A stretch of DNA of 64,000 nucleotides from Faecalibacterium prausnitzii (GTDB lineage Bacteria; Bacillota; Clostridia; Oscillospirales; Ruminococcaceae), in NCBI RefSeq assembly GCF_003287405.1, contig NZ_PRLD01000012.1, positions 1-64,000 of the forward strand. Direction: 5' to 3'. This document shows, piece after piece, positions 1 to 64,000 of the stretch. A program made the position numbers and the translations under genes. The first letter of the stretch is position 1, and each line of letters opens with the position of its first letter. The notes below the pieces were generated by a model, which ran no database searches, had not been told where the DNA came from, and worked only from the letters and a program-made list of their open reading frames with translations.

Positions 1-308
1 ACGCTCCGCTGGGCCAGAGGCAGGGAGGGGTGTTCCGACTCCCCCCTCCCTACCTCTGGACTCCACCCACCCCGCAATGCAACAACTGCGACCGCCGCCA
101 GCGGCGGAAACAGGGAGCAGTTGTTGGGGCAGCGGCCAGCAAGACGCGAGTGCCGCCCAAGGCACGAAGCGGATGCTGGGTGCCACAACCCGTCGTCAAG
201 GGCTACACGCCCTTGACAATCCTAAAGAAGAAGTCGAAGCACAAAAAAGCTAGCGCTGCGCCAGTCGGCGCTATCGCTTTAACGCTTTTTTCGCTTCTCC
301 ATTTATAG
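1..308. other. No gene recognised (GC-rich intergenic)
   Basis: Open frames cross this stretch on both strands, but none has a ribosome site or a recognisable product. It contains a small hairpin near 197-216 (CAAGGGC, five-base loop, GCCCTTG). I see no RNA gene. It could be the tail of an intergenic element that continues left of the window. Confidence 0.4.
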
Positions 309-451
309 CCCCTCAGTCGCTGCGCGACAGCTCCCCCGAGGGGGAGCGAGCACACCCGGAAACTTTGCAGTTTAACCGCAAACTTTCCCGCTATGCCAAA
401 GGCTCCCTCCCAGAGGGAGCTGGCAAAACCGTCAGGTTTTGACTGAGGGAG
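309..451. repeat. Palindromic intergenic repeat, copy A (subfamily 1)
   Basis: Starts CCCTCAGTCGC and ends GACTGAGGGAG, so the ends are inverted repeats. Inside is a CTCCCTCCCAGAGGGAG hairpin and a core shared with the copies at 5901-6056 and 35320-35473 (TATGCCAAAGG, CTTTGCAG-like words). No transposase frame. Non-coding, MITE-like. Confidence 0.8.
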
Positions 452-621
452 TTTCCTTACCATCCTATGCAGCGCCATTACTCCTCATGCGGTGCGGGCA
501 GCGGAGATTTATCGGGGTCGGGTGCGGGAAGGGGTTCCAGCGTCAGCCAGAAGTCCTCCTGCTCCTTACGATCTTTTTCGTTGGGGGTATTTGTTTTATC
601 CATACAGCATCCCTGCCTTTC

Positions 622-658
622 TGCATAAAGGGTCGCCCGTTGGGTCATGCTTTATGCA
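622..658. promoter_or_regulatory. Inverted repeat before the LCP-like gene
   Basis: TGCATAAAG is followed 19 bases later by CTTTATGCA, a perfect 9-base inverted repeat that ends 20 bases before the start codon. It could be an operator or a leader hairpin. No regulator is identified. Confidence 0.35.
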
Positions 659-677
659 CAAAAAGGAGGAAAGAGCC

Positions 678-1601
678 ATGAAACACGCAAAACGCAGCGG
701 CTGGCGTCCCTTCTGGGCGGCGCTGTGCGCCGCCCTGCTGGTGCTGCTGCCGCTGGTGGGCGGCACGGTGCTGCTCAGCCGCGCCCAGCTGCGCAGCAGT
801 CTGCGGCAGGCCGCAAAAAGCCAGAGCGGGGTGCCCATCCGTCTGCCCAAAGCCACAGACCAGTGCACCGTGCTGCTGTGTGTGGCAGACGAGACTCCGG
901 GCTTTGTGCTGGCCTACCTGAACGCCGGGCAGAACTGCATCCATCTGCTGGCGGTGCCCGCCGCGCTGGAAGTGCCCTTTGGGGGCAAAAACGTCCCCCT
1001 TGCGGATTGTTACGCAGCCGCAGGACCCGCCCGCTGCCGGGAAGCGCTGGGCGAGGTATTCGCCCTGCCGGAGGACGCCGACTATCTTGCCATCGCCCCT
1101 GCGGTGCTGACAAAACTGGCGGCGCGGTACGGCGCAGTGCGGGTGGGCTTTACCGGGGCGCTCACCCCGGAGCAGCTGGCGCGGTACGGCAAGGGCACTG
1201 GGGTGCAGGGTATCTCCGCCGCCGATGCTCACGGCTTTTTAGCGGCGCTGGATGCCGACACTTCTCTTTCGCCCCGGCGCAGCGCCGCCGCCCGGGCAGC
1301 GGTGTGGGATGCGTTTTTCCGGCAGGCGCTGGAGCTGCTGCCCACCACCCTGCCGCAGGGTCTGCGGGAGGTGAGCAGCAGTCTGCTGACCAGTCTGACC
1401 GCCGTAGACCTTGCTACACTGGAACGCACGCTGGAATTTTTAGCCACCAGCGCCGAGCCGGTGGATATCACCGCCGACGCCCTGCCCGGGGACTGGGCGG
1501 GCGGGCACTATACGGTGTCCGATGCTTCCCGGGCGGCGGTGCAGAGCTTTTTTAACCTCTCCCCGGCGGCGGCGCAGTCCGCGTCCGGCAGCGAGCCGTA
1601 A
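678..1601 (+). CDS. LCP (LytR-CpsA-Psr)-like membrane-anchored protein, divergent
   Basis: 307 residues. The ATG at 678 is chosen because AAAGGAGGAAAGAG lies just upstream; a longer frame reaches 492 but has no ribosome site. One transmembrane segment lies at about residues 12-34, with the rest outside. The extracellular part follows the LCP layout: a VLLCVADETPGFVLAYL strand, then a later segment resembling the LCP region after the GG helix. LCP enzymes transfer polyprenyl-linked glycopolymers to the cell wall. The usual LCP Arg and Asp residues that bind the lipid pyrophosphate are not obvious here, so activity is doubtful. The last 94 bases overlap the 3' end of the convergent MocR gene. 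The family call is by pattern only. Confidence 0.55.
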   Translation: MKHAKRSGWRPFWAALCAALLVLLPLVGGTVLLSRAQLRSSLRQAAKSQSGVPIRLPKATDQCTVLLCVADETPGFVLAYLNAGQNCIHLLAVPAALEVPFGGKNVPLADCYAAAGPARCREALGEVFALPEDADYLAIAPAVLTKLAARYGAVRVGFTGALTPEQLARYGKGTGVQGISAADAHGFLAALDADTSLSPRRSAAARAAVWDAFFRQALELLPTTLPQGLREVSSSLLTSLTAVDLATLERTLEFLATSAEPVDITADALPGDWAGGHYTVSDASRAAVQSFFNLSPAAAQSASGSEP

Positions 1602-2950
1602 CCCAGCACCAGTGTCCCGGCGGCAGAGTGTGCCGTGCCGGTCAGGTCGTAGTCGCTCAGCAGGGAACAGCGCACCCCGTACTGCCGGGCAGCAGCCCGC
1701 AGGGCGGCGTCCGGCGGCGGGTTTTTCAGCTGTGCCAACAGGTGCAGACCGGTGTGCAGCCCCGCAAGGGTAAGCTCTTCCGGTGCAAAGGAGGTGCGCA
1801 GCGCCGCCGCCAGCGCATCCCGCCGGGCTTTGTAGGCGGTGCGCTCCCGCGCCAGATGTCGGGTGAAATAGCCCCCGGTGATAAAGCGCGCCAGCGTCTG
1901 CTGCTCAAACCGTCCCACCGTGCCGGAGTAGAGCCGGTATTTTTCCTGCCACGCACCCAGCAGCTGCCGGGGCAGCACCATGTAGGCAATGCGGATGCCC
2001 GGGGCAAGGCTGCGGGAGCAGGTGGACAGGTACACCACCGGGCCGTCTGCGCCCGCCATGCCCTGCAAACTGGGCAGCGGGCGGGTGTCAAAGCGGAACT
2101 CCGAGTCGTAGTCGTCCTCTATGATGTACCGCCGTCCCGGGGCGCGGGCTGCCCAGTGCAGCAATTCTGCCCGGCGTCCGGCGGGCATGGTGACCCCGGT
2201 GGGAAACTGGTGGCTGGGGGTGACGTAGCACACCGCCGCATCGCTGGCAGAAAGAGCCGTCAGCGACAGGCCGTCCGCGTCCACCGGCAGGCAGCAGCAG
2301 GGCACGCCGTTGTTTTCCAGCACTTGCCGGGCGCGGGGGTAGCCGGGGGTCTCCACGGCGGCGGGGCCGGGCAGCAGCGGTGCCAGCAGCCCCAGCAGAT
2401 ATTCCAGCCCTGCGCCCACCACCAGCTGTTCCGGGTCGCACTGCACGCCCCGGTACTCGGCCAGATACCCTGCCAGCGCCTGCCGCAGGGCGGCATCGCC
2501 CCGGGCGTCCCCGGGGGTGAGCAGTTCCGGCGCGGAGTAGAGTAGTTCCTTTTGCAGCCGCGCCCATGTGCGGAAGGGGAACAGCCCCGGGTCCACGCCC
2601 CGGGTGGACAGGTCGAACTGCACCGGCGGGGCAGTGTCAGCGGGGGGCGCTGCCGCCGGTGCAGAGGGTGCGGCGGGCGGCTGCGTCCCCTGCGGCAGGG
2701 CAAGATACTCCTGCACCGTAAACCCGCTGCGCTCCCGGGCAGTCAGGTAGCCCTCGGCTGCCAGCATCTGGTAGGCGGTGTCCACCGTGTTCACCGAGAC
2801 CGACAGCTCCGCCGCCAGCCGCCGCTTGCCGGGAATCCGGGTGCCCGCCGTCAGGGTGCCCGCCCGCATCTCGGCGGCAAGGCTGCGGTAAAGCTGCTCG
2901 TACAGCGGCACCGCCGAGGCCGGGTCCAGCGCCGTGGTCAGATGTACCAT
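1508..2950 (-). CDS. MocR/PdxR-type regulator (GntR HTH plus aminotransferase-like domain)
   Basis: 480 residues. The ATG at 2950 is preferred over 2974 because GGGAGGG sits just upstream of it. A GntR winged helix covers about residues 5-80 (LYEQLYRSL, then AAELSVSVNTVDTAYQMLAAEGYL). After a Pro/Ala-rich linker comes a fold type I aminotransferase-like domain with VETPGYP and IIEDDYDSEFRF. The position that normally holds the PLP-binding lysine (SKSLAPG in the family) reads CSRSLAPGIR, with Arg at 313 (codon CGC). MocR proteins sense pyridoxal phosphate and often control vitamin B6 synthesis or uptake. The divergent gene is an ECF vitamin transporter subunit, which fits. A paired GGGTCAGTT motif lies between them. 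With the lysine gone, it may bind PLP non-covalently or sense something else. Confidence 0.85.
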   Translation of the reverse strand: MVHLTTALDPASAVPLYEQLYRSLAAEMRAGTLTAGTRIPGKRRLAAELSVSVNTVDTAYQMLAAEGYLTARERSGFTVQEYLALPQGTQPPAAPSAPAAAPPADTAPPVQFDLSTRGVDPGLFPFRTWARLQKELLYSAPELLTPGDARGDAALRQALAGYLAEYRGVQCDPEQLVVGAGLEYLLGLLAPLLPGPAAVETPGYPRARQVLENNGVPCCCLPVDADGLSLTALSASDAAVCYVTPSHQFPTGVTMPAGRRAELLHWAARAPGRRYIIEDDYDSEFRFDTRPLPSLQGMAGADGPVVYLSTCSRSLAPGIRIAYMVLPRQLLGAWQEKYRLYSGTVGRFEQQTLARFITGGYFTRHLARERTAYKARRDALAAALRTSFAPEELTLAGLHTGLHLLAQLKNPPPDAALRAAARQYGVRCSLLSDYDLTGTAHSAAGTLVLGYGSLPDADCAAAGERLKKLCTAAREASDTV

Positions 2951-2981
2951 AGAATGTCCCTCCCGTGTAGGCATTTTGTCA

Positions 2982-3031
2982 AACTGACCCCATAAAAAAA
3001 CTTTATTCTGGGTATTTTCATAGGGTCAGTT
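2982..3031. promoter_or_regulatory. Candidate operator pair between MocR gene and transporter gene
   Basis: AACTGACCCCAT at 2982-2993 and ATAGGGTCAGTT at 3020-3031 are near-perfect inverted half-sites whose centres are 38 bases apart. The second lies between the -35 and -10 of the transporter promoter. Paired half-sites in divergent intergenic regions are typical MocR targets. Confidence 0.6.
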
Positions 3032-3042
3032 CTGCGTATAAT
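3015..3042 (+). promoter_or_regulatory. Promoter of the ECF transporter gene
   Basis: TTTTCA at 3015-3020 and TATAAT at 3037-3042 with a 16-base spacer. The spacer holds a candidate MocR half-site. Confidence 0.55.
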
Positions 3043-3116
3043 AGGAGCATACCCGCCGGACACCCAAATGTCAAGTAGTTTTGTGGGGTTATCGGCGTGA
3101 TTGGAGGGAAAGTATC

Positions 3117-3764
3117 ATGTCTACTACTGCAATGTGGCTGCTGCTGGCAGTCGTCGTTATCCTGATCCTGTTTTTCAGTGTGCTGTACAAGCGCCGCTTT
3201 ACGGTGCACGAGCTGGCGCTTACCGGCGTGATGGCTGCGCTGAGCCTTGTGGCCTACCTGTTCTTCCGCATCCCGTTCTACGGCGGTTCCTCGTTCCATC
3301 TGGGCAACACCTTTACTGCCCTGACGGCGCTGCTGCTGGACGGCGTGTCCGGCGGTCTGGCGGGTGCCATCGGTCTGGCGCTGGCGGATATCCTTGCCGG
3401 TGACCCGGGCTACGCTATTACCACCTTTGTGCTCAAGTTTATCATCGGCATCACCTGCGGTGCCGTGGCACATAAGGTGTTCAAGCTGCGGGATCAGGAT
3501 CGTCACAGTGCCGGGTATCTGGTCAAGGTGATCGTCTCTGCGGGTTCCGGTCTGCTGCTGAACGTGTTCACCGACCCCTTCCTTGGCTACTTCCGCAACG
3601 TGTACATCTTTGGGCAGGAGTACACTGTGGCACAGGCGCTGACCAAGATCGCCGGCGGCGTCACCTTTGTGAACAGTGTGGCTTCCACCGCCTGCGCCGT
3701 GGTGCTGTATCTGGCACTGCGCCCCGCGCTGGAGCGTGCAAAGCTGCTTTCCAAGGGCGAGTAA
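3117..3764 (+). CDS. ECF transporter S component, probably vitamin B6
   Basis: 215 residues; ATG at 3117 with TTGGAGGGAAAG upstream. About six hydrophobic segments start with a single N-terminal helix at 5-25. The layout ELALTGVMAALSLVAYL, LGNTFTALTALLLDGVSGGLAGAIG and the following helices is that of the ECF S-component fold (PF12822 type). S components bind a vitamin and pair with a shared energising module of EcfA, EcfA' and EcfT, which is not in this window. The substrate is inferred from the divergent MocR regulator, since PLP-sensing regulators are known to control pyridoxine transporters in Firmicutes. Another vitamin is possible. Confidence 0.75.
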   Translation: MSTTAMWLLLAVVVILILFFSVLYKRRFTVHELALTGVMAALSLVAYLFFRIPFYGGSSFHLGNTFTALTALLLDGVSGGLAGAIGLALADILAGDPGYAITTFVLKFIIGITCGAVAHKVFKLRDQDRHSAGYLVKVIVSAGSGLLLNVFTDPFLGYFRNVYIFGQEYTVAQALTKIAGGVTFVNSVASTACAVVLYLALRPALERAKLLSKGE

Positions 3765-3771
3765 AAATAAA

Positions 3772-3817
3772 AAGGGCTCCTGAAGCGCCAGCTGGCGCTT
3801 CAGGAGCCCTTTTTTTG
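3772..3817. terminator. Bidirectional terminator
   Basis: A perfect 18-base stem (AAGGGCTCCTGAAGCGCC) with a four-base AGCT loop, T-rich on the right and A-rich on the left. It lies between two convergent genes and can end both. Confidence 0.9.
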
Positions 3818-5068
3818 TTACCGTTTTCGGCTGCAAAGGTGCTTTGCGGCGTCCCGCCCGGCGGCAAGGCCGCTGCCGAACGCCCAGTGCAGGTTGAAGC
3901 CGCCGCAGCTTCCGGCGCAGTCCAACGTTTCCCCCACGAAGTACAGCCCCGGACAGCCCTTGAACTGGAAGGTCGGTTCCACCTCGGTCAGGGCAAGCCC
4001 GCCGCCGGTGGTCTGCGCCTGCCGCCAGCCGCAGGGGGTAAGCCCCTCGCACCGCCAGTGCTTGGCGGTGCGGGCAAGCTTCTGCCAGCTGCCTGCAGGC
4101 AGGGCGTGGGGGGCAGTGTCCGGCAGGGCGGCGGCAGCCCAGAGGGCACGGCCAATCTTGCCGTGCAAAAGCCCCAGCCAGAACGCCGCCGCCGTGTCCT
4201 CGGCAAGCAGCGGCGTCCGCGCCGCAAACAGGGCGGCAAGCTCTGTCTCCGGCACAGCGGGGAAGAGATCAAGTTCTACCGCCGGGTGCTTCGGGCTGCG
4301 CCCGGGGGCAAGCAGGCCGGACAGCTGCATGATGCAGATGCCGGAAAGCCCGTAGTCGGTAAACTGCACCTCGCCCATCTCTTCTGCCAGCATCCGGTCG
4401 CCGTCCAGCAGGCGGGCAGCGGCCTTGGCGCGGATGCCCGCAAGGCTCTTGTTCGGCTTTGCGCATTGCAGGGCGGTCAGGCAGGGGTAAAGCGGGCGCA
4501 TCTGCCCGCCGCAGGCGGCGGCAAAGCGGGTGCCGAAGCCGTCCGTGCCGAACTGCGGCCCGGCAGCACCGCCCATGGCGCAGATAACGGCATCTGCCCG
4601 CAGGCTTTCGGTGCCGCCCTCGGCGGTGGTAAACTGCACCGCATAGCCGCCCTTGCTCTGCCGCAGGGTGCTTACCGTGCAGCCGGTGCGCAGCTGTACC
4701 TTGTGCCGCTGCAAATGCAGCTCCAGCAGCGCCAGCACGTCGGCGGCCTGATTGGAATAGGGGTACACCCGCCCGGCGTCATCGGTGCGGGTGTACAGCC
4801 CCAGCTGCTCGAACCACGCCAGCGGCGCGGCGGCATCCACCGCCGCCAGCAAAGGCCGCAGCGCGGCGGGGTCGGCGGTGAAGTATTTTTCCGGCGCAAT
4901 GGCGGTGTTGTCCAGATTGCAGCGGCCGTTGCCGGTAGCCAGCAGCTTTTTGCCCACCTTGGGGTTGCGCTCCAGCACCGTGACGCGGGCAGAGGGCGCG
5001 GCCTGTGCAGCCGCCAGCGCAGCGGCCAGTCCGGCGGCACCGCCGCCCAGAATAAGGATGTGTGCCAT
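3818..5068 (-). CDS. BaiN/HI0933-like NAD(P)/FAD-dependent oxidoreductase
   Basis: 416 residues with ATG at 5068 and a modest AGGTG site. The N-terminus is a Rossmann FAD-binding motif (ILILGGGAAGLAAALAAA), followed by the family signature NPKVGKKLLATGNGRCNL at about 36-53. The C-terminus has YFVGETLDCAGSCGGFNLH, where the flavin is closed in, and WAFGSGLAAG. This is the HI0933-like family (PF03486), which includes BaiN, reported to act in bile acid dehydroxylation. Most members have no known substrate, and no bile acid genes lie nearby, so a generic flavoprotein is the safe call. It shares a bidirectional terminator with the transporter gene. Confidence 0.85.
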   Translation of the reverse strand: MAHILILGGGAAGLAAALAAAQAAPSARVTVLERNPKVGKKLLATGNGRCNLDNTAIAPEKYFTADPAALRPLLAAVDAAAPLAWFEQLGLYTRTDDAGRVYPYSNQAADVLALLELHLQRHKVQLRTGCTVSTLRQSKGGYAVQFTTAEGGTESLRADAVICAMGGAAGPQFGTDGFGTRFAAACGGQMRPLYPCLTALQCAKPNKSLAGIRAKAAARLLDGDRMLAEEMGEVQFTDYGLSGICIMQLSGLLAPGRSPKHPAVELDLFPAVPETELAALFAARTPLLAEDTAAAFWLGLLHGKIGRALWAAAALPDTAPHALPAGSWQKLARTAKHWRCEGLTPCGWRQAQTTGGGLALTEVEPTFQFKGCPGLYFVGETLDCAGSCGGFNLHWAFGSGLAAGRDAAKHLCSRKR

Positions 5069-5225
5069 GCGGACACCTGCTTTCTTTAGGTTTATTCCTA
5101 TTTATTGTAGCAGAACCCCGCCCGGAACGCAATGCGGCGGGCAAAGCAAAAAATGCGCTGCCGGTATAATTTGCCGCCGCTGACAGATACTACATACAAA
5201 GGAAACCAAAAGGAGGACACTATAA

Positions 5226-5768
5226 ATGAAAGCAACCGGTATCGTGCGCCGCATCGACGAGCTTGGCAGGGTGGTGATCCCCAAGGAGATCCGCCGCACC
5301 CAGCGCATCCGGCGGGGCGACCCGCTGGAGATCTTTACCACCGGCGACGGGGAAGTGATCTTTAAAAAGTACTCGCCCATGGGCGAGGTGAACACCCTTG
5401 CCGCCCAGCTGGCGGAGGTGCTCAGCCGCCAGTTTGCGCTGACCGCCTTTGTGTGCGACAGGGACCGCATTCTGGCGGTCAGCGGCAGCGGGCGGCGGGA
5501 GCTGGCAGACCGCAGTATCAGCCAGCCGCTGGAAAAGCTGATGGAAGCCCGCAAGCCCTACCAGAGCCCCGGCAGCCCGGAAAAGACCCTGCTGCCCTGC
5601 GAGGGCGCACCCCGGGTGCTGCTATGCGCCGCACCGGTACTGGCGGGCGGGGACGTGACCGGCGCAGTGGGTCTGCTGACCGAGGATCGCGCCGCCTGTC
5701 CGGAGGACGCCCAGTGCAAGGCAGTGGCGGTGGCAGCGGCCTTTCTGGCAAAGCAGATGGAAGAGTAA
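5226..5768 (+). CDS. spoVT: Stage V sporulation protein T (AbrB-GAF regulator)
   Basis: 180 residues, close to the 178 of B. subtilis SpoVT. ATG at 5226 follows AAAAGGAGGACAC. Residues 1-52 are a SpoVT-AbrB swapped-hairpin DNA-binding domain (MKATGIVRRIDELGRVVIPK, then RGDPLEIF). Residues about 60-178 form the GAF-like sensor domain that marks SpoVT rather than AbrB. In spore formers it tunes late forespore gene expression. Sporulation genes also occur at 17.9-22.8 kb, but the source lineage is generally regarded as non-sporing, so the present role may be a general one. The following hairpin can act as terminator. Confidence 0.9.
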   Translation: MKATGIVRRIDELGRVVIPKEIRRTQRIRRGDPLEIFTTGDGEVIFKKYSPMGEVNTLAAQLAEVLSRQFALTAFVCDRDRILAVSGSGRRELADRSISQPLEKLMEARKPYQSPGSPEKTLLPCEGAPRVLLCAAPVLAGGDVTGAVGLLTEDRAACPEDAQCKAVAVAAAFLAKQMEE

Positions 5769-5786
5769 GGCGGAGCGATTTTAAAT

Positions 5787-5895
5787 GGCCTCCGCAGAGC
5801 TCTGGCCATCATCAGCGGAAAACATTTTATATTTCGGGGTACAGAAACGCCTGCGGGCGTTTCTGTACCCCATTTTCACGGGTTGGGGCGTGGGA
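5787..5895 (-). repeat. Hairpin module 2 of the compound repeat (inverted copy)
   Basis: A perfect 16-base stem at 5845-5880 (GGGGTACAGAAACGCC, loop TGCG). The flanks, read on the minus strand (CCCGTGAAAATG, GAAATATAAAA, TTCCGCTGA), match those at 25495-25640 and 41945-42078 on the plus strand. The stem itself differs from those copies. It directly adjoins repeat copy B and probably terminates spoVT. Confidence 0.7.
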
Positions 5896-5900
5896 AACAA

Positions 5901-6056
5901 ACTCCCCCAGTCATCGCTGCGCGATGCCAGCCCCCTCTGGGATGGGGCCTTTGGCATAGCGGTAAAGTTTCCGGCTAAAGCGCAAAGCTTGCGGGCGCGC
6001 CAGAGGCTCCCTCCCAGAGGGAGCTGGCAAAGCCGCAGGCTTTGACTGAGGGAGTT
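5901..6056. repeat. Palindromic intergenic repeat, copy B (subfamily 1)
   Basis: Begins ACTCCCCCAGTC and ends GACTGAGGGAGT. It is very similar along its length to the copy at 35320-35473, sharing CCCCCTCTGGGATGGGGCC and CTTTCCGGCTAAAG. It sits between spoVT and the hrcA promoter. Confidence 0.85.
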
Positions 6057-6112
6057 CACACCCCCCCTTTATGACAGAATTATGAATCTTTATAAACATT
6101 TTTGCAAAGGGC

Positions 6113-6140
6113 TTGACAGCAGGGCAAAAACGATTATAAT
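6113..6140 (+). promoter_or_regulatory. Promoter of the hrcA heat-shock operon
   Basis: TTGACA at 6113-6118 and TATAAT at 6135-6140, spacer 16 bases. Both boxes are perfect. The CIRCE operator begins five bases after the -10 box. Confidence 0.9.
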
Positions 6141-6144
6141 GGTC

Positions 6145-6171
6145 TTAGCACTCAGGAACAAGGAGTGCTAA
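6145..6171. promoter_or_regulatory. CIRCE operator (HrcA binding site)
   Basis: TTAGCACTC, nine bases, GAGTGCTAA: an exact match to the CIRCE consensus. It overlaps the start of transcription, so HrcA should block its own operon until heat or misfolded protein titrates the chaperones. Confidence 0.97.
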
Positions 6172-6206
6172 ACAAACAAAAGCGATACAAAAAGGAGGCA
6201 GGCGCT

Positions 6207-7280
6207 ATGACGATGGATGCACGCAAGCAACGGGTCTTGCAGGCAATCGTGGCGCTGTATGGCCTTGAGGGCGAGCCGGTGGGCAGCAGCGTGCTGGCAA
6301 ACTACTTTGATATGGCAGTGTCCAGCGCAACGCTGCGCAACGAGATGGCGGCGCTGACAAAGCTGGGCTTGCTGGAGCAGCCCCACACCAGCGCGGGGCG
6401 TGTGCCCAGCGCCAAGGGCTACCGGTATTATCTGGACAACCTGCTGACCGACGATCAGCCGCTGGACCGCGTTACCCGCGCCCGGGTAGATGCGGTGTTC
6501 GCCAGTCTTGACCACGAGCCGGAAAAGCTGGCACAGGGTGCTGCCAAGGCGCTGGCCGCCATCAGCGGCTGCACCGCCGCCGTCAGCACTCCCTGCGCCG
6601 AGGATCTGTGCATCGCCCATTACGAGGTGGTGCAGGTGGGCCGCAGCGCAGCCGCTGTGCTGGCTGTGACCACCGCCGGTTACGTCCGCACCCGGGTGGC
6701 GCGGGTACGCACCGGGCTTTCCCGGGAAAATGCAGCCGCCCTTGCGGCGCTGCTCAACCGCAACCTTACCTTTGTGGCACCGGTGGATCTTTCCACCCGG
6801 ATGCTCAGCGAGCTGTGCAGCCAGATCGCACCGGAGCTTGTGCCGGTGGTCAGCGCCGCAGCCGCAATTTTGCAGGACAGCGTAAAGCCCCATGTATTTC
6901 TGGGCGGCGAGCAGTACCTGCTGGACTGGCCGCAGCTGGACGGCCGGGTGGGTGATATCCTTACCCTGCTGAACGACGAGGAACAGGCCGCAAGCCTGAT
7001 CGCACCCCCGGAAAACCGCAGCGAAAGCGTGCTGCTGGGCGAGGATCTGGAACCGCAGATCCCCGGGCTGTGCATCGTGAGCGACCGGTATCTGGTAGGC
7101 GGCGGGCTGTGGGGCTCCATTGCCCTGATCGGCCCCACCCGGATGCCCTTCCAGAAGCTGATGCCCCTGCTGCACGAGTTTGCAGACCAGCTGGGCGAGG
7201 GCATGAGCGGCAAACGAAAAGACACCCCGCAGGCTGCCGTACCACGGCGGACTGTGATCTATAAGGAGGATCTGGAATGA
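6207..7280 (+). CDS. hrcA: Heat-inducible transcription repressor HrcA
   Basis: 357 residues. The ATG at 6207 follows AAAAAGGAGGCAGGC; an upstream in-frame ATG at 6165 lies inside CIRCE and is rejected. The N-terminal winged helix (DARKQRVLQAIVALY, then SSATLRNEMAALTKLGLLEQ) carries the family hallmark PHTSAGRVPSAKGYRYYLD at about 73-91. The rest is the GAF-like dimer domain. It represses this operon through CIRCE and needs the GroEL chaperonin to fold. Its stop overlaps the grpE start by four bases, indicating translational coupling. Confidence 0.97.
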   Translation: MTMDARKQRVLQAIVALYGLEGEPVGSSVLANYFDMAVSSATLRNEMAALTKLGLLEQPHTSAGRVPSAKGYRYYLDNLLTDDQPLDRVTRARVDAVFASLDHEPEKLAQGAAKALAAISGCTAAVSTPCAEDLCIAHYEVVQVGRSAAAVLAVTTAGYVRTRVARVRTGLSRENAAALAALLNRNLTFVAPVDLSTRMLSELCSQIAPELVPVVSAAAAILQDSVKPHVFLGGEQYLLDWPQLDGRVGDILTLLNDEEQAASLIAPPENRSESVLLGEDLEPQIPGLCIVSDRYLVGGGLWGSIALIGPTRMPFQKLMPLLHEFADQLGEGMSGKRKDTPQAAVPRRTVIYKEDLE

Positions 7281-7894
7281 GCGAAGAAGCAAAGAACACG
7301 GTGCCCGAGACCGAGCAGCCGGAGACTGCCCCCGAGGAAAAGACCGCTGCTGCAGCGCCCGAACAGGCTGCTGCCGAAGCTGCCACCGAAGAGGACAAGA
7401 AGAAGGACGGCGGCTGGTTCAACAAGAAGGCCCGGGAGATGGAAGCCGTTAAGGCAAAGCTGGATGCAGCGGAAAAGAACGCTGCACAGGCCAAGGATCA
7501 GCTGCTGCGCATGGCTGCCGAGTACGACAACTACCGCAAGCGCTCCACCCGCGAGGCCGACCAGAAGTTTGGCGACGGTGTTTCCCACGCAGTGGAAAAG
7601 ATCATCCCCATTCTGGATACGCTGGATATGGCTGCCAACGCCCCCACCACCGATGAGAACTACAAAAAGGGCGTGGTCATGACGCTGGATAAGGCGGCAA
7701 AGGCACTGGAAGCCCTCCATGTGGAGGAGATCGAGGTGCTGGGCAAGCCCTTTGATCCCAACTTTATGAATGCTGTGCAGCAGATCCCCGCCCCGGATGG
7801 GCAGGAGAGCGGCACGGTGGTCACCGTTTTCCAGAAGGGTTACAAGCTGGGTGACAAGATCATCCGCCATGCAACCGTTGTGGTGGCCGAATAA
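7277..7894 (+). CDS. grpE: Nucleotide exchange factor GrpE
   Basis: 205 residues. The start overlaps hrcA (ATGA), with AAGGAGGATCTGGA upstream. The first 60 residues are a low-complexity Ala/Glu-rich tail, followed by a long coiled-coil helix (EMEAVKAKLDAAEKN, AAEYDNYRKRSTREAD) and a beta-rich head with the family ending near GDKIIRHATVVVAE. GrpE releases ADP from DnaK and acts as the thermosensor of the chaperone cycle. It is second in the operon, upstream of dnaK. Confidence 0.96.
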   Translation: MSEEAKNTVPETEQPETAPEEKTAAAAPEQAAAEAATEEDKKKDGGWFNKKAREMEAVKAKLDAAEKNAAQAKDQLLRMAAEYDNYRKRSTREADQKFGDGVSHAVEKIIPILDTLDMAANAPTTDENYKKGVVMTLDKAAKALEALHVEEIEVLGKPFDPNFMNAVQQIPAPDGQESGTVVTVFQKGYKLGDKIIRHATVVVAE

Positions 7895-7936
7895 ACAAGC
7901 CGAACCTCCCGCAAGGGAGTTTGCAATAACATCCGC

Positions 7937-7963
7937 TTGACATCATCATAAGCATCATATAAA
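7937..7963 (+). promoter_or_regulatory. Possible internal promoter of dnaK
   Basis: TTGACA at 7937-7942 and TATAAA at 7958-7963, with a short 15-base spacer, in the 101-base grpE-dnaK gap. A small CTCCC-GCAA-GGGAG hairpin lies just upstream, near 7906-7919. No CIRCE is present here. Confidence 0.45.
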
Positions 7964-7995
7964 CAAGATTTGTTCTTTCGAGAGGAGACTTCATT

Positions 7996-9822
7996 ATGAG
8001 TAAGATTATTGGTATCGACCTTGGTACTACCAACAGCTGCGTGGCTGTTATGGAGGGCGGCGAGCCTGTTGTCATCGCCAACTCTGAGGGTGCCCGCACC
8101 ACCCCGTCCGTTGTCGGCTTCACCAAGACCGGCGACCGTCTGGTAGGTCAGGTTGCAAAGCGTCAGGCTATCACCAACCCCGACAACACCGTTTCTTCCA
8201 TCAAGCGTCAGATGGGCACCGACCATAAGGTGACCCTGAACGGCAAGGAGTACACTCCCCAGCAGGTCAGCGCTATGATCCTGCAGAAGCTGAAGGCTGA
8301 TGCCGAGGCTTATCTGGGCGAGACCGTCACCGAGGCTGTCATCACTGTGCCTGCCTACTTCAACGACAGCCAGCGTCAGGCAACCAAGGACGCAGGCACC
8401 ATTGCCGGCCTGAACGTCCGCCGTATCATCAACGAGCCCACCGCAGCTGCTCTGGCTTACGGTGTGGATAAAGAGGACGACCAGAAGATCATGGTCTACG
8501 ATCTGGGCGGCGGCACCTTCGATGTGTCCATCATCGAGATGGGCGACGGCGTTACCGAGGTTCTGGCCACCAACGGCGATACCCATCTGGGCGGCGATGA
8601 CTTCGACCAGCGCATCATCGACTGGATGGCAGACGCCTTCCAGACCGAGAACGGCATCGACCTGCGCAAGGACAAGATGGCTGCACAGCGCTTGAAGGAA
8701 GCTGCCGAGAAGGCTAAGATCGAGCTGTCCAGCGCAATGAGCAGCCAGATCAACCTGCCCTTCATCACCGCCGATGCTACCGGCCCCAAGCACTTGGATA
8801 TGACCCTGACCCGCGCAAAGTTCAACGAGCTGACCGCTGATCTGGTGGATCGTACTATGACCCCCGTGCGCAAGGCTCTGCAGGATGCAGGTCTGCGCGC
8901 TTCCGACCTGAAGAAGGTGCTGATGGTCGGTGGTTCTACCCGTATCCCCGCTGTCTACGACGCAGTGAAGAAGGAACTGAACTGTGAGCCCTTCAAGGGC
9001 ATCAACCCCGATGAGTGCGTGGCTGTCGGTGCTGCTATTCAGGGCGGCGTTCTGAACGGCGAAAAGAAGGGTCTGCTGCTGCTGGATGTCACCCCGCTGA
9101 GCCTTGGCATTGAGACTCTGGGCGGCGTGTGCACCAAGATCATCGACCGCAACACCACCATCCCCACCCACAAGAGCCAGGTGTTCTCCACCGCAGCCGA
9201 CAACCAGCCCTCTGTTGAGGTCAACGTGCTGCAGGGCGAGCGTGAGTTTGCCCGCGACAACAAGAGTCTGGGTGTGTTCCATCTGGATGGCATTGCACCG
9301 GCTCCCCGTGGCGTGCCTCAGATCGAAGTTACCTTCGATATCGATGCCAACGGCATCGTGAAGGTCAGCGCCAAGGATCTGGGCACCGGCAAGGAGCAGA
9401 ACATCACCATCACCGCTTCCACCAATATGTCCAAGGAGGACATCGACAAGGCTGTGAAGGAAGCTGAGCAGTTTGCTGCCGACGATAAGAAGAAGCGTGA
9501 AGAGGTCGATATCCGCAACGGTGCCGACCAGATGGTGTTCCAGACCGAAAAGATGCTGAAGGAGAACGGCGACAAGCTGCCCGCAGACGTGAAGAGCGAT
9601 GCCGAGGCAAAGCTGGCTGACCTGAAGACCGCTGTCCAGTCCGGCAACGTGGACGACATCAAGGCAAAGCAGGAAGCCCTGAGCCAGGTGTTCGAGAAGA
9701 TGTATCAGGCAGCCGCTGCCGCACAGCAGGCCGCCGGTGCACAGCCCGGTGCTGACGCAGGCGCAGCCAACGAAAAGTCCAACGATGACGGCGTTGTGGA
9801 TGCCGACTTCAAGGAAGTCTAA
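7996..9822 (+). CDS. dnaK: Chaperone DnaK (Hsp70)
   Basis: 608 residues, a normal length for Firmicutes. ATG at 7996 follows GAGAGGAGACTTC. The ATPase domain shows [14 protein letters not shown] at 4-17, [17 protein letters not shown] and [16 protein letters not shown]. The substrate-binding domain includes [15 protein letters not shown], and the protein ends in a disordered tail finishing [11 protein letters not shown]. It folds and protects proteins in the cytosol using ATP, with DnaJ and GrpE as partners. Codon use is strongly biased, as for a highly expressed gene. A hairpin after the gene separates it partly from dnaJ. Confidence 0.98.
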
Positions 9823-9877
9823 GTCTGAAACAAAGCGCTGTGTCCGGCCAAACCGGCGGGCATACGCGCAATAAAGC

Positions 9878-9913
9878 AAAAGCCGCTCCGGTTTAGGCCG
9901 GAGCGGCTCTTGC
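9878..9913 (+). terminator. Hairpin between dnaK and dnaJ
   Basis: AAGCCGCTCCGG, short loop, CCGGAGCGGCTCTT. The T-run is short, so it is more likely an attenuator or an mRNA-processing boundary that lowers dnaJ relative to dnaK than a full stop. Confidence 0.6.
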
Positions 9914-9981
9914 TGGTTTATAGAGTGAGGAACCGACCGGGGCGTTACCCGGGGAGGGCGTTCCCGGAGAGGTGAGTGGAT

Positions 9982-11154
9982 ATGGCACAGGAAAAGCGTG
10001 ATTATTACGAAGTGCTGGGGGTATCCAAGGGCGCAAGCGATGCCGAGATCAAAAAGGCATACCGCAAGCTTGCCATGAAGTACCACCCGGACTATAACCC
10101 CGGCGATAAGGACGCCGAGGCAAAGTTCAAGGAGATCAACGAGGCAAACGAGGTGCTTTCGGACCCGAAGAAGCGCCAGCTGTACGACCAGTACGGCTTT
10201 GCCGGTGTTGACCCCACCTACGCAGCACAGAACGGCGGCGGCCCCGGCGGCTTTAGCGGTTTTGGCGGCGATGGTGTGGATCTGGGCGACATCTTTGGCG
10301 ATATCTTCGGCGGCGGCTTTGGCGGCTTCGGCGGCTCGTCTCGTCAGGCAAATCCCAACGCCCCCCGCAAGGGTCAGGACATCCGGGTGCGCATCACCCT
10401 GAGCTTTGACGAGGCCGTGCACGGCTGCAAGAAGAACATTACCATCACCCGTCAGCAGGAGTGCACCGAGTGTCACGGCTCCGGCTGTGCCGCCGGCAGC
10501 AGCCCCGAGACCTGCCCGGACTGCGGCGGACGCGGCTTTGTCATCCGCCAGCAGCGCACCCCCTTTGGCGTGATGCAGACCCAGCAGCCCTGCTCCCGCT
10601 GCGGCGGCAAGGGCAAGCTGGTAAAGAACCCCTGCAAGGTCTGCCACGGCAGCGGCAAGGTGGCTACCAAAAAGACGCTGGAGGTGTCCATCCCCATGGG
10701 CATCGACGACGACCAGAGCTTTGCACTGCGCGGCATGGGCGATGCCGGTACCAACGGCGGCCCCGCCGGTGATGTCATCGTCATGGTCAGCGTGCGCCCC
10801 AGCGAGGTGTTCCAGCGCGACGGCTACGATGTGTGGGTCACCGTGCCCATCACTTACAGTCAGGCTGTGCTGGGCGACAGCGTCACCGTGCCCTCCATTG
10901 ACGGCAAGGTGGAGTACACCGTGCCCGAGGGCACCCAGAGCGGCACCACCTTCCGCCTGCGCGGCAAGGGCATCCAGTACCTGAACGGCCGTGGCCGCGG
11001 TGATATGTACGTCAAGTGCGAGGTGGAGATCCCCAAAAAGCTGAACAAGACCCAGCGCGATGCCCTGAAAAAATTTGAGGGCACTTTGAAAGAAGAAAAC
11101 TACGAAAAGCGTAAGGGCTTCTTCAAAAAGCTGAAGGATATGTTCAACGCATAA
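9982..11154 (+). CDS. dnaJ: Chaperone DnaJ (Hsp40)
   Basis: 390 residues. ATG at 9982 is chosen with GGAGAGG nine bases upstream; an in-frame GTG at 9976 is less likely. The J domain at about 5-70 has the HPD triad (KYHPDYNPG). A Gly/Phe-rich linker follows, then four CxxCxGxG zinc repeats ([32 protein letters not shown]) and the two C-terminal substrate-binding domains. It delivers unfolded protein to DnaK and triggers ATP hydrolysis. Last gene of the heat-shock operon. Confidence 0.97.
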
Positions 11155-11161
11155 AATACCA

Positions 11162-11199
11162 AACGGCGGCGCGTTCCATCGGAACGTGCCGCCGTTTTT
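11162..11199 (+). terminator. Terminator of the heat-shock operon
   Basis: AACGGCGGCGCGTTCC, loop, GGAACGTGCCGCCGTTTTTT. A strong stem with a T-run right after dnaJ. Confidence 0.92.
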
Positions 11200-11210
11200 T
11201 GCGTGTGCGC

Positions 11211-11291
11211 AAGGCCGATTCGTCTCACACACTTGCGCTTTCGTCTAAAATAGGGTATGATTGAGACGAAAGACGGGCATCATGAGACAAA
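11211..11291 (+). promoter_or_regulatory. Four-site operator-like array and promoter before fic
   Basis: Four copies of TTCGTCTMA or its complement lie at 11219, 11240, 11262 and 11283, spaced 21, 22 and 21 bases, that is two helical turns. The first two point one way and the last two the other. A promoter with TTGCGC (11233-11238) and TATGAT (11256-11261), spacer 17, is embedded so that site 2 falls in the spacer and site 3 touches the -10. The same array recurs after the gene. Confidence 0.75.
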
Positions 11292-11321
11292 AGAACCGCC
11301 GGAAGAAGGAGGAAACACAGT

Positions 11322-12389
11322 ATGAGAAGCTTTGACTACGGACAACTGGCAGACCGGATGTGGGATATGGAAACGCTCTCGTATGTGGCAAAGATCCATG
11401 AATGCAAAGGCCGACAGGAGCTTTATGTGCGCCAGAAACCGGCAGAACTGGATCGTTTGGTGGAGATTGCCAGAATACAGAGCACAGAGGCTTCCAATAA
11501 GATCGAGGGCATCGTAACGACCGATACCCGCATGAAGCAGCTGCTGGCCGATAAAACCACACCGCGCAACCGGGACGAAAGCGAGATCATGGGGTACCGA
11601 GAGGTGCTGAACACCATCCATGAAAACCATGATCTGATCCCGGTCAACTCCAATTATATCCTTCAGCTGCATCGGGACATGATGCAGTATGCAGGCGTTT
11701 CGTACGGAGGACATTTTAAGAACGTACAGAACTATATCAACGAGACCAGACCGGACGGCACGCAGGTGACCCGGTTTCAGCCGGTGGCACCCTATGAAAC
11801 GCCTGCGGCGATACAGGCCATCTGCGAGAGCTATAATCAGACGCTTTTACAGGAAAAGGTGGACCCGCTGCTGGTGATCCCGGCGTTTGTATGCGATTTT
11901 TTGTGTATCCACCCTTTTAACGATGGCAATGGTCGGATGAGCCGTCTGCTGACGCTGCTTCTGCTCTACCGCAGCGGGTACGAGGTGGGAAAGTATATCA
12001 GCATTGAAAAGCAGATCGAAAAAACGAAGGATACCTACTACGAGGTGTTGCAGCAGATCGATCAGGGCTGGTATGAGGGAACGAATGACCCGGTGCCGTT
12101 TATCCGGTATATGCTGAAGATCATTTTGGCTTGCTATGCTGAGTTTGAACAGCGCGTAGGGCTGGTGAACGCAGAGGGAACACGGAGCACGGCACAGCAG
12201 ATCGTGGAGCATTATGTCAACGGAAAAATCGGGCGTTTTACAAGTGCAGAGGTGATGGCAGCCTGCCCGATGATTGCAAGATCTACAGTGCTGCGGGAAC
12301 TGAAGGAGCTGACCCGGAAAGGCGTTCTGCAAAGGCTTGGCACAGGCAAAAACACCTGCTATGTCCGCAGGGATGCGCTGGAGAAGTAA
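11322..12389 (+). CDS. fic: Fic family AMP-transferase with C-terminal winged helix
   Basis: 355 residues. ATG at 11322 follows GAAGAAGGAGGAAACAC. The catalytic motif HPFNDGNGRMSR (197-208) is intact. An inhibitory motif of the S-x-x-x-E-G type (S58, E62, G63) in the N-terminal part marks a self-inhibited class II Fic protein. The last 70 residues look like a winged helix (FTSAEVMAACPMIARSTVLRELKELTRKG), so the protein may bind DNA and control itself. Fic enzymes usually attach AMP to a target protein hydroxyl; the target here is unknown. Base composition is lower in GC than the dnaJ side. The gene is bracketed by two copies of an operator-like array, suggesting it arrived or duplicated as a cassette. 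Confidence 0.9.
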   Translation: MRSFDYGQLADRMWDMETLSYVAKIHECKGRQELYVRQKPAELDRLVEIARIQSTEASNKIEGIVTTDTRMKQLLADKTTPRNRDESEIMGYREVLNTIHENHDLIPVNSNYILQLHRDMMQYAGVSYGGHFKNVQNYINETRPDGTQVTRFQPVAPYETPAAIQAICESYNQTLLQEKVDPLLVIPAFVCDFLCIHPFNDGNGRMSRLLTLLLLYRSGYEVGKYISIEKQIEKTKDTYYEVLQQIDQGWYEGTNDPVPFIRYMLKIILACYAEFEQRVGLVNAEGTRSTAQQIVEHYVNGKIGRFTSAEVMAACPMIARSTVLRELKELTRKGVLQRLGTGKNTCYVRRDALEK

Positions 12390-12469
12390 GGCCGATTCGT
12401 CTCATACACTTGCACTTTCGTCTAAAATGCACCCTGTTTTAGACGAAAACTTGGATACATGAGACGAAA
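12388..12469. repeat. Downstream copy of the fic operator-like array
   Basis: The first 41 bases (12388-12428) match 11211-11251 at 39 of 41 positions and include the last two bases of the fic stop codon. Four motif copies at 12396, 12417, 12439 and 12460 keep the exact 21-22-21 spacing of the upstream array. No -10 box remains. Sites 2 and 3 pair as a hairpin (CGTCTAAAA, TTTTAGACG). Confidence 0.8.
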
Positions 12470-12496
12470 GCTAAAAGAGAACCCTATAAAAACAGC

Positions 12497-12531
12497 GGAG
12501 GCGCTGCCCTTTCGGGCAGCGCCTCCGCCTG
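12497..12531 (-). terminator. Terminator of the bacteriocin-like genes
   Basis: GCGGAGGCGCTGCCC, loop TTTC, GGGCAGCGCCTCCGC. On the minus strand it is followed by TGTTTTT. Confidence 0.85.
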
Positions 12532-12578
12532 CTTTGTTCTTTGGTGTACTCCGAGCCGGTCTTATGAGATAAGATGGA

Positions 12579-12908
12579 TCAGAGCAGAACGATCGCTGCG
12601 TTGATGATCAGGCCGACACCGGTAGCGCTGGTGCTGATCATGTAAGCGGTGCAAGCGATGTCACGGATGGCATTGGCAGTGCCCTTGTTCATGTCGGCAG
12701 TCAGAGCATCCAGACCGGTCTCGGTCCAGGTGTTGGGGTTCTTACGGCGGTAGTCGCGGACAGCGGTCACGCCTCTGAACCAGCCATACGGCGGGATCAG
12801 CCAGCACAGCAGAGCCTCGGTCATGGTGGCAGTAGCGCCGCCTTCGGTGTAGGTCATTTCCTCAGTGGACAGTACATTGTAGTACGCGGGCATCATCATT
12901 TTTTCCAT
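12579..12908 (-). CDS. Double-glycine-leader peptide, bacteriocin-like (paralogue 1)
   Basis: 109 residues; ATG at 12908 with AAAAGGAGTG upstream. The leader NVLSTEEMTYTEGG (11-24) fits the class II bacteriocin/double-glycine type, where a peptidase-ABC transporter cuts after GG. The predicted mature part is about 85 residues and ends in a hydrophobic stretch (STSATGVGLIINAAIVLL). Its C-terminal third aligns with the neighbouring gene (DALTADMNKGTANAIRD here, DAIAADMGKSASNFVRD there). No transporter, immunity or regulator gene lies next to it, so export must use a remote system. Killing activity is not shown; a signalling or surface role is possible. Confidence 0.7.
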   Translation of the reverse strand: MEKMMMPAYYNVLSTEEMTYTEGGATATMTEALLCWLIPPYGWFRGVTAVRDYRRKNPNTWTETGLDALTADMNKGTANAIRDIACTAYMISTSATGVGLIINAAIVLL

Positions 12909-12938
12909 AATAACACTCCTTTTGAAACAAAGCTATCC

Positions 12939-12966
12939 AAAACGGTGCACCCAAACGCACCGTTTT
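12939..12966 (-). terminator. Intercistronic hairpin between the two leader peptides
   Basis: AAAACGGTGC, eight-base loop, GCACCGTTTT. On the minus strand it ends GTTTTGG, so it may only attenuate, giving more of the upstream peptide than of the downstream one. Confidence 0.5.
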
Positions 12967-12981
12967 ATCTGATTAAAAGGC

Positions 12982-13335
12982 TCAGCGCACGATCAGCAGG
13001 ATGGCGCTCAGGGGAGCCAGTGCCACTACCGTGGTGGCGGAAACGGCGTCCCGTACAAAGTTGCTGGCAGATTTGCCCATATCGGCGGCAATGGCATCGG
13101 TAGCGCGGCCCAGCACGGTAAAGAAGTTGCCGTCTCTGTTGCCCTCCTGCTGCAGCCATGTGCGTGCCTGCCCAATGCCCCAGACATAGCTGGAAGCCAG
13201 CACCACAGCGCCTACGACCGTTGCGGCAGTAGTGGCAATCCCGGCAGCATCATCGATCGTGCCGCCGCCTGTGGTATAGGTCATTTCTTCGTTGGAAAGC
13301 ACCGCATAATCTGCGGGATAAGTCATCTTTTTCAT
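12982..13335 (-). CDS. Double-glycine-leader peptide, bacteriocin-like (paralogue 2)
   Basis: 117 residues. ATG at 13335 is chosen for AAAGGAG eight bases upstream; the longer frame to 13416 lacks one. The leader AVLSNEEMTYTTGG (11-24) nearly matches that of paralogue 1, with the cut expected after G24. The mature part has two hydrophobic stretches (AATVVGAVVLASSY and TVVALAPLSAILLIV) flanking an amphipathic middle, as in membrane-active peptides. It is first in a two-gene operon with a good promoter at 13433-13461. The two may act as a two-component bacteriocin, but both are longer than typical members. Confidence 0.7.
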   Translation of the reverse strand: MKKMTYPADYAVLSNEEMTYTTGGGTIDDAAGIATTAATVVGAVVLASSYVWGIGQARTWLQQEGNRDGNFFTVLGRATDAIAADMGKSASNFVRDAVSATTVVALAPLSAILLIVR

Positions 13336-13432
13336 CTTCAATACTCCTTTGTCAAGGGGAAATGCCGCATTGCATCCCGTTCCCACGGCGTCTATATCCA
13401 AGTGCCGATAGAGCATTGTTCTCTATATGGTC

Positions 13433-13461
13433 ATTCTACAACAGCAGTCGGATTTTATCAA
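13433..13461 (-). promoter_or_regulatory. Promoter of the bacteriocin-like operon
   Basis: On the minus strand TTGATA (13461-13456) and TAGAAT (13438-13433) are separated by 17 bases. The leader to the first ATG is about 90 bases. Confidence 0.75.
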
Positions 13462-13558
13462 GGGGTTTTGGCACATCTGTGCAAAAACTGGCGGGACGCA
13501 TGAAATTGCGGCTGCAAATTTGTGAAAATAGACTGCAATAATTTCGGCATTTGGCAGT

Positions 13559-14731
13559 TTAGCCTTTTACCCCGGCGCGGTAGAGGTAGGGGTCGCTCTT
13601 GAAGCTGTCAAAATTGTACAGCACAAGGATCTGGTCGTAGCCGTTATCGGCGATCAGCTGATCCAAGCCGTAGTTGTAGTTGCGGAAATCCACCACGTCA
13701 ATGTCAGCGTAGTTGGCGGTCAGGTAGGGCACAAAGCAGTTGGCGTAGCTGTCCTTGATGACAAGGATGCGTCCGCTGCCGTTGCCCTGCACCCGGCTCA
13801 GGCCGTTGTTGCCGTGCAGGAACATGGCGTACTTGTCGTAGACGGAAAGCTTCTCCGTATCATACAGGCCGGTGGTCTGCCCCTCGGCGGGCTGACCCGC
13901 CGCCGTCACGTTCCATACCGTCAGGGTGTTGGCAAGGTCGTAGTAGGTGATCACGTCCGGCACAGCGTTCCATGTGCGCGCCTTGGCGTAGTGGGTGCCG
14001 TAAAAGCCGTCGGCAGTCAGGGCGGTATGGGCGGTGGTATCAAAGGGGGCAAGGTCAAGGGCATCGCACAGCTGGCTGTAAGCGTAGTAGGCGCCAAGGC
14101 TCGTCCAGTGGTGGTCGGTGCGGTAGTAGATATACTCGCTCTTGTGGGCGGCAAGGGTCTGGCGCACGTCCACAAAGCTGCCGCCTGCAGCCTGTACCGC
14201 AGCGGAAAGCTGGTCAAGGTAACCGTCCTCGTCCAGCAGGGGGGCGTTTGCGGGTACGTTCTCCTTGTAGATATCGCTGGCGGCGGGTGCCAGCAGCACA
14301 TTCACCTTGCCCGGGTAGCGCTGGCACAGGCTGGTGAGCGCGGCGGTGTTCTTGGGCAGGGTGCGCTCCTCGCTGGAAAGCAGCCCGTAAGTGCGGGGGA
14401 ACATCATGTGCTCTTTGCCCAGCAGGATGCCGCCGTTCTGCTGCTTTTGCAGCAGAGTGGTCTCCACCACGCTTTGCAGGCTGATCCACTGGTCGCGCCC
14501 TGCCACCTGATCCTTGACGTATTTGGTGTAGGCAGTAAAGTAGCTGTTCAGCCCCTTGGCGGTGAACTGGGTCAGCGCCGGGCGCTGGCTCAGGGTGGTG
14601 TTCTCCAGCTCGCTGTAACTGCGGTCCGGGGTGACCATATCCAGCGCGAACAGCCCGATGAAAAACAGGCTGAACACCACCAGCACCGGGTAGTGCAAAA
14701 GGGAGGAGGTCTTTTTCTCGTGTTTGGACAT
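13559..14731 (-). CDS. DHHW family protein (AlgJ/AlgX-like acetylation partner)
   Basis: 390 residues; ATG at 14731 follows TTAAGGAGGCTGG. One transmembrane segment at about 14-32, remainder extracellular. YYRTDHHWTSLGAYYAY carries the DHHW signature (PF14286 type), and the SGNH-like fold is related to the alginate acetylation proteins AlgJ and AlgX. It starts 12 bases after the MBOAT gene. In related systems the MBOAT protein moves an acetyl group across the membrane and this partner passes it to a surface polymer. The polymer here is not known. Confidence 0.85.
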   Translation of the reverse strand: MSKHEKKTSSLLHYPVLVVFSLFFIGLFALDMVTPDRSYSELENTTLSQRPALTQFTAKGLNSYFTAYTKYVKDQVAGRDQWISLQSVVETTLLQKQQNGGILLGKEHMMFPRTYGLLSSEERTLPKNTAALTSLCQRYPGKVNVLLAPAASDIYKENVPANAPLLDEDGYLDQLSAAVQAAGGSFVDVRQTLAAHKSEYIYYRTDHHWTSLGAYYAYSQLCDALDLAPFDTTAHTALTADGFYGTHYAKARTWNAVPDVITYYDLANTLTVWNVTAAGQPAEGQTTGLYDTEKLSVYDKYAMFLHGNNGLSRVQGNGSGRILVIKDSYANCFVPYLTANYADIDVVDFRNYNYGLDQLIADNGYDQILVLYNFDSFKSDPYLYRAGVKG

Positions 14732-14743
14732 CTTCCAGCCTCC

Positions 14744-16162
14744 TTAAAAGTTAAAGTACAGGAACGGGCTGTTGGTGCTGCCCACCACATAGGCGGTGGA
14801 GACCACCAGCAGCGTCAGGATGGCGGCGCAGCGGGTGACCACGTTTTTGCGCAGCACATCCCACAGCTTTTCGATCAGCGGGGTGCAGCACACCACGCTT
14901 ACCGCCAGCAGCACGCCGTAGTTCCGCAGGAAATACAGCGGCGACACCCCGCCGGAGGGGACAAAGAGCTTTTGGAACAGCAGCCCGAAGGACACGCCGG
15001 TGTCGTTGCCCACGAACATCGCCCAGCCTACCACCACAAGGAACAGGGTGTAGAAATGCGGCCACACCTTACCCTTTTTCAGGTAGGGCAGCAGGAACAG
15101 CTTTTCGACAGCCAGCAGCACAAAGTAGTAAAGACCCCAGCAGATAAAGTTCCAGTTCGCGCCGTGCCAGATGCCGGTGAGCAGCTCCACGATGAACAGG
15201 TTCAGGATCTGCCGCTTAAGCCCCTTGCGGTTGCCGCCCAACGGGATATACACATACTCGCGGAACCAGCCGGACAGGGTCATGTGCCAGCGCCGCCAGA
15301 ACTCGGTGATGGAAGCGGAGATATAGGGGTAGTTGAAGTTTGCGGGGAAGTCGAAGCCCAGCATCTTGCCCATGCCGATGCCCATCAGGGAGTAGCCGGA
15401 GAAATCGAAGTACAGCTGCAAACTGTAGGCGATGATGCCCAGCCACACCAGCGGGGTGGAAGCGTTTGCCAGACCCACAAAGGTGGTGGAGGGGCTGTCG
15501 GCTACCCCGATAATGTCCGTCCACAGCGCGCCCACGGCGTCCGCCAGCAGCACCTTTTTGGCAAGACCGAAGGTGAACAGGGTCATGCCCTCTTCAATTT
15601 GCTTGAGGTTATAGCGGTGCTTGTAGACGTGCAGCTGGTCGGAGACGTCCCGGTACTTGACGATAGGCCCCGCGATGAGCTGCGGGAACATGACCACATA
15701 AGCGCCGAAGTCGATGATATTGCGCTCGGCTTTTACATCCCGGCGGTAGACGTCGATGGAGTAGGAAAGGGTCTGGAAGGTGTAGAAGCTGATGCCCAGC
15801 GGCAAGGTGCCGATGCCTTGTATCTCGGCAAAGGCGGTACCCAGCAGGGCGTTTGCGCTGCGCAGCACAAAGTTTGCGTACTTGAAGTAGAACAGCATCC
15901 CCAAGCTGCCGACAAGCGCCACCAGCAGAAAGAAGCGGCGCAGCGCGGGCTTTGCATCAAAGTATTCGATGGCAAGGCCGCTGAGATAGTTGATGAGGAT
16001 AAGCGCCACCATGACCGGGAAAAAGCGCACTTCGCCCCAGCAGTAGAACACCAGACTGCATAAAAACAGCACGGTGTTCTTGAGTTTTGCGGGGGCAAGA
16101 TAGTACAGCGCCAGCGTGATGGGCAGAAAACGGAACAGGAAGATGATGGTGCTGAAAACCAA
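14744..16162 (-). CDS. MBOAT family O-acyltransferase (AlgI/DltB-like)
   Basis: 472 residues, polytopic. The start is TTG at 16162, with AAAAAAGGAGG upstream. The conserved MBOAT region has FWRRWHMTLSGWFREYVYIP and then ELLTGIWHGANWNFICWG, whose histidine is the invariant catalytic residue. SFYTFQTLSYSIDVYR and FPQLIAGPIVKY are typical of the AlgI branch. It sits in the membrane and transfers acyl groups to an extracytoplasmic acceptor together with the DHHW protein encoded next. Confidence 0.92.
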   Translation of the reverse strand: MVFSTIIFLFRFLPITLALYYLAPAKLKNTVLFLCSLVFYCWGEVRFFPVMVALILINYLSGLAIEYFDAKPALRRFFLLVALVGSLGMLFYFKYANFVLRSANALLGTAFAEIQGIGTLPLGISFYTFQTLSYSIDVYRRDVKAERNIIDFGAYVVMFPQLIAGPIVKYRDVSDQLHVYKHRYNLKQIEEGMTLFTFGLAKKVLLADAVGALWTDIIGVADSPSTTFVGLANASTPLVWLGIIAYSLQLYFDFSGYSLMGIGMGKMLGFDFPANFNYPYISASITEFWRRWHMTLSGWFREYVYIPLGGNRKGLKRQILNLFIVELLTGIWHGANWNFICWGLYYFVLLAVEKLFLLPYLKKGKVWPHFYTLFLVVVGWAMFVGNDTGVSFGLLFQKLFVPSGGVSPLYFLRNYGVLLAVSVVCCTPLIEKLWDVLRKNVVTRCAAILTLLVVSTAYVVGSTNSPFLYFNF

Positions 16163-16202
16163 GGGGTCAGCCTCCTTTTTTACACGGAATTACAGACTCA
16201 GC

Positions 16203-16224
16203 CTTCCCCCGGCCGGGGGAAGGC
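16203..16224. repeat. Solo 22-base palindrome related to the intergenic repeat
   Basis: A perfect palindrome of the form CCTTCCCCCGG-CCGGGGGAAGG. The same CTTCCCCC...GGGGGAAG module is nested inside repeat copies at 19880-20067 and 45213-45422. It looks like a fragment left by the repeat family. Confidence 0.6.
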
Positions 16225-16289
16225 GGCATGACGGATGCGGGCGCATCTTCAGCAGAAATACCCCTCATCAGGGGCTTTTCTACTGAAAA

Positions 16290-16320
16290 AAGCCGATGCC
16301 GCAGATGGCACCGGCTCAGA
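16290..16320 (-). terminator. Terminator of the DUF4358 lipoprotein gene
   Basis: On the minus strand GAGCCGGTGCC, loop, GGCATCGGCTTTTTT. Confidence 0.8.
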
Positions 16321-16329
16321 AGGTCAGAT

Positions 16330-16899
16330 TCAGCTGTTCAGGGCGCTGTCCACAGCACTGTTCAGGTCTGCGGTGCACGCGTTGGAAGCGATCACCATGA
16401 CCACACGGTCGCCCTTGGAGGAGATGATGGCGTTTTCCACGTTGCTCTGTGCCTGTGCAAACTCGGCGTAGTTGCCGTAGAAAGCCACCTGATCCTGCTT
16501 GTAGCTCTCCAGCGCGGTCACCACGTCCTGTGCCTTGCCGGAAGCAGCTTCCACCACCAGCACAAGGCCGGCATCGCCGTTGTCGTTGCTCTTCACGCCC
16601 TTGTAGGCGGCTACGTCCTCCGCTTTCAGGCCGAAGTCGTACTCGATGTTCATGGCGGCGATCTCGAACTGGTTGGAGATGGGGTCAGCAGCCAGCAGGC
16701 TTTCCACGACGCTGTCCAGCGCGGCGGTGCCGTTTTCAGCGGTATCCGCTGCCGGGGCGGCAGTGCTGGAAGCCGGTGCAGAGGTGGCGGCGCTGGACAC
16801 GGAGGACGGCGCGGAAGAAGCGCTGCCGCCGCAGCCGGTCAGGGCAACAGCCAGCACGGCACTGACGGCGATCACAGAGAGTTTTGTGCGGTTTATCAT
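16330..16899 (-). CDS. DUF4358 lipoprotein
   Basis: 189 residues; ATG at 16899 with AAGAAGGAATA upstream. The signal peptide ends in a lipobox (VALTGC, Cys23), followed by a Ser/Ala-rich spacer to about residue 60 and a globular DUF4358-like domain (FGLKAEDVAAYKGVKS, YGNYAEFAQAQ). DUF4358 proteins are often encoded near MBOAT and DHHW genes in Clostridia, and this one lies directly upstream of that pair on the same strand. An accessory role in the surface acetylation machinery is a reasonable inference; the biochemical role is unknown. Confidence 0.75.
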   Translation of the reverse strand: MINRTKLSVIAVSAVLAVALTGCGGSASSAPSSVSSAATSAPASSTAAPAADTAENGTAALDSVVESLLAADPISNQFEIAAMNIEYDFGLKAEDVAAYKGVKSNDNGDAGLVLVVEAASGKAQDVVTALESYKQDQVAFYGNYAEFAQAQSNVENAIISSKGDRVVMVIASNACTADLNSAVDSALNS

Positions 16900-17040
16900 A
16901 AAATATTCCTTCTTTTGTTGAATTCATTTGTCGGGGTGCGGGGCTGCACCGCGCACACGGGCAGACTGTATTTATCTTACCATAACGGCGGGTAAATTGC
17001 AACGCACCCCACAGGGTTTTCCGGCAGTTTTCATCGGATT

Positions 17041-17859
17041 TTAACCGGTCACGGTCTCCCCGGCGGCAATGCGCTGCAAAACGGCTACCGCGTCCTCCAG
17101 ACACAGGCCGCTCTGGTTGAGCAGGGCGGCGTTTTCCGCGCCCACATAGCGCCAGTGCCACGGCTCGTAAGTGATGCCGGTCACGCTTTCGGCTTCCTTG
17201 GGGTAGCGCAGGATAAAGCCGTACTGTTCCGCGTTCTCGCACAGCCAGCGGAAGGCGGCGGTGTCGGCAAAGCCGGTGTCAAGGGTGGTGTGCTCCGGGC
17301 TGTTCAGGTCGGCGGCAAGGCCGCAGTTGTGCTCGGAGCAGCCCGGCGGGTTGACGATGACAGCCGCCTTTTCCCGGGCGGCGGCTTCGCTCAGACCCTT
17401 ATCACGGTAGTACTGGGTCTTGTTGTCGTACAGCTTTTTCTGGTAGCTGACGCTGCGGTAGCCGCTCTGCATCCGCACATCCACGCCGTCCTTGGCGGCA
17501 GCAGCCTGCATGGAGAGAAAGGCATCGGCGGCTTCAGTCTGCAAAGTCTTGTTGATGGCGGTAGCCGAGCCGCATTCCTTGGTCTCGACAGGATAGTCCT
17601 CCGTTATCGGGTGGGTGCGGCTGACAAGGATCATGCGGGGGTCATCCAGGATGGCCTGTGCCTGTGCGGCGGTAAGGGTGCTCTGCTGCACGCCGTATTC
17701 GGCGGGCTGCGCAAGGCTCTCGGCAGGCAGCTCGGGCAGCTGCGGCACGGCGGCCTTGCGGGTGCAGGCGTAGGCGGTGCCGCCCGCCGCAAAGCAGAGC
17801 AGCGCCGTCAGGCAGAGCAGACGGCGGGCATGATGTTTATGGTGGTGGGAAGAATACAT
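17041..17859 (-). CDS. VanY-type D-Ala-D-Ala carboxypeptidase (M15B)
   Basis: 272 residues. The N-terminus is a signal or anchor (RRLLCLTALLCFAAGG). The peptidase domain at about 90-250 has QSGYRSVSYQ, the zinc-binding SEHNCGLAADLNS (His and Asp) and EPWHWRYVG (catalytic Glu and third ligand His). It trims the terminal D-alanine from peptidoglycan stem peptides outside the membrane. No van resistance genes are nearby, so this is likely routine wall maintenance. Ribosome site GAAGGTAGG before the ATG at 17859. Confidence 0.9.
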   Translation of the reverse strand: MYSSHHHKHHARRLLCLTALLCFAAGGTAYACTRKAAVPQLPELPAESLAQPAEYGVQQSTLTAAQAQAILDDPRMILVSRTHPITEDYPVETKECGSATAINKTLQTEAADAFLSMQAAAAKDGVDVRMQSGYRSVSYQKKLYDNKTQYYRDKGLSEAAAREKAAVIVNPPGCSEHNCGLAADLNSPEHTTLDTGFADTAAFRWLCENAEQYGFILRYPKEAESVTGITYEPWHWRYVGAENAALLNQSGLCLEDAVAVLQRIAAGETVTG

Positions 17860-17937
17860 AGAACCTACCTTCTTTCACAAAAAAGGATAAGTGCCCGCCG
17901 CCCCGGGCAGACTATCCGCAAAAGGGGGCGCGGGAAG

Positions 17938-18387
17938 ATGAAGATGACAGCGCAGGAATACGCACGCCGGGTGCAGAAGGCCGGGCCGCACTCGCCGCTT
18001 TTGGCAGACTGCCTTTGGGCGTTCTGCGTGGGCGGCGGTATCTGCCTGCTGGGCGAAGGGCTGCGGCAGCTGTTTCTGCGGCAGGGCGCGGACGCCGAAG
18101 CGGCGGGCACCCTGACCAGCTGCACCTTGATTTTGCTCTCGGCGGTGCTGACCACGCTGGGCTGGTACCAGAAGCTGGCGGCAAAGGCCGGGGCGGGGTC
18201 GCTGGTACCCATTACCGGCTTTGCCAACGCGGTGGTCAGTGCGGCCATCGAGTTCAAGGCCGAGGGCCGTGTACCGGGCACGGGAGCCAAGATGTTCCTC
18301 ATCGCCGGGCCGGTCATCGTGTACGGCACGCTGGCGGCGGTGGTGTACGGTGTGGTGCTGTGGCTGCTGGGGGCTTCTGCCTTATAA
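17938..18387 (+). CDS. spoVAC: Stage V sporulation protein AC
   Basis: 149 residues, matching the roughly 150 of B. subtilis SpoVAC. Start at 17938 (MKMTAQEYARRV), with the in-frame ATG at 17944 as an alternative; the ribosome site is a weak GGGGGCGCGGGA. Four hydrophobic segments; SLVPITGFANAVVSAAIEFKAEG and the helix after it are family features. SpoVAC is a mechanosensitive channel subunit that moves dipicolinic acid in spores. It is followed by spoVAD and spoVAE. Confidence 0.93.
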   Translation: MKMTAQEYARRVQKAGPHSPLLADCLWAFCVGGGICLLGEGLRQLFLRQGADAEAAGTLTSCTLILLSAVLTTLGWYQKLAAKAGAGSLVPITGFANAVVSAAIEFKAEGRVPGTGAKMFLIAGPVIVYGTLAAVVYGVVLWLLGASAL

Positions 18388-18475
18388 TACGGAACAGCCC
18401 CGCCGGATATTGCAGTGCTACAGCACCAGTATAGCACGTTCCGGGGCATTTTTTGCAGAAAAGGAGAAATTTTTT

Positions 18476-19492
18476 ATGACAGAGCGCCGGGGCGATACCC
18501 TGTTGTTCCATACCCCGCCGGTCATCGCCGCACAGGCGGCGGCGGGCGGCAAAAAAGAGAGCGAGGGCCCGTTGGCAGCGGGCTTTGACGAACTGACCAC
18601 CGACAATCGGCTGGGACAGTGCAGCTGGGAAGCCGCCGAAAAGCAGTTGCAGCTGCGGGCGGCGCGGCTCTGCCTGCAAAAGGCTGGCTTGCCCGCAGAG
18701 CAGGTGGACCTTGCGCTGGCGGGAGATCTGCAGGCGCAGTGCACCGCCTCCGGCTACGCGCTGCGGGAACTGGGCGTGCCCTTTGCGGGGCTGTTCGGGG
18801 CGTGCAGCACCATGGCGGAGGCGCTGGCGCTGGGCGCGGCGCTGTGCAGCAGCGGGGCGGCGCAGAACCTGCTGGCCATGACTTCCAGTCATTTCTGCGC
18901 GGCAGAGCGTCAGTTCCGCACCCCACTGAGTTACGGCGCGGTGCGCACCCCTACCGCCCAGTGGACGGCTACCGCCGCCGGGTGCTGCCTGCTGCGTCCG
19001 GCAGGGCAGGGGGTGGGCATTGCCGCCGCCACCTTTGGGCGGGTGCAGGACTATAACATCAAGGATATCAACAACATGGGCGCAGCCATGGCACCGGCAG
19101 CAGCCGCTACGCTGCTGCAGTATCTTGCCGACACCCATGCAGAGCTGCGGGATTTCGACTGCATCTACACCGGCGACCTTGGGCTGGTAGGCAGTCAGAT
19201 GCTGCGGGAGCTGTTGGCAGCAGAGGGTCTGCTGCTGAAAAACCACGCGGACTGCGGCTGTCTGCTTTACGATGCCGGGGAGCAGCGGGTAAAAAGCGGC
19301 GGTTCGGGCGCGGGCTGCTGCGCCGCCGTACTCTGCGCGCATATCCTGCCAAAGCTGCTGCGCCGCGGCAGCCGCCGGGTGCTGTTTATCGCCACCGGGG
19401 CGCTGATGAGCCAGACCACCTTTTTGCAGAAGGAGAGCATCCCGGCGGTGGCACATTTGGTAGAGCTGACCGCGCCGGAAAAGGAGAGCTGA
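18476..19492 (+). CDS. spoVAD: Stage V sporulation protein AD
   Basis: 338 residues, the same length as B. subtilis SpoVAD. ATG at 18476 follows AGAAAAGGAGAAA. It has a thiolase-like fold with the ACSTMAEALALGAALC stretch and a late FIATGALMSQTTFLQ typical of the family. SpoVAD binds dipicolinic acid directly. It lies 88 bases after spoVAC and one base before spoVAE. Confidence 0.94.
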   Translation: MTERRGDTLLFHTPPVIAAQAAAGGKKESEGPLAAGFDELTTDNRLGQCSWEAAEKQLQLRAARLCLQKAGLPAEQVDLALAGDLQAQCTASGYALRELGVPFAGLFGACSTMAEALALGAALCSSGAAQNLLAMTSSHFCAAERQFRTPLSYGAVRTPTAQWTATAAGCCLLRPAGQGVGIAAATFGRVQDYNIKDINNMGAAMAPAAAATLLQYLADTHAELRDFDCIYTGDLGLVGSQMLRELLAAEGLLLKNHADCGCLLYDAGEQRVKSGGSGAGCCAAVLCAHILPKLLRRGSRRVLFIATGALMSQTTFLQKESIPAVAHLVELTAPEKES

Positions 19493-19493
19493 A

Positions 19494-19850
19494 ATGAACT
19501 ATCTGTGGGCATTTTTAATAGGCGGCGCCATCTGCGCGGTGGGGCAGTTGTTCATCGACCTGACAAAGCTGACCCCGGCACGCATCCTGACCGGCTATGT
19601 GGTGGCGGGAGTGGTGCTTTCGGCGGTGGGGCTGTATGCGCCGCTGGCAGAGTTTGCCGGTGCGGGGGCGACGGTGCCGCTGCTGGGCTTCGGGCATCTG
19701 CTGGCAAAGGGGGTGCGCACCGCCGTGGCGGAAAAGGGCGCTGTCGGCATCCTGACCGGCGGGCTGACTGCTGCCTCTGCGGGCATCACCGCAAGCCTTG
19801 TCTGCGGCGTGGTGTGCAGCCTTGCGGGCAAAAGCCATGACCAGAACTGA
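19494..19850 (+). CDS. spoVAE: Stage V sporulation protein AE (AEb type)
   Basis: 118 residues; ATG at 19494 directly after the spoVAD stop, with AAAAGGAGAGC upstream. Several hydrophobic segments and the motif AFLIGGAICAVGQLFIDLTKLTPARIL define the short SpoVAEb protein. It completes the minimal spoVAC-AD-AE set for the dipicolinic acid channel. The gene lacks the AEa part seen in Bacillus, as is common in Clostridia. Confidence 0.93.
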   Translation: MNYLWAFLIGGAICAVGQLFIDLTKLTPARILTGYVVAGVVLSAVGLYAPLAEFAGAGATVPLLGFGHLLAKGVRTAVAEKGAVGILTGGLTAASAGITASLVCGVVCSLAGKSHDQN

Positions 19851-19879
19851 ATAATAGGATGCGTTTGCGGGCAGCATCC

Positions 19880-20067
19880 TTGCCCTCTCAGCCATCGCTA
19901 CGCGATGCCAGATTCCCCCTTTTGTCGCTGCGCGACATCTTCCCCCGGCCGGGGGAAGTCGGCCCTCAAAGTGGGAGCCCTTGGCAGTCCACACAAACTT
20001 CATCTCTTTGCCAAGGCCTCTCCCTTTGGGAGAGGTGTCACCACAGGTGACGGAGAGGGCGAGCCCG
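19880..20067. repeat. Palindromic intergenic repeat, copy G (subfamily 2, with nested module)
   Basis: Ends are CCCTCTCAGCC and GACGGAGAGGGCGAG. It contains CCTCTCCCTTTGGGAGAGG, and a nested TTCCCCC...GGGGGAA module at about 19912-19950 that appears in the opposite orientation in the copy at 45213-45422. Confidence 0.8.
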
Positions 20068-20167
20068 CTAAAGAAATACAAGAGAACATCATCACTTTGT
20101 CCGCGCTGCTTCGCTATATTTTGCGCCCGGCGGCTGGTAAACTGGGGGCAAAACGGAGGTGAAGCGG

Positions 20168-20419
20168 ATGAAACACAGCGGTCAGACCGTATTGTGGGAG
20201 CTGTGGGCGGCGCTGTGCCTGTGCACGGCGCTGGTGCTGCCGCCGGGCAGCCCGTGGCTGCACGAGCCGGCGCTGTTGTACCCGGGGCTTTCGCTGGCAG
20301 TGCTTGTGCCCGCCGCGTGGGCGGCGTGGTGGATGGCGGTGCCGCCGCAGCCGTTGCCGCCGGAGCAGCTGCTGGAGCCGGTGCAGCGGCAGAGCCTTGC
20401 CGCGCTGTGTGGGACATAA
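20168..20419 (+). CDS. Small membrane protein of unknown function
   Basis: 83 residues; ATG at 20168 with GGAGGTGAAGC upstream (a GTG at 20159 is less likely). Two hydrophobic segments, about 10-25 and 38-58, then a Pro-rich tail. I recognise no family. The good ribosome site is the main support. It is followed closely by a hairpin shared with rpsT. Confidence 0.45.
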   Translation: MKHSGQTVLWELWAALCLCTALVLPPGSPWLHEPALLYPGLSLAVLVPAAWAAWWMAVPPQPLPPEQLLEPVQRQSLAALCGT

Positions 20420-20430
20420 CAGCGGAAAAA

Positions 20431-20466
20431 ACAAAAACCCCTGTGCCGGGTACCCGGTACAGAGGT
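20431..20466. terminator. Bidirectional terminator after rpsT
   Basis: AAAACCCCTGTGCCGGGT, then ACCCGGTACAGAGGTTTT: a long stem with A-rich and T-rich sides. It can end both rpsT (minus) and the small gene (plus). Confidence 0.85.
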
Positions 20467-20491
20467 TTTGTTCGTCAATCAAACTGCGCGA

Positions 20492-20752
20492 TCAAGCGTT
20501 CTTGTTAGCACGCTTTGCCATACGGCTGATCTTGCGGCTGGCGGTGTTCTTCTTGATGACACCCTTAGCGCGAGCCTTGTCGATCGCGGAAACAGCAGCC
20601 AGGACGGTTGCGTCCTTGTCAGCGGCATTCGCATCGATGGCAGCGTCTGCCTTCTTGACGACTGTTTTCAGGTTGGTCTTAATGGCCTTGTTGTGAGCCT
20701 GCTCTGCAGCAGCCTGCACGACGCGGTCCTTCTGAGATTTGATGTTAGGCAT
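20492..20752 (-). CDS. rpsT: 30S ribosomal protein S20
   Basis: 86 residues, the normal size. ATG at 20752 (MPNIKSQKDRV) is preferred over 20761 because AAGGAGGTGG is placed for it. Lys/Arg-rich helices and the C-terminal KGVIKKNTASRKISRMAKRA motif define S20, which binds 16S rRNA in the body of the small subunit. It is divergent from gpr, keeping the rpsT-gpr-spoIIP neighbourhood found in many Firmicutes. Confidence 0.97.
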   Translation of the reverse strand: MPNIKSQKDRVVQAAAEQAHNKAIKTNLKTVVKKADAAIDANAADKDATVLAAVSAIDKARAKGVIKKNTASRKISRMAKRANKNA

Positions 20753-20918
20753 TCGTTCCACCTCCTTGGCTACCTATAACAGCGCACCCTATGATACCAT
20801 ATTTCGCGTACCAGCGCAAGCGTTTTTTTGATTTTTGTTTGGAAAAGTTTTGTTTTTCCCATACTTTCCGGCAATAAGGCGGGCTTTTGCCCCAAAAAAG
20901 GAACGGAGAGTGTGGAAA

Positions 20919-21704
20919 ATGCGTACTACGGATATGGCTGACGAGCTGTTCAGCGGCGCGGCGCAGCCGCTGCCCGCAGGGGTGCGGCTGGCTACCGCCC
21001 GCCACGGCGGGGTGACAGTGACCCGGGTGGAGATCGCCCGCGAGGGGCTCAGCCGTCCCCGGGGCAGGTATGTGACGCTGGAAATGCCCAGCGTCAGCGT
21101 GCTGGACGAGCGGGATGCCGCCGTCATCGAGGTGTGCGCCCGGGAGCTGCGCGCCCTTTTGCCGCCGGAAGGGCCGGTACTGGTGCTGGGGGTGGGCAAC
21201 CGCCGCATCACCGCCGATGCCCTTGGCCCGCGCACGGTGCAGCGCATCCTTGTCACCATGGGCGCGGGCGCTGCCCCGCCGGTGCGGGGCTTGCGGCCGG
21301 TAGCAGCCGTTGCGCCCGGGGTGGCGGCAGCCACCGGGCTTTCGCTTCAGCAGCTGGCGGCGGCGCTGGTGGGGCAGCTGCACCCGGCGGCGGTGGTCTG
21401 CGTGGACAGTCTCTGCTCCGCCGAGGGGCAGCGGCTGGGGCGCACGGTGCAGTTTTCGGACACCGGGCTTTACCCGGCGCAGGCCGACCACACCCGCCAC
21501 CTGACCCGGGACACCCTTGGCGTGCCGGTGGTGGCGGCGGGCATCCCTACCCTGATGCAAGCGCAGGAGGGCGCAGACCTTGTGGTCACGCCCCGCGCGC
21601 TGGACAGCGTCATCGCCCACGGCGCGGCTCTGCTGGCGTGTGCGGTCAACCGCGCCTTGCAGCCCCGCCTTACCGTGCAGCAGCTCTGCTGGCTGACGGG
21701 GTGA
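20919..21704 (+). CDS. gpr: Germination protease GPR, short form
   Basis: 261 residues against about 370 in Bacillus. ATG at 20919 follows GAACGGAGAG. The fold signatures VLGVGNRRITADALGP and QFSDTGLYPAQADHTRHLTRDTLGVPV carry the two aspartates thought to be catalytic (in ADALGP and SDTG). The protein starts at MRTTDMADEL, at the point where the Bacillus zymogen is cut, so the propeptide is missing or reduced, and a roughly 90-residue C-terminal region is absent. In spores GPR degrades small acid-soluble proteins. Followed by spoIIP after 17 bases. Confidence 0.9.
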   Translation: MRTTDMADELFSGAAQPLPAGVRLATARHGGVTVTRVEIAREGLSRPRGRYVTLEMPSVSVLDERDAAVIEVCARELRALLPPEGPVLVLGVGNRRITADALGPRTVQRILVTMGAGAAPPVRGLRPVAAVAPGVAAATGLSLQQLAAALVGQLHPAAVVCVDSLCSAEGQRLGRTVQFSDTGLYPAQADHTRHLTRDTLGVPVVAAGIPTLMQAQEGADLVVTPRALDSVIAHGAALLACAVNRALQPRLTVQQLCWLTG

Positions 21705-21721
21705 AGAAAGGAGGTCTTGCC

Positions 21722-22846
21722 ATGCGCAGCAGAGAGCCTTGGCGTCTGCCTGCGGGGCAGAGCAGGGCAGTGCCCTTTTTGCAGGCCGCGGTGCTGTTTG
21801 CAGCGCTGTGCATCTTTGCCCGCAGCGCCGCGCTGGTGCTGGCGGCCTTTCTGGCAGCGCCGGTGCCTGCCGCGCAGACTTTGCTGCATCTGGGACAGCA
21901 GGCCGTGGAGAGCCGCGCTGCGGCATCTGCGGAAAGCGTGCCGGAGGACGTGTCCGCGCCCTCTCCGGCGCAGGAAGCTGACGTCCCGGTGCAGACCGGG
22001 GTGGAGCGGTATTTTGTGGCGCTGCAGCCGGACGAAGCCCGCCCTGCCGATGCCGGCACGGTGACAGAGCAGCAGTTCGGGCAGGGCAGCGGCGAAAAGT
22101 ACATTCCCTGCGGCGCGGGCAGCATCAAGAATAACACCCGGCAGACGGCGGCAGACATTGCCGCTGAGGTGGCGCAGCCCCTGCCCTTTGCCATCGAAAA
22201 AGACAGCGCCGCGCCGCAGGTGCTCATCATGCACACCCACGCCACCGAGGACTACCGCCTTTCTGCCGGGCTGTGGTTCACCCCCGGGGACGGGGCGCGC
22301 AGCACCGACCGCAGCATCAATATGTGCGCGGTGGGGCGGGTGATGGCCGATACCCTCAATGCGGCGGGCATCTGCACCCTGCACGACGAGACCCTGAACG
22401 ACTACCCCAGCTACACCGGCAGCTACGCCAACAGCCGGGCGGTGGTGCAGCAGTATCTGGCGCAGTACCCCAGCATCAAGGTGGTGCTGGACGTCCACCG
22501 CGACGCCATCGAGCGGGAAAACGGCACCCGCTGCGCCCCGGTATGCACCATAGACGGACGGCAGGCGGCGCAGGTGATGATCATCTGCGGGTGCGACAAC
22601 GGCACCAGCGTGCAGCTGCCCGCATGGCGGCAGAACCTGCGCTTTGCCGCTGCGTGGGAGCGCAGCATGGAAGCAAAATACCCCGGCCTTACCCGCCCGG
22701 TGCTGTTCAGCTACCGGTTCTATAATCAGGACCTGACCACCGGCAGTCTGCTGATCGAGATCGGCGGGCACGGCAACAACCTAAATGAGGCCCTGTACGC
22801 CGGATATCTGGCAGCACAGGGCCTCGCGGATGCATTATTAAGCTGA
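21722..22846 (+). CDS. spoIIP: Stage II sporulation protein P (peptidoglycan amidase/endopeptidase)
   Basis: 374 residues; ATG at 21722 with GAAAGGAGGTC. One transmembrane segment at about 20-45, then a variable linker and the SpoIIP domain with VLIMHTHATEDY, VVLDVHRDAIE and LLIEIGGHGNN, which supply the zinc histidines and catalytic glutamate. It cuts septal peptidoglycan during engulfment together with SpoIID and SpoIIM. Organised with gpr as usual. Its stop is one base from the stop of the convergent lipoprotein gene. Confidence 0.94.
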   Translation: MRSREPWRLPAGQSRAVPFLQAAVLFAALCIFARSAALVLAAFLAAPVPAAQTLLHLGQQAVESRAAASAESVPEDVSAPSPAQEADVPVQTGVERYFVALQPDEARPADAGTVTEQQFGQGSGEKYIPCGAGSIKNNTRQTAADIAAEVAQPLPFAIEKDSAAPQVLIMHTHATEDYRLSAGLWFTPGDGARSTDRSINMCAVGRVMADTLNAAGICTLHDETLNDYPSYTGSYANSRAVVQQYLAQYPSIKVVLDVHRDAIERENGTRCAPVCTIDGRQAAQVMIICGCDNGTSVQLPAWRQNLRFAAAWERSMEAKYPGLTRPVLFSYRFYNQDLTTGSLLIEIGGHGNNLNEALYAGYLAAQGLADALLS

Positions 22847-22847
22847 A

Positions 22848-23396
22848 TCAGCCGCCAAGGCTGGAGATCATGCTGCTCTTGGCAGACTGATAGTAGCTCC
22901 ATGCCTGATCGGCCACGGTCTCGGGCTGGTTATACTGCCGCAGCACGCTGCGCATCTCGCTGACCACCGAGGAGACGGCACTGTCGTAGGTGCTCTCCAC
23001 AGAGGAAAGATGGCTGTAGGCGATGCTGACCTTATTGGCAAAGGTCCGCTCTTCGGCGGGCAGAGAGTGGTACTCATCCTTTGCGCTCTGGATGGCGCTG
23101 CTGACATCCGACCGTGCCGAGGACTCCAGTGAATACAGCTCGCTCATCAGAGAGGAGATCTTGGCATCGCACTCGGGGTTTGGCGGGTCGTAGACGTGGC
23201 CGGGGTCACTGGCAGTGCTGCTGCCCGGTGCAGCCGACTGGGAGGCGCTTCCGTAGGCGGGAAGCCAGTCGCCGAACATGAATTCCTTGTATCCGGCAAT
23301 GAATTCCTCTTTGGTGCAGCCGCTCAGCAGGGCTGCCAGTGCGCAGCTGACCACGGCAAGGGTCAGCAGGCGGATGATATGGTGTATGTGTTTCAT
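22848..23396 (-). CDS. Lipoprotein of unknown function with coiled-coil region
   Basis: 182 residues. ATG at 23396 (MKHIHHIIRLL) follows TCTGGAGGAAATC; the longer frame has no site. The signal peptide ends LAALLSGC (lipobox Cys about 27). After a Ser/Ala-rich spacer, the C-terminal half is helical with regular acidic and serine residues (SSLMSELYSLESSARSDVSSA). I recognise no domain. Its stop almost touches the spoIIP stop, with no terminator between them. Confidence 0.65.
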   Translation of the reverse strand: MKHIHHIIRLLTLAVVSCALAALLSGCTKEEFIAGYKEFMFGDWLPAYGSASQSAAPGSSTASDPGHVYDPPNPECDAKISSLMSELYSLESSARSDVSSAIQSAKDEYHSLPAEERTFANKVSIAYSHLSSVESTYDSAVSSVVSEMRSVLRQYNQPETVADQAWSYYQSAKSSMISSLGG

Positions 23397-23507
23397 GATT
23401 TCCTCCAGAATCTGTTTTTGCGGAATACCGCTTTTTCCCAGTTTACCAGAGAAAAGGCGGCCTGACAAGAAAAAATGCAGAATTTTACCGGATTCCGCAT
23501 GGTAAGG

Positions 23508-23536
23508 TTGACAAAATGCCGCCAACGTGCTATTTT
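23508..23536 (+). promoter_or_regulatory. Promoter of asnS
   Basis: TTGACA at 23508-23513 and TATTTT at 23531-23536, spacer 17. It lies about 315 bases before the start codon, ahead of the T-box leader. Confidence 0.75.
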
Positions 23537-23543
23537 AAAACAA

Positions 23544-23830
23544 CAAATGCAAGGAACGGGAAAAGTAGCGCGGGCCGTCCGGCCCAGAGAGTGCGGCACA
23601 GCTGAGAGCCGCGCCCGTGCGCCGCGTGAACGAACACCCGGGAGCAGCAAACTGAACACGGCAGCGCGTCTGCCGCTAAGTAGGTGCGCCGCAGGTCCAG
23701 CGTTATAGGGACAGCGCTTAAACAAAGAGCGCGTGAGCGACCGGGCACTTCCGGTAATTCAGGTGGCACCGCGGACATTACAAGACAGCTTGTTCGCCCT
23801 GAACTTTCAGGGCAAAAGCTGTCTTTTTTC
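23544..23830 (+). promoter_or_regulatory. T-box leader of asnS
   Basis: Contains the T-box sequence AGGTGGCACCGCGGA at 23761-23775 and a terminator (AAGACAGCT, stem with CCCTGAA-TTTCAGGG inside, AGCTGTCTTTTTT) at 23782-23827. Stem I shows AGAGAG and CTGAGAG words. Two AAC triplets (23629-23631, 23633-23635) are candidates for the specifier and match asparagine. Uncharged tRNA-Asn should stabilise the antiterminator and turn on asnS. Confidence 0.92.
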
Positions 23831-23849
23831 TTTGTAAAGGAGAACTATT

Positions 23850-25238
23850 ATGGAACGTACCGAGATCCTTTCGCTGTTCAAGAACACCCCGGCGGACGGC
23901 ACCGAGATCACTGTCTGCGGCTGGGCAAAGAACATCCGCGACTCCAAGAACATCGGCTTCATCGCCCTGTCGGACGGCGGCTGCTTCAAGACCCTGCAGG
24001 TGGTGCTGGAAGCCGGCAAGCTGGCAAACTATGATGAAGTCATCCACACCGGTCTGTACAGCAGCCTGCGCATCAAGGGCAAGCTGGTGCTCACCCCGCA
24101 GGCAAAGCAGCCCTTTGAGCTGAACGCCGAGAGCGTGGAGATCCTGGGCGACTGCCCCGCCGACGAGTACCCCCTGCAGAAAAAGAAGATGAGCATGGAG
24201 TATCTGCGCACCATGCCCACCCTGCGCCCCCGCACCAACACCTTCAACGCCGCTTTCCGCGTGCGCAGCGTGGCAGCCTACGCTATCCACAAGTTCTTCC
24301 AGGAGAACGGCTTTGTCTACGCCCACTCTCCGCTGATCACCGCCTCCGACTGCGAGGGTGCCGGCGAGATGTTCCGCGTGACTACACTGGATCTGGACAA
24401 TGTGCCCAAGACCGAGGACGGCGCTGTGGATTACAGCCAGGACTTCTTTGAAAAGCCGGTCAACCTGACTGTTTCCGGTCAGCTGGAAGCCGAGGCCATG
24501 GCCATGGCATTCGGCAAGGTTTACACCTTTGGCCCCACCTTCCGCGCCGAGAAGAGCTTTACCACCCGCCATGCTGCGGAGTTCTGGATGATCGAGCCGG
24601 AGATGGCCTTCTGTGACCTGAACGGCTACATGGACAACGCCGAGGCCATGATCAAGTACGTCATCCGCTATGTGCTGGACAACTGCCCGGACGAGATGGC
24701 TTTCTTCAACCAGTTCATTGATAAGGGTCTTGTCGAGCGTCTGGAGCTGGTGGCAAACAGCGATTTTGCTCGCATCAGCTACACCGAAGCCATTGAGATC
24801 TTGGAAAAGAACAACAAGAAGTTCCAGTACCCCGTGGAGTGGGGCGTGGATATCCAGACCGAGCACGAGCGCTACCTGACCGAGGTGGTGTACAAAAAGC
24901 CGGTCTTTGTCACCGACTACCCCAAGGAGATCAAGAGCTTCTACATGAAGCAGAATGCCGACGGCAAGACTGTGGCAGCAGCAGATATGCTGGTGCCCGG
25001 CATCGGCGAGCTGATCGGCGGCAGCCAGCGTGAAGAGGACTACGGCAAGCTGGTGGCCCGCATGGACGAGCTGGGCATGGACAAGACCAACTACGAGTGG
25101 TACCTGAATCTGCGCAAGTTCGGCGGCGTGGAGCACGCAGGCTACGGCTTGGGCTTTGAGCGCATGATCATGTACCTCACCGGCATCCAGAACATCCGTG
25201 ACGTGCTGCCCTTCCCCCGCACCGCATACGGCTTCTGA
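23850..25238 (+). CDS. asnS: Asparagine-tRNA ligase
   Basis: 462 residues; ATG at 23850 with AAAGGAGAAC. An N-terminal OB-fold anticodon domain ([20 protein letters not shown]) is followed by the class II catalytic core: motif 2 with [20 protein letters not shown] and motif 3 with [15 protein letters not shown], ending [12 protein letters not shown]. It charges tRNA-Asn. Direct asparagine charging is supported by the AAC specifier in the leader. Confidence 0.97.
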
Positions 25239-25262
25239 GAAGCGCGCATACTGTAATCAAAG

Positions 25263-25295
25263 AAAGCCGCCGCCTTTGCGGCGGCTTTTTTGGTT
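25263..25295 (+). terminator. Terminator of asnS
   Basis: AAGCCGCCGCC, TTT, GCGGCGGCTTTTTTGG: a strong GC stem with a T-run. Confidence 0.92.
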
Positions 25296-25320
25296 GAACG
25301 GGAGCGCCTTCGATGAACGG

Positions 25321-25458
25321 CCTCGCCCTCTCAGTCACCTTCGGTGACAGCTCTCCCAAAGGGAGAGCCTCTGGCGAAACCGGTAACTTCGCGTGGACTG
25401 CCAAAGCCTCTCCCTTTGGGAGAGGTGGATTTGCGAAGCAAAGACGGAGAGGGCGAGG
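25321..25458. repeat. Palindromic intergenic repeat, copy D (subfamily 2)
   Basis: Ends CCTCGCCCTCTCAGTC and GACGGAGAGGGCGAGG. Two internal hairpins, GCTCTCCCAAAGGGAGAGCC and CCTCTCCCTTTGGGAGAGG. It is followed directly by module 2. Confidence 0.85.
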
Positions 25459-25494
25459 ATGCTAACCGCAGCACCGCGCTTTCGCAGAAAGCGG

Positions 25495-25640
25495 CGCTGC
25501 AAATGCCGTTTCCCTCTACGACCCCACCCGTGAAAATGGAGCAGCGGAACGCCCGCAGGCGTTCCACTGCTCCGAAATAAAAATAATTCTTCCGCTGAAT
25601 ATTGCCAGAGCGAAGCGGAGACAATTCTGAATCGTAAAAA
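25495..25640 (+). repeat. Hairpin module 2 of the compound repeat
   Basis: Conserved left flank (AAATGCCGTTTCC, CGACCCC, CCCGTGAAAATG) and right flank (GAAATAAAAATAATT, TTCCGCT, CCAGAGCGAAGCGGAG) surround a hairpin GAGCAGCGGAACGCC-CGCA-GGCGTTCCACTGCTC with one mismatch. The loop matches other copies; the stem does not. Confidence 0.75.
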
Positions 25641-25672
25641 CGCCTATCTTTTCAACAAGGAGCACAAAACAA

Positions 25673-26716
25673 GTGGAAAACATTTCGCCTGCCCTCTTGG
25701 ACTGGTTTTACAAAAACCGCCGCAGCCTGCCCTTCCGGGAGGACCCCACCCCCTACCATGTGTGGCTCAGCGAGGTGATGCTGCAACAGACCCGGGTGTC
25801 GGCGGTGCTGCCGTATTACTACCGCTTTCTGGAAACGCTGCCGGATATCCCCGCGCTTGCCGCCTGCGAGGAGGAAAGGCTGCATAAGCTGTGGGAGGGG
25901 CTGGGCTATTACAGCCGGGTGCGCAACCTGCAAAAGGCCGCAAAGCTCGTCTGTGCGCAGTACGGCGGGCAGCTGCCCGCCGACTACGCCGCCCTGCGTG
26001 CACTGCCCGGCATCGGGGAGTACACCGCCGGAGCCATCGCGTCCATCAGCTTCGGACTTCCCGTGCCCGCCGTGGACGGCAATGTGCTGCGGGTGTTTTC
26101 CCGCCTGTATAATGACCCGGGCGTGATTACAGAACCGGCGGTAAAAAAGGCCTTTACAGCCCGGGTCATGGAGCATCAGCCGCCGGAAAAGGCCGGGGAC
26201 TACAATCAGGCGCTGATGGAGCTGGGTGCGCTGGTCTGTGTGCCCAACGGTGCGCCTTTGTGCGGGCAGTGCCCGCTGGCGGAAAGCTGCCTTGCCCGGG
26301 CGGCGGGCACCACCGCCCAGCTGCCCCAAAAGGCAAAGCCGAAGCCCCGCAAGCTTGTGCCGGTAACGCTGGCACTGGTGGAAAGCCCGGCGGGCTTTCT
26401 GGTACAGCAGCGGCCGCAAAAAGGGCTGCTGGCCGGGCTGTGGCAGCCGGTGCTGTGGGAGGACGAGCATCTTTTGCAGGCCGAGGTGCTGGCGCGGCTG
26501 GCGGCACTGGGGCTGGACACCGGCACGGCAACTCCCGCCGCCCTGCCCGCCGCAAAGCACATCTTTACCCACATCGAGTGGCTCATGTCCGGCGTGCAGC
26601 TGCACGTTGCGGCGCAGAGCGCCCCGGCGGGCTATGTCTGGGCAAACCGGGAGCAGCTGCGCACCACCTACACCCTGCCCGGGGCGTTCCGGGCGTATAA
26701 GCCGCTGCTGCTGTGA
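25673..26716 (+). CDS. mutY: Adenine DNA glycosylase MutY
   Basis: 347 residues from a GTG start at 25673, with CAAGGAGCAC upstream. The helix-hairpin-helix glycosylase core has VWLSEVMLQQTRV (catalytic Glu), LPGIGEYTAGAIASI and PAVDGNVLRV (catalytic Asp). Four cysteines (CVPNGAPLCGQCPLAESC) hold the iron-sulfur cluster. The C-terminal NUDIX-like domain (about 230-345) recognises 8-oxoguanine. It removes adenine mispaired with 8-oxoguanine and so prevents GC to TA mutations. It follows a compound repeat and stands alone. Confidence 0.95.
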   Translation: MENISPALLDWFYKNRRSLPFREDPTPYHVWLSEVMLQQTRVSAVLPYYYRFLETLPDIPALAACEEERLHKLWEGLGYYSRVRNLQKAAKLVCAQYGGQLPADYAALRALPGIGEYTAGAIASISFGLPVPAVDGNVLRVFSRLYNDPGVITEPAVKKAFTARVMEHQPPEKAGDYNQALMELGALVCVPNGAPLCGQCPLAESCLARAAGTTAQLPQKAKPKPRKLVPVTLALVESPAGFLVQQRPQKGLLAGLWQPVLWEDEHLLQAEVLARLAALGLDTGTATPAALPAAKHIFTHIEWLMSGVQLHVAAQSAPAGYVWANREQLRTTYTLPGAFRAYKPLLL

Positions 26717-26813
26717 CTTTGGCAATTTGCTGTAATGAACCGCGCCAAAACCGGCACACTGCCCAAACTGCGCCCCGCAGCACCTTCGGGGCGTGAAAAT
26801 TGGGGTGCAACGG

Positions 26814-26842
26814 TTGTAATTTTGGGCGGGAACGGGTATAAT
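26814..26842 (+). promoter_or_regulatory. Promoter of the small membrane protein gene
   Basis: TTGTAA at 26814-26819 and TATAAT at 26837-26842 with a 17-base spacer. The leader is about 105 bases. Confidence 0.7.
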
Positions 26843-26957
26843 AAAAGCTACAAAGCGGCGCTGACTGCCGCTTGAATCAAGATCCTTTTGCGGGACGCCC
26901 GCTGGAAAAATCAAGCTGAAACAACGTTTCAACTGCAAAAAGGAGTGTACTGAATCT

Positions 26958-27146
26958 ATGAAAAAATCTTGCTTGGTCGCTGTGATCGCTGTTCTGGCTG
27001 CTGTGGCTGGTGCGCTGGCTGCTGTGGCACTTTACCTGAACCGCCGCGAGAAGGAGCTGGACGAGTACGAGCGCCTGCTGTTCGGCGAGGATGACGCAGA
27101 AACCGTAGAGCCGGAGGAAGCCGCTGCTGAGGACGAGGCAGAATAA
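26958..27146 (+). CDS. Small single-span membrane protein, unknown
   Basis: 62 residues; ATG at 26958 follows AAAAAGGAGTG. One N-terminal transmembrane helix (about 5-27), then a charged helix (NRREKELDEYERLLFGEDD) and a very acidic tail. It resembles the small YtxH-like or uncharacterised membrane proteins common in Firmicutes but matches none I can name. It has its own good promoter and terminator, so it is likely a real, separately expressed gene. Confidence 0.7.
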   Translation: MKKSCLVAVIAVLAAVAGALAAVALYLNRREKELDEYERLLFGEDDAETVEPEEAAAEDEAE

Positions 27147-27187
27147 TTCCCCAAAATACCGGAAACTGCCGGGAAGATAAGCGCATC

Positions 27188-27238
27188 GGGGCGCACGGAG
27201 CAGTCTGTCTGAACGGACTTGCCCCGGTGCGCCCTTTT
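27188..27238 (+). terminator. Terminator after the small membrane protein gene
   Basis: GGGCGCAC and GTGCGCCC form the closing stem, with a second stem (AGTCTGTC, GGACTT) inside, then TTTTTG. Confidence 0.75.
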
Positions 27239-27258
27239 TGTACATAAGGAGAAGGAAC

Positions 27259-28560
27259 ATGAAGCGTTTTTTGCTTTGGCTCATCAGTGTGGCGCTGGGT
27301 GTGGTGGTGCTGCTGGCGGCTGTGATGGGGGTAAGCTATGCCTTTACCACCGAGGGCGGCTGCCCGGACGGGGCGGCGCAGTACGGCGGGCAGGCGCTGG
27401 AGCCGAACGGCTCCTGCTGGCAGGTGCCGCTGCTGGGCGGGCAGCTGGATAAAGTGTTCGCCAGCCCCGCCACCCTGACCGTGCAGAAGCTGGGGGTGCT
27501 GTACACCGCCCACCCGGAGCTGACGTTGCCGGACTGGACGGGCTACACCGCCCTGACCATCCAGAATGCGGCGGGGGATGTGCTGTTTGCGGGCAGTGCG
27601 GGGGAGTACCAGAACTTTCTCTTCCCCGCGAACGGCGAGTATAAGGCGGAGCTGACCGCATGGCGTGTGCCCAAGGGCGGGGTCATCACCCAGTTCGAGG
27701 GCGGCAGCACCGGGCAGCTGCGCAAAAACTTAGGTCTGGAGCGCCCGGCCAAGCCCACCGGCTGGTACCGGTACAGCTTCCGGTTCACTTTGCAGGCCAG
27801 TGCGGAGGTGGAGCTTTCCGCCGAGCGGGTGGAGCAGGGCGGCACGGTGGGCGTGCGCATCTCCGGCATGACCGGAGACGCCGTGCCCATCATTGAGACC
27901 GACCTTGGCAGCGTGCAGTGCGTGCGCGCCGCCGAGGGCTGGCGCGCCTATATCCCGGCAGCCTATAACGCTTCCTCCGGCGGACACGAGGTGAACATCA
28001 CGGTGAACGGCGAGACCATCACCCGCACCCTGACCGTGCTGCCGAAGGACTTTGGCACGGTGGAGGTGGAAGCCGAAGAACCGGCTGCGGAGAGCGCCAA
28101 CGCCCAGTTCCGCAGCGCCATCTGGCCGCTGTACGAAGCTGCCGCCACCGCCAAGCAGTGGCAGGGCGGCTTTGTGCCCCCGGCTGAGGACTCCATGACC
28201 CTGGTGGACTACGGGCAGATCAAAGTAACGGACGGCCAGCAGGGCAGCCGCTCCAACTCCACAAAGCTGTACACCATCCCCGGTGCGCCCTGCCGCGCCG
28301 CAGCCAACGGCACGGTGGTGTTTGCGGGCGATCTTGCGCTTACCGGCAATACGGTGGTCATCGACCACGGCTGCGGGCTGCGCAGCTACCTGTACGGCTT
28401 GCAGGAGATTTCGGTCAGCAGGGGACAGACCGTGGAAAAGGGGCAGGCTGTGGGCGCACTGGGCGAGGAGCTGACCATGGACTTCAAGCTGGGCAGCAGA
28501 AGCGTGAACCCGCGCCTGCTGTTCCAGACCTCCGGCGGGCTGTTCTGGAAGGAAAACTGA
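27259..28560 (+). CDS. M23-like (LysM/Duplicated hybrid motif) protein with lost zinc ligands
   Basis: 433 residues; ATG at 27259 with AAGGAGAAGG. One N-terminal transmembrane segment (about 5-27) and a long extracellular part with beta-rich regions. The C-terminal 120 residues follow the M23 fold: GAPCRAAANGTVVFAG, NTVVIDHGCGLRSYLYGLQ, SVSRGQTVEKGQAVGALG. The zinc residues of M23 enzymes (an HxxxD before the first motif and an HxH in the last strand) are not present; the last strand reads TMDFKLG. Such inactive M23 proteins usually bind or activate partners, as EnvC does for amidases. The alternative is a still unrecognised active site. Confidence 0.75.
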   Translation: MKRFLLWLISVALGVVVLLAAVMGVSYAFTTEGGCPDGAAQYGGQALEPNGSCWQVPLLGGQLDKVFASPATLTVQKLGVLYTAHPELTLPDWTGYTALTIQNAAGDVLFAGSAGEYQNFLFPANGEYKAELTAWRVPKGGVITQFEGGSTGQLRKNLGLERPAKPTGWYRYSFRFTLQASAEVELSAERVEQGGTVGVRISGMTGDAVPIIETDLGSVQCVRAAEGWRAYIPAAYNASSGGHEVNITVNGETITRTLTVLPKDFGTVEVEAEEPAAESANAQFRSAIWPLYEAAATAKQWQGGFVPPAEDSMTLVDYGQIKVTDGQQGSRSNSTKLYTIPGAPCRAAANGTVVFAGDLALTGNTVVIDHGCGLRSYLYGLQEISVSRGQTVEKGQAVGALGEELTMDFKLGSRSVNPRLLFQTSGGLFWKEN

Positions 28561-28562
28561 AC

Positions 28563-28607
28563 AAACTCCCTCAGTCTTCGCTTCTGCGTGGCTGGGGGAG
28601 TTTTTTG
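28563..28607 (+). terminator. Terminator made from repeat ends
   Basis: AAACTCCCTCAGTC, 15-base loop, CTGGGGGAGTTTTTT. Both arms match the terminal inverted repeats of subfamily 1 joined with the centre deleted. It serves the M23-like gene. Confidence 0.75.
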
Positions 28608-28687
28608 AAAAAACCTGTAACGTTTTTCCTCTTTGTGCGTTATTGGGGTGAAAGGGCGCACGAAAGCCCGCAAAGGAGGAAATGACC

Positions 28688-29338
28688 ATGAAGCTGGAAT
28701 GTGACGTGATCCGCGATCTACTGCCCCTGTACGCCGAAAAGCTTGCCAGCCCCGCCAGCAGTGCGCTGGTGGAGCAGCACCTTGCAGCGTGCCCTGCCTG
28801 CCGTGCAGAGCTGGAACAGATGGAAAAACCGGTGCCGGTGCAGCCGGAACCCCAGCCGGATGCACCGCTGAAAAACATCCGCAGCAGCCTGAACCGCCGC
28901 CGTCTGCGCACCATGCTGTGCAGCTTTGCGGCAGCGCTGGCGCTGGCGGCGGTGTGCGGCTTTGGCTGGTACGGCTACACCGCCTGCGACCGGGTATCCT
29001 TTTTTGATGCACGATTGCAGGCTTCCTACCAGCAGGCGGAAAACGGTGCCAACGGCTGGGTGCTGGAGACCCGCGCCGAGGACGTATATCTGAAGCCGAC
29101 CTATGCCGACAGGCACTACGAGGTCATCCGCTACCGCATTCCGTGGGTGCACGATGCCCTTGACAAGCTGCTGCAAAAGGACACAGACCTTCTCCGCTGC
29201 ACCGGATGGATGCGCACTGACCGCTCGGCGGTGGTGGATGCAGCGGATATGACGGTGGCGTTCAACGGTCAGGACGGCACATGGTATGCGCTGGGCAGCG
29301 CCCCTGTGGCATGGGATGAGGTTGAATGGCCGGAGTGA
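28688..29338 (+). CDS. Zinc-finger anti-sigma factor
   Basis: 216 residues. The ATG at 28688 is preferred over 28682 because AAAGGAGG is eight bases away. The N-terminus is a zf-HC2 domain (CDVIRDLLPLYAEKLASP, then HLAACPACRAEL) typical of anti-sigma factors. A transmembrane helix follows at about 75-97, with an extracellular sensor domain of about 115 residues. It is expected to hold the ECF sigma factor encoded next until an envelope signal arrives. The anti-sigma gene comes first here, the reverse of the usual order, and the two genes overlap or abut (TGATG). Confidence 0.85.
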   Translation: MKLECDVIRDLLPLYAEKLASPASSALVEQHLAACPACRAELEQMEKPVPVQPEPQPDAPLKNIRSSLNRRRLRTMLCSFAAALALAAVCGFGWYGYTACDRVSFFDARLQASYQQAENGANGWVLETRAEDVYLKPTYADRHYEVIRYRIPWVHDALDKLLQKDTDLLRCTGWMRTDRSAVVDAADMTVAFNGQDGTWYALGSAPVAWDEVEWPE

Positions 29339-29343
29339 TGCCT

Positions 29344-29829
29344 ATGGACATTGAAACCATCTACCGGCTCTACTTCCGGGACGTCTGCCTGTTTTTGCAG
29401 GGGCTTACCCGCAGCGAAGCGCTGGCCGAGGAGCTGACGCAGGAGACCTTTTTCCGAGCGCTGGACGGCCTTGAGGACTATGACGGCAGGCAGGATGTGC
29501 GGGCGTGGCTGTTCACCGTGGCGCGCAACGCCTACTACGACCACTGCCGCCGCGCAAAGCACGCCGCCCCGCTGGAAGATGCCGAAACAAAAGCCGCCGA
29601 CAGCCCGGACATCGCGCAGCTGTTGGTGGACAAGGACGCCGCTTTTACGGTGCACCAGTGTCTGCACGCGCTGGAAGAACCCTACAAGGAGGTTTTCAGC
29701 CTGCGGGTGTTCGGCGAGCTGCCCTTTGACCGCATCGGGGCGATCTTTGGTCACAATGCCGCATGGGCGCGGGTGACCTATTACCGCGCCAAGACCCGCA
29801 TCCAGACCATGCTGGAACAGCAGAAATAA
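29344..29829 (+). CDS. ECF-type RNA polymerase sigma factor
   Basis: 161 residues from 29344 (MDIETIYRLYFRDV), with GGAG eight bases upstream; a start at 29338 coupled to the anti-sigma stop is also possible. Region 2 covers about 5-75 (FLQGLTRSEALAEELTQETFFRAL, then VRAWLFTVARNAYYDHCRR). Region 4 covers about 100-155 (LEEPYKEVFSLRVFGELPFDRIGAIFG, then YYRAKTRIQ). It probably answers envelope stress. No target promoter was identified in the window. Confidence 0.9.
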   Translation: MDIETIYRLYFRDVCLFLQGLTRSEALAEELTQETFFRALDGLEDYDGRQDVRAWLFTVARNAYYDHCRRAKHAAPLEDAETKAADSPDIAQLLVDKDAAFTVHQCLHALEEPYKEVFSLRVFGELPFDRIGAIFGHNAAWARVTYYRAKTRIQTMLEQQK

Positions 29830-29831
29830 TA

Positions 29832-29873
29832 AAACAACACCGGAGCGTCCGAAGATGCTCCGGTGTTGTTCTG
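29832..29873. terminator. Bidirectional terminator
   Basis: AACAACACCGGAGC, loop, GCTCCGGTGTTGTT. It lies between the convergent sigma factor and aldo-keto reductase genes. Confidence 0.88.
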
Positions 29874-29880
29874 TTTATCC

Positions 29881-30864
29881 TCAGGAAATTGCGTCCACAT
29901 CCCACTTCATGCGGACGGCATCGGCGCCGTCCAGCTTGATGTGCATGGCACCGGCGTTATCCAGCACCTGCTCCGGCTTGCGGGCACCGCACAGGACGTG
30001 CAGCCCCGGGATCATGCGGGCGGTCATGGCGATGACCAGCTGCGCCATGGTGCAGTTGTACTTTTCGGTCAGGTCGCTCCACTTTGCCAGCAGTTCCAGC
30101 GCCTGTGCCCGGCGGGTGGGCTGGAAACAGGGGTTCGTGTTGCGGGTGCTGCCCTCCGGGTAGGTGGTGTCCATGGTCACCTTGCCGGTCAGCAGTCCCT
30201 GCTCCAGCGGGGAGTAGGCCTGCACCGAGACGCCCAGCTCCTTGCAGGTGGGCAGCAGCTGCTTTTCAATGCGGCGGGTCAGCAGGCTGTACTTTTCCTG
30301 AATGACGTCCAGCTGGCCGTACTTGCAGTAGCCCCGGATGATGTCGGAGGTGACGTTGGAAGCGCCGATGGCGCGGATCTTGCCCTGCTCCTTCAGCTTC
30401 ATCATGGCTTCCATGGTCTCTTCCAGCGGATATACGCCGAAGTCCGGGCTCTGCCAGTGGGTGTACAGCACGTCCAGATGGTCGGTGTGCAGACGGCGCA
30501 GGCTGTCCTCCACGTCCTCGATGATGCCCTTGGCGGAGAGGTCGCGGTACACCTGTACGCCGTCCACTACCTTGTGCAGGATGGGGGACTCGTGCCGCCA
30601 CTCCAAGCCACACTTGGTGGAAAGCACCACCTTGTCGCGGTCGATGTGCTTCATGGCTTCGCCCACCACTTCCTCGCTGTGGTACAGCCCGTAGATGGGC
30701 GCAGTGTCGATCCACTGGATGCCCTGCTCCACGGCGGTCTGAATGGCCTTTACCGACAGTGCATCGTCGTTATCGCCCCACCATGCACCGCCGCCGATGG
30801 CCCATGTACCCATGCCCAGAAACGGCACGGAAATGCCGCTTTTGCCAATGTTGATGTTCTGCAT
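29881..30864 (-). CDS. Aldo/keto reductase
   Basis: 327 residues; ATG at 30864 with ATGGAGGGTAA upstream. It is a TIM barrel with the catalytic tetrad visible: Asp and Tyr in WIDTAPIYG, Lys in VVLSTKCG, His in VLYTHWQSP. The C-terminal VLCGARKPEQVLDNA is a cofactor-binding loop that suits NADP. It reduces aldehydes or ketones; the substrate cannot be told. It is a single gene between two terminators. Confidence 0.9.
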   Translation of the reverse strand: MQNINIGKSGISVPFLGMGTWAIGGGAWWGDNDDALSVKAIQTAVEQGIQWIDTAPIYGLYHSEEVVGEAMKHIDRDKVVLSTKCGLEWRHESPILHKVVDGVQVYRDLSAKGIIEDVEDSLRRLHTDHLDVLYTHWQSPDFGVYPLEETMEAMMKLKEQGKIRAIGASNVTSDIIRGYCKYGQLDVIQEKYSLLTRRIEKQLLPTCKELGVSVQAYSPLEQGLLTGKVTMDTTYPEGSTRNTNPCFQPTRRAQALELLAKWSDLTEKYNCTMAQLVIAMTARMIPGLHVLCGARKPEQVLDNAGAMHIKLDGADAVRMKWDVDAIS

Positions 30865-30954
30865 ATACTTTACCCTCCATGCCAGCAGTGTTCCCCGCAA
30901 TGGGAACCCTCATTCCAATGTCTGGCATACTTTGTTGTGTTTTTTATTCTATAA

Positions 30955-30988
30955 AAAAGAACTGCGGAGCGCAGGTGCACTCCGCAGC
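30955..30988 (-). terminator. Terminator of prfC
   Basis: On the minus strand CTGCGGAG, loop, CTCCGCAG, followed by TTCTTTTTT. Confidence 0.8.
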
Positions 30989-30997
30989 GCTCTTTTA

Positions 30998-32602
30998 TCA
31001 GATGTTGCCGAACTCGCTCAGCTGCAAGCTCTCGTTGTGAGTCTCTGCCCAGCGCACCGCCCAGTCGGAGGTGAACAGCAGCAGACGGTTGCCCTTCATG
31101 TCCTCCACAGCCTTGGTGTCGCTGGTCAGGTCCAGATCCCGCAGGTTGTAGGTGTCGGGATCGTTCTGCACCCAGCGCAGCTGCTCAAAGGGCAGCTGCT
31201 GCATACGGATCTCCACGTTGTACTCGGTGTTCAGGCGGTACTCCAGCACTTCCAGCTGCAGCACACCGACCACGCCGACCACCACTTCTTCCATGCCGCC
31301 GCCGACCTCGCGGAAGATCTGGATGGCGCCTTCCTGCGCGATCTGCTCCATACCCTTCACGAACTGCTTGCGCTTCATGGTGTCCTTCTGCTCAATGCGG
31401 GCAAAGTGCTCCGGGGAGAAGGTGGGGATGCCCGCGAACTGGACCTTCTTTTTGCCGGTGCACAGGGTATCGCCGATGGAGAAGATGCCCGGGTCGAACA
31501 GGCCGATGATGTCGCCGGCGTAGGCCTCGTCCACGATGGCGCGGTCCTGCGCCATCAGCTGGGTGCCGGTGGCAAGCTTGATGTTCTTGCCCTCCTGCAC
31601 ATGGTAGGCTTCCATGCCGCGCTCGAACTTGCCGGAGCAGATGCGCATAAAGGCAATGCGGTCGCGGTGGGCCTTGTTCATGTTGGCCTGAATCTTAAAG
31701 ATAAAGGCGGAGAACTCGTCCCGGCAGGGATCCACCGGCTCGCCGGTCAGGCTGTCCACGCGGGCCAGCGGGGCGGAGGTGAGCCGCAGGAAGTTTTCAA
31801 GGAAGGGCTCCACGCCGAAGTTGGTCAATGCAGAGCCGAAGAACACGGGGCTCAGCTCGCCGCGCAGCACCTTGTCCAGATCAAACTCCTCGGCAGCGCC
31901 GTCCAGCAGCTCGATCTCGTCCACCAGCTGCTGGTGCAGGTAGGGGGTCAGCAGCTCGTCCAGTGCGGGGTCGCCCAGCTCGGCTTCGGTCTCGCTGACC
32001 TTCTTCACGCCGTTGGCGCGGCCATCGCTGGAGAAAGCCAGCACCTTGCGTGCGTTGCGGTCGAACACGCCCTTGAACTCCTTGCCGCAGCCGATGGGCC
32101 AGTTCATGGGGTAGGTCTTGATGCCCAGAATTTCTTCGATGTTCTCCATCAGCTCAAAGGGGTCGCGGGCTTCGCGGTCCATCTTGTTGATGAAGGTAAA
32201 AATGGGGATATGGCGCAGGGTGCACACCTTGAACAGCTTGATGGTCTGCGCCTCAACGCCCTTTGCGGCGTCGATGACCATGACGGCAGAGTCTGCCGCC
32301 ATCAGGGTGCGGTAGGTATCCTCCGAGAAGTCCTGATGGCCGGGGGTGTCCAGAATGTTCACGCACTTACCGGCGTAGTTGAACTGCAGCACCGAAGAGG
32401 TGACCGAGATACCACGCTGCTTTTCAATGTCCATCCAGTCGGACACGGCGTGCTTGGCGCTCTGCTTGCCCTTGACGGAACCAGCCTGATTGATGGCTCC
32501 ACCGTACAGCAGCAGCTTTTCGGTAAGGGTAGTCTTACCTGCGTCGGGGTGGCTGATGATGGCGAACGTCCTGCGGCGTTCGATCTCTTCACGATTTGTC
32601 AT
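30998..32602 (-). CDS. prfC: Peptide chain release factor 3
   Basis: 534 residues; ATG at 32602 with TAGGAGAAGC about 12 bases away. The translational GTPase shows G1 SHPDAGKTT, switch RGISVTSS, G3 DTPGHQDF and G4 NKMD, and the RF3-type domains with FKIQANMNKAHRDRIAFMRI. RF3 recycles RF1 and RF2 from the ribosome and helps quality control. The gene has its own promoter and a 150-base leader with two hairpins. Confidence 0.95.
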   Translation of the reverse strand: MTNREEIERRRTFAIISHPDAGKTTLTEKLLLYGGAINQAGSVKGKQSAKHAVSDWMDIEKQRGISVTSSVLQFNYAGKCVNILDTPGHQDFSEDTYRTLMAADSAVMVIDAAKGVEAQTIKLFKVCTLRHIPIFTFINKMDREARDPFELMENIEEILGIKTYPMNWPIGCGKEFKGVFDRNARKVLAFSSDGRANGVKKVSETEAELGDPALDELLTPYLHQQLVDEIELLDGAAEEFDLDKVLRGELSPVFFGSALTNFGVEPFLENFLRLTSAPLARVDSLTGEPVDPCRDEFSAFIFKIQANMNKAHRDRIAFMRICSGKFERGMEAYHVQEGKNIKLATGTQLMAQDRAIVDEAYAGDIIGLFDPGIFSIGDTLCTGKKKVQFAGIPTFSPEHFARIEQKDTMKRKQFVKGMEQIAQEGAIQIFREVGGGMEEVVVGVVGVLQLEVLEYRLNTEYNVEIRMQQLPFEQLRWVQNDPDTYNLRDLDLTSDTKAVEDMKGNRLLLFTSDWAVRWAETHNESLQLSEFGNI

Positions 32603-32703
32603 AGATGATAGCTTCTCCTATAAAAATTGCCTTTGCAAGGCAGAGAATAAACGGCAGACAGATGGTGTCTTACATGGGAGCCTCCATCCTGCTTTCTGAG
32701 AAA

Positions 32704-32741
32704 ACCCTCTCCGGCATACTGTCAGTCGTGACGGAGAGGAT
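32704..32741 (-). repeat. Mini-repeat hairpin in the prfC leader
   Basis: CCCTCTCCG and TGACGGAGAGG match the ends of repeat subfamily 2 with the centre removed. On the minus strand the stem is followed by GTTTTC, so it looks like a leader terminator. A second small hairpin (TGCCTT-TGCAAGGCA) at about 32628-32642 lies just before the ribosome site. Confidence 0.55.
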
Positions 32742-32766
32742 TCTTGTTTTTACACATACGCACCTT

Positions 32767-32795
32767 ATTCTATACGAAAACGCGTGATAATGCAA
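32767..32795 (-). promoter_or_regulatory. Promoter of prfC
   Basis: On the minus strand TTGCAT (32795-32790) and TAGAAT (32772-32767), spacer 17. Confidence 0.65.
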
Positions 32796-32804
32796 GGGTT
32801 TTCG

Positions 32805-33671
32805 TTATTTTTTCAGGATCAGGCAGGGCAGAGGGGCAGTTTCGGCCCAATTGGCAAAATCACACACCAGAACGGTGAAACTTTTCAGTGGAAGTGCCCG
32901 CAGAAAACGCAGCACCGCCTGTTTTTCGTCCGAGCCGATGACCGCCCCGCTGTACAGGATGGCACTCACGATGCCGCCGGGGCGCACCGCCTGCAGCGCC
33001 GCCTGCAAGGCGGGGATGCTGCTCTGCGCGGTGGAGAACACCCCGTGGTCCGCCCCCGGCAGCCAGCCAAAGTTGAACATGACTGCATCGGCAGTGCCGG
33101 GCTGCACATACTGTAATAAGTCGGCGTGGCTGCCGCAGATGAGCTTGTACCGGTCGGCGGGCACATTTGCCTGTTCCAGCCGGGCGCGGGTGGAGCGGAT
33201 GGCTTCGGGCTGCACGTCAAAGGCCAGCACCCGCCCGGCGGGGGCGGTCAGATTGCACAGAAAGGCGGTGTCGCCGCCGTTGCCGCAGGTGGCGTCCACG
33301 CACAGCTGCGGGTGCACCAGCCGGGCGGCTAAAAAGTCCTGCACGAACTTGACCGCCGTTAAATCCGGGGTGCGGCGGCGCACCAGCTGCCCGCCCTCGG
33401 CGGCAAAGCCGAATTTGCCCCAGAAGGCAAGCTCGGCGGCGTTTTCCGGCAGCGGGGCGGTAAAAACGGTGGCGGTTTCCCGGTCATAACCGCCAAAGCT
33501 GCGCAATACTTCTTTTAACAGGTAGGAACCGTAGCCCTTGCGCCGCCACCGGGGCAGGATGCACAGGGCGGCAAGCTGTGCGCCCTTGGGGGCGGGGGAG
33601 AGGGTGCACTCTCCGATGCAGTCCTTTTCTTTATACAGGGCAAACCCCTGTTCGGTGCGGCGCAGTTCCAT
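32805..33671 (-). CDS. GNAT acetyltransferase fused to MnmM (YtqB)-like methyltransferase
   Basis: 288 residues; ATG at 33671 with CAAGGAGGAGC. Residues about 1-120 are a GNAT domain (AALCILPRWRRKGYGSYLLKEV is the acetyl-CoA binding motif). Residues about 130-288 are a SAM methyltransferase of the PF06962 family: VDATCGNGGDTAFL, VLAFDVQPEAIRSTRARL, FNFGWLPGADHGVFST. In B. subtilis the stand-alone YtqB (MnmM) makes the final methyl transfer in mnm5s2U at the tRNA wobble position. The fused GNAT may act on the same tRNA pathway or on something unrelated. Convergent with nothing; prfC is upstream on the same strand order. Confidence 0.85.
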   Translation of the reverse strand: MELRRTEQGFALYKEKDCIGECTLSPAPKGAQLAALCILPRWRRKGYGSYLLKEVLRSFGGYDRETATVFTAPLPENAAELAFWGKFGFAAEGGQLVRRRTPDLTAVKFVQDFLAARLVHPQLCVDATCGNGGDTAFLCNLTAPAGRVLAFDVQPEAIRSTRARLEQANVPADRYKLICGSHADLLQYVQPGTADAVMFNFGWLPGADHGVFSTAQSSIPALQAALQAVRPGGIVSAILYSGAVIGSDEKQAVLRFLRALPLKSFTVLVCDFANWAETAPLPCLILKK

Positions 33672-33875
33672 AAAAAGCTCCTCCTTGACGGGCCAATATT
33701 CTTCCCTTACAATAGCAAGCGGCGGCGCAGCTGTCAAGGGCAGAAAAGCAGGACCGCATTTCACATATTCTTCACGGCGCAAGCGATTGATTTTCACATT
33801 TGACGGTTACAATAGGGACAGTTCAAAGGAACAGATGTCCCTGCGGACCGGCCTTTGAGGGAAGGATGTAGTAAC

Positions 33876-35261
33876 ATGGAAAACGAGAACAAGTGGGAAT
33901 ACGATTATTCCGCTTCCAATAACGAGACCGGCTACCCCAACGTGGGCAGCAGCGGCATGAACACGGCAAACCAGTATAACGAGCCGGAAGCACAGCCCGT
34001 GCGCCCGGCGTATACCGCCCCGGCAGACGGCGGCAGCGTGCCGCCCACCCCGCCGGAGCAGCCGCAGTACAGCGCCCCGCAGCAGCCGGAAAAGCCCCGC
34101 CGCAAAAAGAAGAAGTTCAATGGCGGAAAGCTGGTGCGCAGCGCCGTGGCGCTGGTGCTGGCAGCTGCCATGGGCTTTGCGGGCGGCTTTGTGGGTGCAA
34201 AATACGGCGGCGGCAGCAAGGTGGTCATCCAGCAGGTGGAGCGCCCTGCCAGCTCTGACAGCAGCACCGACAGCACCGGCAATTCCATCAGCGCCACCAG
34301 CGGCACCGGCCTGAGCACCGCACAGGTGGCAGAGCTGGTCAGCCCCAGCGTGGTGGTCATCACCACCGAGCAGGTGGTCTACTCCCAGTGGTCATGGTAC
34401 GGCCAGAGTCAGGTGGAGAGCGGCGCGGGCAGCGGCGTCATCATCAGCTCGGATGGTTATATCCTCACCTGCGCCCATGTGGTGAGCGGCGCTTCCAACA
34501 TCACTGTGAGCATCGGCGACAAGGATTACCCCGCTACGCTGGTGGGCGAGGATACCACCAGTGATATCGCCGTGGTGAAGGTCGACGCCACCGGCCTGAC
34601 CCCCGCCACCGTGGGTGACAGCGATAACCTGAAGGTGGGCGAAAGCGTCATGGCCGTGGGCAACCCCTTGGGTGAGCTGGGCGGCACCGTGACCAGCGGC
34701 ATCGTCAGCGCCCTGAACCGCAGCGTCAGCATTCAGGGTTCCAGCTCTGTCAACACTATGTCCCTGATCCAGATGGATGCCTCCGTCAGCCCCGGCAACT
34801 CCGGCGGCGGCCTGTTCAACATGAACGGCGAGCTGGTGGGCATCGTCAATGCAAAGTCCTCCGACAGCGATGCCGAGGGTCTGGGCTTTGCCATCCCGGT
34901 AAATGACGCCGTCAAGGTGGCGCAGGAGCTGCTGGAAAACGGCTATGTGACCGGGCGTCCCTATCTGGGCATCAGCTACTATGCCGTGACCGACGCCCAG
35001 ACCGCCGCCCAGCTGGGCGTGAACGCCTACGGTGTCTACATCGTGGAAGTGGTCAAGGGCGGCCCTGCCGACAAGGCGGGCCTGCAGGCCGGTGACCGCA
35101 TCGTGAGCGTAGACGGCAGCGAGGTTGCCACCCAGAGCGACCTTGGCACCCTGATGCAGGACCACAAGGCCGGCGACACCATCGAGATCACCGTGGCACG
35201 CGGCGGTCAGATGCAGACCGTCACCGTCACCCTTGGCGAAAAGGGCGCAGAGAATAACTGA
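33876..35261 (+). CDS. htrA: HtrA/DegP-type serine protease
   Basis: 461 residues from 33876 (MENENKWEYDY), with GGGAAGGATG upstream. A Pro/Gln-rich cytosolic tail of about 80 residues is followed by a transmembrane helix at about 92-112. The trypsin-like domain has the triad in CAHVVSG (His), TTSDIAVVKV (Asp) and VSPGNSGGGLFN (Ser). One C-terminal PDZ domain (about 350-455) has VKGGPADKAGLQAGDRIVSV. It degrades misfolded proteins at the outer face of the membrane. Confidence 0.95.
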   Translation: MENENKWEYDYSASNNETGYPNVGSSGMNTANQYNEPEAQPVRPAYTAPADGGSVPPTPPEQPQYSAPQQPEKPRRKKKKFNGGKLVRSAVALVLAAAMGFAGGFVGAKYGGGSKVVIQQVERPASSDSSTDSTGNSISATSGTGLSTAQVAELVSPSVVVITTEQVVYSQWSWYGQSQVESGAGSGVIISSDGYILTCAHVVSGASNITVSIGDKDYPATLVGEDTTSDIAVVKVDATGLTPATVGDSDNLKVGESVMAVGNPLGELGGTVTSGIVSALNRSVSIQGSSSVNTMSLIQMDASVSPGNSGGGLFNMNGELVGIVNAKSSDSDAEGLGFAIPVNDAVKVAQELLENGYVTGRPYLGISYYAVTDAQTAAQLGVNAYGVYIVEVVKGGPADKAGLQAGDRIVSVDGSEVATQSDLGTLMQDHKAGDTIEITVARGGQMQTVTVTLGEKGAENN

Positions 35262-35269
35262 AAATAGTA

Positions 35270-35306
35270 AAAAGGCTGCTGCACGGAATGTGCAGCAGCC
35301 TTTTTT
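35270..35306 (+). terminator. Terminator of htrA
   Basis: AAAGGCTGCTGCAC, loop, GTGCAGCAGCCTTTTTT. Confidence 0.93.
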
Positions 35307-35319
35307 GGTTGTGGGAAAA

Positions 35320-35473
35320 ACTCCCCCAGTCGCCTACGGCGACAGCCCCCTCTGGGATGGGGCCTTTGGCATAACGGTAAACTTTCCGGCTAAAGTGCAA
35401 AGCTTCCGGGCGCGCCAGAGGCTCCCTCTCCGAGGGAGCTGGCAAAACCGTCAGGTTTTGACTGAGGGAGTTC
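35320..35473. repeat. Palindromic intergenic repeat, copy C (subfamily 1)
   Basis: Begins CTCCCCCAGTC and ends GACTGAGGGAG. It is closest to copy B at 5901-6056 and lies between the convergent htrA and pullulanase genes. Confidence 0.85.
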
Positions 35474-35482
35474 GTTCTTTAT

Positions 35483-37438
35483 TTACACCGCACCAAAAAC
35501 AGTCGCGCTGTACGGCGCAAGGGGGGCTTTGTTTGTAAAAACGCGGCTTGCCCCCCGCCACAGGCTGGAAGAAGTGCCGTCGCTCAGTAGCTTCCACTGC
35601 CCGGCGGGCAGGGGAACGGTGCAGGCGGTTTCGGTGGGGTTATAAAAGACGCACAAAGCGCTCCACGCCGCGCCGTCTCCCCAGACGGCGGGCAGTGTCC
35701 AGCCCACCAGCGGCTGCTCCAGTGCAAAGAACTGCAAGGCCTCCGGGGCGTGACGGTCGGTGCTGCCCAGCCGGGGAAAGGCTGCCCGCAGCGCCAGAAG
35801 CCCCCGGTAGTAGTCCACAAGGGCGTGGTACTGCTCGGCGCGGTTCCAGTCCAGACGGTTCAGGGCGGGGGAGGAGCGGTAGCTGTTGCCCACGCCCTTT
35901 TTGGTGCGGGCGAACTCCTCGCCTGCCTGCATGAAGGGCAGGCCGAAGCTGGTCAGGTAGATACCCGCCGCCAGCCGGTTCTGTGCCAGCGCCACGGTGT
36001 CCCGGGCGGTGAACTCCGGCTTTTCGTACCGGACGCAGAGCAGCTTGTCCCACAGGGTAAAGTTGTCGTGGGTGGAAACGTAGCTCACGATCTGGCTGGG
36101 CGCGTGGGGCGGCAGACGGTCGCTGCGGCACCATGCCGCCACCGCTGCGCCGATATCCCAGAAGCTGCCGGGCTTGCCCTCCACATAGCCCGGCTCCCGG
36201 GCATCGAAGCAGCCGCCCTTGATGGCGTCCCGGGTGTCATCGCAGAAGATGCCCACCCGCTCGTTGAGCATGGCAAGGTTCGCTTTGTTGGCTTCGTACC
36301 GGTGCAGCTGGCTGGCACCGCCCTGCCACGGCTCGCCGTACAGCAGGATGTCCCGCCCGCCGGGCAGGCTGTCCAGCGCAGCGCGCACCGCATTGATGCT
36401 CTCGGCATCGTACAGACCCATCAGGTCGAACCGGAAGCCGTCGATGTGGTACTCCTTCGCCCAGTAGAGGATGGAGTCGATGAGGTACCGCCGCGCCATG
36501 GGGCGCTCGCTGGCAAACTCGTTGCCGCAGCCGCTGCCGTTGGAAAAGCTGCCGTCCGCATTCTGCCGGAAAAAGTAATAGGGCACGGTATTGTTCAGGG
36601 GATTTTCGGTACGGTAGGTGTGGTTATACACCACGTCCATCACCACCCCGATGCCCGCCGCATGGAGGGCGGCGATCATCTCCCGGCACTCCCGGATGCG
36701 CACCTCGCCCCGGGTGGGGTCGGTGGAGTAGCTGCCCTCCGGCACGTTGAAGTTGGTGGGGTCGTAGCCCCAGTTATACTGCCGCAGCAAGGGCTTTGCT
36801 TCGTCCACGCTGCCAAAATCGAAAATGGGCATCAGCTGGACGTATTTTACCCCCAGCCGCTTGAGGTAGTTCAGGCAGGTGGGGTGGATGCCATCGCCGT
36901 GCAATGTGGTGCCCTGCTGGGTAAAGGCCATATATTTACCCCGCCACGCCGGGCGCACCCCGCTGGCGGCATCCTGCGAGAAGTCCCGCACGCTCACCTC
37001 CCACACGGCGCGCTGCGCCGGGGGGATAACGGGGCGCACATCCCGCTCCCACCCGGAGGGCGCGGTGCGGGCAAGATCTACGATCATGCTGCGGACGCCG
37101 TTTACCCCCACCGCCCGGGCGTAGGGGTCGCCGGTCTCGCGGGTGATGCCGTTTACGGTAACGGCAAAGGTGTAGTAGCGGCCGTGCTGCTCCCCGGGCA
37201 GCCAGATGCTCCACACCCCATGCGCCCCGCGCACAAGGGGCTCTGTGCCCAGCACGGCGCCGCCGTCTCCCTTGTGGTATAAGGTCACGGTAACTGCTTC
37301 GGCGGTGGGTGCCCACAGCCGCAGACAGGTGCCGCCGGGGGCGTAGTCCGGCCCAAGAGGGCCAGTATAGTAGTTTTCGCGGTGGAAGGGTACGTTTTCA
37401 AACAGTGTTTTCCACTGGGCAGGCGTTTTTGCGGCCAT
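35483..37438 (-). CDS. pulA: Type I pullulanase (GH13)
   Basis: 651 residues from the ATG at 37438; the ATG at 37450 is also possible, but AGAAGGA touches it directly. An N-terminal CBM48-like domain (about 20-110) leads into a GH13 barrel with the type I pullulanase signature YNWGYDP. Conserved regions are DVVYNH, GFRFDLMGL (nucleophile Asp), LLYGEPW (acid Glu) and VSTHDN. No signal peptide, so it is intracellular and debranches alpha-1,6 links in imported maltodextrin or glycogen. Confidence 0.92.
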   Translation of the reverse strand: MAAKTPAQWKTLFENVPFHRENYYTGPLGPDYAPGGTCLRLWAPTAEAVTVTLYHKGDGGAVLGTEPLVRGAHGVWSIWLPGEQHGRYYTFAVTVNGITRETGDPYARAVGVNGVRSMIVDLARTAPSGWERDVRPVIPPAQRAVWEVSVRDFSQDAASGVRPAWRGKYMAFTQQGTTLHGDGIHPTCLNYLKRLGVKYVQLMPIFDFGSVDEAKPLLRQYNWGYDPTNFNVPEGSYSTDPTRGEVRIRECREMIAALHAAGIGVVMDVVYNHTYRTENPLNNTVPYYFFRQNADGSFSNGSGCGNEFASERPMARRYLIDSILYWAKEYHIDGFRFDLMGLYDAESINAVRAALDSLPGGRDILLYGEPWQGGASQLHRYEANKANLAMLNERVGIFCDDTRDAIKGGCFDAREPGYVEGKPGSFWDIGAAVAAWCRSDRLPPHAPSQIVSYVSTHDNFTLWDKLLCVRYEKPEFTARDTVALAQNRLAAGIYLTSFGLPFMQAGEEFARTKKGVGNSYRSSPALNRLDWNRAEQYHALVDYYRGLLALRAAFPRLGSTDRHAPEALQFFALEQPLVGWTLPAVWGDGAAWSALCVFYNPTETACTVPLPAGQWKLLSDGTSSSLWRGASRVFTNKAPLAPYSATVFGAV

Positions 37439-37575
37439 GGTCAGCTTCATTCCTTCTTGTAAGATTCATTATATTCAGTGTATCGGACAACGCGCTTTTT
37501 TTCAAGAGGGAATCCCTTGCAAAATGCCGCGCAGTTCACTATACTGGAAGAAAAACACCGATGGAGGGCAGCACC

Positions 37576-39627
37576 ATGGCATATACCGATGATTGGGAAA
37601 GCTTGATGAACGGCGTGTTCGGCGCGGGCGGCAAACTGAAGTTCGGCGGCGCACAGCCGCAGCCGGAAAAGCCGCAGCCCAAAAAACCGGCGGGCAGCGG
37701 CCTGCCGGATCTGAATGCGGCGCTGCTGGAACAGCAAAAGCAGCTGGACGAAATGCTCAAGCAGCAGAACGCCCGGCTGAAAGCGCAGGATGCCGGGGTG
37801 CAGACGGCGCTGGAGGACAGCCGCCAGATGCTGCGGGATATGGAAGCAGACGGCTTGCTGGCCAAGGGCACGGCGGACACAAAGCCGGAGCAGCTGGGCA
37901 GCTTTGAGGGCCTTGCCGCCGAGGTAAAAAAGACTGTCCTTGGGCAGGATGCCTTTGTGGACAGCGTGGTGCGGGCAATGCGCCGCCCCTTTGTGCTGGG
38001 CACCGAGGGCGCAGCCGCCCACAACGTGATCCTGCTGTGGGGCGCACCGGGCACGGGACGGCACTTTGCGCTGGCAGAGACTGCCCGCATCATGGCGGCG
38101 CGGGGGCTTTTGCAGAGCGACCGGATGGCGGTGATGGATCTCGCACTCTACCCCGACCCCGGCGCGGAAAAGCTGTTTTTGCAGGACTTGTACGCTGCGC
38201 TGCACGCCCCGGGCGAGATCGTGGTGTTCGAGCACTACGAGAGCTGCCACCCCGGCTTTCTGCGCATCCTCTCCGACCTCGCGGTCAAGGGCAGTGCGCC
38301 TTTGTCCAGCCGGTATCTGGTCAACAAGGAGGGCATTCTGGTGGAAGCCGGCACGGCGCTTGCCCCCGGTGCAGTGAGCCGCATCGACCCCTGCGGCAAG
38401 TACCTGATCTTCTTCTCCCGCAAGGGACGGGAAGCGCTGGCAGATAAATTCGGCGCGTCCTTTGTGGCGGCGGTAGGGGATGTGTGCCAGACCGCCCCCT
38501 TCACCCCGGAAGCACTCGCCGCGCTGGCGGCGCAGCAGCTGAACGCGCTGGCGCAGCGGGTGCACAGCCGTCTGGGGCTGACCCTCACCGCCGGGGCGGA
38601 GGTGCGGGACTATGTGGCAGCGCAGTGCTCCAAGGAAAAGGGCGCAGAGGGGCTGGCAGACTGCTGTGAGCGCATTTTCCGCGCCCTGAGCGAGTATTGT
38701 TTGCAGACCGATGCAAAGCTGTCCGGCACGGTGGCGCTGACCGCCGCGCCCGAAGGGCTGCAATTTGCGCTGAACGGCGCTGCGCCCGCAGACCTGTTCA
38801 GCCTGCTGCCGGCGGCCTACACCGGCGCGGTGGAGCAGATCCGCGCCGAACTGGATGCGCTGGTGGGGCTTGCCCCGGTCAAGGAGTATGTGTTCGGGCT
38901 GGCAGACAATTTACAGGTACAGCAGCGCCGCGCGGCGGCGGGCTTCAAGACCGCAAGCCTGTCCATGCACATGATCTTTACCGGCAACCCCGGCACCGGC
39001 AAGACCACCATTGCCCGGCTGGTGGCAAAGTACCTCAAGGCCATCGGCGCGCTGGGGGGCGGGCAGCTGGTGGAGGTGACCCGCGCCGACCTTGTGGGGC
39101 GCTACACCGGGCACACCGCCCCGCTGACCAACAGCGTCATCGAGAGCGCACTGGGGGGCGTTTTGTTCATCGACGAAGCGTACAGTCTGTACCGCGGCGA
39201 GCAGGACAGTTTTGGGCTGGAAGCCATCGACACCCTTGTAAAGGGCATGGAGGATCACCGGGACGAGCTGGTGGTCATCCTTGCGGGCTACACCAAGGAG
39301 ATGGAGGTGTTCCTCACCGCCAACAGCGGCCTTGCCAGCCGCTTCCCCAACAAGATCGAGTTCCCGGACTATACGGCGGACGAGCTGCTGGACATCACCG
39401 CCGTGCTGGCAAAGGGCAAGGGCTACCGCCTTGCCGAGAGCTGCACCTTCCCGCTGCTGGGGTACTACAAGCGCCGTCAGGCGCTGGACAGCCGCACCGC
39501 CGGCAATGGCCGTCTGGCGCGCAACACGCTGGAAAAGGCCATCTTCAACCAGAGCCGCCGCCTTGTGGCTGAGCCTGCCGCAGAGCTTGACCTCATCCAG
39601 CCCAGCGATCTGGAATTTGAAGAATAA
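37576..39627 (+). CDS. SpoVK/CbxX-like AAA ATPase with a second, degenerate AAA domain
   Basis: 683 residues; ATG at 37576 with GGAGGGC upstream. A Pro/Lys linker and a coiled coil (LEQQKQLDEMLKQQNARL, about 51-68) come first. A Clp-like AAA domain (about 105-400) has a broken Walker A: GAPGTGRHF at 156-164, with Arg in place of Lys and His in place of Ser/Thr. The C-terminal CbxX/SpoVK domain is intact: Walker A GNPGTGKTT (from 470), Walker B GVLFIDEAY (about 527). The SpoVK family includes rubisco activase CbbX and the sporulation ATPase SpoVK. The role here is unknown; a remodelling ATPase is inferred. Confidence 0.85.
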   Translation: MAYTDDWESLMNGVFGAGGKLKFGGAQPQPEKPQPKKPAGSGLPDLNAALLEQQKQLDEMLKQQNARLKAQDAGVQTALEDSRQMLRDMEADGLLAKGTADTKPEQLGSFEGLAAEVKKTVLGQDAFVDSVVRAMRRPFVLGTEGAAAHNVILLWGAPGTGRHFALAETARIMAARGLLQSDRMAVMDLALYPDPGAEKLFLQDLYAALHAPGEIVVFEHYESCHPGFLRILSDLAVKGSAPLSSRYLVNKEGILVEAGTALAPGAVSRIDPCGKYLIFFSRKGREALADKFGASFVAAVGDVCQTAPFTPEALAALAAQQLNALAQRVHSRLGLTLTAGAEVRDYVAAQCSKEKGAEGLADCCERIFRALSEYCLQTDAKLSGTVALTAAPEGLQFALNGAAPADLFSLLPAAYTGAVEQIRAELDALVGLAPVKEYVFGLADNLQVQQRRAAAGFKTASLSMHMIFTGNPGTGKTTIARLVAKYLKAIGALGGGQLVEVTRADLVGRYTGHTAPLTNSVIESALGGVLFIDEAYSLYRGEQDSFGLEAIDTLVKGMEDHRDELVVILAGYTKEMEVFLTANSGLASRFPNKIEFPDYTADELLDITAVLAKGKGYRLAESCTFPLLGYYKRRQALDSRTAGNGRLARNTLEKAIFNQSRRLVAEPAAELDLIQPSDLEFEE

Positions 39628-39636
39628 AGAAAACAC

Positions 39637-39676
39637 CATGCCGGACAGCCTGCGGGCTGTCCGGCATGATGTTTTT
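39637..39676. terminator. Bidirectional terminator
   Basis: CATGCCGGACAGCC, TGCG, GGCTGTCCGGCATG, then ATGTTTTT. Between convergent genes. Confidence 0.9.
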
Positions 39677-39680
39677 ACGG

Positions 39681-40334
39681 TCAGAACCTTTCGTTCTGCA
39701 ACCCGTCCAATACTTCGTACAAATCGCGGCACTCGGCGGTGTACAGACGGCGCATCTCGTCATCGGCGGGGGCCATGTCCGGCACCATCACGGTGACAAA
39801 GTGCCCGGCGGCACCGGCGCGCACGCCGTTGTAGCTGTCCTCCAGCACAAGGGTGCGGCCGGGCACAGTGCCCAGCGCTTCCGCTGCCCGCAGAAAGATC
39901 TCCGGGTCGGGTTTGGAAGCCGAGAACTGCTCGCCGGAGACAATCACCTTAAAATAGTGGGTCAGACCCCAGCCGTCCAAATGATGCCGGATAGACGCCA
40001 TCCGGCTGGAGGAAGCCACCGCCATGGGGATGTGCTGCGCGTCCAGCCATGTCAGAATTTCGTCCAGTCCGGGCTTTTTGGGCGGCGGTGCCTGAAACGC
40101 CTTTTCCGCCTGTGCGTGCAGCGCCTCGATGATAGCATCCGTGTCGCAGTTTTCCCCGTAGAAGCGGCGCAGCACCGCCCGCATGGTGTCCCCTGCCGTG
40201 CCGCGGGCGGCAACGTCCAGCCCTTCCTTATAAGAAAGCCCAAGGGTGGCCAGTGCCGGCTCCCACAGGGTCGCCCACACCCGCTCGGTGTCAAACATCA
40301 GGCCGTCCATATCAAAAATAACGCTGTCGATCAT
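39681..40334 (-). CDS. HAD family phosphatase (beta-phosphoglucomutase-like)
   Basis: 217 residues; ATG at 40334 follows GGAAGGAGC. Motif I is FDMDGLMFDTE (nucleophile Asp and acid Asp), motif II VASSSR, motif III Lys in SASKPDPEIF, motif IV LEDSYNGVRAG. The cap is the small helical type of subclass IA. Such enzymes remove phosphate from sugar phosphates or nucleotides; the substrate is unclear. Confidence 0.9.
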   Translation of the reverse strand: MIDSVIFDMDGLMFDTERVWATLWEPALATLGLSYKEGLDVAARGTAGDTMRAVLRRFYGENCDTDAIIEALHAQAEKAFQAPPPKKPGLDEILTWLDAQHIPMAVASSSRMASIRHHLDGWGLTHYFKVIVSGEQFSASKPDPEIFLRAAEALGTVPGRTLVLEDSYNGVRAGAAGHFVTVMVPDMAPADDEMRRLYTAECRDLYEVLDGLQNERF

Positions 40335-40485
40335 GGCAGTATGCTCCTTCCATAGAAAAGCGGGGCTGTGCTCCGCAAAAGTGCTCTGTGCCCCTATTGT
40401 ACCATAGATTTGGCAGTTTGCACACCACTGTGCTCATAATTTGGTGCAACTTACCGGGTGGAAAGATGAAACATTTTGTGATTCC

Positions 40486-40513
40486 TTGCAAAACCGGCTG
40501 GGAATATTATAAT
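40486..40513 (+). promoter_or_regulatory. Promoter of ilvE
   Basis: TTGCAA at 40486-40491 and TATAAT at 40508-40513, spacer 16 bases. Confidence 0.75.
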
Positions 40514-40586
40514 AGAAACCAACATTTGTGTCATAAAGCGCCGGAAATCGTGCGCACGCGCATAAAAGGAAAGAGGGAAACTCACT

Positions 40587-41666
40587 ATGTTGGATATCAA
40601 GATCACCCGCACGGCTGCGCCCAAGGCAAAGCCCACCGATGAGACGAAGCTCGGCTTCGGCAAAAAGTTCTCCGACCATATGTTCGTCATGGATTACACC
40701 GAGGGCGAGGGCTGGCACGATGCCCGCATCGTTCCCTACGGCCCCTTTGAGCTGGACCCCGCTACCGTGGTGTTCCACTACGCACAGGAGATCTTTGAGG
40801 GCATGAAGGCCTACCGCACCGCCGATGACACCGTGCAGCTGTTCCGCCCGGACTGCAACGCCAAGCGTTTTCAGGATTCTGCCGACCGTCTGTGCATCCC
40901 CAAGATCCCGGTAGAGGACTACATTCAGGCCGTTGAGACTCTGGTGGATGTGGACCGCGACTGGGTGCCCCACACCGACGGCGCTTCCCTGTACATCCGT
41001 CCCTTCATCTTTGCCAATGATGTGGGTTTGGGCGTGCACGCTTCCAAGCACTATATCTTCTGCATCATCTGCGCTCCCTCCGGCGCTTACTACGCCGAGG
41101 GCATCAACCCCGTGCGCATCTACGTGGAGGACGAGTACATCCGCGCCGCCCCGGGTCTGACCGGCTTTACCAAGTGCGGCGGCAACTACGCCGCTTCCAT
41201 CAAGGCCGGCGAGCTGGCCGAGGAGCAGGGCTACGCACAGGTGCTGTGGCTGGACGGCGTGGAGAAGAAGTACGTTGAAGAAGTGGGCAGCATGAACATC
41301 ATGTTCAAGATCGACGGCAAGGTGTACACCGCTGCTACCGTGGGCACCGTGCTGCCCGGCGTTACCCGCCGCAGCTGCATCGAGCTGCTGAAGGACTGGG
41401 GCTACGAGGTCGTTGAGGGCAAGATCGCCATTGCCGACATCATGGCAGCTGCCCGCGAAGGCAAGCTGGAAGAGGTGTTCGGCACCGGTACTGCCGCTGT
41501 CGTCTCCCCCGTCAAGGAGCTGGTCTGGAAGGGCGAGCACGCCTTTATCGGCGACGGCAAGATCGGCCCTGTCACCCAGAAGCTGTACGACACCATGACC
41601 GGTATGCAGTGGGGCAAGCTGCCCGATACCAAGGGCTGGATCGTGCCTGTGGAAAAGAAATATTGA
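40587..41666 (+). CDS. ilvE: Branched-chain amino acid aminotransferase
   Basis: 359 residues, the BCAT type II length; ATG at 40587 with AAAGGAAAGAGGG. Fold type IV PLP enzyme with FHYAQEIFEGMKAYR, then GFTKCGGNYAASIKAGELA (Schiff-base lysine) and VLWLDGVEKKYVEEVGSMN. It makes or breaks down leucine, isoleucine and valine using glutamate/2-oxoglutarate. It stands alone with its own promoter. Confidence 0.95.
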   Translation: MLDIKITRTAAPKAKPTDETKLGFGKKFSDHMFVMDYTEGEGWHDARIVPYGPFELDPATVVFHYAQEIFEGMKAYRTADDTVQLFRPDCNAKRFQDSADRLCIPKIPVEDYIQAVETLVDVDRDWVPHTDGASLYIRPFIFANDVGLGVHASKHYIFCIICAPSGAYYAEGINPVRIYVEDEYIRAAPGLTGFTKCGGNYAASIKAGELAEEQGYAQVLWLDGVEKKYVEEVGSMNIMFKIDGKVYTAATVGTVLPGVTRRSCIELLKDWGYEVVEGKIAIADIMAAAREGKLEEVFGTGTAAVVSPVKELVWKGEHAFIGDGKIGPVTQKLYDTMTGMQWGKLPDTKGWIVPVEKKY

Positions 41667-41690
41667 GCCGCCTGTCACCCTACGGCTTTT

Positions 41691-41732
41691 TAAGGGACTG
41701 CTGCACACCGTCTGGGGCAACAGTCCCTTTTG
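41691..41732 (+). terminator. Terminator of ilvE
   Basis: AAGGGACTG and CAGTCCCTTTT close a loop of about 20 bases. Confidence 0.75.
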
Positions 41733-41766
41733 CATCACCGCAGATGCCGTTTGCTGCTTTAGCTGG

Positions 41767-41903
41767 CTCGCCCTCTCAGGCGCTTACGCGCCAGCTCTCC
41801 CAAAGGGAGAGCCCTTGGCATGGCGGTGCAGTTTCCGGCTGAAGTGCAAAGTGTACGGTTTCGCCAGAGGTGGCACGGCGTAAGCCGTGACGGAGAGGGC
41901 GAG
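41767..41903. repeat. Palindromic intergenic repeat, copy E (subfamily 2)
   Basis: Ends CTCGCCCTCTCAGG and GTGACGGAGAGGGCGAG. Its middle has CAGTTTCCGGCTGAAGTGCAA, which is typical of subfamily 1, so this copy is a mosaic. Confidence 0.85.
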
Positions 41904-41944
41904 CACACCGACCACAGCGCCGTGCTTTCGCAGAAAGCGGCGCT

Positions 41945-42078
41945 GTAGATGCCGTTCACCGTCACGACCCCTCTCGTGAAAATGCGTTTGGAGCGGCCCG
42001 CAGGCCGCGACAAACGCGAAAATAAAATAATTATTCCGCTATTTATGCGCAGAGCGAAGCGGAGCGCATTCTAAATCA
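41945..42078 (+). repeat. Hairpin module 2 of the compound repeat
   Basis: Same flanks as 25495-25640 (AAATGCCGTT, CGACCCC, CTCGTGAAAATG; GAAAATAAAATAATT, TTCCGCT, AGAGCGAAGCGGAG). The hairpin is GCGTTTG, GCGGCC, loop CGCA, GGCCGC, CAAACGC, different in sequence from the others. Confidence 0.75.
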
Positions 42079-42199
42079 TCCCGCCGCCCCTTTGCGCATA
42101 AAGATTGCATTTCCCGCCGCATGGTGCTACACTACCTATAAAGGGCGTGGGCTTGCTGCCTGTGCCCTTTGCAGGAAGATTTGAGAGGAAAGAAGCACC

Positions 42200-42970
42200 A
42201 TGATCAAAAAATGGAGCATGAGTTACCCGGCGGTCAACGGCACCGAGCAGCGCCGGGTGTATGTCTACCTGCCCACCATGTACGAAGCACAGCCGGAGCG
42301 CCGGTTCCCCGTGCTGTATATGTTCGATGGGCAGAACGTGTTTTTCAACGAGGATGCCACCTACGGCAAAAGCTGGGGCGTGGCGGATTATCTGGACTAT
42401 ACCGACACCCCGCTGATCGTGGCGGCCATCGAGTGCAACGCCGGGGCAAACAACGAGCGTCTGGTGGAGTATTCCCCCTACCGCTTCGATGACCCCACCT
42501 ACGGCCACTTTGACGGCAAGGGACAGGCCACCATGAGCTGGTTCATCCACCGGTTCAAGCCTTTGATCGACCAGAATTTCCGCACCCTGCCGGACAGGGC
42601 AAATACCTTTATCGGCGGCAGCAGCATGGGCGGACTGATGAGCCTGTATGCCCTGCTGCAGTATAACGATACTTACAGCCGTGCCGCAGCACTTTCCCCC
42701 TCCATCTGGGTGGCGCCGGATAAGCTTTCCGGCCTTGTGGGGCGTGCAAAGCTTTCCCCCGGCACGGTGCTGTACATGGACTACGGCTCCCGGGAGATGG
42801 GCAACCACGAGGGCATCCGGCGGGAATTTTCCAACTTGAGCGGCAAGCTGATGACCCGGGGCATCCACCTGACCAGCCGCATCGTGCCCGGCGGCACCCA
42901 CAGCGAAGCCAGCTGGGAAAAACAGCTGCCCTTCGTGTTCCACACCCTGCTGTATGAGGTAGAGGAATAA
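42200..42970 (+). CDS. Esterase family alpha/beta hydrolase (first of pair)
   Basis: 256 residues; ATG at 42200 with TTGAGAGGAAAG. PF00756-type fold: RRFPVLYMFDGQNVFF near the start, the nucleophile elbow GGSSMGGLMSLYAL (Ser about 141), and a late GGTHSEASWEKQLP with the likely catalytic His. No signal peptide, so intracellular. Such enzymes cut esters, including siderophore and feruloyl esters. The next two genes on the same strand are another esterase and an ATP-grasp ligase, which suggests a joint pathway. Confidence 0.85.
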   Translation: MIKKWSMSYPAVNGTEQRRVYVYLPTMYEAQPERRFPVLYMFDGQNVFFNEDATYGKSWGVADYLDYTDTPLIVAAIECNAGANNERLVEYSPYRFDDPTYGHFDGKGQATMSWFIHRFKPLIDQNFRTLPDRANTFIGGSSMGGLMSLYALLQYNDTYSRAAALSPSIWVAPDKLSGLVGRAKLSPGTVLYMDYGSREMGNHEGIRREFSNLSGKLMTRGIHLTSRIVPGGTHSEASWEKQLPFVFHTLLYEVEE

Positions 42971-43011
42971 AAGAAGGGTAACACCATCACCACACCAAAG
43001 GAGGAAACACC

Positions 43012-43770
43012 ATGGAGATGCAGTATTTCAAGGAGTACAGCCCGGAACTGGGACGGGATATGGAGTGCAAACTTTACGGCCACGCCGGCCGCCCGATGCT
43101 GTATATCCCCTGTCAGGACGGCCGTTTTTTCGATTTTGAAAACTTCCACATGACCGACACCCTTGCCCCGTGGATCGAGTCCGGGCAGATTATGGTGCTT
43201 TCCATCGACACCATGGATCAGGAAACATGGTCGGACGCACAGGGCAACCCCTATTGGCGCATCCGCCGCTATGAGCAGTGGCTGCACTATATCACCCGCG
43301 AAGCCGCCCCGATGCTTCAGCATCTGGCGCAGCAGCGCAACGGCTGGAACGATCTGCCCGGCATCATCGCTTTCGGGTGCAGTCTGGGCGCTACCCACGC
43401 GGTAAACCTGTACCTGCGCCGCCCGGATATCTTCTGCGGCTGTCTGGCACTCAGCGGCATCTACACTGCTCACTACGGCTTTGGCGACTACATGGACGAG
43501 CTGGTGTACATGAACTCCCCCGTGGACTACATGAAGAACTTCCCGGAGGATCACCCCTATATGCAGCTGTTCCGCAATCAGAAGGCGGTCATCTGCTGCG
43601 GTCAGGGCGACTGGGAACAGCCGGACACCACATGGCTGCTCAAGCGCATCTTTGAAGCAAAGCATATCCCCATCTGGGTAGACCTGTGGGGTCACGATGT
43701 CAACCACGACTGGAACTGGTGGTACAAGCAGGTGGCGTACTATATGCCCTACATTCTGGGCCAGCAGTGA
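43012..43770 (+). CDS. Esterase-like alpha/beta hydrolase (second of pair)
   Basis: 252 residues; ATG at 43012 follows AAAGGAGGAAAC. The nucleophile elbow is FGCSLGATHAVNLYL, and WGHDVNHDWNWWYKQ near the end carries the likely catalytic His. The sequence is only distantly similar to the gene before it. It starts 41 bases after the first esterase, so the two are co-transcribed. Substrate unknown. Confidence 0.8.
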   Translation: MEMQYFKEYSPELGRDMECKLYGHAGRPMLYIPCQDGRFFDFENFHMTDTLAPWIESGQIMVLSIDTMDQETWSDAQGNPYWRIRRYEQWLHYITREAAPMLQHLAQQRNGWNDLPGIIAFGCSLGATHAVNLYLRRPDIFCGCLALSGIYTAHYGFGDYMDELVYMNSPVDYMKNFPEDHPYMQLFRNQKAVICCGQGDWEQPDTTWLLKRIFEAKHIPIWVDLWGHDVNHDWNWWYKQVAYYMPYILGQQ

Positions 43771-43789
43771 CCCATCCCGTGAAAATGGC

Positions 43790-43819
43790 ACAACGGCGCG
43801 TCCATGGACGCGCCGTTGT
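43790..43819 (+). terminator. Hairpin after the esterase pair
   Basis: ACAACGGCGCGTCC, AT, GGACGCGCCGTTGT: a perfect 14-base stem. It is preceded by CCCGTGAAAATGG, the left flank of repeat module 2. Confidence 0.75.
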
Positions 43820-43896
43820 TTCCCAATATTAAAGTCTGTCCCGCCCCGCAGGGGCTTTTGCAATAGAGGTAACGGAAAGAGGAATCAACAAATACT

Positions 43897-45180
43897 ATGC
43901 AGAACTTTATTTTTATCTCCCCCAACTTCCCCACGAACTACTGGCAGTTCTGCCGGGAGCTGAAGAACAACGGCCTGAACGTGCTGGGCATCGGCGACCA
44001 GCCCTACGAGGAGCTGAAGCCGGAACTGAAGGCAAGCCTGAACGAATACTACAAGGTGAACAGTCTGGAAAACTACGACGAGGTGTACCGCGCCGTGGCC
44101 TTTTTCACCTTCAAGTATGGCCGCATCGACTGGCTGGAGTCCAACAATGAATACTGGCTGGAGCGGGATGCCGCCCTGCGCACCGATTTCCACATCACCA
44201 GCGGCTTCCAGACCTCTGATATGCCCCGCATCAAGTACAAGAGCAAGATGAAGGAGTACTACCAGAAAGCCGGTATCGCCACCGCCCGCTACCACATGGT
44301 GGATGACCTTGCAGGCTGCAAGGCCTTTGTGGCACAGGTAGGCTACCCGGTGGTGGTCAAGCCGGACAACGGCGTGGGCGCTTCGGATACCCACCGCCTT
44401 TCCAGCGACAAGGAGCTGAAAGAATTTCTGGCCTACAAGGAGAAGGAGCACCCGGATGTGGCCTACATCATGGAGGAATTCGTCCGCGCCGAGGTGAACA
44501 GCTACGATGCCATCATCGACGCCCACGGCAACCCCATTTTTGAGGCGGGCAACGTAAGCCCCGTATCCATCATGGACATCGTGAACAACGATGACAACTC
44601 CATCTACTACATCATCAAGGATCTGCCGGAGGACACCCGCGCCGCAGGCCGTGCCGCCGTCAAGAGCTTTGGGGTGAAGAGCCGCTTTGTCCACTTCGAG
44701 TTCTTCCGCATGACCGAGAATCAGGCCAGCATGGGCAAAAAAGGTCAGATCGTGGCGCTGGAGGTCAATATGCGCCCCTGCGGCGGCTTTACCCCGGACA
44801 TGATCGACTTTGCCCGTTCCACCAACGTGTACAAGATCTGGGCGGACATGATCGCCTTCGGCGGCACCGATATGCCGGTGGGTGAGCACTATTACTGCGC
44901 CTTTGCCGGCCGCCGGGACGGCAAGAGTTTTGTTTACAGCCACGAGCAGCTGATGCAGAAGTATCAGGACAATATGCGCATGGTAGACCGCATCCCCGAG
45001 GCACTGTCCGGTGCCATGGGCAACCAGATGTATGTGGCTACCTTCTCCACCCGTGACGAGATGGAAAAGTTCTACTCCGATGTGCTGGCCGTCACCGATG
45101 CCACCAACGCCAAGGTGCAGGCCGAACTGACGAAGGTGCTGGCTCTGGGTGAGCCGGAGACGGTAAAGGCTGAGAAATAA
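43897..45180 (+). CDS. ATP-grasp ligase, carbamoyl-phosphate-synthase-like
   Basis: 427 residues; ATG at 43897, ribosome site weak (AAAGAGG far upstream). The ATP-grasp core has VGYPVVVKPDNGVGAS (ATP-binding Lys), AYIMEEFVRAEVNSYDAI and VALEVNMRPCGGFTPDMID (metal ligands). It belongs to the ATP-grasp ligases that join a carboxylate to an amine through an acyl phosphate. The pairing with two esterases suggests making and trimming a small amide or ester compound. Product unknown. Confidence 0.8.
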   Translation: MQNFIFISPNFPTNYWQFCRELKNNGLNVLGIGDQPYEELKPELKASLNEYYKVNSLENYDEVYRAVAFFTFKYGRIDWLESNNEYWLERDAALRTDFHITSGFQTSDMPRIKYKSKMKEYYQKAGIATARYHMVDDLAGCKAFVAQVGYPVVVKPDNGVGASDTHRLSSDKELKEFLAYKEKEHPDVAYIMEEFVRAEVNSYDAIIDAHGNPIFEAGNVSPVSIMDIVNNDDNSIYYIIKDLPEDTRAAGRAAVKSFGVKSRFVHFEFFRMTENQASMGKKGQIVALEVNMRPCGGFTPDMIDFARSTNVYKIWADMIAFGGTDMPVGEHYYCAFAGRRDGKSFVYSHEQLMQKYQDNMRMVDRIPEALSGAMGNQMYVATFSTRDEMEKFYSDVLAVTDATNAKVQAELTKVLALGEPETVKAEK

Positions 45181-45212
45181 TTGGTGTGCTGGAGTGCGCT
45201 CCCCCATAAGCG

Positions 45213-45422
45213 TCCTCGCCCTCTCCGTCACGGCTTGCGCCGTGCCACCTCTCCCAAAGGGAGAGGCTCTGGCGAAACCGCACACTTTGCACATGAATCG
45301 GAAACTGTACCGTTATGCCAAGGGCTCTCCCTTTGAGGAAAGACTTCCCCCGTTCCGGGGGAAGATGTCGCACAGCGACAAAAGGGGGAATCAGTCACCG
45401 AAGGTGACTGAGAGGGCGAGCC
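45213..45422. repeat. Palindromic intergenic repeat, copy F (subfamily 2, nested module)
   Basis: Ends CCTCGCCCTCTCCGTC and GACTGAGAGGGCGAG. It carries the TTCCCCC...GGGGGAA module at about 45346-45392 in the opposite orientation to copy G. The longest copy seen here. Confidence 0.8.
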
Positions 45423-45430
45423 CGCTGCCC

Positions 45431-45479
45431 TCCCGTGAAAACACAAGCCCGGAAAGTCCGCAGACTTTCCGGGCTTGTT
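45431..45479. terminator. Terminator of the MATE gene, module 2-like
   Basis: CCCGTGAAAA flank, then ACAAGCCCGGAAAGTC, CGCA, GACTTTCCGGGCTTGT. The loop CGCA is the one used by module 2. It ends the convergent MATE gene. Confidence 0.8.
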
Positions 45480-45487
45480 CTATTTCA

Positions 45488-46855
45488 TTACACCTTTGCA
45501 GCGCCACGCTCCAGAATACCGTTGAAGCGGGAGAAGAAGGTGATGGTGGTAATGGTAGCCGCCAGAATATCGCTGACCGGCTCTGCCAGAAAGACGCCGA
45601 ATACCGGGTTCGGCAGCAGGTGCGGCAGAATGAAGATGAGCGGGATCAGCAAAATGATCTTGCGCAGACAGGCCAGCAGCAGGCTGACCTTGGCCTGACC
45701 CAGCGCCATAAAGCTCTGCTGACAGGCGATCTGGAAGCCCATGGCAAAGATACCTGCCATGTAGATGCGCATGGACCATGTGGTGTAGTCGATCAGCGCC
45801 GTATCCGAGGTGAAGATGCCCGCCACAGCCCCCGGCGCCAGCATCATGAGCAGCCAGAACAGGCAGGTGTAGCAGCCGCACAGCAGCAGCTGGAAGTGGA
45901 ACGCCTCCTTGACGCGGGACTTTTTGCCCGCGCCGAAGTTGAAGCTCATCACCGGCTGACCGCCCTGACAGATGCCCTGAATGGGCAGGGTGCACAGCTG
46001 GGAGGCGCTGGTGATGACGGTCATGGCACCCACAGCCACATCGCCGCCGTACCGCGCCAGACTAGAGCTGAAGCTGATGGACAGCAGGCTCTCAGTGGAC
46101 ATCATCACAAAGGTGGAGATGCCCAGCGCCATCACTGGCAGGATGACCTTCTTTTCCGGGCGCATACAGTCCTTGCGCAGGCGCAGGATGGTCTTTTTGC
46201 CGGTAAGGAAGCGCAGAATCCACACCGCGCCCACCGCCTGACTGAGCACGGTGGCAATGGCAGCGCCCCGCACGCCCAGACCCAGACCAAAGATCAGGAT
46301 GGGGTCGAGAATAATGTTGATGACCGCACCGATGACGGTGGTAAGCATACTGGTCTTGGCAAAGCCCTGCGTGGTGATGAAGGGGTTCATGCCCAGCACC
46401 AGCAGCACGAACACCGAGCCCAGAATGTAGATGCGGCTGTACGCCAGCGCATAGGGCAGGGTGGCGTCACTGGCACCAAAGAGCCGCAGCAGGGTGGGTG
46501 CTCCGGCGTAGAACACCACGGTCAGCACCACCGAAAAGAGCAGCAGCATGGTAAAGCTGTTGGAGATGATCTTTTCCGCCTGCTCCTTGTCGCCCTGTCC
46601 CAGCGCAATGGCGGTGCGGGGTGCGCCGCCCGCGCCCACCAGCATGGCGAATGCGTTCAGCAGCATAAGGATGGGGGTGAACAGTCCCACGCCGGTCAGC
46701 GCTGCCGCGCCGATGCCGGCAATATGTCCGATGTAAATGCGGTCCACAATGTTATACAGCAGGTTGACCACCTGTGCAACGACCGCCGGGATCATGAGCT
46801 GCAGCATCAGTTTTTTTACGCTGCCAGAGCCCATATCCTGTTTTGCCTGTGCCAT
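45488..46855 (-). CDS. MATE family efflux transporter
   Basis: 455 residues, about 12 transmembrane helices in two halves. ATG at 46855 with AAAAGGAGAATC; the longer frame to 46888 lacks a site. PAVVAQVVNLLYNIVDRIYIGHIAGIGAAALTGVG in the first helices is the MATE hallmark, and the second half repeats it (QGICQGGQPVMSFNFGAG). It exports drugs or metabolites using a sodium or proton gradient. A 10-base inverted repeat upstream may be its operator. Confidence 0.92.
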   Translation of the reverse strand: MAQAKQDMGSGSVKKLMLQLMIPAVVAQVVNLLYNIVDRIYIGHIAGIGAAALTGVGLFTPILMLLNAFAMLVGAGGAPRTAIALGQGDKEQAEKIISNSFTMLLLFSVVLTVVFYAGAPTLLRLFGASDATLPYALAYSRIYILGSVFVLLVLGMNPFITTQGFAKTSMLTTVIGAVINIILDPILIFGLGLGVRGAAIATVLSQAVGAVWILRFLTGKKTILRLRKDCMRPEKKVILPVMALGISTFVMMSTESLLSISFSSSLARYGGDVAVGAMTVITSASQLCTLPIQGICQGGQPVMSFNFGAGKKSRVKEAFHFQLLLCGCYTCLFWLLMMLAPGAVAGIFTSDTALIDYTTWSMRIYMAGIFAMGFQIACQQSFMALGQAKVSLLLACLRKIILLIPLIFILPHLLPNPVFGVFLAEPVSDILAATITTITFFSRFNGILERGAAKV

Positions 46856-46923
46856 GGATGTGATTCTCCTTTTTATCGCAATTTTCAAGAATAGCGCCTA
46901 TCAAAACGGCATATTTGCGATAT

Positions 46924-46965
46924 GCAGTTTGCGGATGTTGCCAAGGCATTAAAAACGCAAACTGC
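46924..46965. promoter_or_regulatory. Inverted repeat upstream of the MATE gene
   Basis: GCAGTTTGCG, 22 bases, CGCAAACTGC: a perfect pair about 70 bases before the start codon. It could be a regulator site or a leader hairpin. Confidence 0.4.
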
Positions 46966-47064
46966 TATACTTCAAATTTGAACTATCTCTTCTCTATTAT
47001 ACTCAAAACCCGCAAAAATACCAGTCCCTTTTTGCAAAATTTTCCGTGCTGCGCAAAAAGCTGA

Positions 47065-47100
47065 AAACCCCGGGACTGCTGCACCGCAGCCCCGGGGTTT
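47065..47100. terminator. Orphan hairpin (AAACCCCGGG stem)
   Basis: AAACCCCGGG and CCCGGGGTTT enclose an inner stem (CTGC, GCAG). It lies between the MATE leader and the tRNA promoter and may insulate them. Confidence 0.55.
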
Positions 47101-47116
47101 GGAATGCGAAAAAGTG

Positions 47117-47145
47117 TTGACGCCAACAGGCTTTTTTGCTATACT
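47117..47145 (+). promoter_or_regulatory. Promoter of the tRNA-Ser locus
   Basis: TTGACG at 47117-47122 and TATACT at 47140-47145, spacer 17. It lies just before the half-tRNA, not directly before the intact tRNA. Confidence 0.8.
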
Positions 47146-47161
47146 ATATAAAGTTTATCAT

Positions 47162-47240
47162 GGAGATGTATCGAAGCGGTCGTAACGAGAACGACTCGAA
47201 ATCCAAGTGGATGCTTCGCCGGATGTCTCCATATCACACG
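47162..47240 (+). pseudogene. 5'-half copy of tRNA-Ser
   Basis: 43 bases (47161-47203) are identical to the start of the intact tRNA-Ser through the anticodon loop, then diverge inside the 3' anticodon stem. The sequence after it (GCTTCG, TCTCCAT) pairs with the copied CGAAGC and ATGGAGA, so the transcript can fold on itself. It sits directly behind the promoter. Most likely an attachment-site scar. Confidence 0.75.
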
Positions 47241-47384
47241 AGGAAACGTCAATTTTGATGTCCTGGCAGGCTTCAAAGCCTGTCTGAACAATGCGTTTTC
47301 TAACAATATTCTAACAGCAAATATTCCAAGTTTCAAGGCCGATTTGCGATATACAAATCGTAAATTTGCTATGAAAATATACTT

Positions 47385-47475
47385 GGAGATGTATCGAAGC
47401 GGTCGTAACGAGAACGACTCGAAATCGTTTTGTCCTTAACCGGGCACGTGGGTTCGAATCCCACCATCTCCGCCA
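47385..47475 (+). tRNA. tRNA-Ser (anticodon CGA)
   Basis: Acceptor GGAGATG pairs with CATCTCC; the CCA end is encoded. The anticodon stem AACGA/TCGTT encloses CTCGAAA with anticodon CGA at 47420-47422, reading UCG. There is a long variable arm (GTCCTTAACCGGGCAC region) as in serine tRNAs, and a T arm GTGGGTTCGAATCCCAC. The integrase gene follows, so this tRNA is the likely insertion site. Confidence 0.95.
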
Positions 47476-47477
47476 GA

Positions 47478-47512
47478 AGTCGCAGATTCAAACGAACCTG
47501 CGACTTTTTCTT
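47478..47512 (+). terminator. Terminator of tRNA-Ser
   Basis: AGTCGCAG, loop, CTGCGACTTTTTC. Confidence 0.85.
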
Positions 47513-47583
47513 TTGCATCAAGCAAAGAAAGACCGCTTTTTCCTCATCACAGTATGCTTTATACATGAACGATAAATCCATAA

Positions 47584-48831
47584 TTATTTGGGGAGCTTGG
47601 ATTCTCCCAGAAGGTTCGCAATGACCCCAGCAGACCCCTGTTTGCTTTTGTAATCGAGATGTGCGTAGATGTCAGCGGTGGTAGAAAAGGTGCTGTGCCC
47701 CAGCCATTCCTGAACCTGCTTCATAGATACGCCGTTCATCACCATCAGGCTGGCGCAGCTGTGGCGCAGATCGTGGAAACGGATATGCTTCAGCCCGTAC
47801 TTGGTCAGAAGCCAGTCGAAGTGCTCCGTCACGAAGTTCGGGCGGATCAGCTTGCCTTCCTGATCGGTGCAGACGAAATCCAGATACTCAGTGCTGTAGC
47901 TCTTCTTGAACAGCTTGCGGTAAAGCTGCTGCCTTTCCTTCTGCTTCAGAAGTTCTTCTTCCACAGCCGGGATCAGCGGCAGGGTGCGGCAGCTGGTCTT
48001 GTTCTTCATCACATCGCTGACCACAGGAACGTACTTGCCGTTCACCAACTGTTCCGTCACCTTGTGATTGATGGTGATGGACTTGCGCTCAAAGTCGATA
48101 GACGACCACTTCAGCCCAAGCACCTCGCTGCGGCGCAGACCGTAGTAGGCTGTAATGAGGATGCACAGGTGCAGGGGGTCATCCTGCGATACTTCCAGCA
48201 GCTGCTGGACTTCATCCTTGGAGTAGAAGTTGGGCCGGAAGCTGTTCTTCTTCGGGCGGTCAACTTTCAGCATCGGGTTGGTTTCCAGATAGTCCTTGCG
48301 GACGGCATCCTTAAACGCTTTACCGAAGATGGCGTGGTAGTGAATGACCGTGTTAGTGGTGTAGCCCTCCAGCAAGATCTTCTCCTGAAACTCATCCAGC
48401 ACCTGCGGCGTGACCTCGCACAGCTTCAAGCCCAGCGGCTCAAAATACTGCGTGATGCGCCCGGTGATCATCTGATTGTAGCTGATAAAGGTTGCAGGCT
48501 GGATGGATGCTTTATGGACTTGCACCCACTCGTTGAGATAATCCAGAAACAGCATCTCCGACTTGCTGACGGGTTGGAGATGCTGCGGCAGGGGCTTGGC
48601 GGTTTTAGCATCTACTTTTTCGTAGGCTCCGCCCCGCCCTGTGGGCAGCTCCCCGGTCTCATCATAGTGGAGCAATACTTCCCGGAGCATGGATTCTGCC
48701 TTGCGCTTGTTGCCTCGGACGGTCAAACCTGTGGAGATCCACTTGATCCTCCGCTTGCCGTTGGCATCATAAAGATTGATCACGAAATAGAAACGTCCAT
48801 TTTTCTCTTGGACAGACCCTGTAGTTTTCAT
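47584..48831 (-). CDS. int: Tyrosine site-specific integrase
   Basis: 415 residues; ATG at 48831 with AAAGGAGG six bases away. An N-terminal arm-binding domain (GRFYFVINLYDANGKRR) and a core-binding SAM-like domain (about 95-180) are followed by the catalytic domain with GLRRSEVLGLKW (Arg), HDLRHSCASL (His, Arg), LGHSTFSTTADIYAH (His and Tyr). It integrates and excises an element at a specific site, here probably the adjacent tRNA-Ser. It is divergent from nothing and follows the excisionase-like gene by 17 bases. Confidence 0.95.
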   Translation of the reverse strand: MKTTGSVQEKNGRFYFVINLYDANGKRRIKWISTGLTVRGNKRKAESMLREVLLHYDETGELPTGRGGAYEKVDAKTAKPLPQHLQPVSKSEMLFLDYLNEWVQVHKASIQPATFISYNQMITGRITQYFEPLGLKLCEVTPQVLDEFQEKILLEGYTTNTVIHYHAIFGKAFKDAVRKDYLETNPMLKVDRPKKNSFRPNFYSKDEVQQLLEVSQDDPLHLCILITAYYGLRRSEVLGLKWSSIDFERKSITINHKVTEQLVNGKYVPVVSDVMKNKTSCRTLPLIPAVEEELLKQKERQQLYRKLFKKSYSTEYLDFVCTDQEGKLIRPNFVTEHFDWLLTKYGLKHIRFHDLRHSCASLMVMNGVSMKQVQEWLGHSTFSTTADIYAHLDYKSKQGSAGVIANLLGESKLPK

Positions 48832-48848
48832 CATAAACCTCCTTTGGG

Positions 48849-49124
48849 TCAACAGGCGTGCTGTCCGTTGCTGCACCCACAGCATACCACATCCAGCGGC
48901 GGATTTCCAGCCGGGAAGGTGCTCTGCCCGGTGAGCAGGAACTCGATCACACTCAGCTTCGGGATACGATAGGTGCGGCCGATTTTAAGCGCAAATAGGC
49001 GGCGGGAACGGATCAGTTCCCCAACTGTATGGCGGTTCAGACCGAGCATCTCCGCAGCCTGCTGAAGGCTGACGGCATCGGGGTAACCGGGAAACATCTG
49101 GGAATAGGCATTGTTAAACTTCAT
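48849..49124 (-). CDS. xis: Excisionase-like helix-turn-helix protein
   Basis: 91 residues; ATG at 49124 with GAAGGAGTG. A MerR-like winged helix of the excisionase family: VSLQQAAEMLGLNRHTVGEL, IRSRRLFALKIGRTYRIPK. It would bend DNA at the element end and favour excision over integration. It lies directly upstream of int in the same operon. The last 30 residues (Cys-rich tail) are not part of the fold. Confidence 0.85.
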   Translation of the reverse strand: MKFNNAYSQMFPGYPDAVSLQQAAEMLGLNRHTVGELIRSRRLFALKIGRTYRIPKLSVIEFLLTGQSTFPAGNPPLDVVCCGCSNGQHAC

Positions 49125-49154
49125 AGGCACTCCTTCAGCATAAGTAGTCTAAGG

Positions 49155-49459
49155 TCAAAAAGTGTGTTACCTGCGGTTATATCCTTTGCAGCAAAGCTGC
49201 GGTCAGGTGGCAATGTAAAGAGAGCTGACAGTAGTTTCAACTCTCGCATCGCAGATAGACTTGCAGCCCATCTGCGTCAATATGATATAGGTCTCCCATA
49301 TTCGCCCTCGGCACCCTAGGAGTGGGGAATCGTCCGGCAGCGGATTCACACCGCACCATTGGCATTTCAGCCACCCCGTCTTCGTTATGACCGGGCTGCG
49401 AGTTACAGAAGTACCTTTTGTGAAGTGCCGGACGATTGAGCTATTCTGTTTTCAAAGAA
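49155..49459 (-). ncRNA. Structured RNA, copy 1 (unknown class)
   Basis: About 300 bases, strongly similar to 49979-50257. On the minus strand it follows a TATAAT (49471-49466) and TTCTTTGAAAACAGAA, and ends near CTTTTTG. AATCGTCCGGCA (49437-49426 on the minus strand) pairs perfectly with 49339-49328, enclosing a 100-base domain. Another stem is at CAGATGGGCT/AGTCTATCTG. No conserved reading frame. Strand inferred from the -10 box and from base changes that keep G-U pairs. Confidence 0.55.
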
Positions 49460-49506
49460 CAGAGTATTATAGAAAATCTTCGGAATTTAGGGCTTCCGAA
49501 AATTAT

Positions 49507-50436
49507 CCCTCTAATTGGTAGCCGATGAAAAAGGGCTTTTTGTTACCAGAAAAAGAAATTCGTTAAAAAGTTCTTGGAAAATATAGCCGAAGTAGCTTCT
49601 TGGTTAAAATAACGTCGGTCCATGGGGTAACCGATGGAGGGCGAAACTTTGCAACAATGGCGGTGCCTGAAGTTGAAAGTGGTCTTGAAAAAAGATGCCC
49701 TCAATAGGTAGCCGACGAAAAAGGCCAAAACGTAGCAATGTTTTTGAAAATTAACAAAAAAGTCACAATTTGCATTTGCAAATCGTGCGTCTGCTATTAA
49801 ACGGAATTGTCATAATAATCATACGAGTACAAGCAAACCTTCGTGAAAGAAGATACTCCGAAGAAATACCCCTCTATATACGAGCCCACGAAAAGGGCTA
49901 TTCTGCACCCACCACTTACAATCTGTAACCAAGATGTAATCGTTCAAATTGATACTAGCCAGAAGAATCCTTCATAGCGTCAAAAAGTGTGTCACCTGCG
50001 GATAGGTGGCAATGTAAAGAGAGCTGACAGTAGTTTCAACTCTCGCGTCGCAGATAGGCTTACAGTCCATCTGCGTCAATATGATATAGGTCTCCCATAT
50101 TCGCCCTCGGCACCCTAGGGGTGGGGAATCGTCCAGCAGCGGGCTTGCACCGCTTCATTGGCATTTCAGCCACCCCGTCTTCGTTATGACCGGGCTGCGA
50201 GTTACAGAAGTACCTTTTGTGAAGTACCGGACGATTGAACTGTTCTGTTTTCAAGGAGCCGCTTTTTATAGAAAATCTTCGGAATTTAGGGCTTTTGAAA
50301 AATCATCCCCCTAATTGGTAGCCGACGAAAAAGGCCATTCTGCACCCACAATTTATAACTTGTAACCAAGATGTAATCTCTCGAATCGATATTCGCCAAA
50401 AAAAGAAGCCTTCATATACGAACCCAGTTGAAAGGC
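49507..50436. repeat. Six dispersed copies of a GTAGCCGACGAAAAAGGCC-like motif
   Basis: At about 49507-49536, 49624-49642, 49698-49726, 49870-49899, 50307-50335 and 50409-50436. The consensus is CCTCTAATTGGTAGCCGACG then AAAAAGGCC, with drift. An AACAAAAAAGTCACAATT word also recurs (near 49755 and 50465), and a block of about 65 bases (GGCTATTCTGCACCCAC...) at 49896 and 50333. Not a CRISPR: spacing is irregular and sequences between are not unique spacers. Confidence 0.6.
49979..50257 (-). ncRNA. Structured RNA, copy 2 (unknown class)
   Basis: Same architecture as copy 1, about 800 bases away. The long stem is kept with two changes that turn into G-U pairs on the minus strand (AATCGTCCGGTA with TGCTGGACGATT), at 50236-50225 and 50138-50127. 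It lacks a 24-base hairpin insert present near 49180 in copy 1. The -10-like box reads TATAAA. A small peptide frame open in copy 1 is stopped here, so the unit is not coding. Confidence 0.55.
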
Positions 50437-50533
50437 CAAAATACAACCACATCTTCGAAAGTTAACAAAAAAGTCACAATTGGCACTTATGAAAAAAGAA
50501 GACTGGATTTCTCCAGCCTTCCAAAAGTATGTA

Positions 50534-50971
50534 TCAATGGTTGCAGTTCAAGATCTTCTCAAGCGTGTCCGCAAACCTGACATTCTGCTCCTTCGTCCGC
50601 TTTGGGCTCCCCTTGGGGTGCTTTCCGGCACGGAGGAGCTTTTTGTTTTCATACCGCCGCAGCATGAGAGCGTCTATGTTGTCGGCGGTGTATTCCAGAC
50701 CATTCTGGTTCAGCACCCGGGCGCACTTGGCAAGGCACATACTCGCCAGCCCGTAGTCCTGTGTTACGACAACATCCCCCGGCTTTACCCGGTTGACAAG
50801 CGCAAAGTCTACGCTGTCGATACCCTTGTCGAATACCATCGTCTGTGCACCCTCACGTTCGATCTGGTGCGAGGTGTCGCACAGGATAATGACAGGAACG
50901 CCGAACTGCTTTGCAATCTGCAATGTCAAATCGACAACCGGACAGCCATCTGCATCGATCAAAATGGTCAT
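50534..50971 (-). CDS. YaiI/YqxD (DUF188) family protein
   Basis: 145 residues; ATG at 50971 with GATGGAGGAAC. The NYN/PIN-like fold shows MTILIDADGCPVVD at the start, VIILCDTSH, and DVVVTQDYGLASMCLAK with the acidic residues expected for metal binding. The family is conserved but poorly characterised; a nuclease-like role is possible. It overlaps the end of the esterase gene before it by four bases (ATGA), so the two are co-translated. Confidence 0.9.
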   Translation of the reverse strand: MTILIDADGCPVVDLTLQIAKQFGVPVIILCDTSHQIEREGAQTMVFDKGIDSVDFALVNRVKPGDVVVTQDYGLASMCLAKCARVLNQNGLEYTADNIDALMLRRYENKKLLRAGKHPKGSPKRTKEQNVRFADTLEKILNCNH

Positions 50972-51651
50972 GCGTGTTCCTCCATCACCCACCGAAAGGC
51001 TTTCGCAGTGCGCAGGTCGGCGTCTTTGAAATGCCCGCCGCTGTTCCATTCAAGGGTGCAGTCTGCGCCACGCTCTGCAAGCCGACTGTGCAGGGTGCGG
51101 ATATTATCCCCCACCGCAGCCATGACAGCGTTTTTCGTGCGCTCTTCCTTGTCGCCAAGGCTCAGATAAATGTGCTGTGCCTGTATCGGATGCTGCTGTT
51201 CAAACTCCATCCAGCCCGGAAACCAAACAGAGGGGGATGCGGCGGCGACACCATAGAACAGATCAGTCTGGGTGGATGCCCACAACGCAAACAGCCCGGC
51301 CAGTGAATAGCCGCCCAGAATGATTTTGACGTTTTCCGGGAGATGAAACTGCCGCTTCAGCGTGGGGATGACCTGTTCTATCAGAAAGCGCAGGGTGTCC
51401 ATAGCATTGCCGCCAAATCCTTGCGTTCCCCACACAGCAGGGGCTTCCCACGGAGAAAGTGCATTGTTCCAGCTTTCCACGGGCACGGCCGCAAACAAAA
51501 AATTCCAGCTGCTCTGCGCAATCACTGTCACTTCATGGTCTATGCTCTGCAACTCATGTTCGCCTGTCATTTGGAGCAGTAGGTATTCTGCATGGGGCTC
51601 GCCGTAAATGCGGCAAGGTTTGTTCCCGATTTGCATTGTCTGTGCAGTCAT
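50968..51651 (-). CDS. Esterase family alpha/beta hydrolase
   Basis: 227 residues; ATG at 51651 with CGGGAGGACG. The longer upstream frame is non-coding hairpin sequence. Fold features: LGGYSLAGLFALWAS around the nucleophile Ser, IYLSLGDKEERTKN and WNSGGHFKDADLR with the catalytic His. It resembles PF00756 esterases related to enterochelin esterase. The substrate is unknown. Located inside the island, upstream of the DUF188 gene. Confidence 0.8.
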   Translation of the reverse strand: MTAQTMQIGNKPCRIYGEPHAEYLLLQMTGEHELQSIDHEVTVIAQSSWNFLFAAVPVESWNNALSPWEAPAVWGTQGFGGNAMDTLRFLIEQVIPTLKRQFHLPENVKIILGGYSLAGLFALWASTQTDLFYGVAAASPSVWFPGWMEFEQQHPIQAQHIYLSLGDKEERTKNAVMAAVGDNIRTLHSRLAERGADCTLEWNSGGHFKDADLRTAKAFRWVMEEHA

Positions 51652-51654
51652 TGC

Positions 51655-52100
51655 GGCGTCCTCCCGAAAAAACTTTGATAAGCCCAGTATAGCAACTGAA
51701 AAATTGTTTTGCAATTCAAAAGGCGTTCGCATTCGCAGCAAGCAGTGCTTCGTGGTACCATTCTGGAACACCGAAGCTGTCTTGCAAGCAATGTCTTTGT
51801 ATATACAAAGACTCTTGCCTTGCAAGAGCTTGTTGGGCGCAGCCCAAACCCGTTGTTCTGCCTCGTGCCGATGCAGGCTTCGCGTTTCTGCAAAACGCTC
51901 TTTCAGCACTCTGTAAGAGTGCACAGCCATCACGGTTCCGTGATGTTCACAGGGATTGGGACTGCATCCCAACAAGCAGAATACGCACGGCAAATTTGCA
52001 ATGCCATGCGTGTTTGAGCCTTTGTATATACAGAGGCACTGCTTGCTGGAGCAATCCAAAATCCAAAACTTGTTTTTTGTGGAAAGAAGAAATTTTGAAA
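51655..52100. other. Hairpin-rich intergenic stretch, no gene
   Basis: No supported gene. Two similar palindromes centred on TTTGTATATACA lie at 51789-51812 (GTCTTTGTATATACAAAGAC) and 52017-52040 (GCCTTTGTATATACAGAGGC). Several small hairpins fall between them (TTGGGCGCAGCCCAA, TCACGG-TTCCGTGA, TTGGGACTGCATCCCAA). Minus-strand reading gives repeated CIYK words that come from the palindromes, not from a protein. Confidence 0.6.
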
Positions 52101-52730
52101 CTAGCAACCATTATTACGCTTTTCAGACAGTAATGAGATAGCTTCTCCGAGAAGATTGTGAATCTCAGGTCGGTCTGCTATTTTAGCATATAGACCCTTC
52201 ATATTTAGCAGAAGATAGTCTAGCCGACAGATTTGACGATCGAGCTCTAATTGCTTATAGAAATCAGTTACTTCGCTTGGTTGTCCATCCACAACCCTTA
52301 TGTAATATAGTTCATCTCTAAAAAAAGCATTCCGTATACCATCGTGATCTGGATGTAATAATGATCGAATCTCAGGTTCTATTAAGAAGTCGCTCTTATT
52401 ATGGTTGCATGTCTGACAAGATAATACGATGTTGCTAATATCCCCTGCAGCCGCTTTATTAACAAAGCAGTCTGCTGATTGGGGGATAAAGTGATCGATT
52501 TCAAACATTGTCTTTGGAATGATTTTTATCGAAGTACCACAATAGGCACACTTTCCATTGTAGATTTTTATAAAGTCTTTCTTGTAGGTGCCCTCATTCT
52601 TTGAAACATACGCATGAATATCCTTTGCACGTGGGTGCTGTGTACGGAATGAATCCATGAAAATTTTCTTGTCTTCTAATATGTTGCCATATCCGGGACA
52701 ATATTCTGTATCTCTGTAATCTTTACTCAT
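52101..52730 (-). CDS. HNH endonuclease, predicted effector of the island operon
   Basis: 209 residues. The HNH region is complete: CAYCG (Cys61, Cys64), FEIDHFIPQS (Asp79, His80), then NIVLSCQTCNHNKSD (Cys105, Cys108, His110, Asn111). The two CxxC pairs bind structural zinc. The C-terminal half is helical and unrecognised. The start at 52730 overlaps the receiver gene by eight bases. With a DNA methyltransferase in the same operon, cutting of unmodified DNA is the natural inference. Confidence 0.88.
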   Translation of the reverse strand: MSKDYRDTEYCPGYGNILEDKKIFMDSFRTQHPRAKDIHAYVSKNEGTYKKDFIKIYNGKCAYCGTSIKIIPKTMFEIDHFIPQSADCFVNKAAAGDISNIVLSCQTCNHNKSDFLIEPEIRSLLHPDHDGIRNAFFRDELYYIRVVDGQPSEVTDFYKQLELDRQICRLDYLLLNMKGLYAKIADRPEIHNLLGEAISLLSEKRNNGC

Positions 52731-53328
52731 TGATTATTTTTGACATCTCCTGAAAAGCGAGTACAAGTTTATCGATATCTGCTGCGGTAAGACTATCATA
52801 TGCTGCGGTGCCATTCAAGGAACCAAGTACCCGTTCTTTTATAATCGGCTCCCAACTGTCGTTGCTCTTAAATCGAATTGCCAAATTGCGATAAATTTTC
52901 ACTTGTTCAATTGCATGTTTGATAATATCAGGAAGAATATGATCATAGTATTCCTTTGCAGCTAATCCACATTTGGGATTGAATTTTGCAATGGTTTTGA
53001 CAGAATCATCCTCACCATTTTGAGTAATAACTACAACTTCGATAAATGGAAATTGCTTTTTTAAAATAATCTTGAACTCTTCTCCGGAAAATTTCCCATC
53101 GGTTGCAGAATTGTTTTCAAAAAGCCGCGAGTCAATCAGAATGATATTTGCCGTAGCCACTTGAGGATTTTCTAGTAGACTTTTGTATCCTTCAGCTGGT
53201 TTGAATTCGTGTTCAGATATATTAAGGACTATATCACTTTGCAGAGCGTTTTTTAAGTCTTTGTCTAAATATTCGCTTAGTTGTGAATCGATGTCATCAT
53301 CGATATAAAGTAAATTATATTCCTCCAT
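52723..53328 (-). CDS. Receiver-domain (response regulator-like) protein
   Basis: 201 residues; ATG at 53328 overlaps the stop of the GHKL gene by one base (TAATG), and CCTCC before it is the ribosome site region. Receiver residues are in place: acidic cluster YIDDDID (10-13), phospho-acceptor Asp66 in ILIDSRLF, Thr102 in VVVITQNG, Lys125 in LAAKEYYDH. The C-terminal 70 residues (from about 135) are helical and are not a DNA-binding domain I recognise. It is likely phosphorylated by the GHKL/kinase protein and passes the signal to the HNH protein. Confidence 0.85.
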   Translation of the reverse strand: MEEYNLLYIDDDIDSQLSEYLDKDLKNALQSDIVLNISEHEFKPAEGYKSLLENPQVATANIILIDSRLFENNSATDGKFSGEEFKIILKKQFPFIEVVVITQNGEDDSVKTIAKFNPKCGLAAKEYYDHILPDIIKHAIEQVKIYRNLAIRFKSNDSWEPIIKERVLGSLNGTAAYDSLTAADIDKLVLAFQEMSKIINE

Positions 53329-55472
53329 TACAATGAACCTCCAATTGAAAACTCGGCAAAAAATCCTTTTGTACCGCGAATATCCAAAATTTGACCACCA
53401 GACATATTTACGGTGTTATTGACGATCCACATTCCGAGACCATGACCGTTTTTTCGGGTTGTTTCGTGAACCTCTAAAATTTTCATAGGATTGTTCTGAT
53501 ACTTTCGGGCTAAGCCTACACCATTATCGGAATATGAAAATTTCAGCAAACCATCTTCTAATGAACCCTGAATTATAATATTCAGATGGTTGCTCTTTTC
53601 ATTTTGCTGAATACTATTTAGTATAAGATTGTCAAAAATAACATGAAGCACGTCCTCAGATAGATAGTACTCAATATCAGAAGCTACTCTAATACATATC
53701 GATATCCACGCATAATCTCGTTCCCAACTCTCTTTTATACGGTTTAAAAGTACTATTATAGACTGCATTCCAGGCTGAAATTGACGCTTTTCGATTTCTG
53801 AAAGCATTGTATCCATAAAAGAAACAATCTTAGCACATTTTTCACGTCCCTTTTCAAGAAGTACGGGAACATTTTTATACGCCTTCCTTGTCTTTTCTGG
53901 CGATAAAAGCTCATCCCACATTCCATATTCTTGCAGTGCGGCAATAATATAATCTGTATTCGCTGAAATCGAATTACGATCGTTTCTCATTTCATGGGCA
54001 ATAGAAGAAGCTTTCAGGCCGGTTGTTGCAAGCACATTTAGAATACGGATGTCATACTTATAACGTTCCTCTACATTCGTCCGCTCTTGGCGAGCATCTT
54101 GGCTTTCTTGGCGGTAGTTCTTGATTTCGTCAACGAGTTGCATAGATTCTTGCACGGTAAGCGTAGGAACCAATTTTGGATTTTGAACGACTTTATCTGA
54201 AACGGGAGTTTTAGCAGGAATGGAAACAGATTCATTCTTGACATTAATATGTCTCACGATATCTTGACGGTACCGCTCAAACTCCTTAAATCCCAGCAAA
54301 ATAATATCAACAAAGAGCTGATAATAAATATTTTCATCCAGACCTTGTCTATTAGATAAGTCTTGAAGCATCGCGTTGCGCCTTTTGTCGATTTCTATCT
54401 TTCCCGATATCTGGTTTTCACGAACTCTCCAAGCTCCTGTGGGATGTGAAGCTGCAGCGGGTGATTTACGGGAACGTTTTCCAAAGCCTAACCAATCTTT
54501 TTTTCCGTCATAGGCGGATATACTGAAGGCATTTCTATACAGAATCACTCCGCCTGGCATTGGCGCAGGTAAACCGTGATGTTTATACAAAAATTTTTCA
54601 CATTCAATGGATGATGGCTTCATACAAAAGAAAAAAGTGCCTGAGAAATCACCTAATTGAGATGCAATGTCTTCCAATTGTTCTTCCGTTAAATCATAAT
54701 TGGGTAATCCGGTTAGCTCGGTAACGATATCAACTTCACTTTCTTTTCTTTGGAGATTTATATTTGGACAATAATCCTGAGCAGAATCCAAAAATTCATC
54801 CGAATCAATTACTGTGTTCAGTGTTTTTTCATGGCTGTTATAATTTATAGAAATGCAAGAAAGACAATTCACGCCAAGAACTGGTTGAGGAAGATAGAAG
54901 GGAATATCGCCAGAAAAGTCTGGATGTGTCACAGAGATGTTCATAGCCCTGTCATTATAGGTTTTCGACAAGAAATTGACGAGATTTTCAATTTTCTTTT
55001 TGCCCCACTTTTCGCGCAATCCAGAGATTTTGATAGTAGTTCCCACGGATAATTTTGTTGAATCCTGCCGCATGGAAGATGAATTCCAATCTGTTTCCCA
55101 AATTATTCCTGCATTGGAATCCTTCTTTGTTTGAATCATTACATGATTGCCGAGTCGTGCCAAGGCAAAACGACCAACGCCTTTTGATCCGGCCAGAACT
55201 CGCTTCCGATTATTTGCATCAAAAATTTCATAAGATTTATCGCTTTTTCCAACATGCATCCATGCCGTTCTGATATTATTTTCGTCCATTCCTTGTCCGT
55301 CGTCAGCAATAACAAGCTGATCTCCTGAAAAAGAAATGTTCACATGCAGAGCTCCGGCGTCATAGGAATTTTTGACTAGTTCAAGAATAGCGGATTCGTC
55401 GTTTGTGAAGTTGTTCACACCCAGCAGATACGCAATTGTGCTGTCTTCAATTACATATTGTAAATGTTCCAT
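53328..55472 (-). CDS. Protein with two GHKL ATPase domains (Hsp90/MORC-like plus histidine kinase-like)
   Basis: 714 residues from 55472, where TGAGGAG is ten bases upstream; the ATG at 55490 would overlap the methyltransferase gene. The N-terminal GHKL fold has the N-box ELVKNSYDA (31-39), DDGQGM (57-62) and GSKGVGRFA (95-103), as in Hsp90, MutL and MORC. The middle is unrecognised. The C-terminal part looks like a histidine kinase: H-box SIAHEMRND (His493), N-box HVIFDNLILNSIQQN (610-624), DNGVGL (649-654), GHGLGMWIVNN (676-686). No transmembrane segment, so it senses something in the cytosol. It is flanked by a DNA methyltransferase and a receiver gene in one operon. Confidence 0.88.
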   Translation of the reverse strand: MEHLQYVIEDSTIAYLLGVNNFTNDESAILELVKNSYDAGALHVNISFSGDQLVIADDGQGMDENNIRTAWMHVGKSDKSYEIFDANNRKRVLAGSKGVGRFALARLGNHVMIQTKKDSNAGIIWETDWNSSSMRQDSTKLSVGTTIKISGLREKWGKKKIENLVNFLSKTYNDRAMNISVTHPDFSGDIPFYLPQPVLGVNCLSCISINYNSHEKTLNTVIDSDEFLDSAQDYCPNINLQRKESEVDIVTELTGLPNYDLTEEQLEDIASQLGDFSGTFFFCMKPSSIECEKFLYKHHGLPAPMPGGVILYRNAFSISAYDGKKDWLGFGKRSRKSPAAASHPTGAWRVRENQISGKIEIDKRRNAMLQDLSNRQGLDENIYYQLFVDIILLGFKEFERYRQDIVRHINVKNESVSIPAKTPVSDKVVQNPKLVPTLTVQESMQLVDEIKNYRQESQDARQERTNVEERYKYDIRILNVLATTGLKASSIAHEMRNDRNSISANTDYIIAALQEYGMWDELLSPEKTRKAYKNVPVLLEKGREKCAKIVSFMDTMLSEIEKRQFQPGMQSIIVLLNRIKESWERDYAWISICIRVASDIEYYLSEDVLHVIFDNLILNSIQQNEKSNHLNIIIQGSLEDGLLKFSYSDNGVGLARKYQNNPMKILEVHETTRKNGHGLGMWIVNNTVNMSGGQILDIRGTKGFFAEFSIGGSL

Positions 55473-55476
55473 GAAA

Positions 55477-56892
55477 TCAAATCTCCTCAAACTGATAGTC
55501 GTTGATATCTTTGCAAGTTATTCGCTTGGATTTTCCACTAACACTTAAGCCTTGGTTTAAAATATACTCCAAAAAATCTTTGCTTTGAAGGATTGTTAGC
55601 GCGTCTTGTAGACTGGATTTACCATCGGAAACGGTTATATAGATACCGGAATATGGGATGTCATCAGCTGCCAAATAATATACCTCAACAGTATTTGTTA
55701 CTACTGTTGAGAGAAGAAGTTTTTCCTGATGGAGATGGCTTAAAGCCTGTGAGCGACCATATTCGTACCACTTTGCTGATTTGTCAGCATCACGCACAAT
55801 GAGTTTGTCTTTGAAAGCGAGTAGGTGTTCGTATGTGTTTGGAAATCGAGATTTAAAATCATCTTCTTCATAGCGCATCAGGGTATCTTTTTCATCATAA
55901 TAGTACGGGAAAATTATTTGTTCTTTTACATTGCGCCGGAGAGAGCGTGGAGCGGCACCTTTTCTTAAACATCCCGGTTCAATAGAGGCTTCTTCTTTTA
56001 CAATAAATGCCTTATTTAATTGAGTTGCAACGGCTATAGATGCGTGATACCTGCTACCAAACCGGATTGTTCTTTTTCTGTTAATATCAGTATTCAAAAA
56101 AACCCATTTATCGCCTAAAAGTTTTTTTTTCACTTGAACGCTATTTGCTTTCGATGTGGCACGATAATTAATAGTTGCTATATTATCTCTGCTTTCATAA
56201 ACCAGAATGCTGCTTGATGTAAGCGTATCTTCAAATAATTGACTATTGGGATATTCCCATACGGTGCTGATGCCAGGAAGAAGTTTTTTTCGTATATCGT
56301 CTGCAAAAACATTCTTGTAAATATTGCTTGGAATCAATTGAACCATCTTTCCACCAGAAGCAAGTAAGTCGACACCTTTTTCTAGGAAAGCATAGCAGTA
56401 GTCGAATTTCCCCTTTTTACAAGTTCTAAAATTTTGACGGATGAATTTTCGATTTGTTTCATCAATATCGTGATATGAAATATACGGAGGATTTCCAATA
56501 ATAAAATCAAATTTAATATCTGGAGTCCACTGAAGTGCATCTGTGCACACAAACGACCAATTGACGGTTGAAATTCCATAACTCCTTACGATTTCATTGA
56601 GATCGCTGATGCATTGATCGTACAATTGTGGATCAAGTTCAATACCATAAATGTCAGCAGACAGTCCAGAGGAAATATTATTAACATCGATATTCTGCGT
56701 GAGAGCATCCTCAACGTATCGCTTGACAATTTGTTTGATAATATTACCAGATCCAAATGAATACTCTAAAACTTTTTTCCCAAATAAGTCACGAGAATAA
56801 CCTGCCAAATCGAGCATGTCGTCTACTTTGTTTAAGGGGGTAAACTTTTGGCACTTCTTTTTATTGCGTTCATTAGCTATAATTGGATTCAT
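55477..56892 (-). CDS. N6-adenine DNA methyltransferase (Eco57I/TaqI-like)
   Basis: 471 residues; ATG at 56892 with CGAGGTAAG. The SAM-binding motif I is VLEYSFGSGNI (41-51) and the catalytic motif IV is GNPPYISY, with NPPY at 134-137. A target-recognition-like C-terminal half follows (from about 230). It lacks the nuclease part of type IIG enzymes, so cutting must come from a partner, most simply the HNH protein at the end of the operon. It leads the four-gene operon. Confidence 0.9.
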   Translation of the reverse strand: MNPIIANERNKKKCQKFTPLNKVDDMLDLAGYSRDLFGKKVLEYSFGSGNIIKQIVKRYVEDALTQNIDVNNISSGLSADIYGIELDPQLYDQCISDLNEIVRSYGISTVNWSFVCTDALQWTPDIKFDFIIGNPPYISYHDIDETNRKFIRQNFRTCKKGKFDYCYAFLEKGVDLLASGGKMVQLIPSNIYKNVFADDIRKKLLPGISTVWEYPNSQLFEDTLTSSSILVYESRDNIATINYRATSKANSVQVKKKLLGDKWVFLNTDINRKRTIRFGSRYHASIAVATQLNKAFIVKEEASIEPGCLRKGAAPRSLRRNVKEQIIFPYYYDEKDTLMRYEEDDFKSRFPNTYEHLLAFKDKLIVRDADKSAKWYEYGRSQALSHLHQEKLLLSTVVTNTVEVYYLAADDIPYSGIYITVSDGKSSLQDALTILQSKDFLEYILNQGLSVSGKSKRITCKDINDYQFEEI

Positions 56893-57035
56893 GACTTACC
56901 TCGAACTCTCAAATGTATTTCGCTTTTTACATGTATGAATCGACAAACAAGAAATCATTGATGCAAAATTTTCTATTAATAGTTTTTTGTTGACTTTTGA
57001 ATTACATATGTCAACCGGCATAGAAAGGTGCACTA
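56893..57035. other. AT-rich gap upstream of the methyltransferase operon
   Basis: It should hold the promoter of the four-gene minus-strand operon. GTTGAC at 56989-56994 and GTCAAC at 57010-57015 form an inverted pair 15 bases apart. No clean -35/-10 pair could be fixed. Confidence 0.4.
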
Positions 57036-57437
57036 TTATAGTATTGCTTTTTGAATCTTTTCCAGAATCGTCTGATCAGCCGGGAGCCACGGAACAGAAT
57101 CAAGCTCCTCTTTAGTCAGCCAGCGTGCAGCCTCGGCTTCTTTCAGCACCAGTTCGCCGGAGACCACCTCACACCAGAAACAGTCCATGGAAAGATGGAA
57201 GGCGGGATAATCGTATTCAATGGTGCCAATCAAATCGCCTACCGCGATCTCGGTGTCCAGCTCTTCCCGGATCTCTCGTTTCAGCGCCTGCTGCGGGGGT
57301 TCACCCGGCTCGATTTTGCCGCCTGGGAATTCCCATCCGCCCTTATATTCGCCGTAGCCGCGGGCGGTGGCATAAATTTTATGTTTCGTCTGAATATCGT
57401 CGCAGATCACAGCTGCAACAACGCGAACAACCTTCAT
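57036..57437 (-). CDS. NUDIX hydrolase (MutT-like)
   Basis: 133 residues; ATG at 57437 with AAAAGGAGAATATC that also overlaps the stop region of the helicase gene. The complete NUDIX box GGKIEPGEPPQQALKREIREELD (positions about 39-61) is in the usual GX5EX7REUXEEXGU form. It hydrolyses nucleoside diphosphate-linked substrates. The start is 12 bases after the helicase stop, so they form one operon. Confidence 0.92.
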   Translation of the reverse strand: MKVVRVVAAVICDDIQTKHKIYATARGYGEYKGGWEFPGGKIEPGEPPQQALKREIREELDTEIAVGDLIGTIEYDYPAFHLSMDCFWCEVVSGELVLKEAEAARWLTKEELDSVPWLPADQTILEKIQKAIL

Positions 57438-57449
57438 GATATTCTCCTT

Positions 57450-60400
57450 TTAACCGACCACCAGCTTGTTGGTCTTTTTGAGGAACTTTGCAGGAATCGG
57501 GCGGTCCAGCTTCCATGTGATGTTCATGGGGCGGGAGCCCTCGTGCTTCACATAATTCACCGTGCCCAGATAGGTATACGCCCCTGCACCGCCAAAACGG
57601 GCATCTGCCTTGAACTCGCGCACGAACAGCAGAACCCGGCTTCCTTTTGCCCGGTGATGGATGTACCGCTGCCCGGTGGCAGAGTTTTCGGCGGTGGTGC
57701 TCTGGCTCTGCCAGTGGAACAGGCTTTCGTTAATGGAATAATCCTTGTACATGGTGCTGGGAGAGTAATCCTTGTCCGCTTTGTTCAGGGTCACAAAGAA
57801 TACGTCCAGCTGCTTTTCCGGCAGCCACTTCACGCCCTCGCGGACGGTAGCAGGCTTCAAAAAGTCCAGTGCTACCAGCAGCTGGTCGCGGGTATAGGTG
57901 CAGTGCAGGTCCAGCGGACAATCAAAGCCTACATCCACAGGTTCGTCGATAAAATCAATGCGGTCATATTGATACTGCAAAAGTGCCTGCAGTTCCCCCA
58001 GCAAAACGGGACTATCTGAAAGTGCATACAGGTTGTCGAGCACTTCCTCGCCGTTCCAATCTTCAGCGGTTTTGCCCCAGACAGTGACATAGAACATCTG
58101 CAACATCCTCTGTTCAACAGGCGGCAAAGCTGAAAAATCCGTATTGTCCAGTTTGGGCAAAAGGTCCAGTAAAAATTGAATCCACCGGCGGGAATCTACT
58201 ACCGCGAACCGTGCAAAGGCTTTCGTCATAATCTCTTCAAGCGGTTCCGCGAAATCGTCCGTTACACCGGCGCGGACACACAACCGTGCAAAGCAGAGCT
58301 TCTTGCTGTAAATTGCACGCGGGTCAAGATGATAGTAATCGAGAAAATCGCCAAGGGTCAGCGGCAGGCCGGTGTCCTCTGTAAAAGATGCCGCGCGTGC
58401 CACAAGGCCGGAAGTGCGGTCATAGGAAGAGCTGATATTATCCAGCACATATTTTGCCGCGATCTTTTCCAGCTGGATATAACAGCCCTTGGGCGCAGAG
58501 ACAAAACCCTCTTTAATCTCTCGGCTGACGCTGTGGGTGGTGTTGGAGAGCAGGGCCGTAAACTTTTCCTCGAAATTGTACTTCTTGTTTGCCTGCCCGA
58601 TGAAGTCCAGCACGGTCAGGCATTCCTTGTTTTCAGCCAGACGCAGGCCGCGGCCCAGCTGCTGCAAAAACACGGTCAGCGACTCGGTGGGGCGCAGGAA
58701 CAGCACGGTGTTGACTTCCGGGATGTCCACGCCTTCGTTGTAAATGTCCACCACAAAAATGAAACGAATCTCCCCGGAAACGAGCTGCTGTTTGGCGGTG
58801 TTGCGCTCCTCATCGGAAGAATCGCCGGTCAGCGCTATGGACGGGATGGCGTGGGTGTTAAAATAGTCCGCCATGAACCGGGCGTGCTCGATGGAAACGC
58901 AGAAGCCAAGCCCCTTTACCTCGTCAATATCGGTGACATATTTCAGGATAGAATTAACCACAAGGTCAGCGCGGCGCTGTGCCACCATGCCGCTGAAGGT
59001 GTACAGGTTGGACAGTTCGGCCTTATCATAACCGCCGGTGCGCCATTTCAGACTGCTCAGGTCGGCCGTATCGGTCACGCCGAAATATTGGAACGGGCAC
59101 AGCAGTTTCCGGTCAATGGCTTCCGGCAGGCGAATCTCGGCGGCAACGCGCCCACCGAAATAATCCAGAATGCTCTTGCCGTCCATACGCTCCGGTGTGG
59201 CAGTCAGGCCCAACAAAATATGTGGCTGATAATACTCCAACAGCTTCTGATAGGTGGGCGCGGCGGCATGGTGGAATTCGTCCACCACGATATAATCGTA
59301 GAAATCAGCCCCGGTCTTGGCGGTAAAATCCTGCGAGTTGAAGGTTTGGATGGAAATAAACAGGTATTCAATGCTGTCCGCTTTGTAATTGCCGACCAAC
59401 AGTTCGCCGAAATTGGCATCTTTCAACACGGCACGGAAAGTGTACAGGCTCTGTTTCAGGATTTCTTCCCGATGCGCCACGAACAGCAGCCGGCAGGGCT
59501 TGCCGGGATGCTGTTTACAGAACCGCTTGTAATCCAGCGCCGAGATGACCGTTTTGCCGGTGCCGGTGGCGGCAACCACCAGATTGCGATTGTGCCCGCG
59601 CACGGTGCGTTCGGCTTCCAGCTTGTCCAGAATTTCCTGCTGGTAGGAATACGGCAGAATGTCCAGCGTGTAAATGCCGCTGTGGTCGGTCTCGCTGTAC
59701 TTTTCGGCTTTCAGGGCCCGCGCAAGGCGCTCCCGCTGACCTTCGTTGTAGTACTCAAACTCGCCGGCGTTCCAGTAGCTTTCAAAGGTGGCGGCAATCT
59801 TATCGATGGTCTCCGGTAGGTCTTTCCGGGTCACTTTGACGTTCCATTCCAGTCCGCTGGAAATGGCCGCGTTGGACAGGTTGGACGAGCCGACATAGGC
59901 TGTTGTAAAACCGGTGTCCCGGTAGAACACATACGTCTTTGCGTGGAGCCGGGTGCGCTTGGTGTCGTAGCTGACCTTGATTTTCGTATTAGGCAGCTGG
60001 CGCAGTTCTTCGATAGCCTTTACATCGGTGGCACCCATGTAGGAAGTGGTAATGATACGCAGCTCTCCGCCGTTCTGGGTAAACTGCCGCAGCTCGTCCA
60101 TAAGCAGGCGCAGACCGCTCCACTTGATGAAGGACACCAGCATGTCGATGTGGTCGGCAGACACGATCTCCTTTTTCAGTTCAGTGTACATCTGCGGCTC
60201 GTGGATGGCACCGGTGAACAACGAGCTTTGCGCAAGAGGCGTTTCCGGCCGTTCGATGTCTTTGGCCGCTTTTCCGGTGGCAAGGCGGGGGTCATTTTCC
60301 CGTAAAAGCGCAAGAAGCTGCTCTGCACGCTGGTCAACGCCCAGCGCGGCAAAGTCAGGTTCTTTGGTGGTAGTCTGGATGGTGCTTACGATCTGGTTTG

Positions 60401-60608
60401 CCAGAGCAATCTGTGCTTCGATGCCGCCGCCATTGTCCTGTACGTTGTCGAGGCCTTTCTGTACCACTTCGGTCAGGTACTGCGCCAGCACTTTAGAGGC
60501 TTCTGCCGTGTCGATGGGCGCAGTGGATTTACGAGCTTCCGGAACCTCCGAAAGCTCACGGTTCAGCGCATTGTTAATGACCTGTTCGTACAGTCCGGGG
60601 TGAAGCAT
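57450..60608 (-). CDS. PLD-like nuclease - SF2 helicase - DUF3427 protein
   Basis: 1052 residues; ATG at 60608 with CAAGGAAGTG. Residues about 140-290 are a phospholipase D-like nuclease with one HxK motif (LHAKTYVFYR, 221-230) and GSSNLSN (240-246). A DEAD/DEAH helicase follows from about 330: Walker A AATGTGKT, VVDEFHHAA, GLTATPERMDG, and motif VI QQLGRGLRL. The last 350 residues are DUF3427-like. This three-domain layout recurs in predicted anti-phage genes. The NUDIX gene behind it is probably a partner. Confidence 0.88.
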   Translation of the reverse strand: MLHPGLYEQVINNALNRELSEVPEARKSTAPIDTAEASKVLAQYLTEVVQKGLDNVQDNGGGIEAQIALANQIVSTIQTTTKEPDFAALGVDQRAEQLLALLRENDPRLATGKAAKDIERPETPLAQSSLFTGAIHEPQMYTELKKEIVSADHIDMLVSFIKWSGLRLLMDELRQFTQNGGELRIITTSYMGATDVKAIEELRQLPNTKIKVSYDTKRTRLHAKTYVFYRDTGFTTAYVGSSNLSNAAISSGLEWNVKVTRKDLPETIDKIAATFESYWNAGEFEYYNEGQRERLARALKAEKYSETDHSGIYTLDILPYSYQQEILDKLEAERTVRGHNRNLVVAATGTGKTVISALDYKRFCKQHPGKPCRLLFVAHREEILKQSLYTFRAVLKDANFGELLVGNYKADSIEYLFISIQTFNSQDFTAKTGADFYDYIVVDEFHHAAAPTYQKLLEYYQPHILLGLTATPERMDGKSILDYFGGRVAAEIRLPEAIDRKLLCPFQYFGVTDTADLSSLKWRTGGYDKAELSNLYTFSGMVAQRRADLVVNSILKYVTDIDEVKGLGFCVSIEHARFMADYFNTHAIPSIALTGDSSDEERNTAKQQLVSGEIRFIFVVDIYNEGVDIPEVNTVLFLRPTESLTVFLQQLGRGLRLAENKECLTVLDFIGQANKKYNFEEKFTALLSNTTHSVSREIKEGFVSAPKGCYIQLEKIAAKYVLDNISSSYDRTSGLVARAASFTEDTGLPLTLGDFLDYYHLDPRAIYSKKLCFARLCVRAGVTDDFAEPLEEIMTKAFARFAVVDSRRWIQFLLDLLPKLDNTDFSALPPVEQRMLQMFYVTVWGKTAEDWNGEEVLDNLYALSDSPVLLGELQALLQYQYDRIDFIDEPVDVGFDCPLDLHCTYTRDQLLVALDFLKPATVREGVKWLPEKQLDVFFVTLNKADKDYSPSTMYKDYSINESLFHWQSQSTTAENSATGQRYIHHRAKGSRVLLFVREFKADARFGGAGAYTYLGTVNYVKHEGSRPMNITWKLDRPIPAKFLKKTNKLVVG

Positions 60609-60829
60609 GATGACACTTCCTTGCAGTTTTCTTCTATTATAGCGCGGACAAAAGCCCTATTCAATGCTCACAATACGGATGAGACATTGCTTAACCACTC
60701 AAAAAGAACAATAAACAGGCAGGCTGCTGACATATTTCTGTACTAATCTCTGGAAAGAAGTCAGAAAGTGCTCTATAATGAACTTATAACGAATTCGGAT
60801 TCTACAAAATACCCAAAGAGGTGTGCTCT

Positions 60830-63082
60830 ATGGAACCATTAAAAGCAACCAGCGTCAATAGCCGTACGGAAGAACTGTTTGTTCAGCTGTTCTGTGAAGC
60901 ATTCGGCCCGGAGAAAACAGAAAATTTGCAGGTTCAGTATCCGTGTGTTGATATCTATGGTCGGCATCGCTACATCGACTTTGCGTTGGAATCGCCTGAA
61001 TCCAAAATTGCAATCGAGATAGACGGAGAAACTTACCACAACCCAAGTAAGGTTTCCGAGAACAAGTATGCAGATGACCTTCTGAAGCAGAACAGTCTGG
61101 TTTATGATAACTGGAAGGTTTACCGCTGGATTTACAGTCAGCTGGAAAAGCAGCCGGAAAAGGTCAAGGATGAGCTGATTACATTTTTGGGCAGCAGCCC
61201 AATGTTCAAGGCATTTGAAGCAGACCTTCCGGTTCAGATGGGTCAGACAATCGAACTCCGGGATTATCAGCAGGAAGCCATCGAGAACCTGAAAAAGGTG
61301 CGGGACGATGGGAAAACCATCGCATTGCTGTACCATGCGACAGGCGTAGGAAAGACCATTACCGCAGCGACAGATGCGAAAGCCGTGGGCGGGCGCACGC
61401 TGTTTCTGGTAAATGCGCTGAAACTAGCATCTCAGGCGAAGGATACCTTTGCGAGGGTGTGGCCGGAGGCGACACTTGGCGAGTATACCGGTGGACAGAA
61501 AGATGTTTCACAGACCGTTATTTTTGCAACTGTCCAGAGCATTTCCAAAGATTTGGAAAAGTTTTCGCCCACAGCGTTTGACTACCTGATTGTTGACGAG
61601 TGCCACCATGCGGCAGCGAATACCTATCAAAAAATCTTTACATATTTTCACCCGAAGTTCATTCTTGGCCTGACAGCGACCCCGGAACGCAGCGATGGCG
61701 AGGATATGCTGGAACTGTTTCAGAATGTGGCGCACAAGGTGGATTTGAAAACAGCAGTGGAACGTGGCGTGCTGGTGCCCATCCGCTGCATCCGGGTCAA
61801 AACTAACATCGATCTGACGGACGTGCGCATCAACGGTATCAAGTATAATTCGCAGGACTTGGAAAGCAAGCTGTTTATCCCGGAACGGAATCAGCTGATC
61901 GTGGATACCTATCTGAAATATGTGAACGGAAAAAAGACGGTGATCTTCTGCGCCAGCGTAGACCATGCTGCGGAAATCGCAAAGTTGCTGCGCGACAATG
62001 GAGTAGACGCAGAAGCCGTTTCTGGACGTGACCGTGTGGAGATTCGGGAGAAAGTCCTGAAGGATTACGAAACAGGGTCAACGGACGTATTGTGCGCCTG
62101 CGATTTGCTGAACGAAGGCTGGGACAGCCCGCATACCACCGTTCTGTTTATGGCACGGCCAACGATGTCCAAAACTATCTATATGCAGCAGCTTGGTCGT
62201 GGTACGCGCCGTTGTCCGGGCAAGGATGACTTGCTTGTCATCGACTTCGTAGACAACGCCAATATGTTCAATATGCCGTATAGTCTGCATCGTGTGCTGA
62301 ACATTGCCAAATATCAGCCGATGGCCTATGTTCTGGCACCGGAAAATAAACGGAAATTGGATCAGGATATGCTTTTCAAAGGCGAGAAGCCCGAAGCATG
62401 GCTGGATGTTCCGATTGATGTGGATAACTATGAAATCATTGACCTGTTCAACTGGCAGAACAGCGTCAAAGATATGATTTCGCAGATTGAGCTTGTCCGC
62501 ATGGTCGATGTTCAGTCCGAAACGGTTGAACGCTATATTAAAGACGGAAAAATCAAGCCTGATCTTTCCATTCCGTTTGGGGATAAGCGGATGTTCCACT
62601 ATTTCCGGGAGGAAAGCATCCGAAATATCGCTAAACAGTATGGCTGGGATTTAATTACGCCGCAGAATATGGCAGACAAGTTTATGAAGTTCATCGAAAC
62701 AATGGATATGAGCTATTCCTATAAGCCGGTGCTGCTCAAGGCAATCTACGAGTATATGGACAGCAACGGTCGGGTAGCTCTGCCGGATGTTGTGGATTAT
62801 TTTATCGACTTCTATGAAGATCGTAAAGCGCATGGGATGATAGCAGAAAAGCCGAACAGCATCTATCAGAAGGGTGGATACACCCGGAAAGATGTGGAGA
62901 AAAATGTTCTTTCCAATCCGTTCAAGCGGTTTGAGGATATGCGTTTCCTGATGCGCTGCAAGGATGTGGAAACCATTGAAGTCAACCCAATCATTTTCCG
63001 CAAGCTCACGAAGGAAGATTGGCTGCATATCATAAGGGTCTGCGATAAGAGTCTGGAAAAGTATTATACGAGAATCTCTTGA
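60830..63082 (+). CDS. Nuclease-helicase fusion (DUF559/Vsr-like plus SF2 helicase)
   Basis: 750 residues from 60830, with AAAGAGGTG eight bases upstream; the frame also opens at a GTG 60821. The N-terminal 100 residues have a PD-(D/E)XK-like pattern: YIDFAL (Asp50) and IAIEIDGETYH (Glu63, Asp65), as in very-short-patch-repair-like nucleases. The helicase has Walker A ATGVGKTITAA (170-180), VDECHHAA (about 253), GLTATPERSDG and QQLGRGTRRCPG. C-terminal domain unrecognised. It is divergent from the PLD-helicase operon, with a 221-base gap. Likely a restriction-type factor. Confidence 0.85.
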   Translation: MEPLKATSVNSRTEELFVQLFCEAFGPEKTENLQVQYPCVDIYGRHRYIDFALESPESKIAIEIDGETYHNPSKVSENKYADDLLKQNSLVYDNWKVYRWIYSQLEKQPEKVKDELITFLGSSPMFKAFEADLPVQMGQTIELRDYQQEAIENLKKVRDDGKTIALLYHATGVGKTITAATDAKAVGGRTLFLVNALKLASQAKDTFARVWPEATLGEYTGGQKDVSQTVIFATVQSISKDLEKFSPTAFDYLIVDECHHAAANTYQKIFTYFHPKFILGLTATPERSDGEDMLELFQNVAHKVDLKTAVERGVLVPIRCIRVKTNIDLTDVRINGIKYNSQDLESKLFIPERNQLIVDTYLKYVNGKKTVIFCASVDHAAEIAKLLRDNGVDAEAVSGRDRVEIREKVLKDYETGSTDVLCACDLLNEGWDSPHTTVLFMARPTMSKTIYMQQLGRGTRRCPGKDDLLVIDFVDNANMFNMPYSLHRVLNIAKYQPMAYVLAPENKRKLDQDMLFKGEKPEAWLDVPIDVDNYEIIDLFNWQNSVKDMISQIELVRMVDVQSETVERYIKDGKIKPDLSIPFGDKRMFHYFREESIRNIAKQYGWDLITPQNMADKFMKFIETMDMSYSYKPVLLKAIYEYMDSNGRVALPDVVDYFIDFYEDRKAHGMIAEKPNSIYQKGGYTRKDVEKNVLSNPFKRFEDMRFLMRCKDVETIEVNPIIFRKLTKEDWLHIIRVCDKSLEKYYTRIS

Positions 63083-63121
63083 AGTTAGTATAGAAAATAT
63101 CGATTTGGGGTGGCGATAACG

Positions 63122-64000
63122 ATGAAGATAAATCAACTTTTAGATGAAATAGATCTTCCTGAAAGGTACTTTAGTGAGGCATTTATCATTGGTGAAAAAT
63201 TCGAAGAGGAAGCAAGTAAATACCTAACACTTCTTGACAATTGTGATGAGTGTGATCTTGATGCCGATAAAAAAGCTGAATTTAATGAAAAATTAAATGA
63301 GTCAAAAAGGGTTGCCGCTGAGATAAGTACAAAAATAATTGCTGTCTTCGAAAGCTATGAAGAATCGAATTATAAGGTATCGCAAGAACTATTCGATGAA
63401 GTCATGGAAATTTTGAGACCAGCTCTTTTTATAAGTTTGATGAACGGGAGAATTCTTGTATCTGCTGGAGAAAAAACAATCTGCACATGTATGAGACTGT
63501 TTGGAAGTTCTAATGGGGGACGATACTTTAGAATTAGGGCTGTAGATGGCCGTAGTCAGACTATCAAAAGTAATCCAAATGAATTGTTTCATATTCCAAT
63601 GAATAAGCGAGCATATTCGAGTAATGAAAGATTCAGCTTAGCAGGATTTCCATGCCTGTACTTATCTACAATGCTCCCTCTCGCTTGGCAGGAATGTAAT
63701 TATCCCTCAAAATATTATTATTCTGAATATCAATATATTTGGAGTGAAAGCCAGGATAATAAAATAGATCTGAGCAAAGAACTGAAATTATTGGCATTAT
63801 ATTCTCCCATGGAGATAAAAACGTGGGGATTTACGGTAAAATACAATGATTTTGAAGTGTGGAATGAGGTGATCTGTCGGTATCTTAAAATGTATCCGTT
63901 GATTTTGGCATGCTCATTTATAAATCAAAGTGGCAACACACCATATAAGCAGGAATATATAATTTCACAAATGCTGATGCAGTGGGTTAAGCGAAATCAT
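63122..64000 (+). CDS. RES-domain-like protein, cut by the window end
   Basis: 293 residues visible, no stop before the edge. The ATG at 63122 has GGGGTGGCG upstream, a weak site. The N-terminal 100 residues are helical and acidic. From about 135 the pattern ELFHIPMNKRAYSSNERFS, then LAGFPCLYLSTMLPLAWQEC, matches RES-domain proteins, which degrade NAD+ in toxin-antitoxin and defence settings. The gene is AT-rich. It starts 39 bases after the nuclease-helicase gene on the same strand, suggesting co-transcription. The full architecture cannot be judged from the visible part. Confidence 0.6.
   Translation, partial: MKINQLLDEIDLPERYFSEAFIIGEKFEEEASKYLTLLDNCDECDLDADKKAEFNEKLNESKRVAAEISTKIIAVFESYEESNYKVSQELFDEVMEILRPALFISLMNGRILVSAGEKTICTCMRLFGSSNGGRYFRIRAVDGRSQTIKSNPNELFHIPMNKRAYSSNERFSLAGFPCLYLSTMLPLAWQECNYPSKYYYSEYQYIWSESQDNKIDLSKELKLLALYSPMEIKTWGFTVKYNDFEVWNEVICRYLKMYPLILACSFINQSGNTPYKQEYIISQMLMQWVKRNH

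Follow-up and report, generated by a model that had tools for sequence, protein, structure and literature searches.

A candidate restriction-like defence operon in which a two-component phosphorelay may gate an HNH nuclease

What would a histidine kinase and a receiver do in one operon with a DNA methyltransferase and a nuclease? In the 64,000-nucleotide stretch of Faecalibacterium prausnitzii DNA analysed here (the window), the ORF list places on the minus strand, at 52101-56892, genes for an adenine methyltransferase (MTase), a double-GHKL kinase (HK), a receiver (REC), and an HNH nuclease (HNH). An ORF check bore out the coordinates of the four genes as an earlier note on this DNA had them, and the spacing described there, with two overlaps, of 8 bases and 1 base, and a gap of 4 bases, is correct with the HK ATG start at 55472. 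The operon is also as AT-rich as had been claimed, with a G+C content of 0.376 versus 0.613 across positions 1-45000 of the window, where 2-kb windows range from 0.52 to 0.69. It is carried by a 22-kb tRNA-Ser island, the rest of which has an intermediate G+C content (0.50 at 47441-52100 and 0.49 at 56893-64000). The island also holds further restriction-type genes, a tyrosine integrase (47584-48885, minus strand; Pfam Phage_integrase, 2.1e-25), and an attachment repeat. The left repeat (47441-47475) is the tRNA-Ser 3′ end and has a perfect 35-bp second copy at 69620-69654 of contig C6, outside the window. We sought the empty integration site in four close relatives and found no island-free junction, nor was the tRNA word found there.

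The four genes form a conserved neighbourhood. We examined 86 loci, comprising the window, 5 plasmid loci, and 80 genome loci, the latter being the best 80 of at least 536 confirmed relatives. A separate search at order level likewise gives a lower bound, as most genomes there had no more than three of their candidates scored. An HK of more than 680 aa is present in 79 of the 86 loci. Beside it, REC is found in 78, HNH in 77, and MTase in 75 loci, and all four genes are full length in 70 of the 79, which rules out a chance juxtaposition. The lack of co-occurrence that the earlier note had named as a refutation of its proposal thus did not arise. The loci spread over at least five phyla, with median intergene gaps of 5, −1, −4, and −4 bases. 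Seven loci lack a full-length HK, owing to an in-frame stop (L006), a gene running off the end of the stretch (L034, L040), a short gene (L037, L041), or a split one (L038, L039). Nine of the 79 were not counted as complete. Five of these lie near contig ends (L013, L017, L058, L059, L073), and the others have a short HNH ORF (L052), a split MTase (L071), a short REC (L088), or no MTase found (L054). L054 is apparently uninterrupted, with HK, REC, and HNH present and no MTase within its 13-kb stretch, indicating that the MTase may not be essential. For the residue counts below, the HK alignment (A5) holds 61 of the 65 complete genome loci plus the window (62 members), and alignments A4 and A6 hold all 65 plus the window (66 members); the 4 complete plasmid loci are left out of A4-A6.

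The MTase (471 aa; 55477-56892, minus strand) is of the Eco57I type, with Pfam matches to Eco57I (3.2e-18) and N6_Mtase (3.3e-9). Its PADLOC matches are mainly type II MTase models, with MTase_II at 5.1e-53. The NPPY motif on which the methyltransferase claim was based is encoded at 56482-56493 and is kept in 70/70 complete loci. The HNH protein (209 aa; 52101-52730, minus strand) matches Pfam HNH PF01844 at 2.3e-9, with the motif encoded at 52389-52550. Residues C61, H80, N100, C105, N109, and K112 are conserved in 66/66 members, so that the nuclease, His80, Asn100, and Asn109 included, is as intact as had been stated. The family profile matches solved HNH nucleases (best 1.3e-5), and PADLOC matches of the protein include PtuB, PDC-M01B, and Cas9.

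The kinase gene (53328-55472, minus strand) encodes 714 aa from its ATG start. The ORF extends upstream to a TTG at 55490 (53328-55490; 720 aa), and the consensus among relatives starts with MEK close to the Met at 55472. Residue numbers here follow the 720-aa ORF; given the ATG start, the His493 of the earlier note is our His499. The two separate GHKL domains proposed before, one Hsp90/MORC-like and one histidine-kinase-like, were both found by Pfam. The N-terminal HATPase_c_3 domain (residues 32-143; 55062-55397, minus strand) matches at 1.1e-19 and the C-terminal HATPase_c catalytic domain (residues 612-701; 53388-53657, minus strand) at 1.5e-13; across the family, they are matched in 61/62 and 62/62 members, respectively. 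In the former, E37, N41, D63, and G65 are kept in 61/62 members, the remaining one being a gap, and in the latter N621, N625, G657, G682, G684, and G686 are kept in 62/62. The predicted phospho-acceptor His499, in the H-box AHEMRN (53994-53996, minus strand), is invariant in 62/62 members. The H-box aligns with the AHEIRN H-box of the solved sensor kinase 3a0r, which the family profile matches at 4.4e-22, and the H-box His and the N, G1, and G2 boxes of two-component kinases are thus present. The AlphaFold2 model has a mean pLDDT of 84 and a pTM of 0.59, with residues 498-508 around His499 below pLDDT 50. All 50 Foldseek matches listed for this model are Hsp90-family chains, the matched range not being shown. 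In PADLOC, HK matched REase_II weakly (best 4.3e-8).

The stand-alone receiver (201 aa; 52723-53328, minus strand) is identified by its AlphaFold2 model, its family profile, and its phospho-acceptor position. The window protein alone matches 0 Pfam families, an output domain included, and has no PADLOC or NCBIfam match. Response_reg is matched by 27/66 family members at E values up to 1 (best 2.8e-6), and the family profile matches RcsB and other receivers (best 2.3e-5). In the model (pLDDT 87.4), strand β3 ends at Asp66, encoded at 53131-53133. A Foldseek search gave nothing under 1e-3; the top match is a response regulator (1.5e-3), and most others listed are different α/β folds. The earlier note had read an intact Asp66/Thr102/Lys125 set, two thirds of which stands: Asp66 is kept in 66/66 members and position 102 is Thr or Ser in 66/66, whereas Lys125 is not conserved (Lys in 6/66). 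Acidic residues are found at D10 (Asp or Glu, 66/66) and D11 (65/66). No single column holds the lysine, which occurs at Lys115 in 27/66 members and in the column of Pro118 in 31/66. Lys115, directly after the modelled strand 112-114, is a likelier, if tentative, candidate for the β5 lysine than Lys125.

From these features we propose, with a probability of about 0.5, that the operon is a mobile defence system resembling restriction, whose DNA nuclease is gated by a two-component phosphorelay. The MTase would mark host DNA and, being the exchangeable part, would set the sequence specificity. In the kinase, the GHKL module may close either on DNA itself or on an MTase located at unmarked sites; this closure, driven by ATP, would lead to phosphorylation of His499 and transfer of the phosphate to the receiver's Asp66. 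In its phosphorylated state, the receiver would then bind the HNH protein and switch on the nuclease, so that foreign (or all) DNA is cut. It is inferred from the sequences, as the earlier note had also suggested, that phage or unmodified DNA is sensed and that the phosphorylated receiver releases the nuclease. The two-component switch is best known from gene regulation; if the proposal is true, it also serves bacteria as the trigger of DNA-cutting immunity, with the MORC/Hsp90-like module as the likely sensor. Bacterial relatives of eukaryotic MORC proteins would gain a testable biochemical output, autophosphorylation. The operon would further provide a nuclease carrying its own phosphate switch, the MTase partner of which has already been swapped in nature.

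The strongest competing explanation is a classical type II restriction-modification (R-M) system, in which HNH is site-specific and cognate to the MTase, and HK and REC only regulate its action or assembly. The MTase adjoins HK-REC-HNH in 75/79 loci and resembles type II MTases in PADLOC, and small HNH restriction enzymes exist. We compared the tree distances of the four genes over the 70 complete loci. Pairwise correlations among HK, REC, and HNH are 0.88-0.92, whereas those of the MTase with any of the three are only 0.10-0.17. Within one MTase class (51 loci), the corresponding values are 0.87-0.94 versus 0.21-0.25. For example, L027 and L028 are 72% (HK), 81% (REC), and 73% (HNH) identical, with MTases just 21% alike over about 200 residues; in the reverse pattern, L065 and L068 share 69% identity in the MTase, and 36% in HK and 38% in HNH. 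Judged from these sequence comparisons, HK, REC, and HNH travel and evolve as one unit and the MTase is exchanged between loci. The nuclease therefore seems matched to the relay rather than to the MTase. This speaks against plain type II R-M and in favour of a nuclease gated by a phosphorelay, alongside which the MTase can be exchanged.

The contrast fades at short range, as in the HK clade of the window (24 loci) MTase correlations are 0.33-0.49, with 0.48 for MTase-HNH in favour of the type II explanation, and those of HK-REC, HK-HNH, and REC-HNH are 0.57, 0.75, and 0.48. Likewise, the nearest neighbour of HK is shared by the MTase in 32/70 loci, compared with 52/70 for REC and 44/70 for HNH. 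Over the whole set, however, the HNH-MTase distance correlation of 0.105 becomes −0.114 when HK is accounted for, and the HNH protein (209 aa) shows no separate recognition domain in Pfam. We consider the type II explanation unlikely on balance, and the simple view that the MTase shields the sites cut by HNH is weakened. HK and MTase keep a small residual link given HNH (0.18, permutation p 0.007). Among further partial correlations, which account for species relatedness only through the other genes, those of 0.28 for the kinase C-part with REC, 0.38 for REC with HNH, and −0.23 for the kinase C-part with HNH speak for the relay; the kinase middle part with HNH (0.55) and the kinase N-part with REC (0.49) depart from a simple chain.

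Another explanation is that the kinase guards the MTase or host methylation in an abortive manner, so that a phage block of the MTase would let the relay free HNH, destroying all DNA and killing the cell. The very different adenine MTases accompanying HK-REC-HNH fit a guard that watches an activity instead of a sequence, and a partial correlation between the kinase middle part and the MTase, weak at 0.21, would fit a contact. Such a guard should kill cells both with L054, where no MTase was found nearby, and with L071, which carries a split MTase gene beside open HK, REC, and HNH genes, although an assembly error or an MTase elsewhere may account for both; we regard such a guard as quite improbable. 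Very improbable is that the GHKL protein works as an ATPase that remodels DNA, as proposed for paraMORCs, which reside in R-M loci (in the available part of PMC2292703), with the kinase-like half and receiver as structural leftovers: the Hsp90-family Foldseek chains, of matched range not shown, fit this, but His499, Asp66, and the N, G1, and G2 box residues are invariant, and unused residues would be expected to drift.

Returning to the phosphorelay-gated nuclease, we put forward a more specific form tentatively, at somewhat under even odds. Recognition may be decoupled from the nuclease, with an interchangeable adenine MTase giving specificity or acting as a guarded sensor. The Hsp90/MORC-like kinase would turn "unmarked DNA" into histidine phosphate, and the His-Asp relay would activate a generic HNH nuclease. 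If true, this system would belong, as one branch, to a wider phosphorelay-gated restriction family in which the MTases are of C5 or N6 type and the effectors vary.

The earlier note knew of no named system with this exact set, but it overlooked a sister arrangement. Two-component-like elements with HEF_HK (PF19191) and Response_reg_2 (PF19192) have been linked to R-M (Bellieny-Rabelo 2021, available part of PMC8011034). In a profile-profile comparison by hhalign, our HK matches the HEF_HK kinase at E 1.1e-39 over 677 columns with the HE box aligned. These elements, which carry a C5-MTase, are predicted from sequence to be a sister arrangement of our operon, the kinases being distant homologues. 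Both share the double-GHKL plan (HATPase_c_3 N-terminal, HATPase_c C-terminal) and have a neighbouring receiver-like gene and a neighbouring DNA MTase. The MTase is C5-cytosine in HEF_HK elements versus adenine Eco57I/N6 here, the kinase 958-986 versus 714 aa, and the receiver 542-575 aa (4/5 loci) versus 201 aa. HNH_2 genes lie nearby in the two HEF_HK loci scanned for neighbours (L115, L118), and hhalign of our HNH profile against the HNH_2 protein of L115 gave no match (probability 0.3); unlike in those elements, HNH here is stand-alone with its gene overlapping that of the receiver. Our proposal, if true, would help explain the two-component-like genes reported there beside R-M genes in 2021.

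Membership of the HEF_HK/Response_reg_2 family itself was rejected, as neither PF19191 nor PF19192 was found and the MTase is not C5, the kinases nonetheless being homologous. PF19191 is absent from the window kinase up to E 1 and from the first 25 of 70 families for the 62 HK members, of which at most one could match it below; the controls L116 and L117 match at 2e-20 and 1e-20. PF19192 is absent from the window REC in Pfam and from the first 25 of 100 families for the 66 REC members (at most one could match below), with the same controls matching at 4e-31 and 1e-22. hhalign of REC with Response_reg_2 gave a probability of 1.1 and E 0.049 in a short alignment that places D66 on their Asp. PF19192 was found in 0 of 299 genomes of the window's phylum, though no control matched either, and in 0 of 5 genomes of the loci; 246 genomes of the order of the L042 genome gave 6 matches, 5 over the cut-off.

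Other known systems resemble the operon in part. ParaMORC and prokaryotic MORC ATPases were found in R-M operons, with HNH neighbours mentioned for paraMORC1 (Iyer 2008, available part of PMC2292703). A GHKL ATPase inside an R-M-like operon is thus shared, whereas our protein has a full histidine-kinase core at its end and shares the operon with a receiver, a word that does not occur in the available text of that paper. A DNA MTase and a nuclease in one operon are shared with type II R-M, unlike which this operon has a kinase and a receiver and its nuclease does not follow the MTase (70 loci). Detocs is a defence system with phosphorelay-type proteins and a receiver fused to its effector. Unlike in Detocs, REC here is separate from HNH and without a Pfam output domain, and an MTase is present. 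The profile searches suggested earlier matched the MTase, HK, and HNH domains in Pfam, but no PADLOC system matches the set of four genes, and none of the four proteins is over an NCBIfam cut-off. The BbrUII/HgiDII restriction family NF050001 reached 66.5 bits over residues 23-170 only (curated cut-off 550), and the Retron/Septu HNH effector PtuB NF041761 reached 20 bits (curated cut-off 150). In searches of the open-licence PMC literature, no description of this four-gene system was found. The Fig. 6F legend of PMC13092281, in its available part, lists HATPase and REC among the domains of predicted, not validated, systems, which may overlap with our operon.

Viral sequences scanned with the single kinase gave no match. 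A scan with the 62-member kinase alignment gave 11 loci on candidate phage contigs, 9 of which match all four genes, the MTase of one being cut at the stretch end. Flanking proteins of the 69 complete loci excluding the window were counted as at most one ORF of at least 150 aa per side, leaving out those touching the stretch end or longer than 900 aa. Among these 115 proteins, the first 25 families listed, without a control set, include integrases (6), recombinases (3), Mrr (2), and type I specificity proteins (2).

The four genes lie at 52101-56892 on the minus strand, where ORF calls and domain searches gave the order adenine methyltransferase (MTase), double-GHKL histidine kinase (HK), stand-alone receiver (REC) and HNH nuclease. 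The domain searches placed an Eco57I-type adenine MTase in the first gene, both HATPase_c_3 and HATPase_c domains in the kinase and an HNH nuclease domain in the last gene; the small protein (REC) had no Pfam match when the window protein was searched alone. The operon is AT-rich in a GC-rich chromosome, as described in the earlier note, with a G+C content of 0.376 versus 0.613 in window 1-45000. Because the consensus of relatives points there, the ATG at 55472 is most likely the kinase start; kinase residues are numbered here on the 720-aa ORF with the TTG start.

We examined 86 loci with profiles for all four proteins, comprising the window, five plasmid loci and the best 80 of 536 genome relatives confirmed in a kinase-alignment scan with one genome per species. 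The kinase was longer than 680 aa in 79 of these 86 loci. Within this same sample, such kinases were accompanied by REC in 78/79, HNH in 77/79 and MTase in 75/79 loci, and all four genes were full length in 70 of the 79, so that the neighbourhood which the earlier note proposed to look for does recur in other genomes. Neighbouring genes played no part in the scan, and therefore the linkage is not built in. The complete loci are arranged as MTase-HK-REC-HNH (45 loci) or HK-REC-HNH-MTase (25 loci), with median intergenic spacings of 5, -1, -4 and -4 bases. Matches to all four genes were also found in 9 of 11 IMG/VR contigs. The genome hosts among the best 80 of 536 include what we take to be Bacillota, Bacteroidota, Spirochaetota (Treponema), Gastranaerophilales and Saccharibacteria, and the plasmid hosts include Deinococcus and Alphaproteobacteria. 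The four-gene set is real and widely conserved. Individual loci vary: on a Rhizobium phaseoli plasmid (L006, 5620-8247) an in-frame stop breaks the kinase gene, with REC and HNH open, and in L054 the HK-REC-HNH genes are open and an MTase was not found within the 13-kb stretch.

The family profile of the kinase picks out a solved sensor kinase, 3a0r, at 4.4e-22; the match spans the dimerisation and catalytic domains and places His499 (His493 in the earlier numbering) on the AHEIRN box of 3a0r. His499 is present in 62/62 kinases, followed by Glu or Asp in every one, and N621, N625, G657, G682, G684 and G686 are each invariant (62/62). The N-terminal GHKL residues are also kept in this 62-member alignment, and the Foldseek matches listed for the kinase model are chains of the Hsp90 family (the best with E 3e-14 and a query TM-score of 0.30). 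The REC family profile matches RcsB and other receivers (best 2.3e-5). In the REC model (pLDDT 87.4), beta-3 ends at Asp66 and beta-4 ends at Thr102; Foldseek matches to this model were weak, the best being a response regulator at 1.5e-3. Asp66 is found in 66/66 receivers and Thr or Ser at position 102 in 66/66, in agreement with the intact residues claimed earlier. Lys125, also named in the earlier note, is not kept across the family, and no other column emerges as a clear lysine position. The HNH nuclease is intact as proposed, with C61, Y63, H80, N100, C105, N109, K112 and R138 each in 66/66 members. From these matches and conserved residues, we read the set as a predicted active His-Asp relay next to a predicted active nuclease.

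Tree-distance rank correlations over the 70 complete loci were 0.92 for HK-REC, 0.89 for HK-HNH and 0.88 for REC-HNH, versus 0.17, 0.10 and 0.11 for MTase with HK, REC and HNH, respectively. The gap stays in a bootstrap over loci (REC-HNH 0.85-0.91, HNH-MTase 0.04-0.20) and when only the 51 loci of one MTase class are compared (0.87-0.94 for the HK/REC/HNH pairs versus 0.21-0.25 for MTase). L027 and L028, for example, share 72% (HK), 81% (REC) and 73% (HNH) identity and only 21% over about 200 residues of their MTases. The MTases of L065 and L068 are 69% identical, yet their kinases share 36% and their HNH proteins 38%. In L024, two very different MTases (5574-6989 and 10354-11946; 27% identity over 123 residues) flank HK-REC-HNH, one per side, as if caught mid-exchange.

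These comparisons best support HK-REC-HNH as a putative switchable nuclease module that accepts adenine MTases of different kinds. An MTase that appears exchangeable makes it less likely that HNH is a conventional cognate restriction enzyme. Several results count against decoupling: in the HK clade of the window (24 loci) most of the contrast is lost (MTase 0.33-0.49; HK-REC 0.57, HK-HNH 0.75, REC-HNH 0.48), the kinase's nearest neighbour is shared by MTase in 32/70 loci (REC 52/70, HNH 44/70), and a small HK-MTase link is left given HNH (0.18, p 0.007). The apparent decoupling of nuclease from MTase is the strongest new point, and it makes the mechanism testable. In the switchable module, phosphorylation would turn HNH either on or off; the specificity of the module may come from the MTase, or the MTase may be what the module guards. 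With all else constant, partial correlations link the kinase C-part to REC (0.28) and REC to HNH (0.38) and not the C-part to HNH (-0.23), the pattern expected of a relay chain. Less in keeping with it, the kinase middle part shows links with HNH (0.55) and, weakly, with MTase (0.21), and the N-part with REC (0.49). We regard these partial correlations as hints only.

The closest comparison is with the HEF_HK/Response_reg_2 elements, two-component-like genes associated with R-M systems (Bellieny-Rabelo 2021, PMC8011034), of which we fetched five loci, all from one bacterial order. Our kinase profile matches their kinases at 8e-63 to 1e-58, and the kinases of both systems are homologous (profile-to-profile 1.1e-39, HE boxes aligned). 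Unlike the window operon, these loci carry a C5-MTase (5/5 by motif, and by Pfam in the one tested), a kinase of 958-986 aa and, in 4/5, a receiver-like protein of 542-575 aa. None of the REC, HNH and MTase profiles had a match up to E 10 in the five loci. Response_reg_2 was not matched by the window REC, was not among the families listed for the 66 family members, and was not detectably matched by their profile. With a homologous kinase and other REC and MTase types, the operon is therefore a sister branch of these elements and not a member: a similar plan with different parts. Iyer et al. (2008; PMC2292703) assigned MORC-like ATPases to R-M operons, in passages that name no receiver. In the legend of a DefensePredictor figure (PMC13092281), HATPase and REC appear among the domains of predicted, unvalidated systems; this set may or may not be one of them. 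A characterisation of the four-gene set was not found in open-licence PMC literature; as far as searched, it is uncharacterised and a variant of a predicted kind.

In the order of the window, at least 5 of 295 genomes, including the window's own, have a kinase match below 1e-30, a lower bound since only a few candidates were scored in each genome. All four genes have matches in two of the five, the window and L146. Loci L144 and L145 have the kinase, the receiver and a C5-MTase, with no match to the operon's HNH family in the profile search. In L143, a C5-MTase and Vsr accompany the kinase within 6 kb, and the receiver profile had no match at that locus. A sixth, weaker kinase match (L147) lies together with a C5-MTase and a 684-aa protein. 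Beside these C5-MTase/kinase loci, the four-gene set looks like a single branch within a wider family that combines MTase, MORC-type kinase and, often, receiver. The 684-aa protein (L147 3028-5082), encoded directly after the C5-MTase and kinase match and with no Pfam match up to E 0.05, is possibly another receiver-like type. The gene after the receiver encodes an unknown protein of 226 aa in L144 (6454-7134) and 282 aa in L145 (2338-3186); neither had a Pfam match over the cut-off, and both are possible alternative effectors.

A tRNA-Ser gene (47385-47475) is followed by an integrase gene and a gene for a small HTH protein. Its 3' end is repeated perfectly over 35 bp, at window 47441-47475 and at contig C6 69620-69654 (5620-5654 of L126, the stretch beyond the window), 5.6 kb past the window end. 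With this repeat on both sides, the operon seems to be part of an integrated element of about 22 kb. REC was not found in 13 searched genomes of the same genus, in a single-sequence search run without a positive control. The element likely holds further defence genes at window 57450-60608 and 60821-63082 and L126 1924-3719: a type IV-like restriction PLD/helicase (PADLOC mREase_IV, 3.6e-239), a second helicase (ResIII, with an REase match below cut-off) and an AAA_21/RloB gene pair. Next to HNH, inside the element, are genes for a DUF188 protein and an esterase (50534-51843), and very similar genes lie just outside its right end (L126 5971-7208), perhaps a segment duplicated by nested or imprecise integration.
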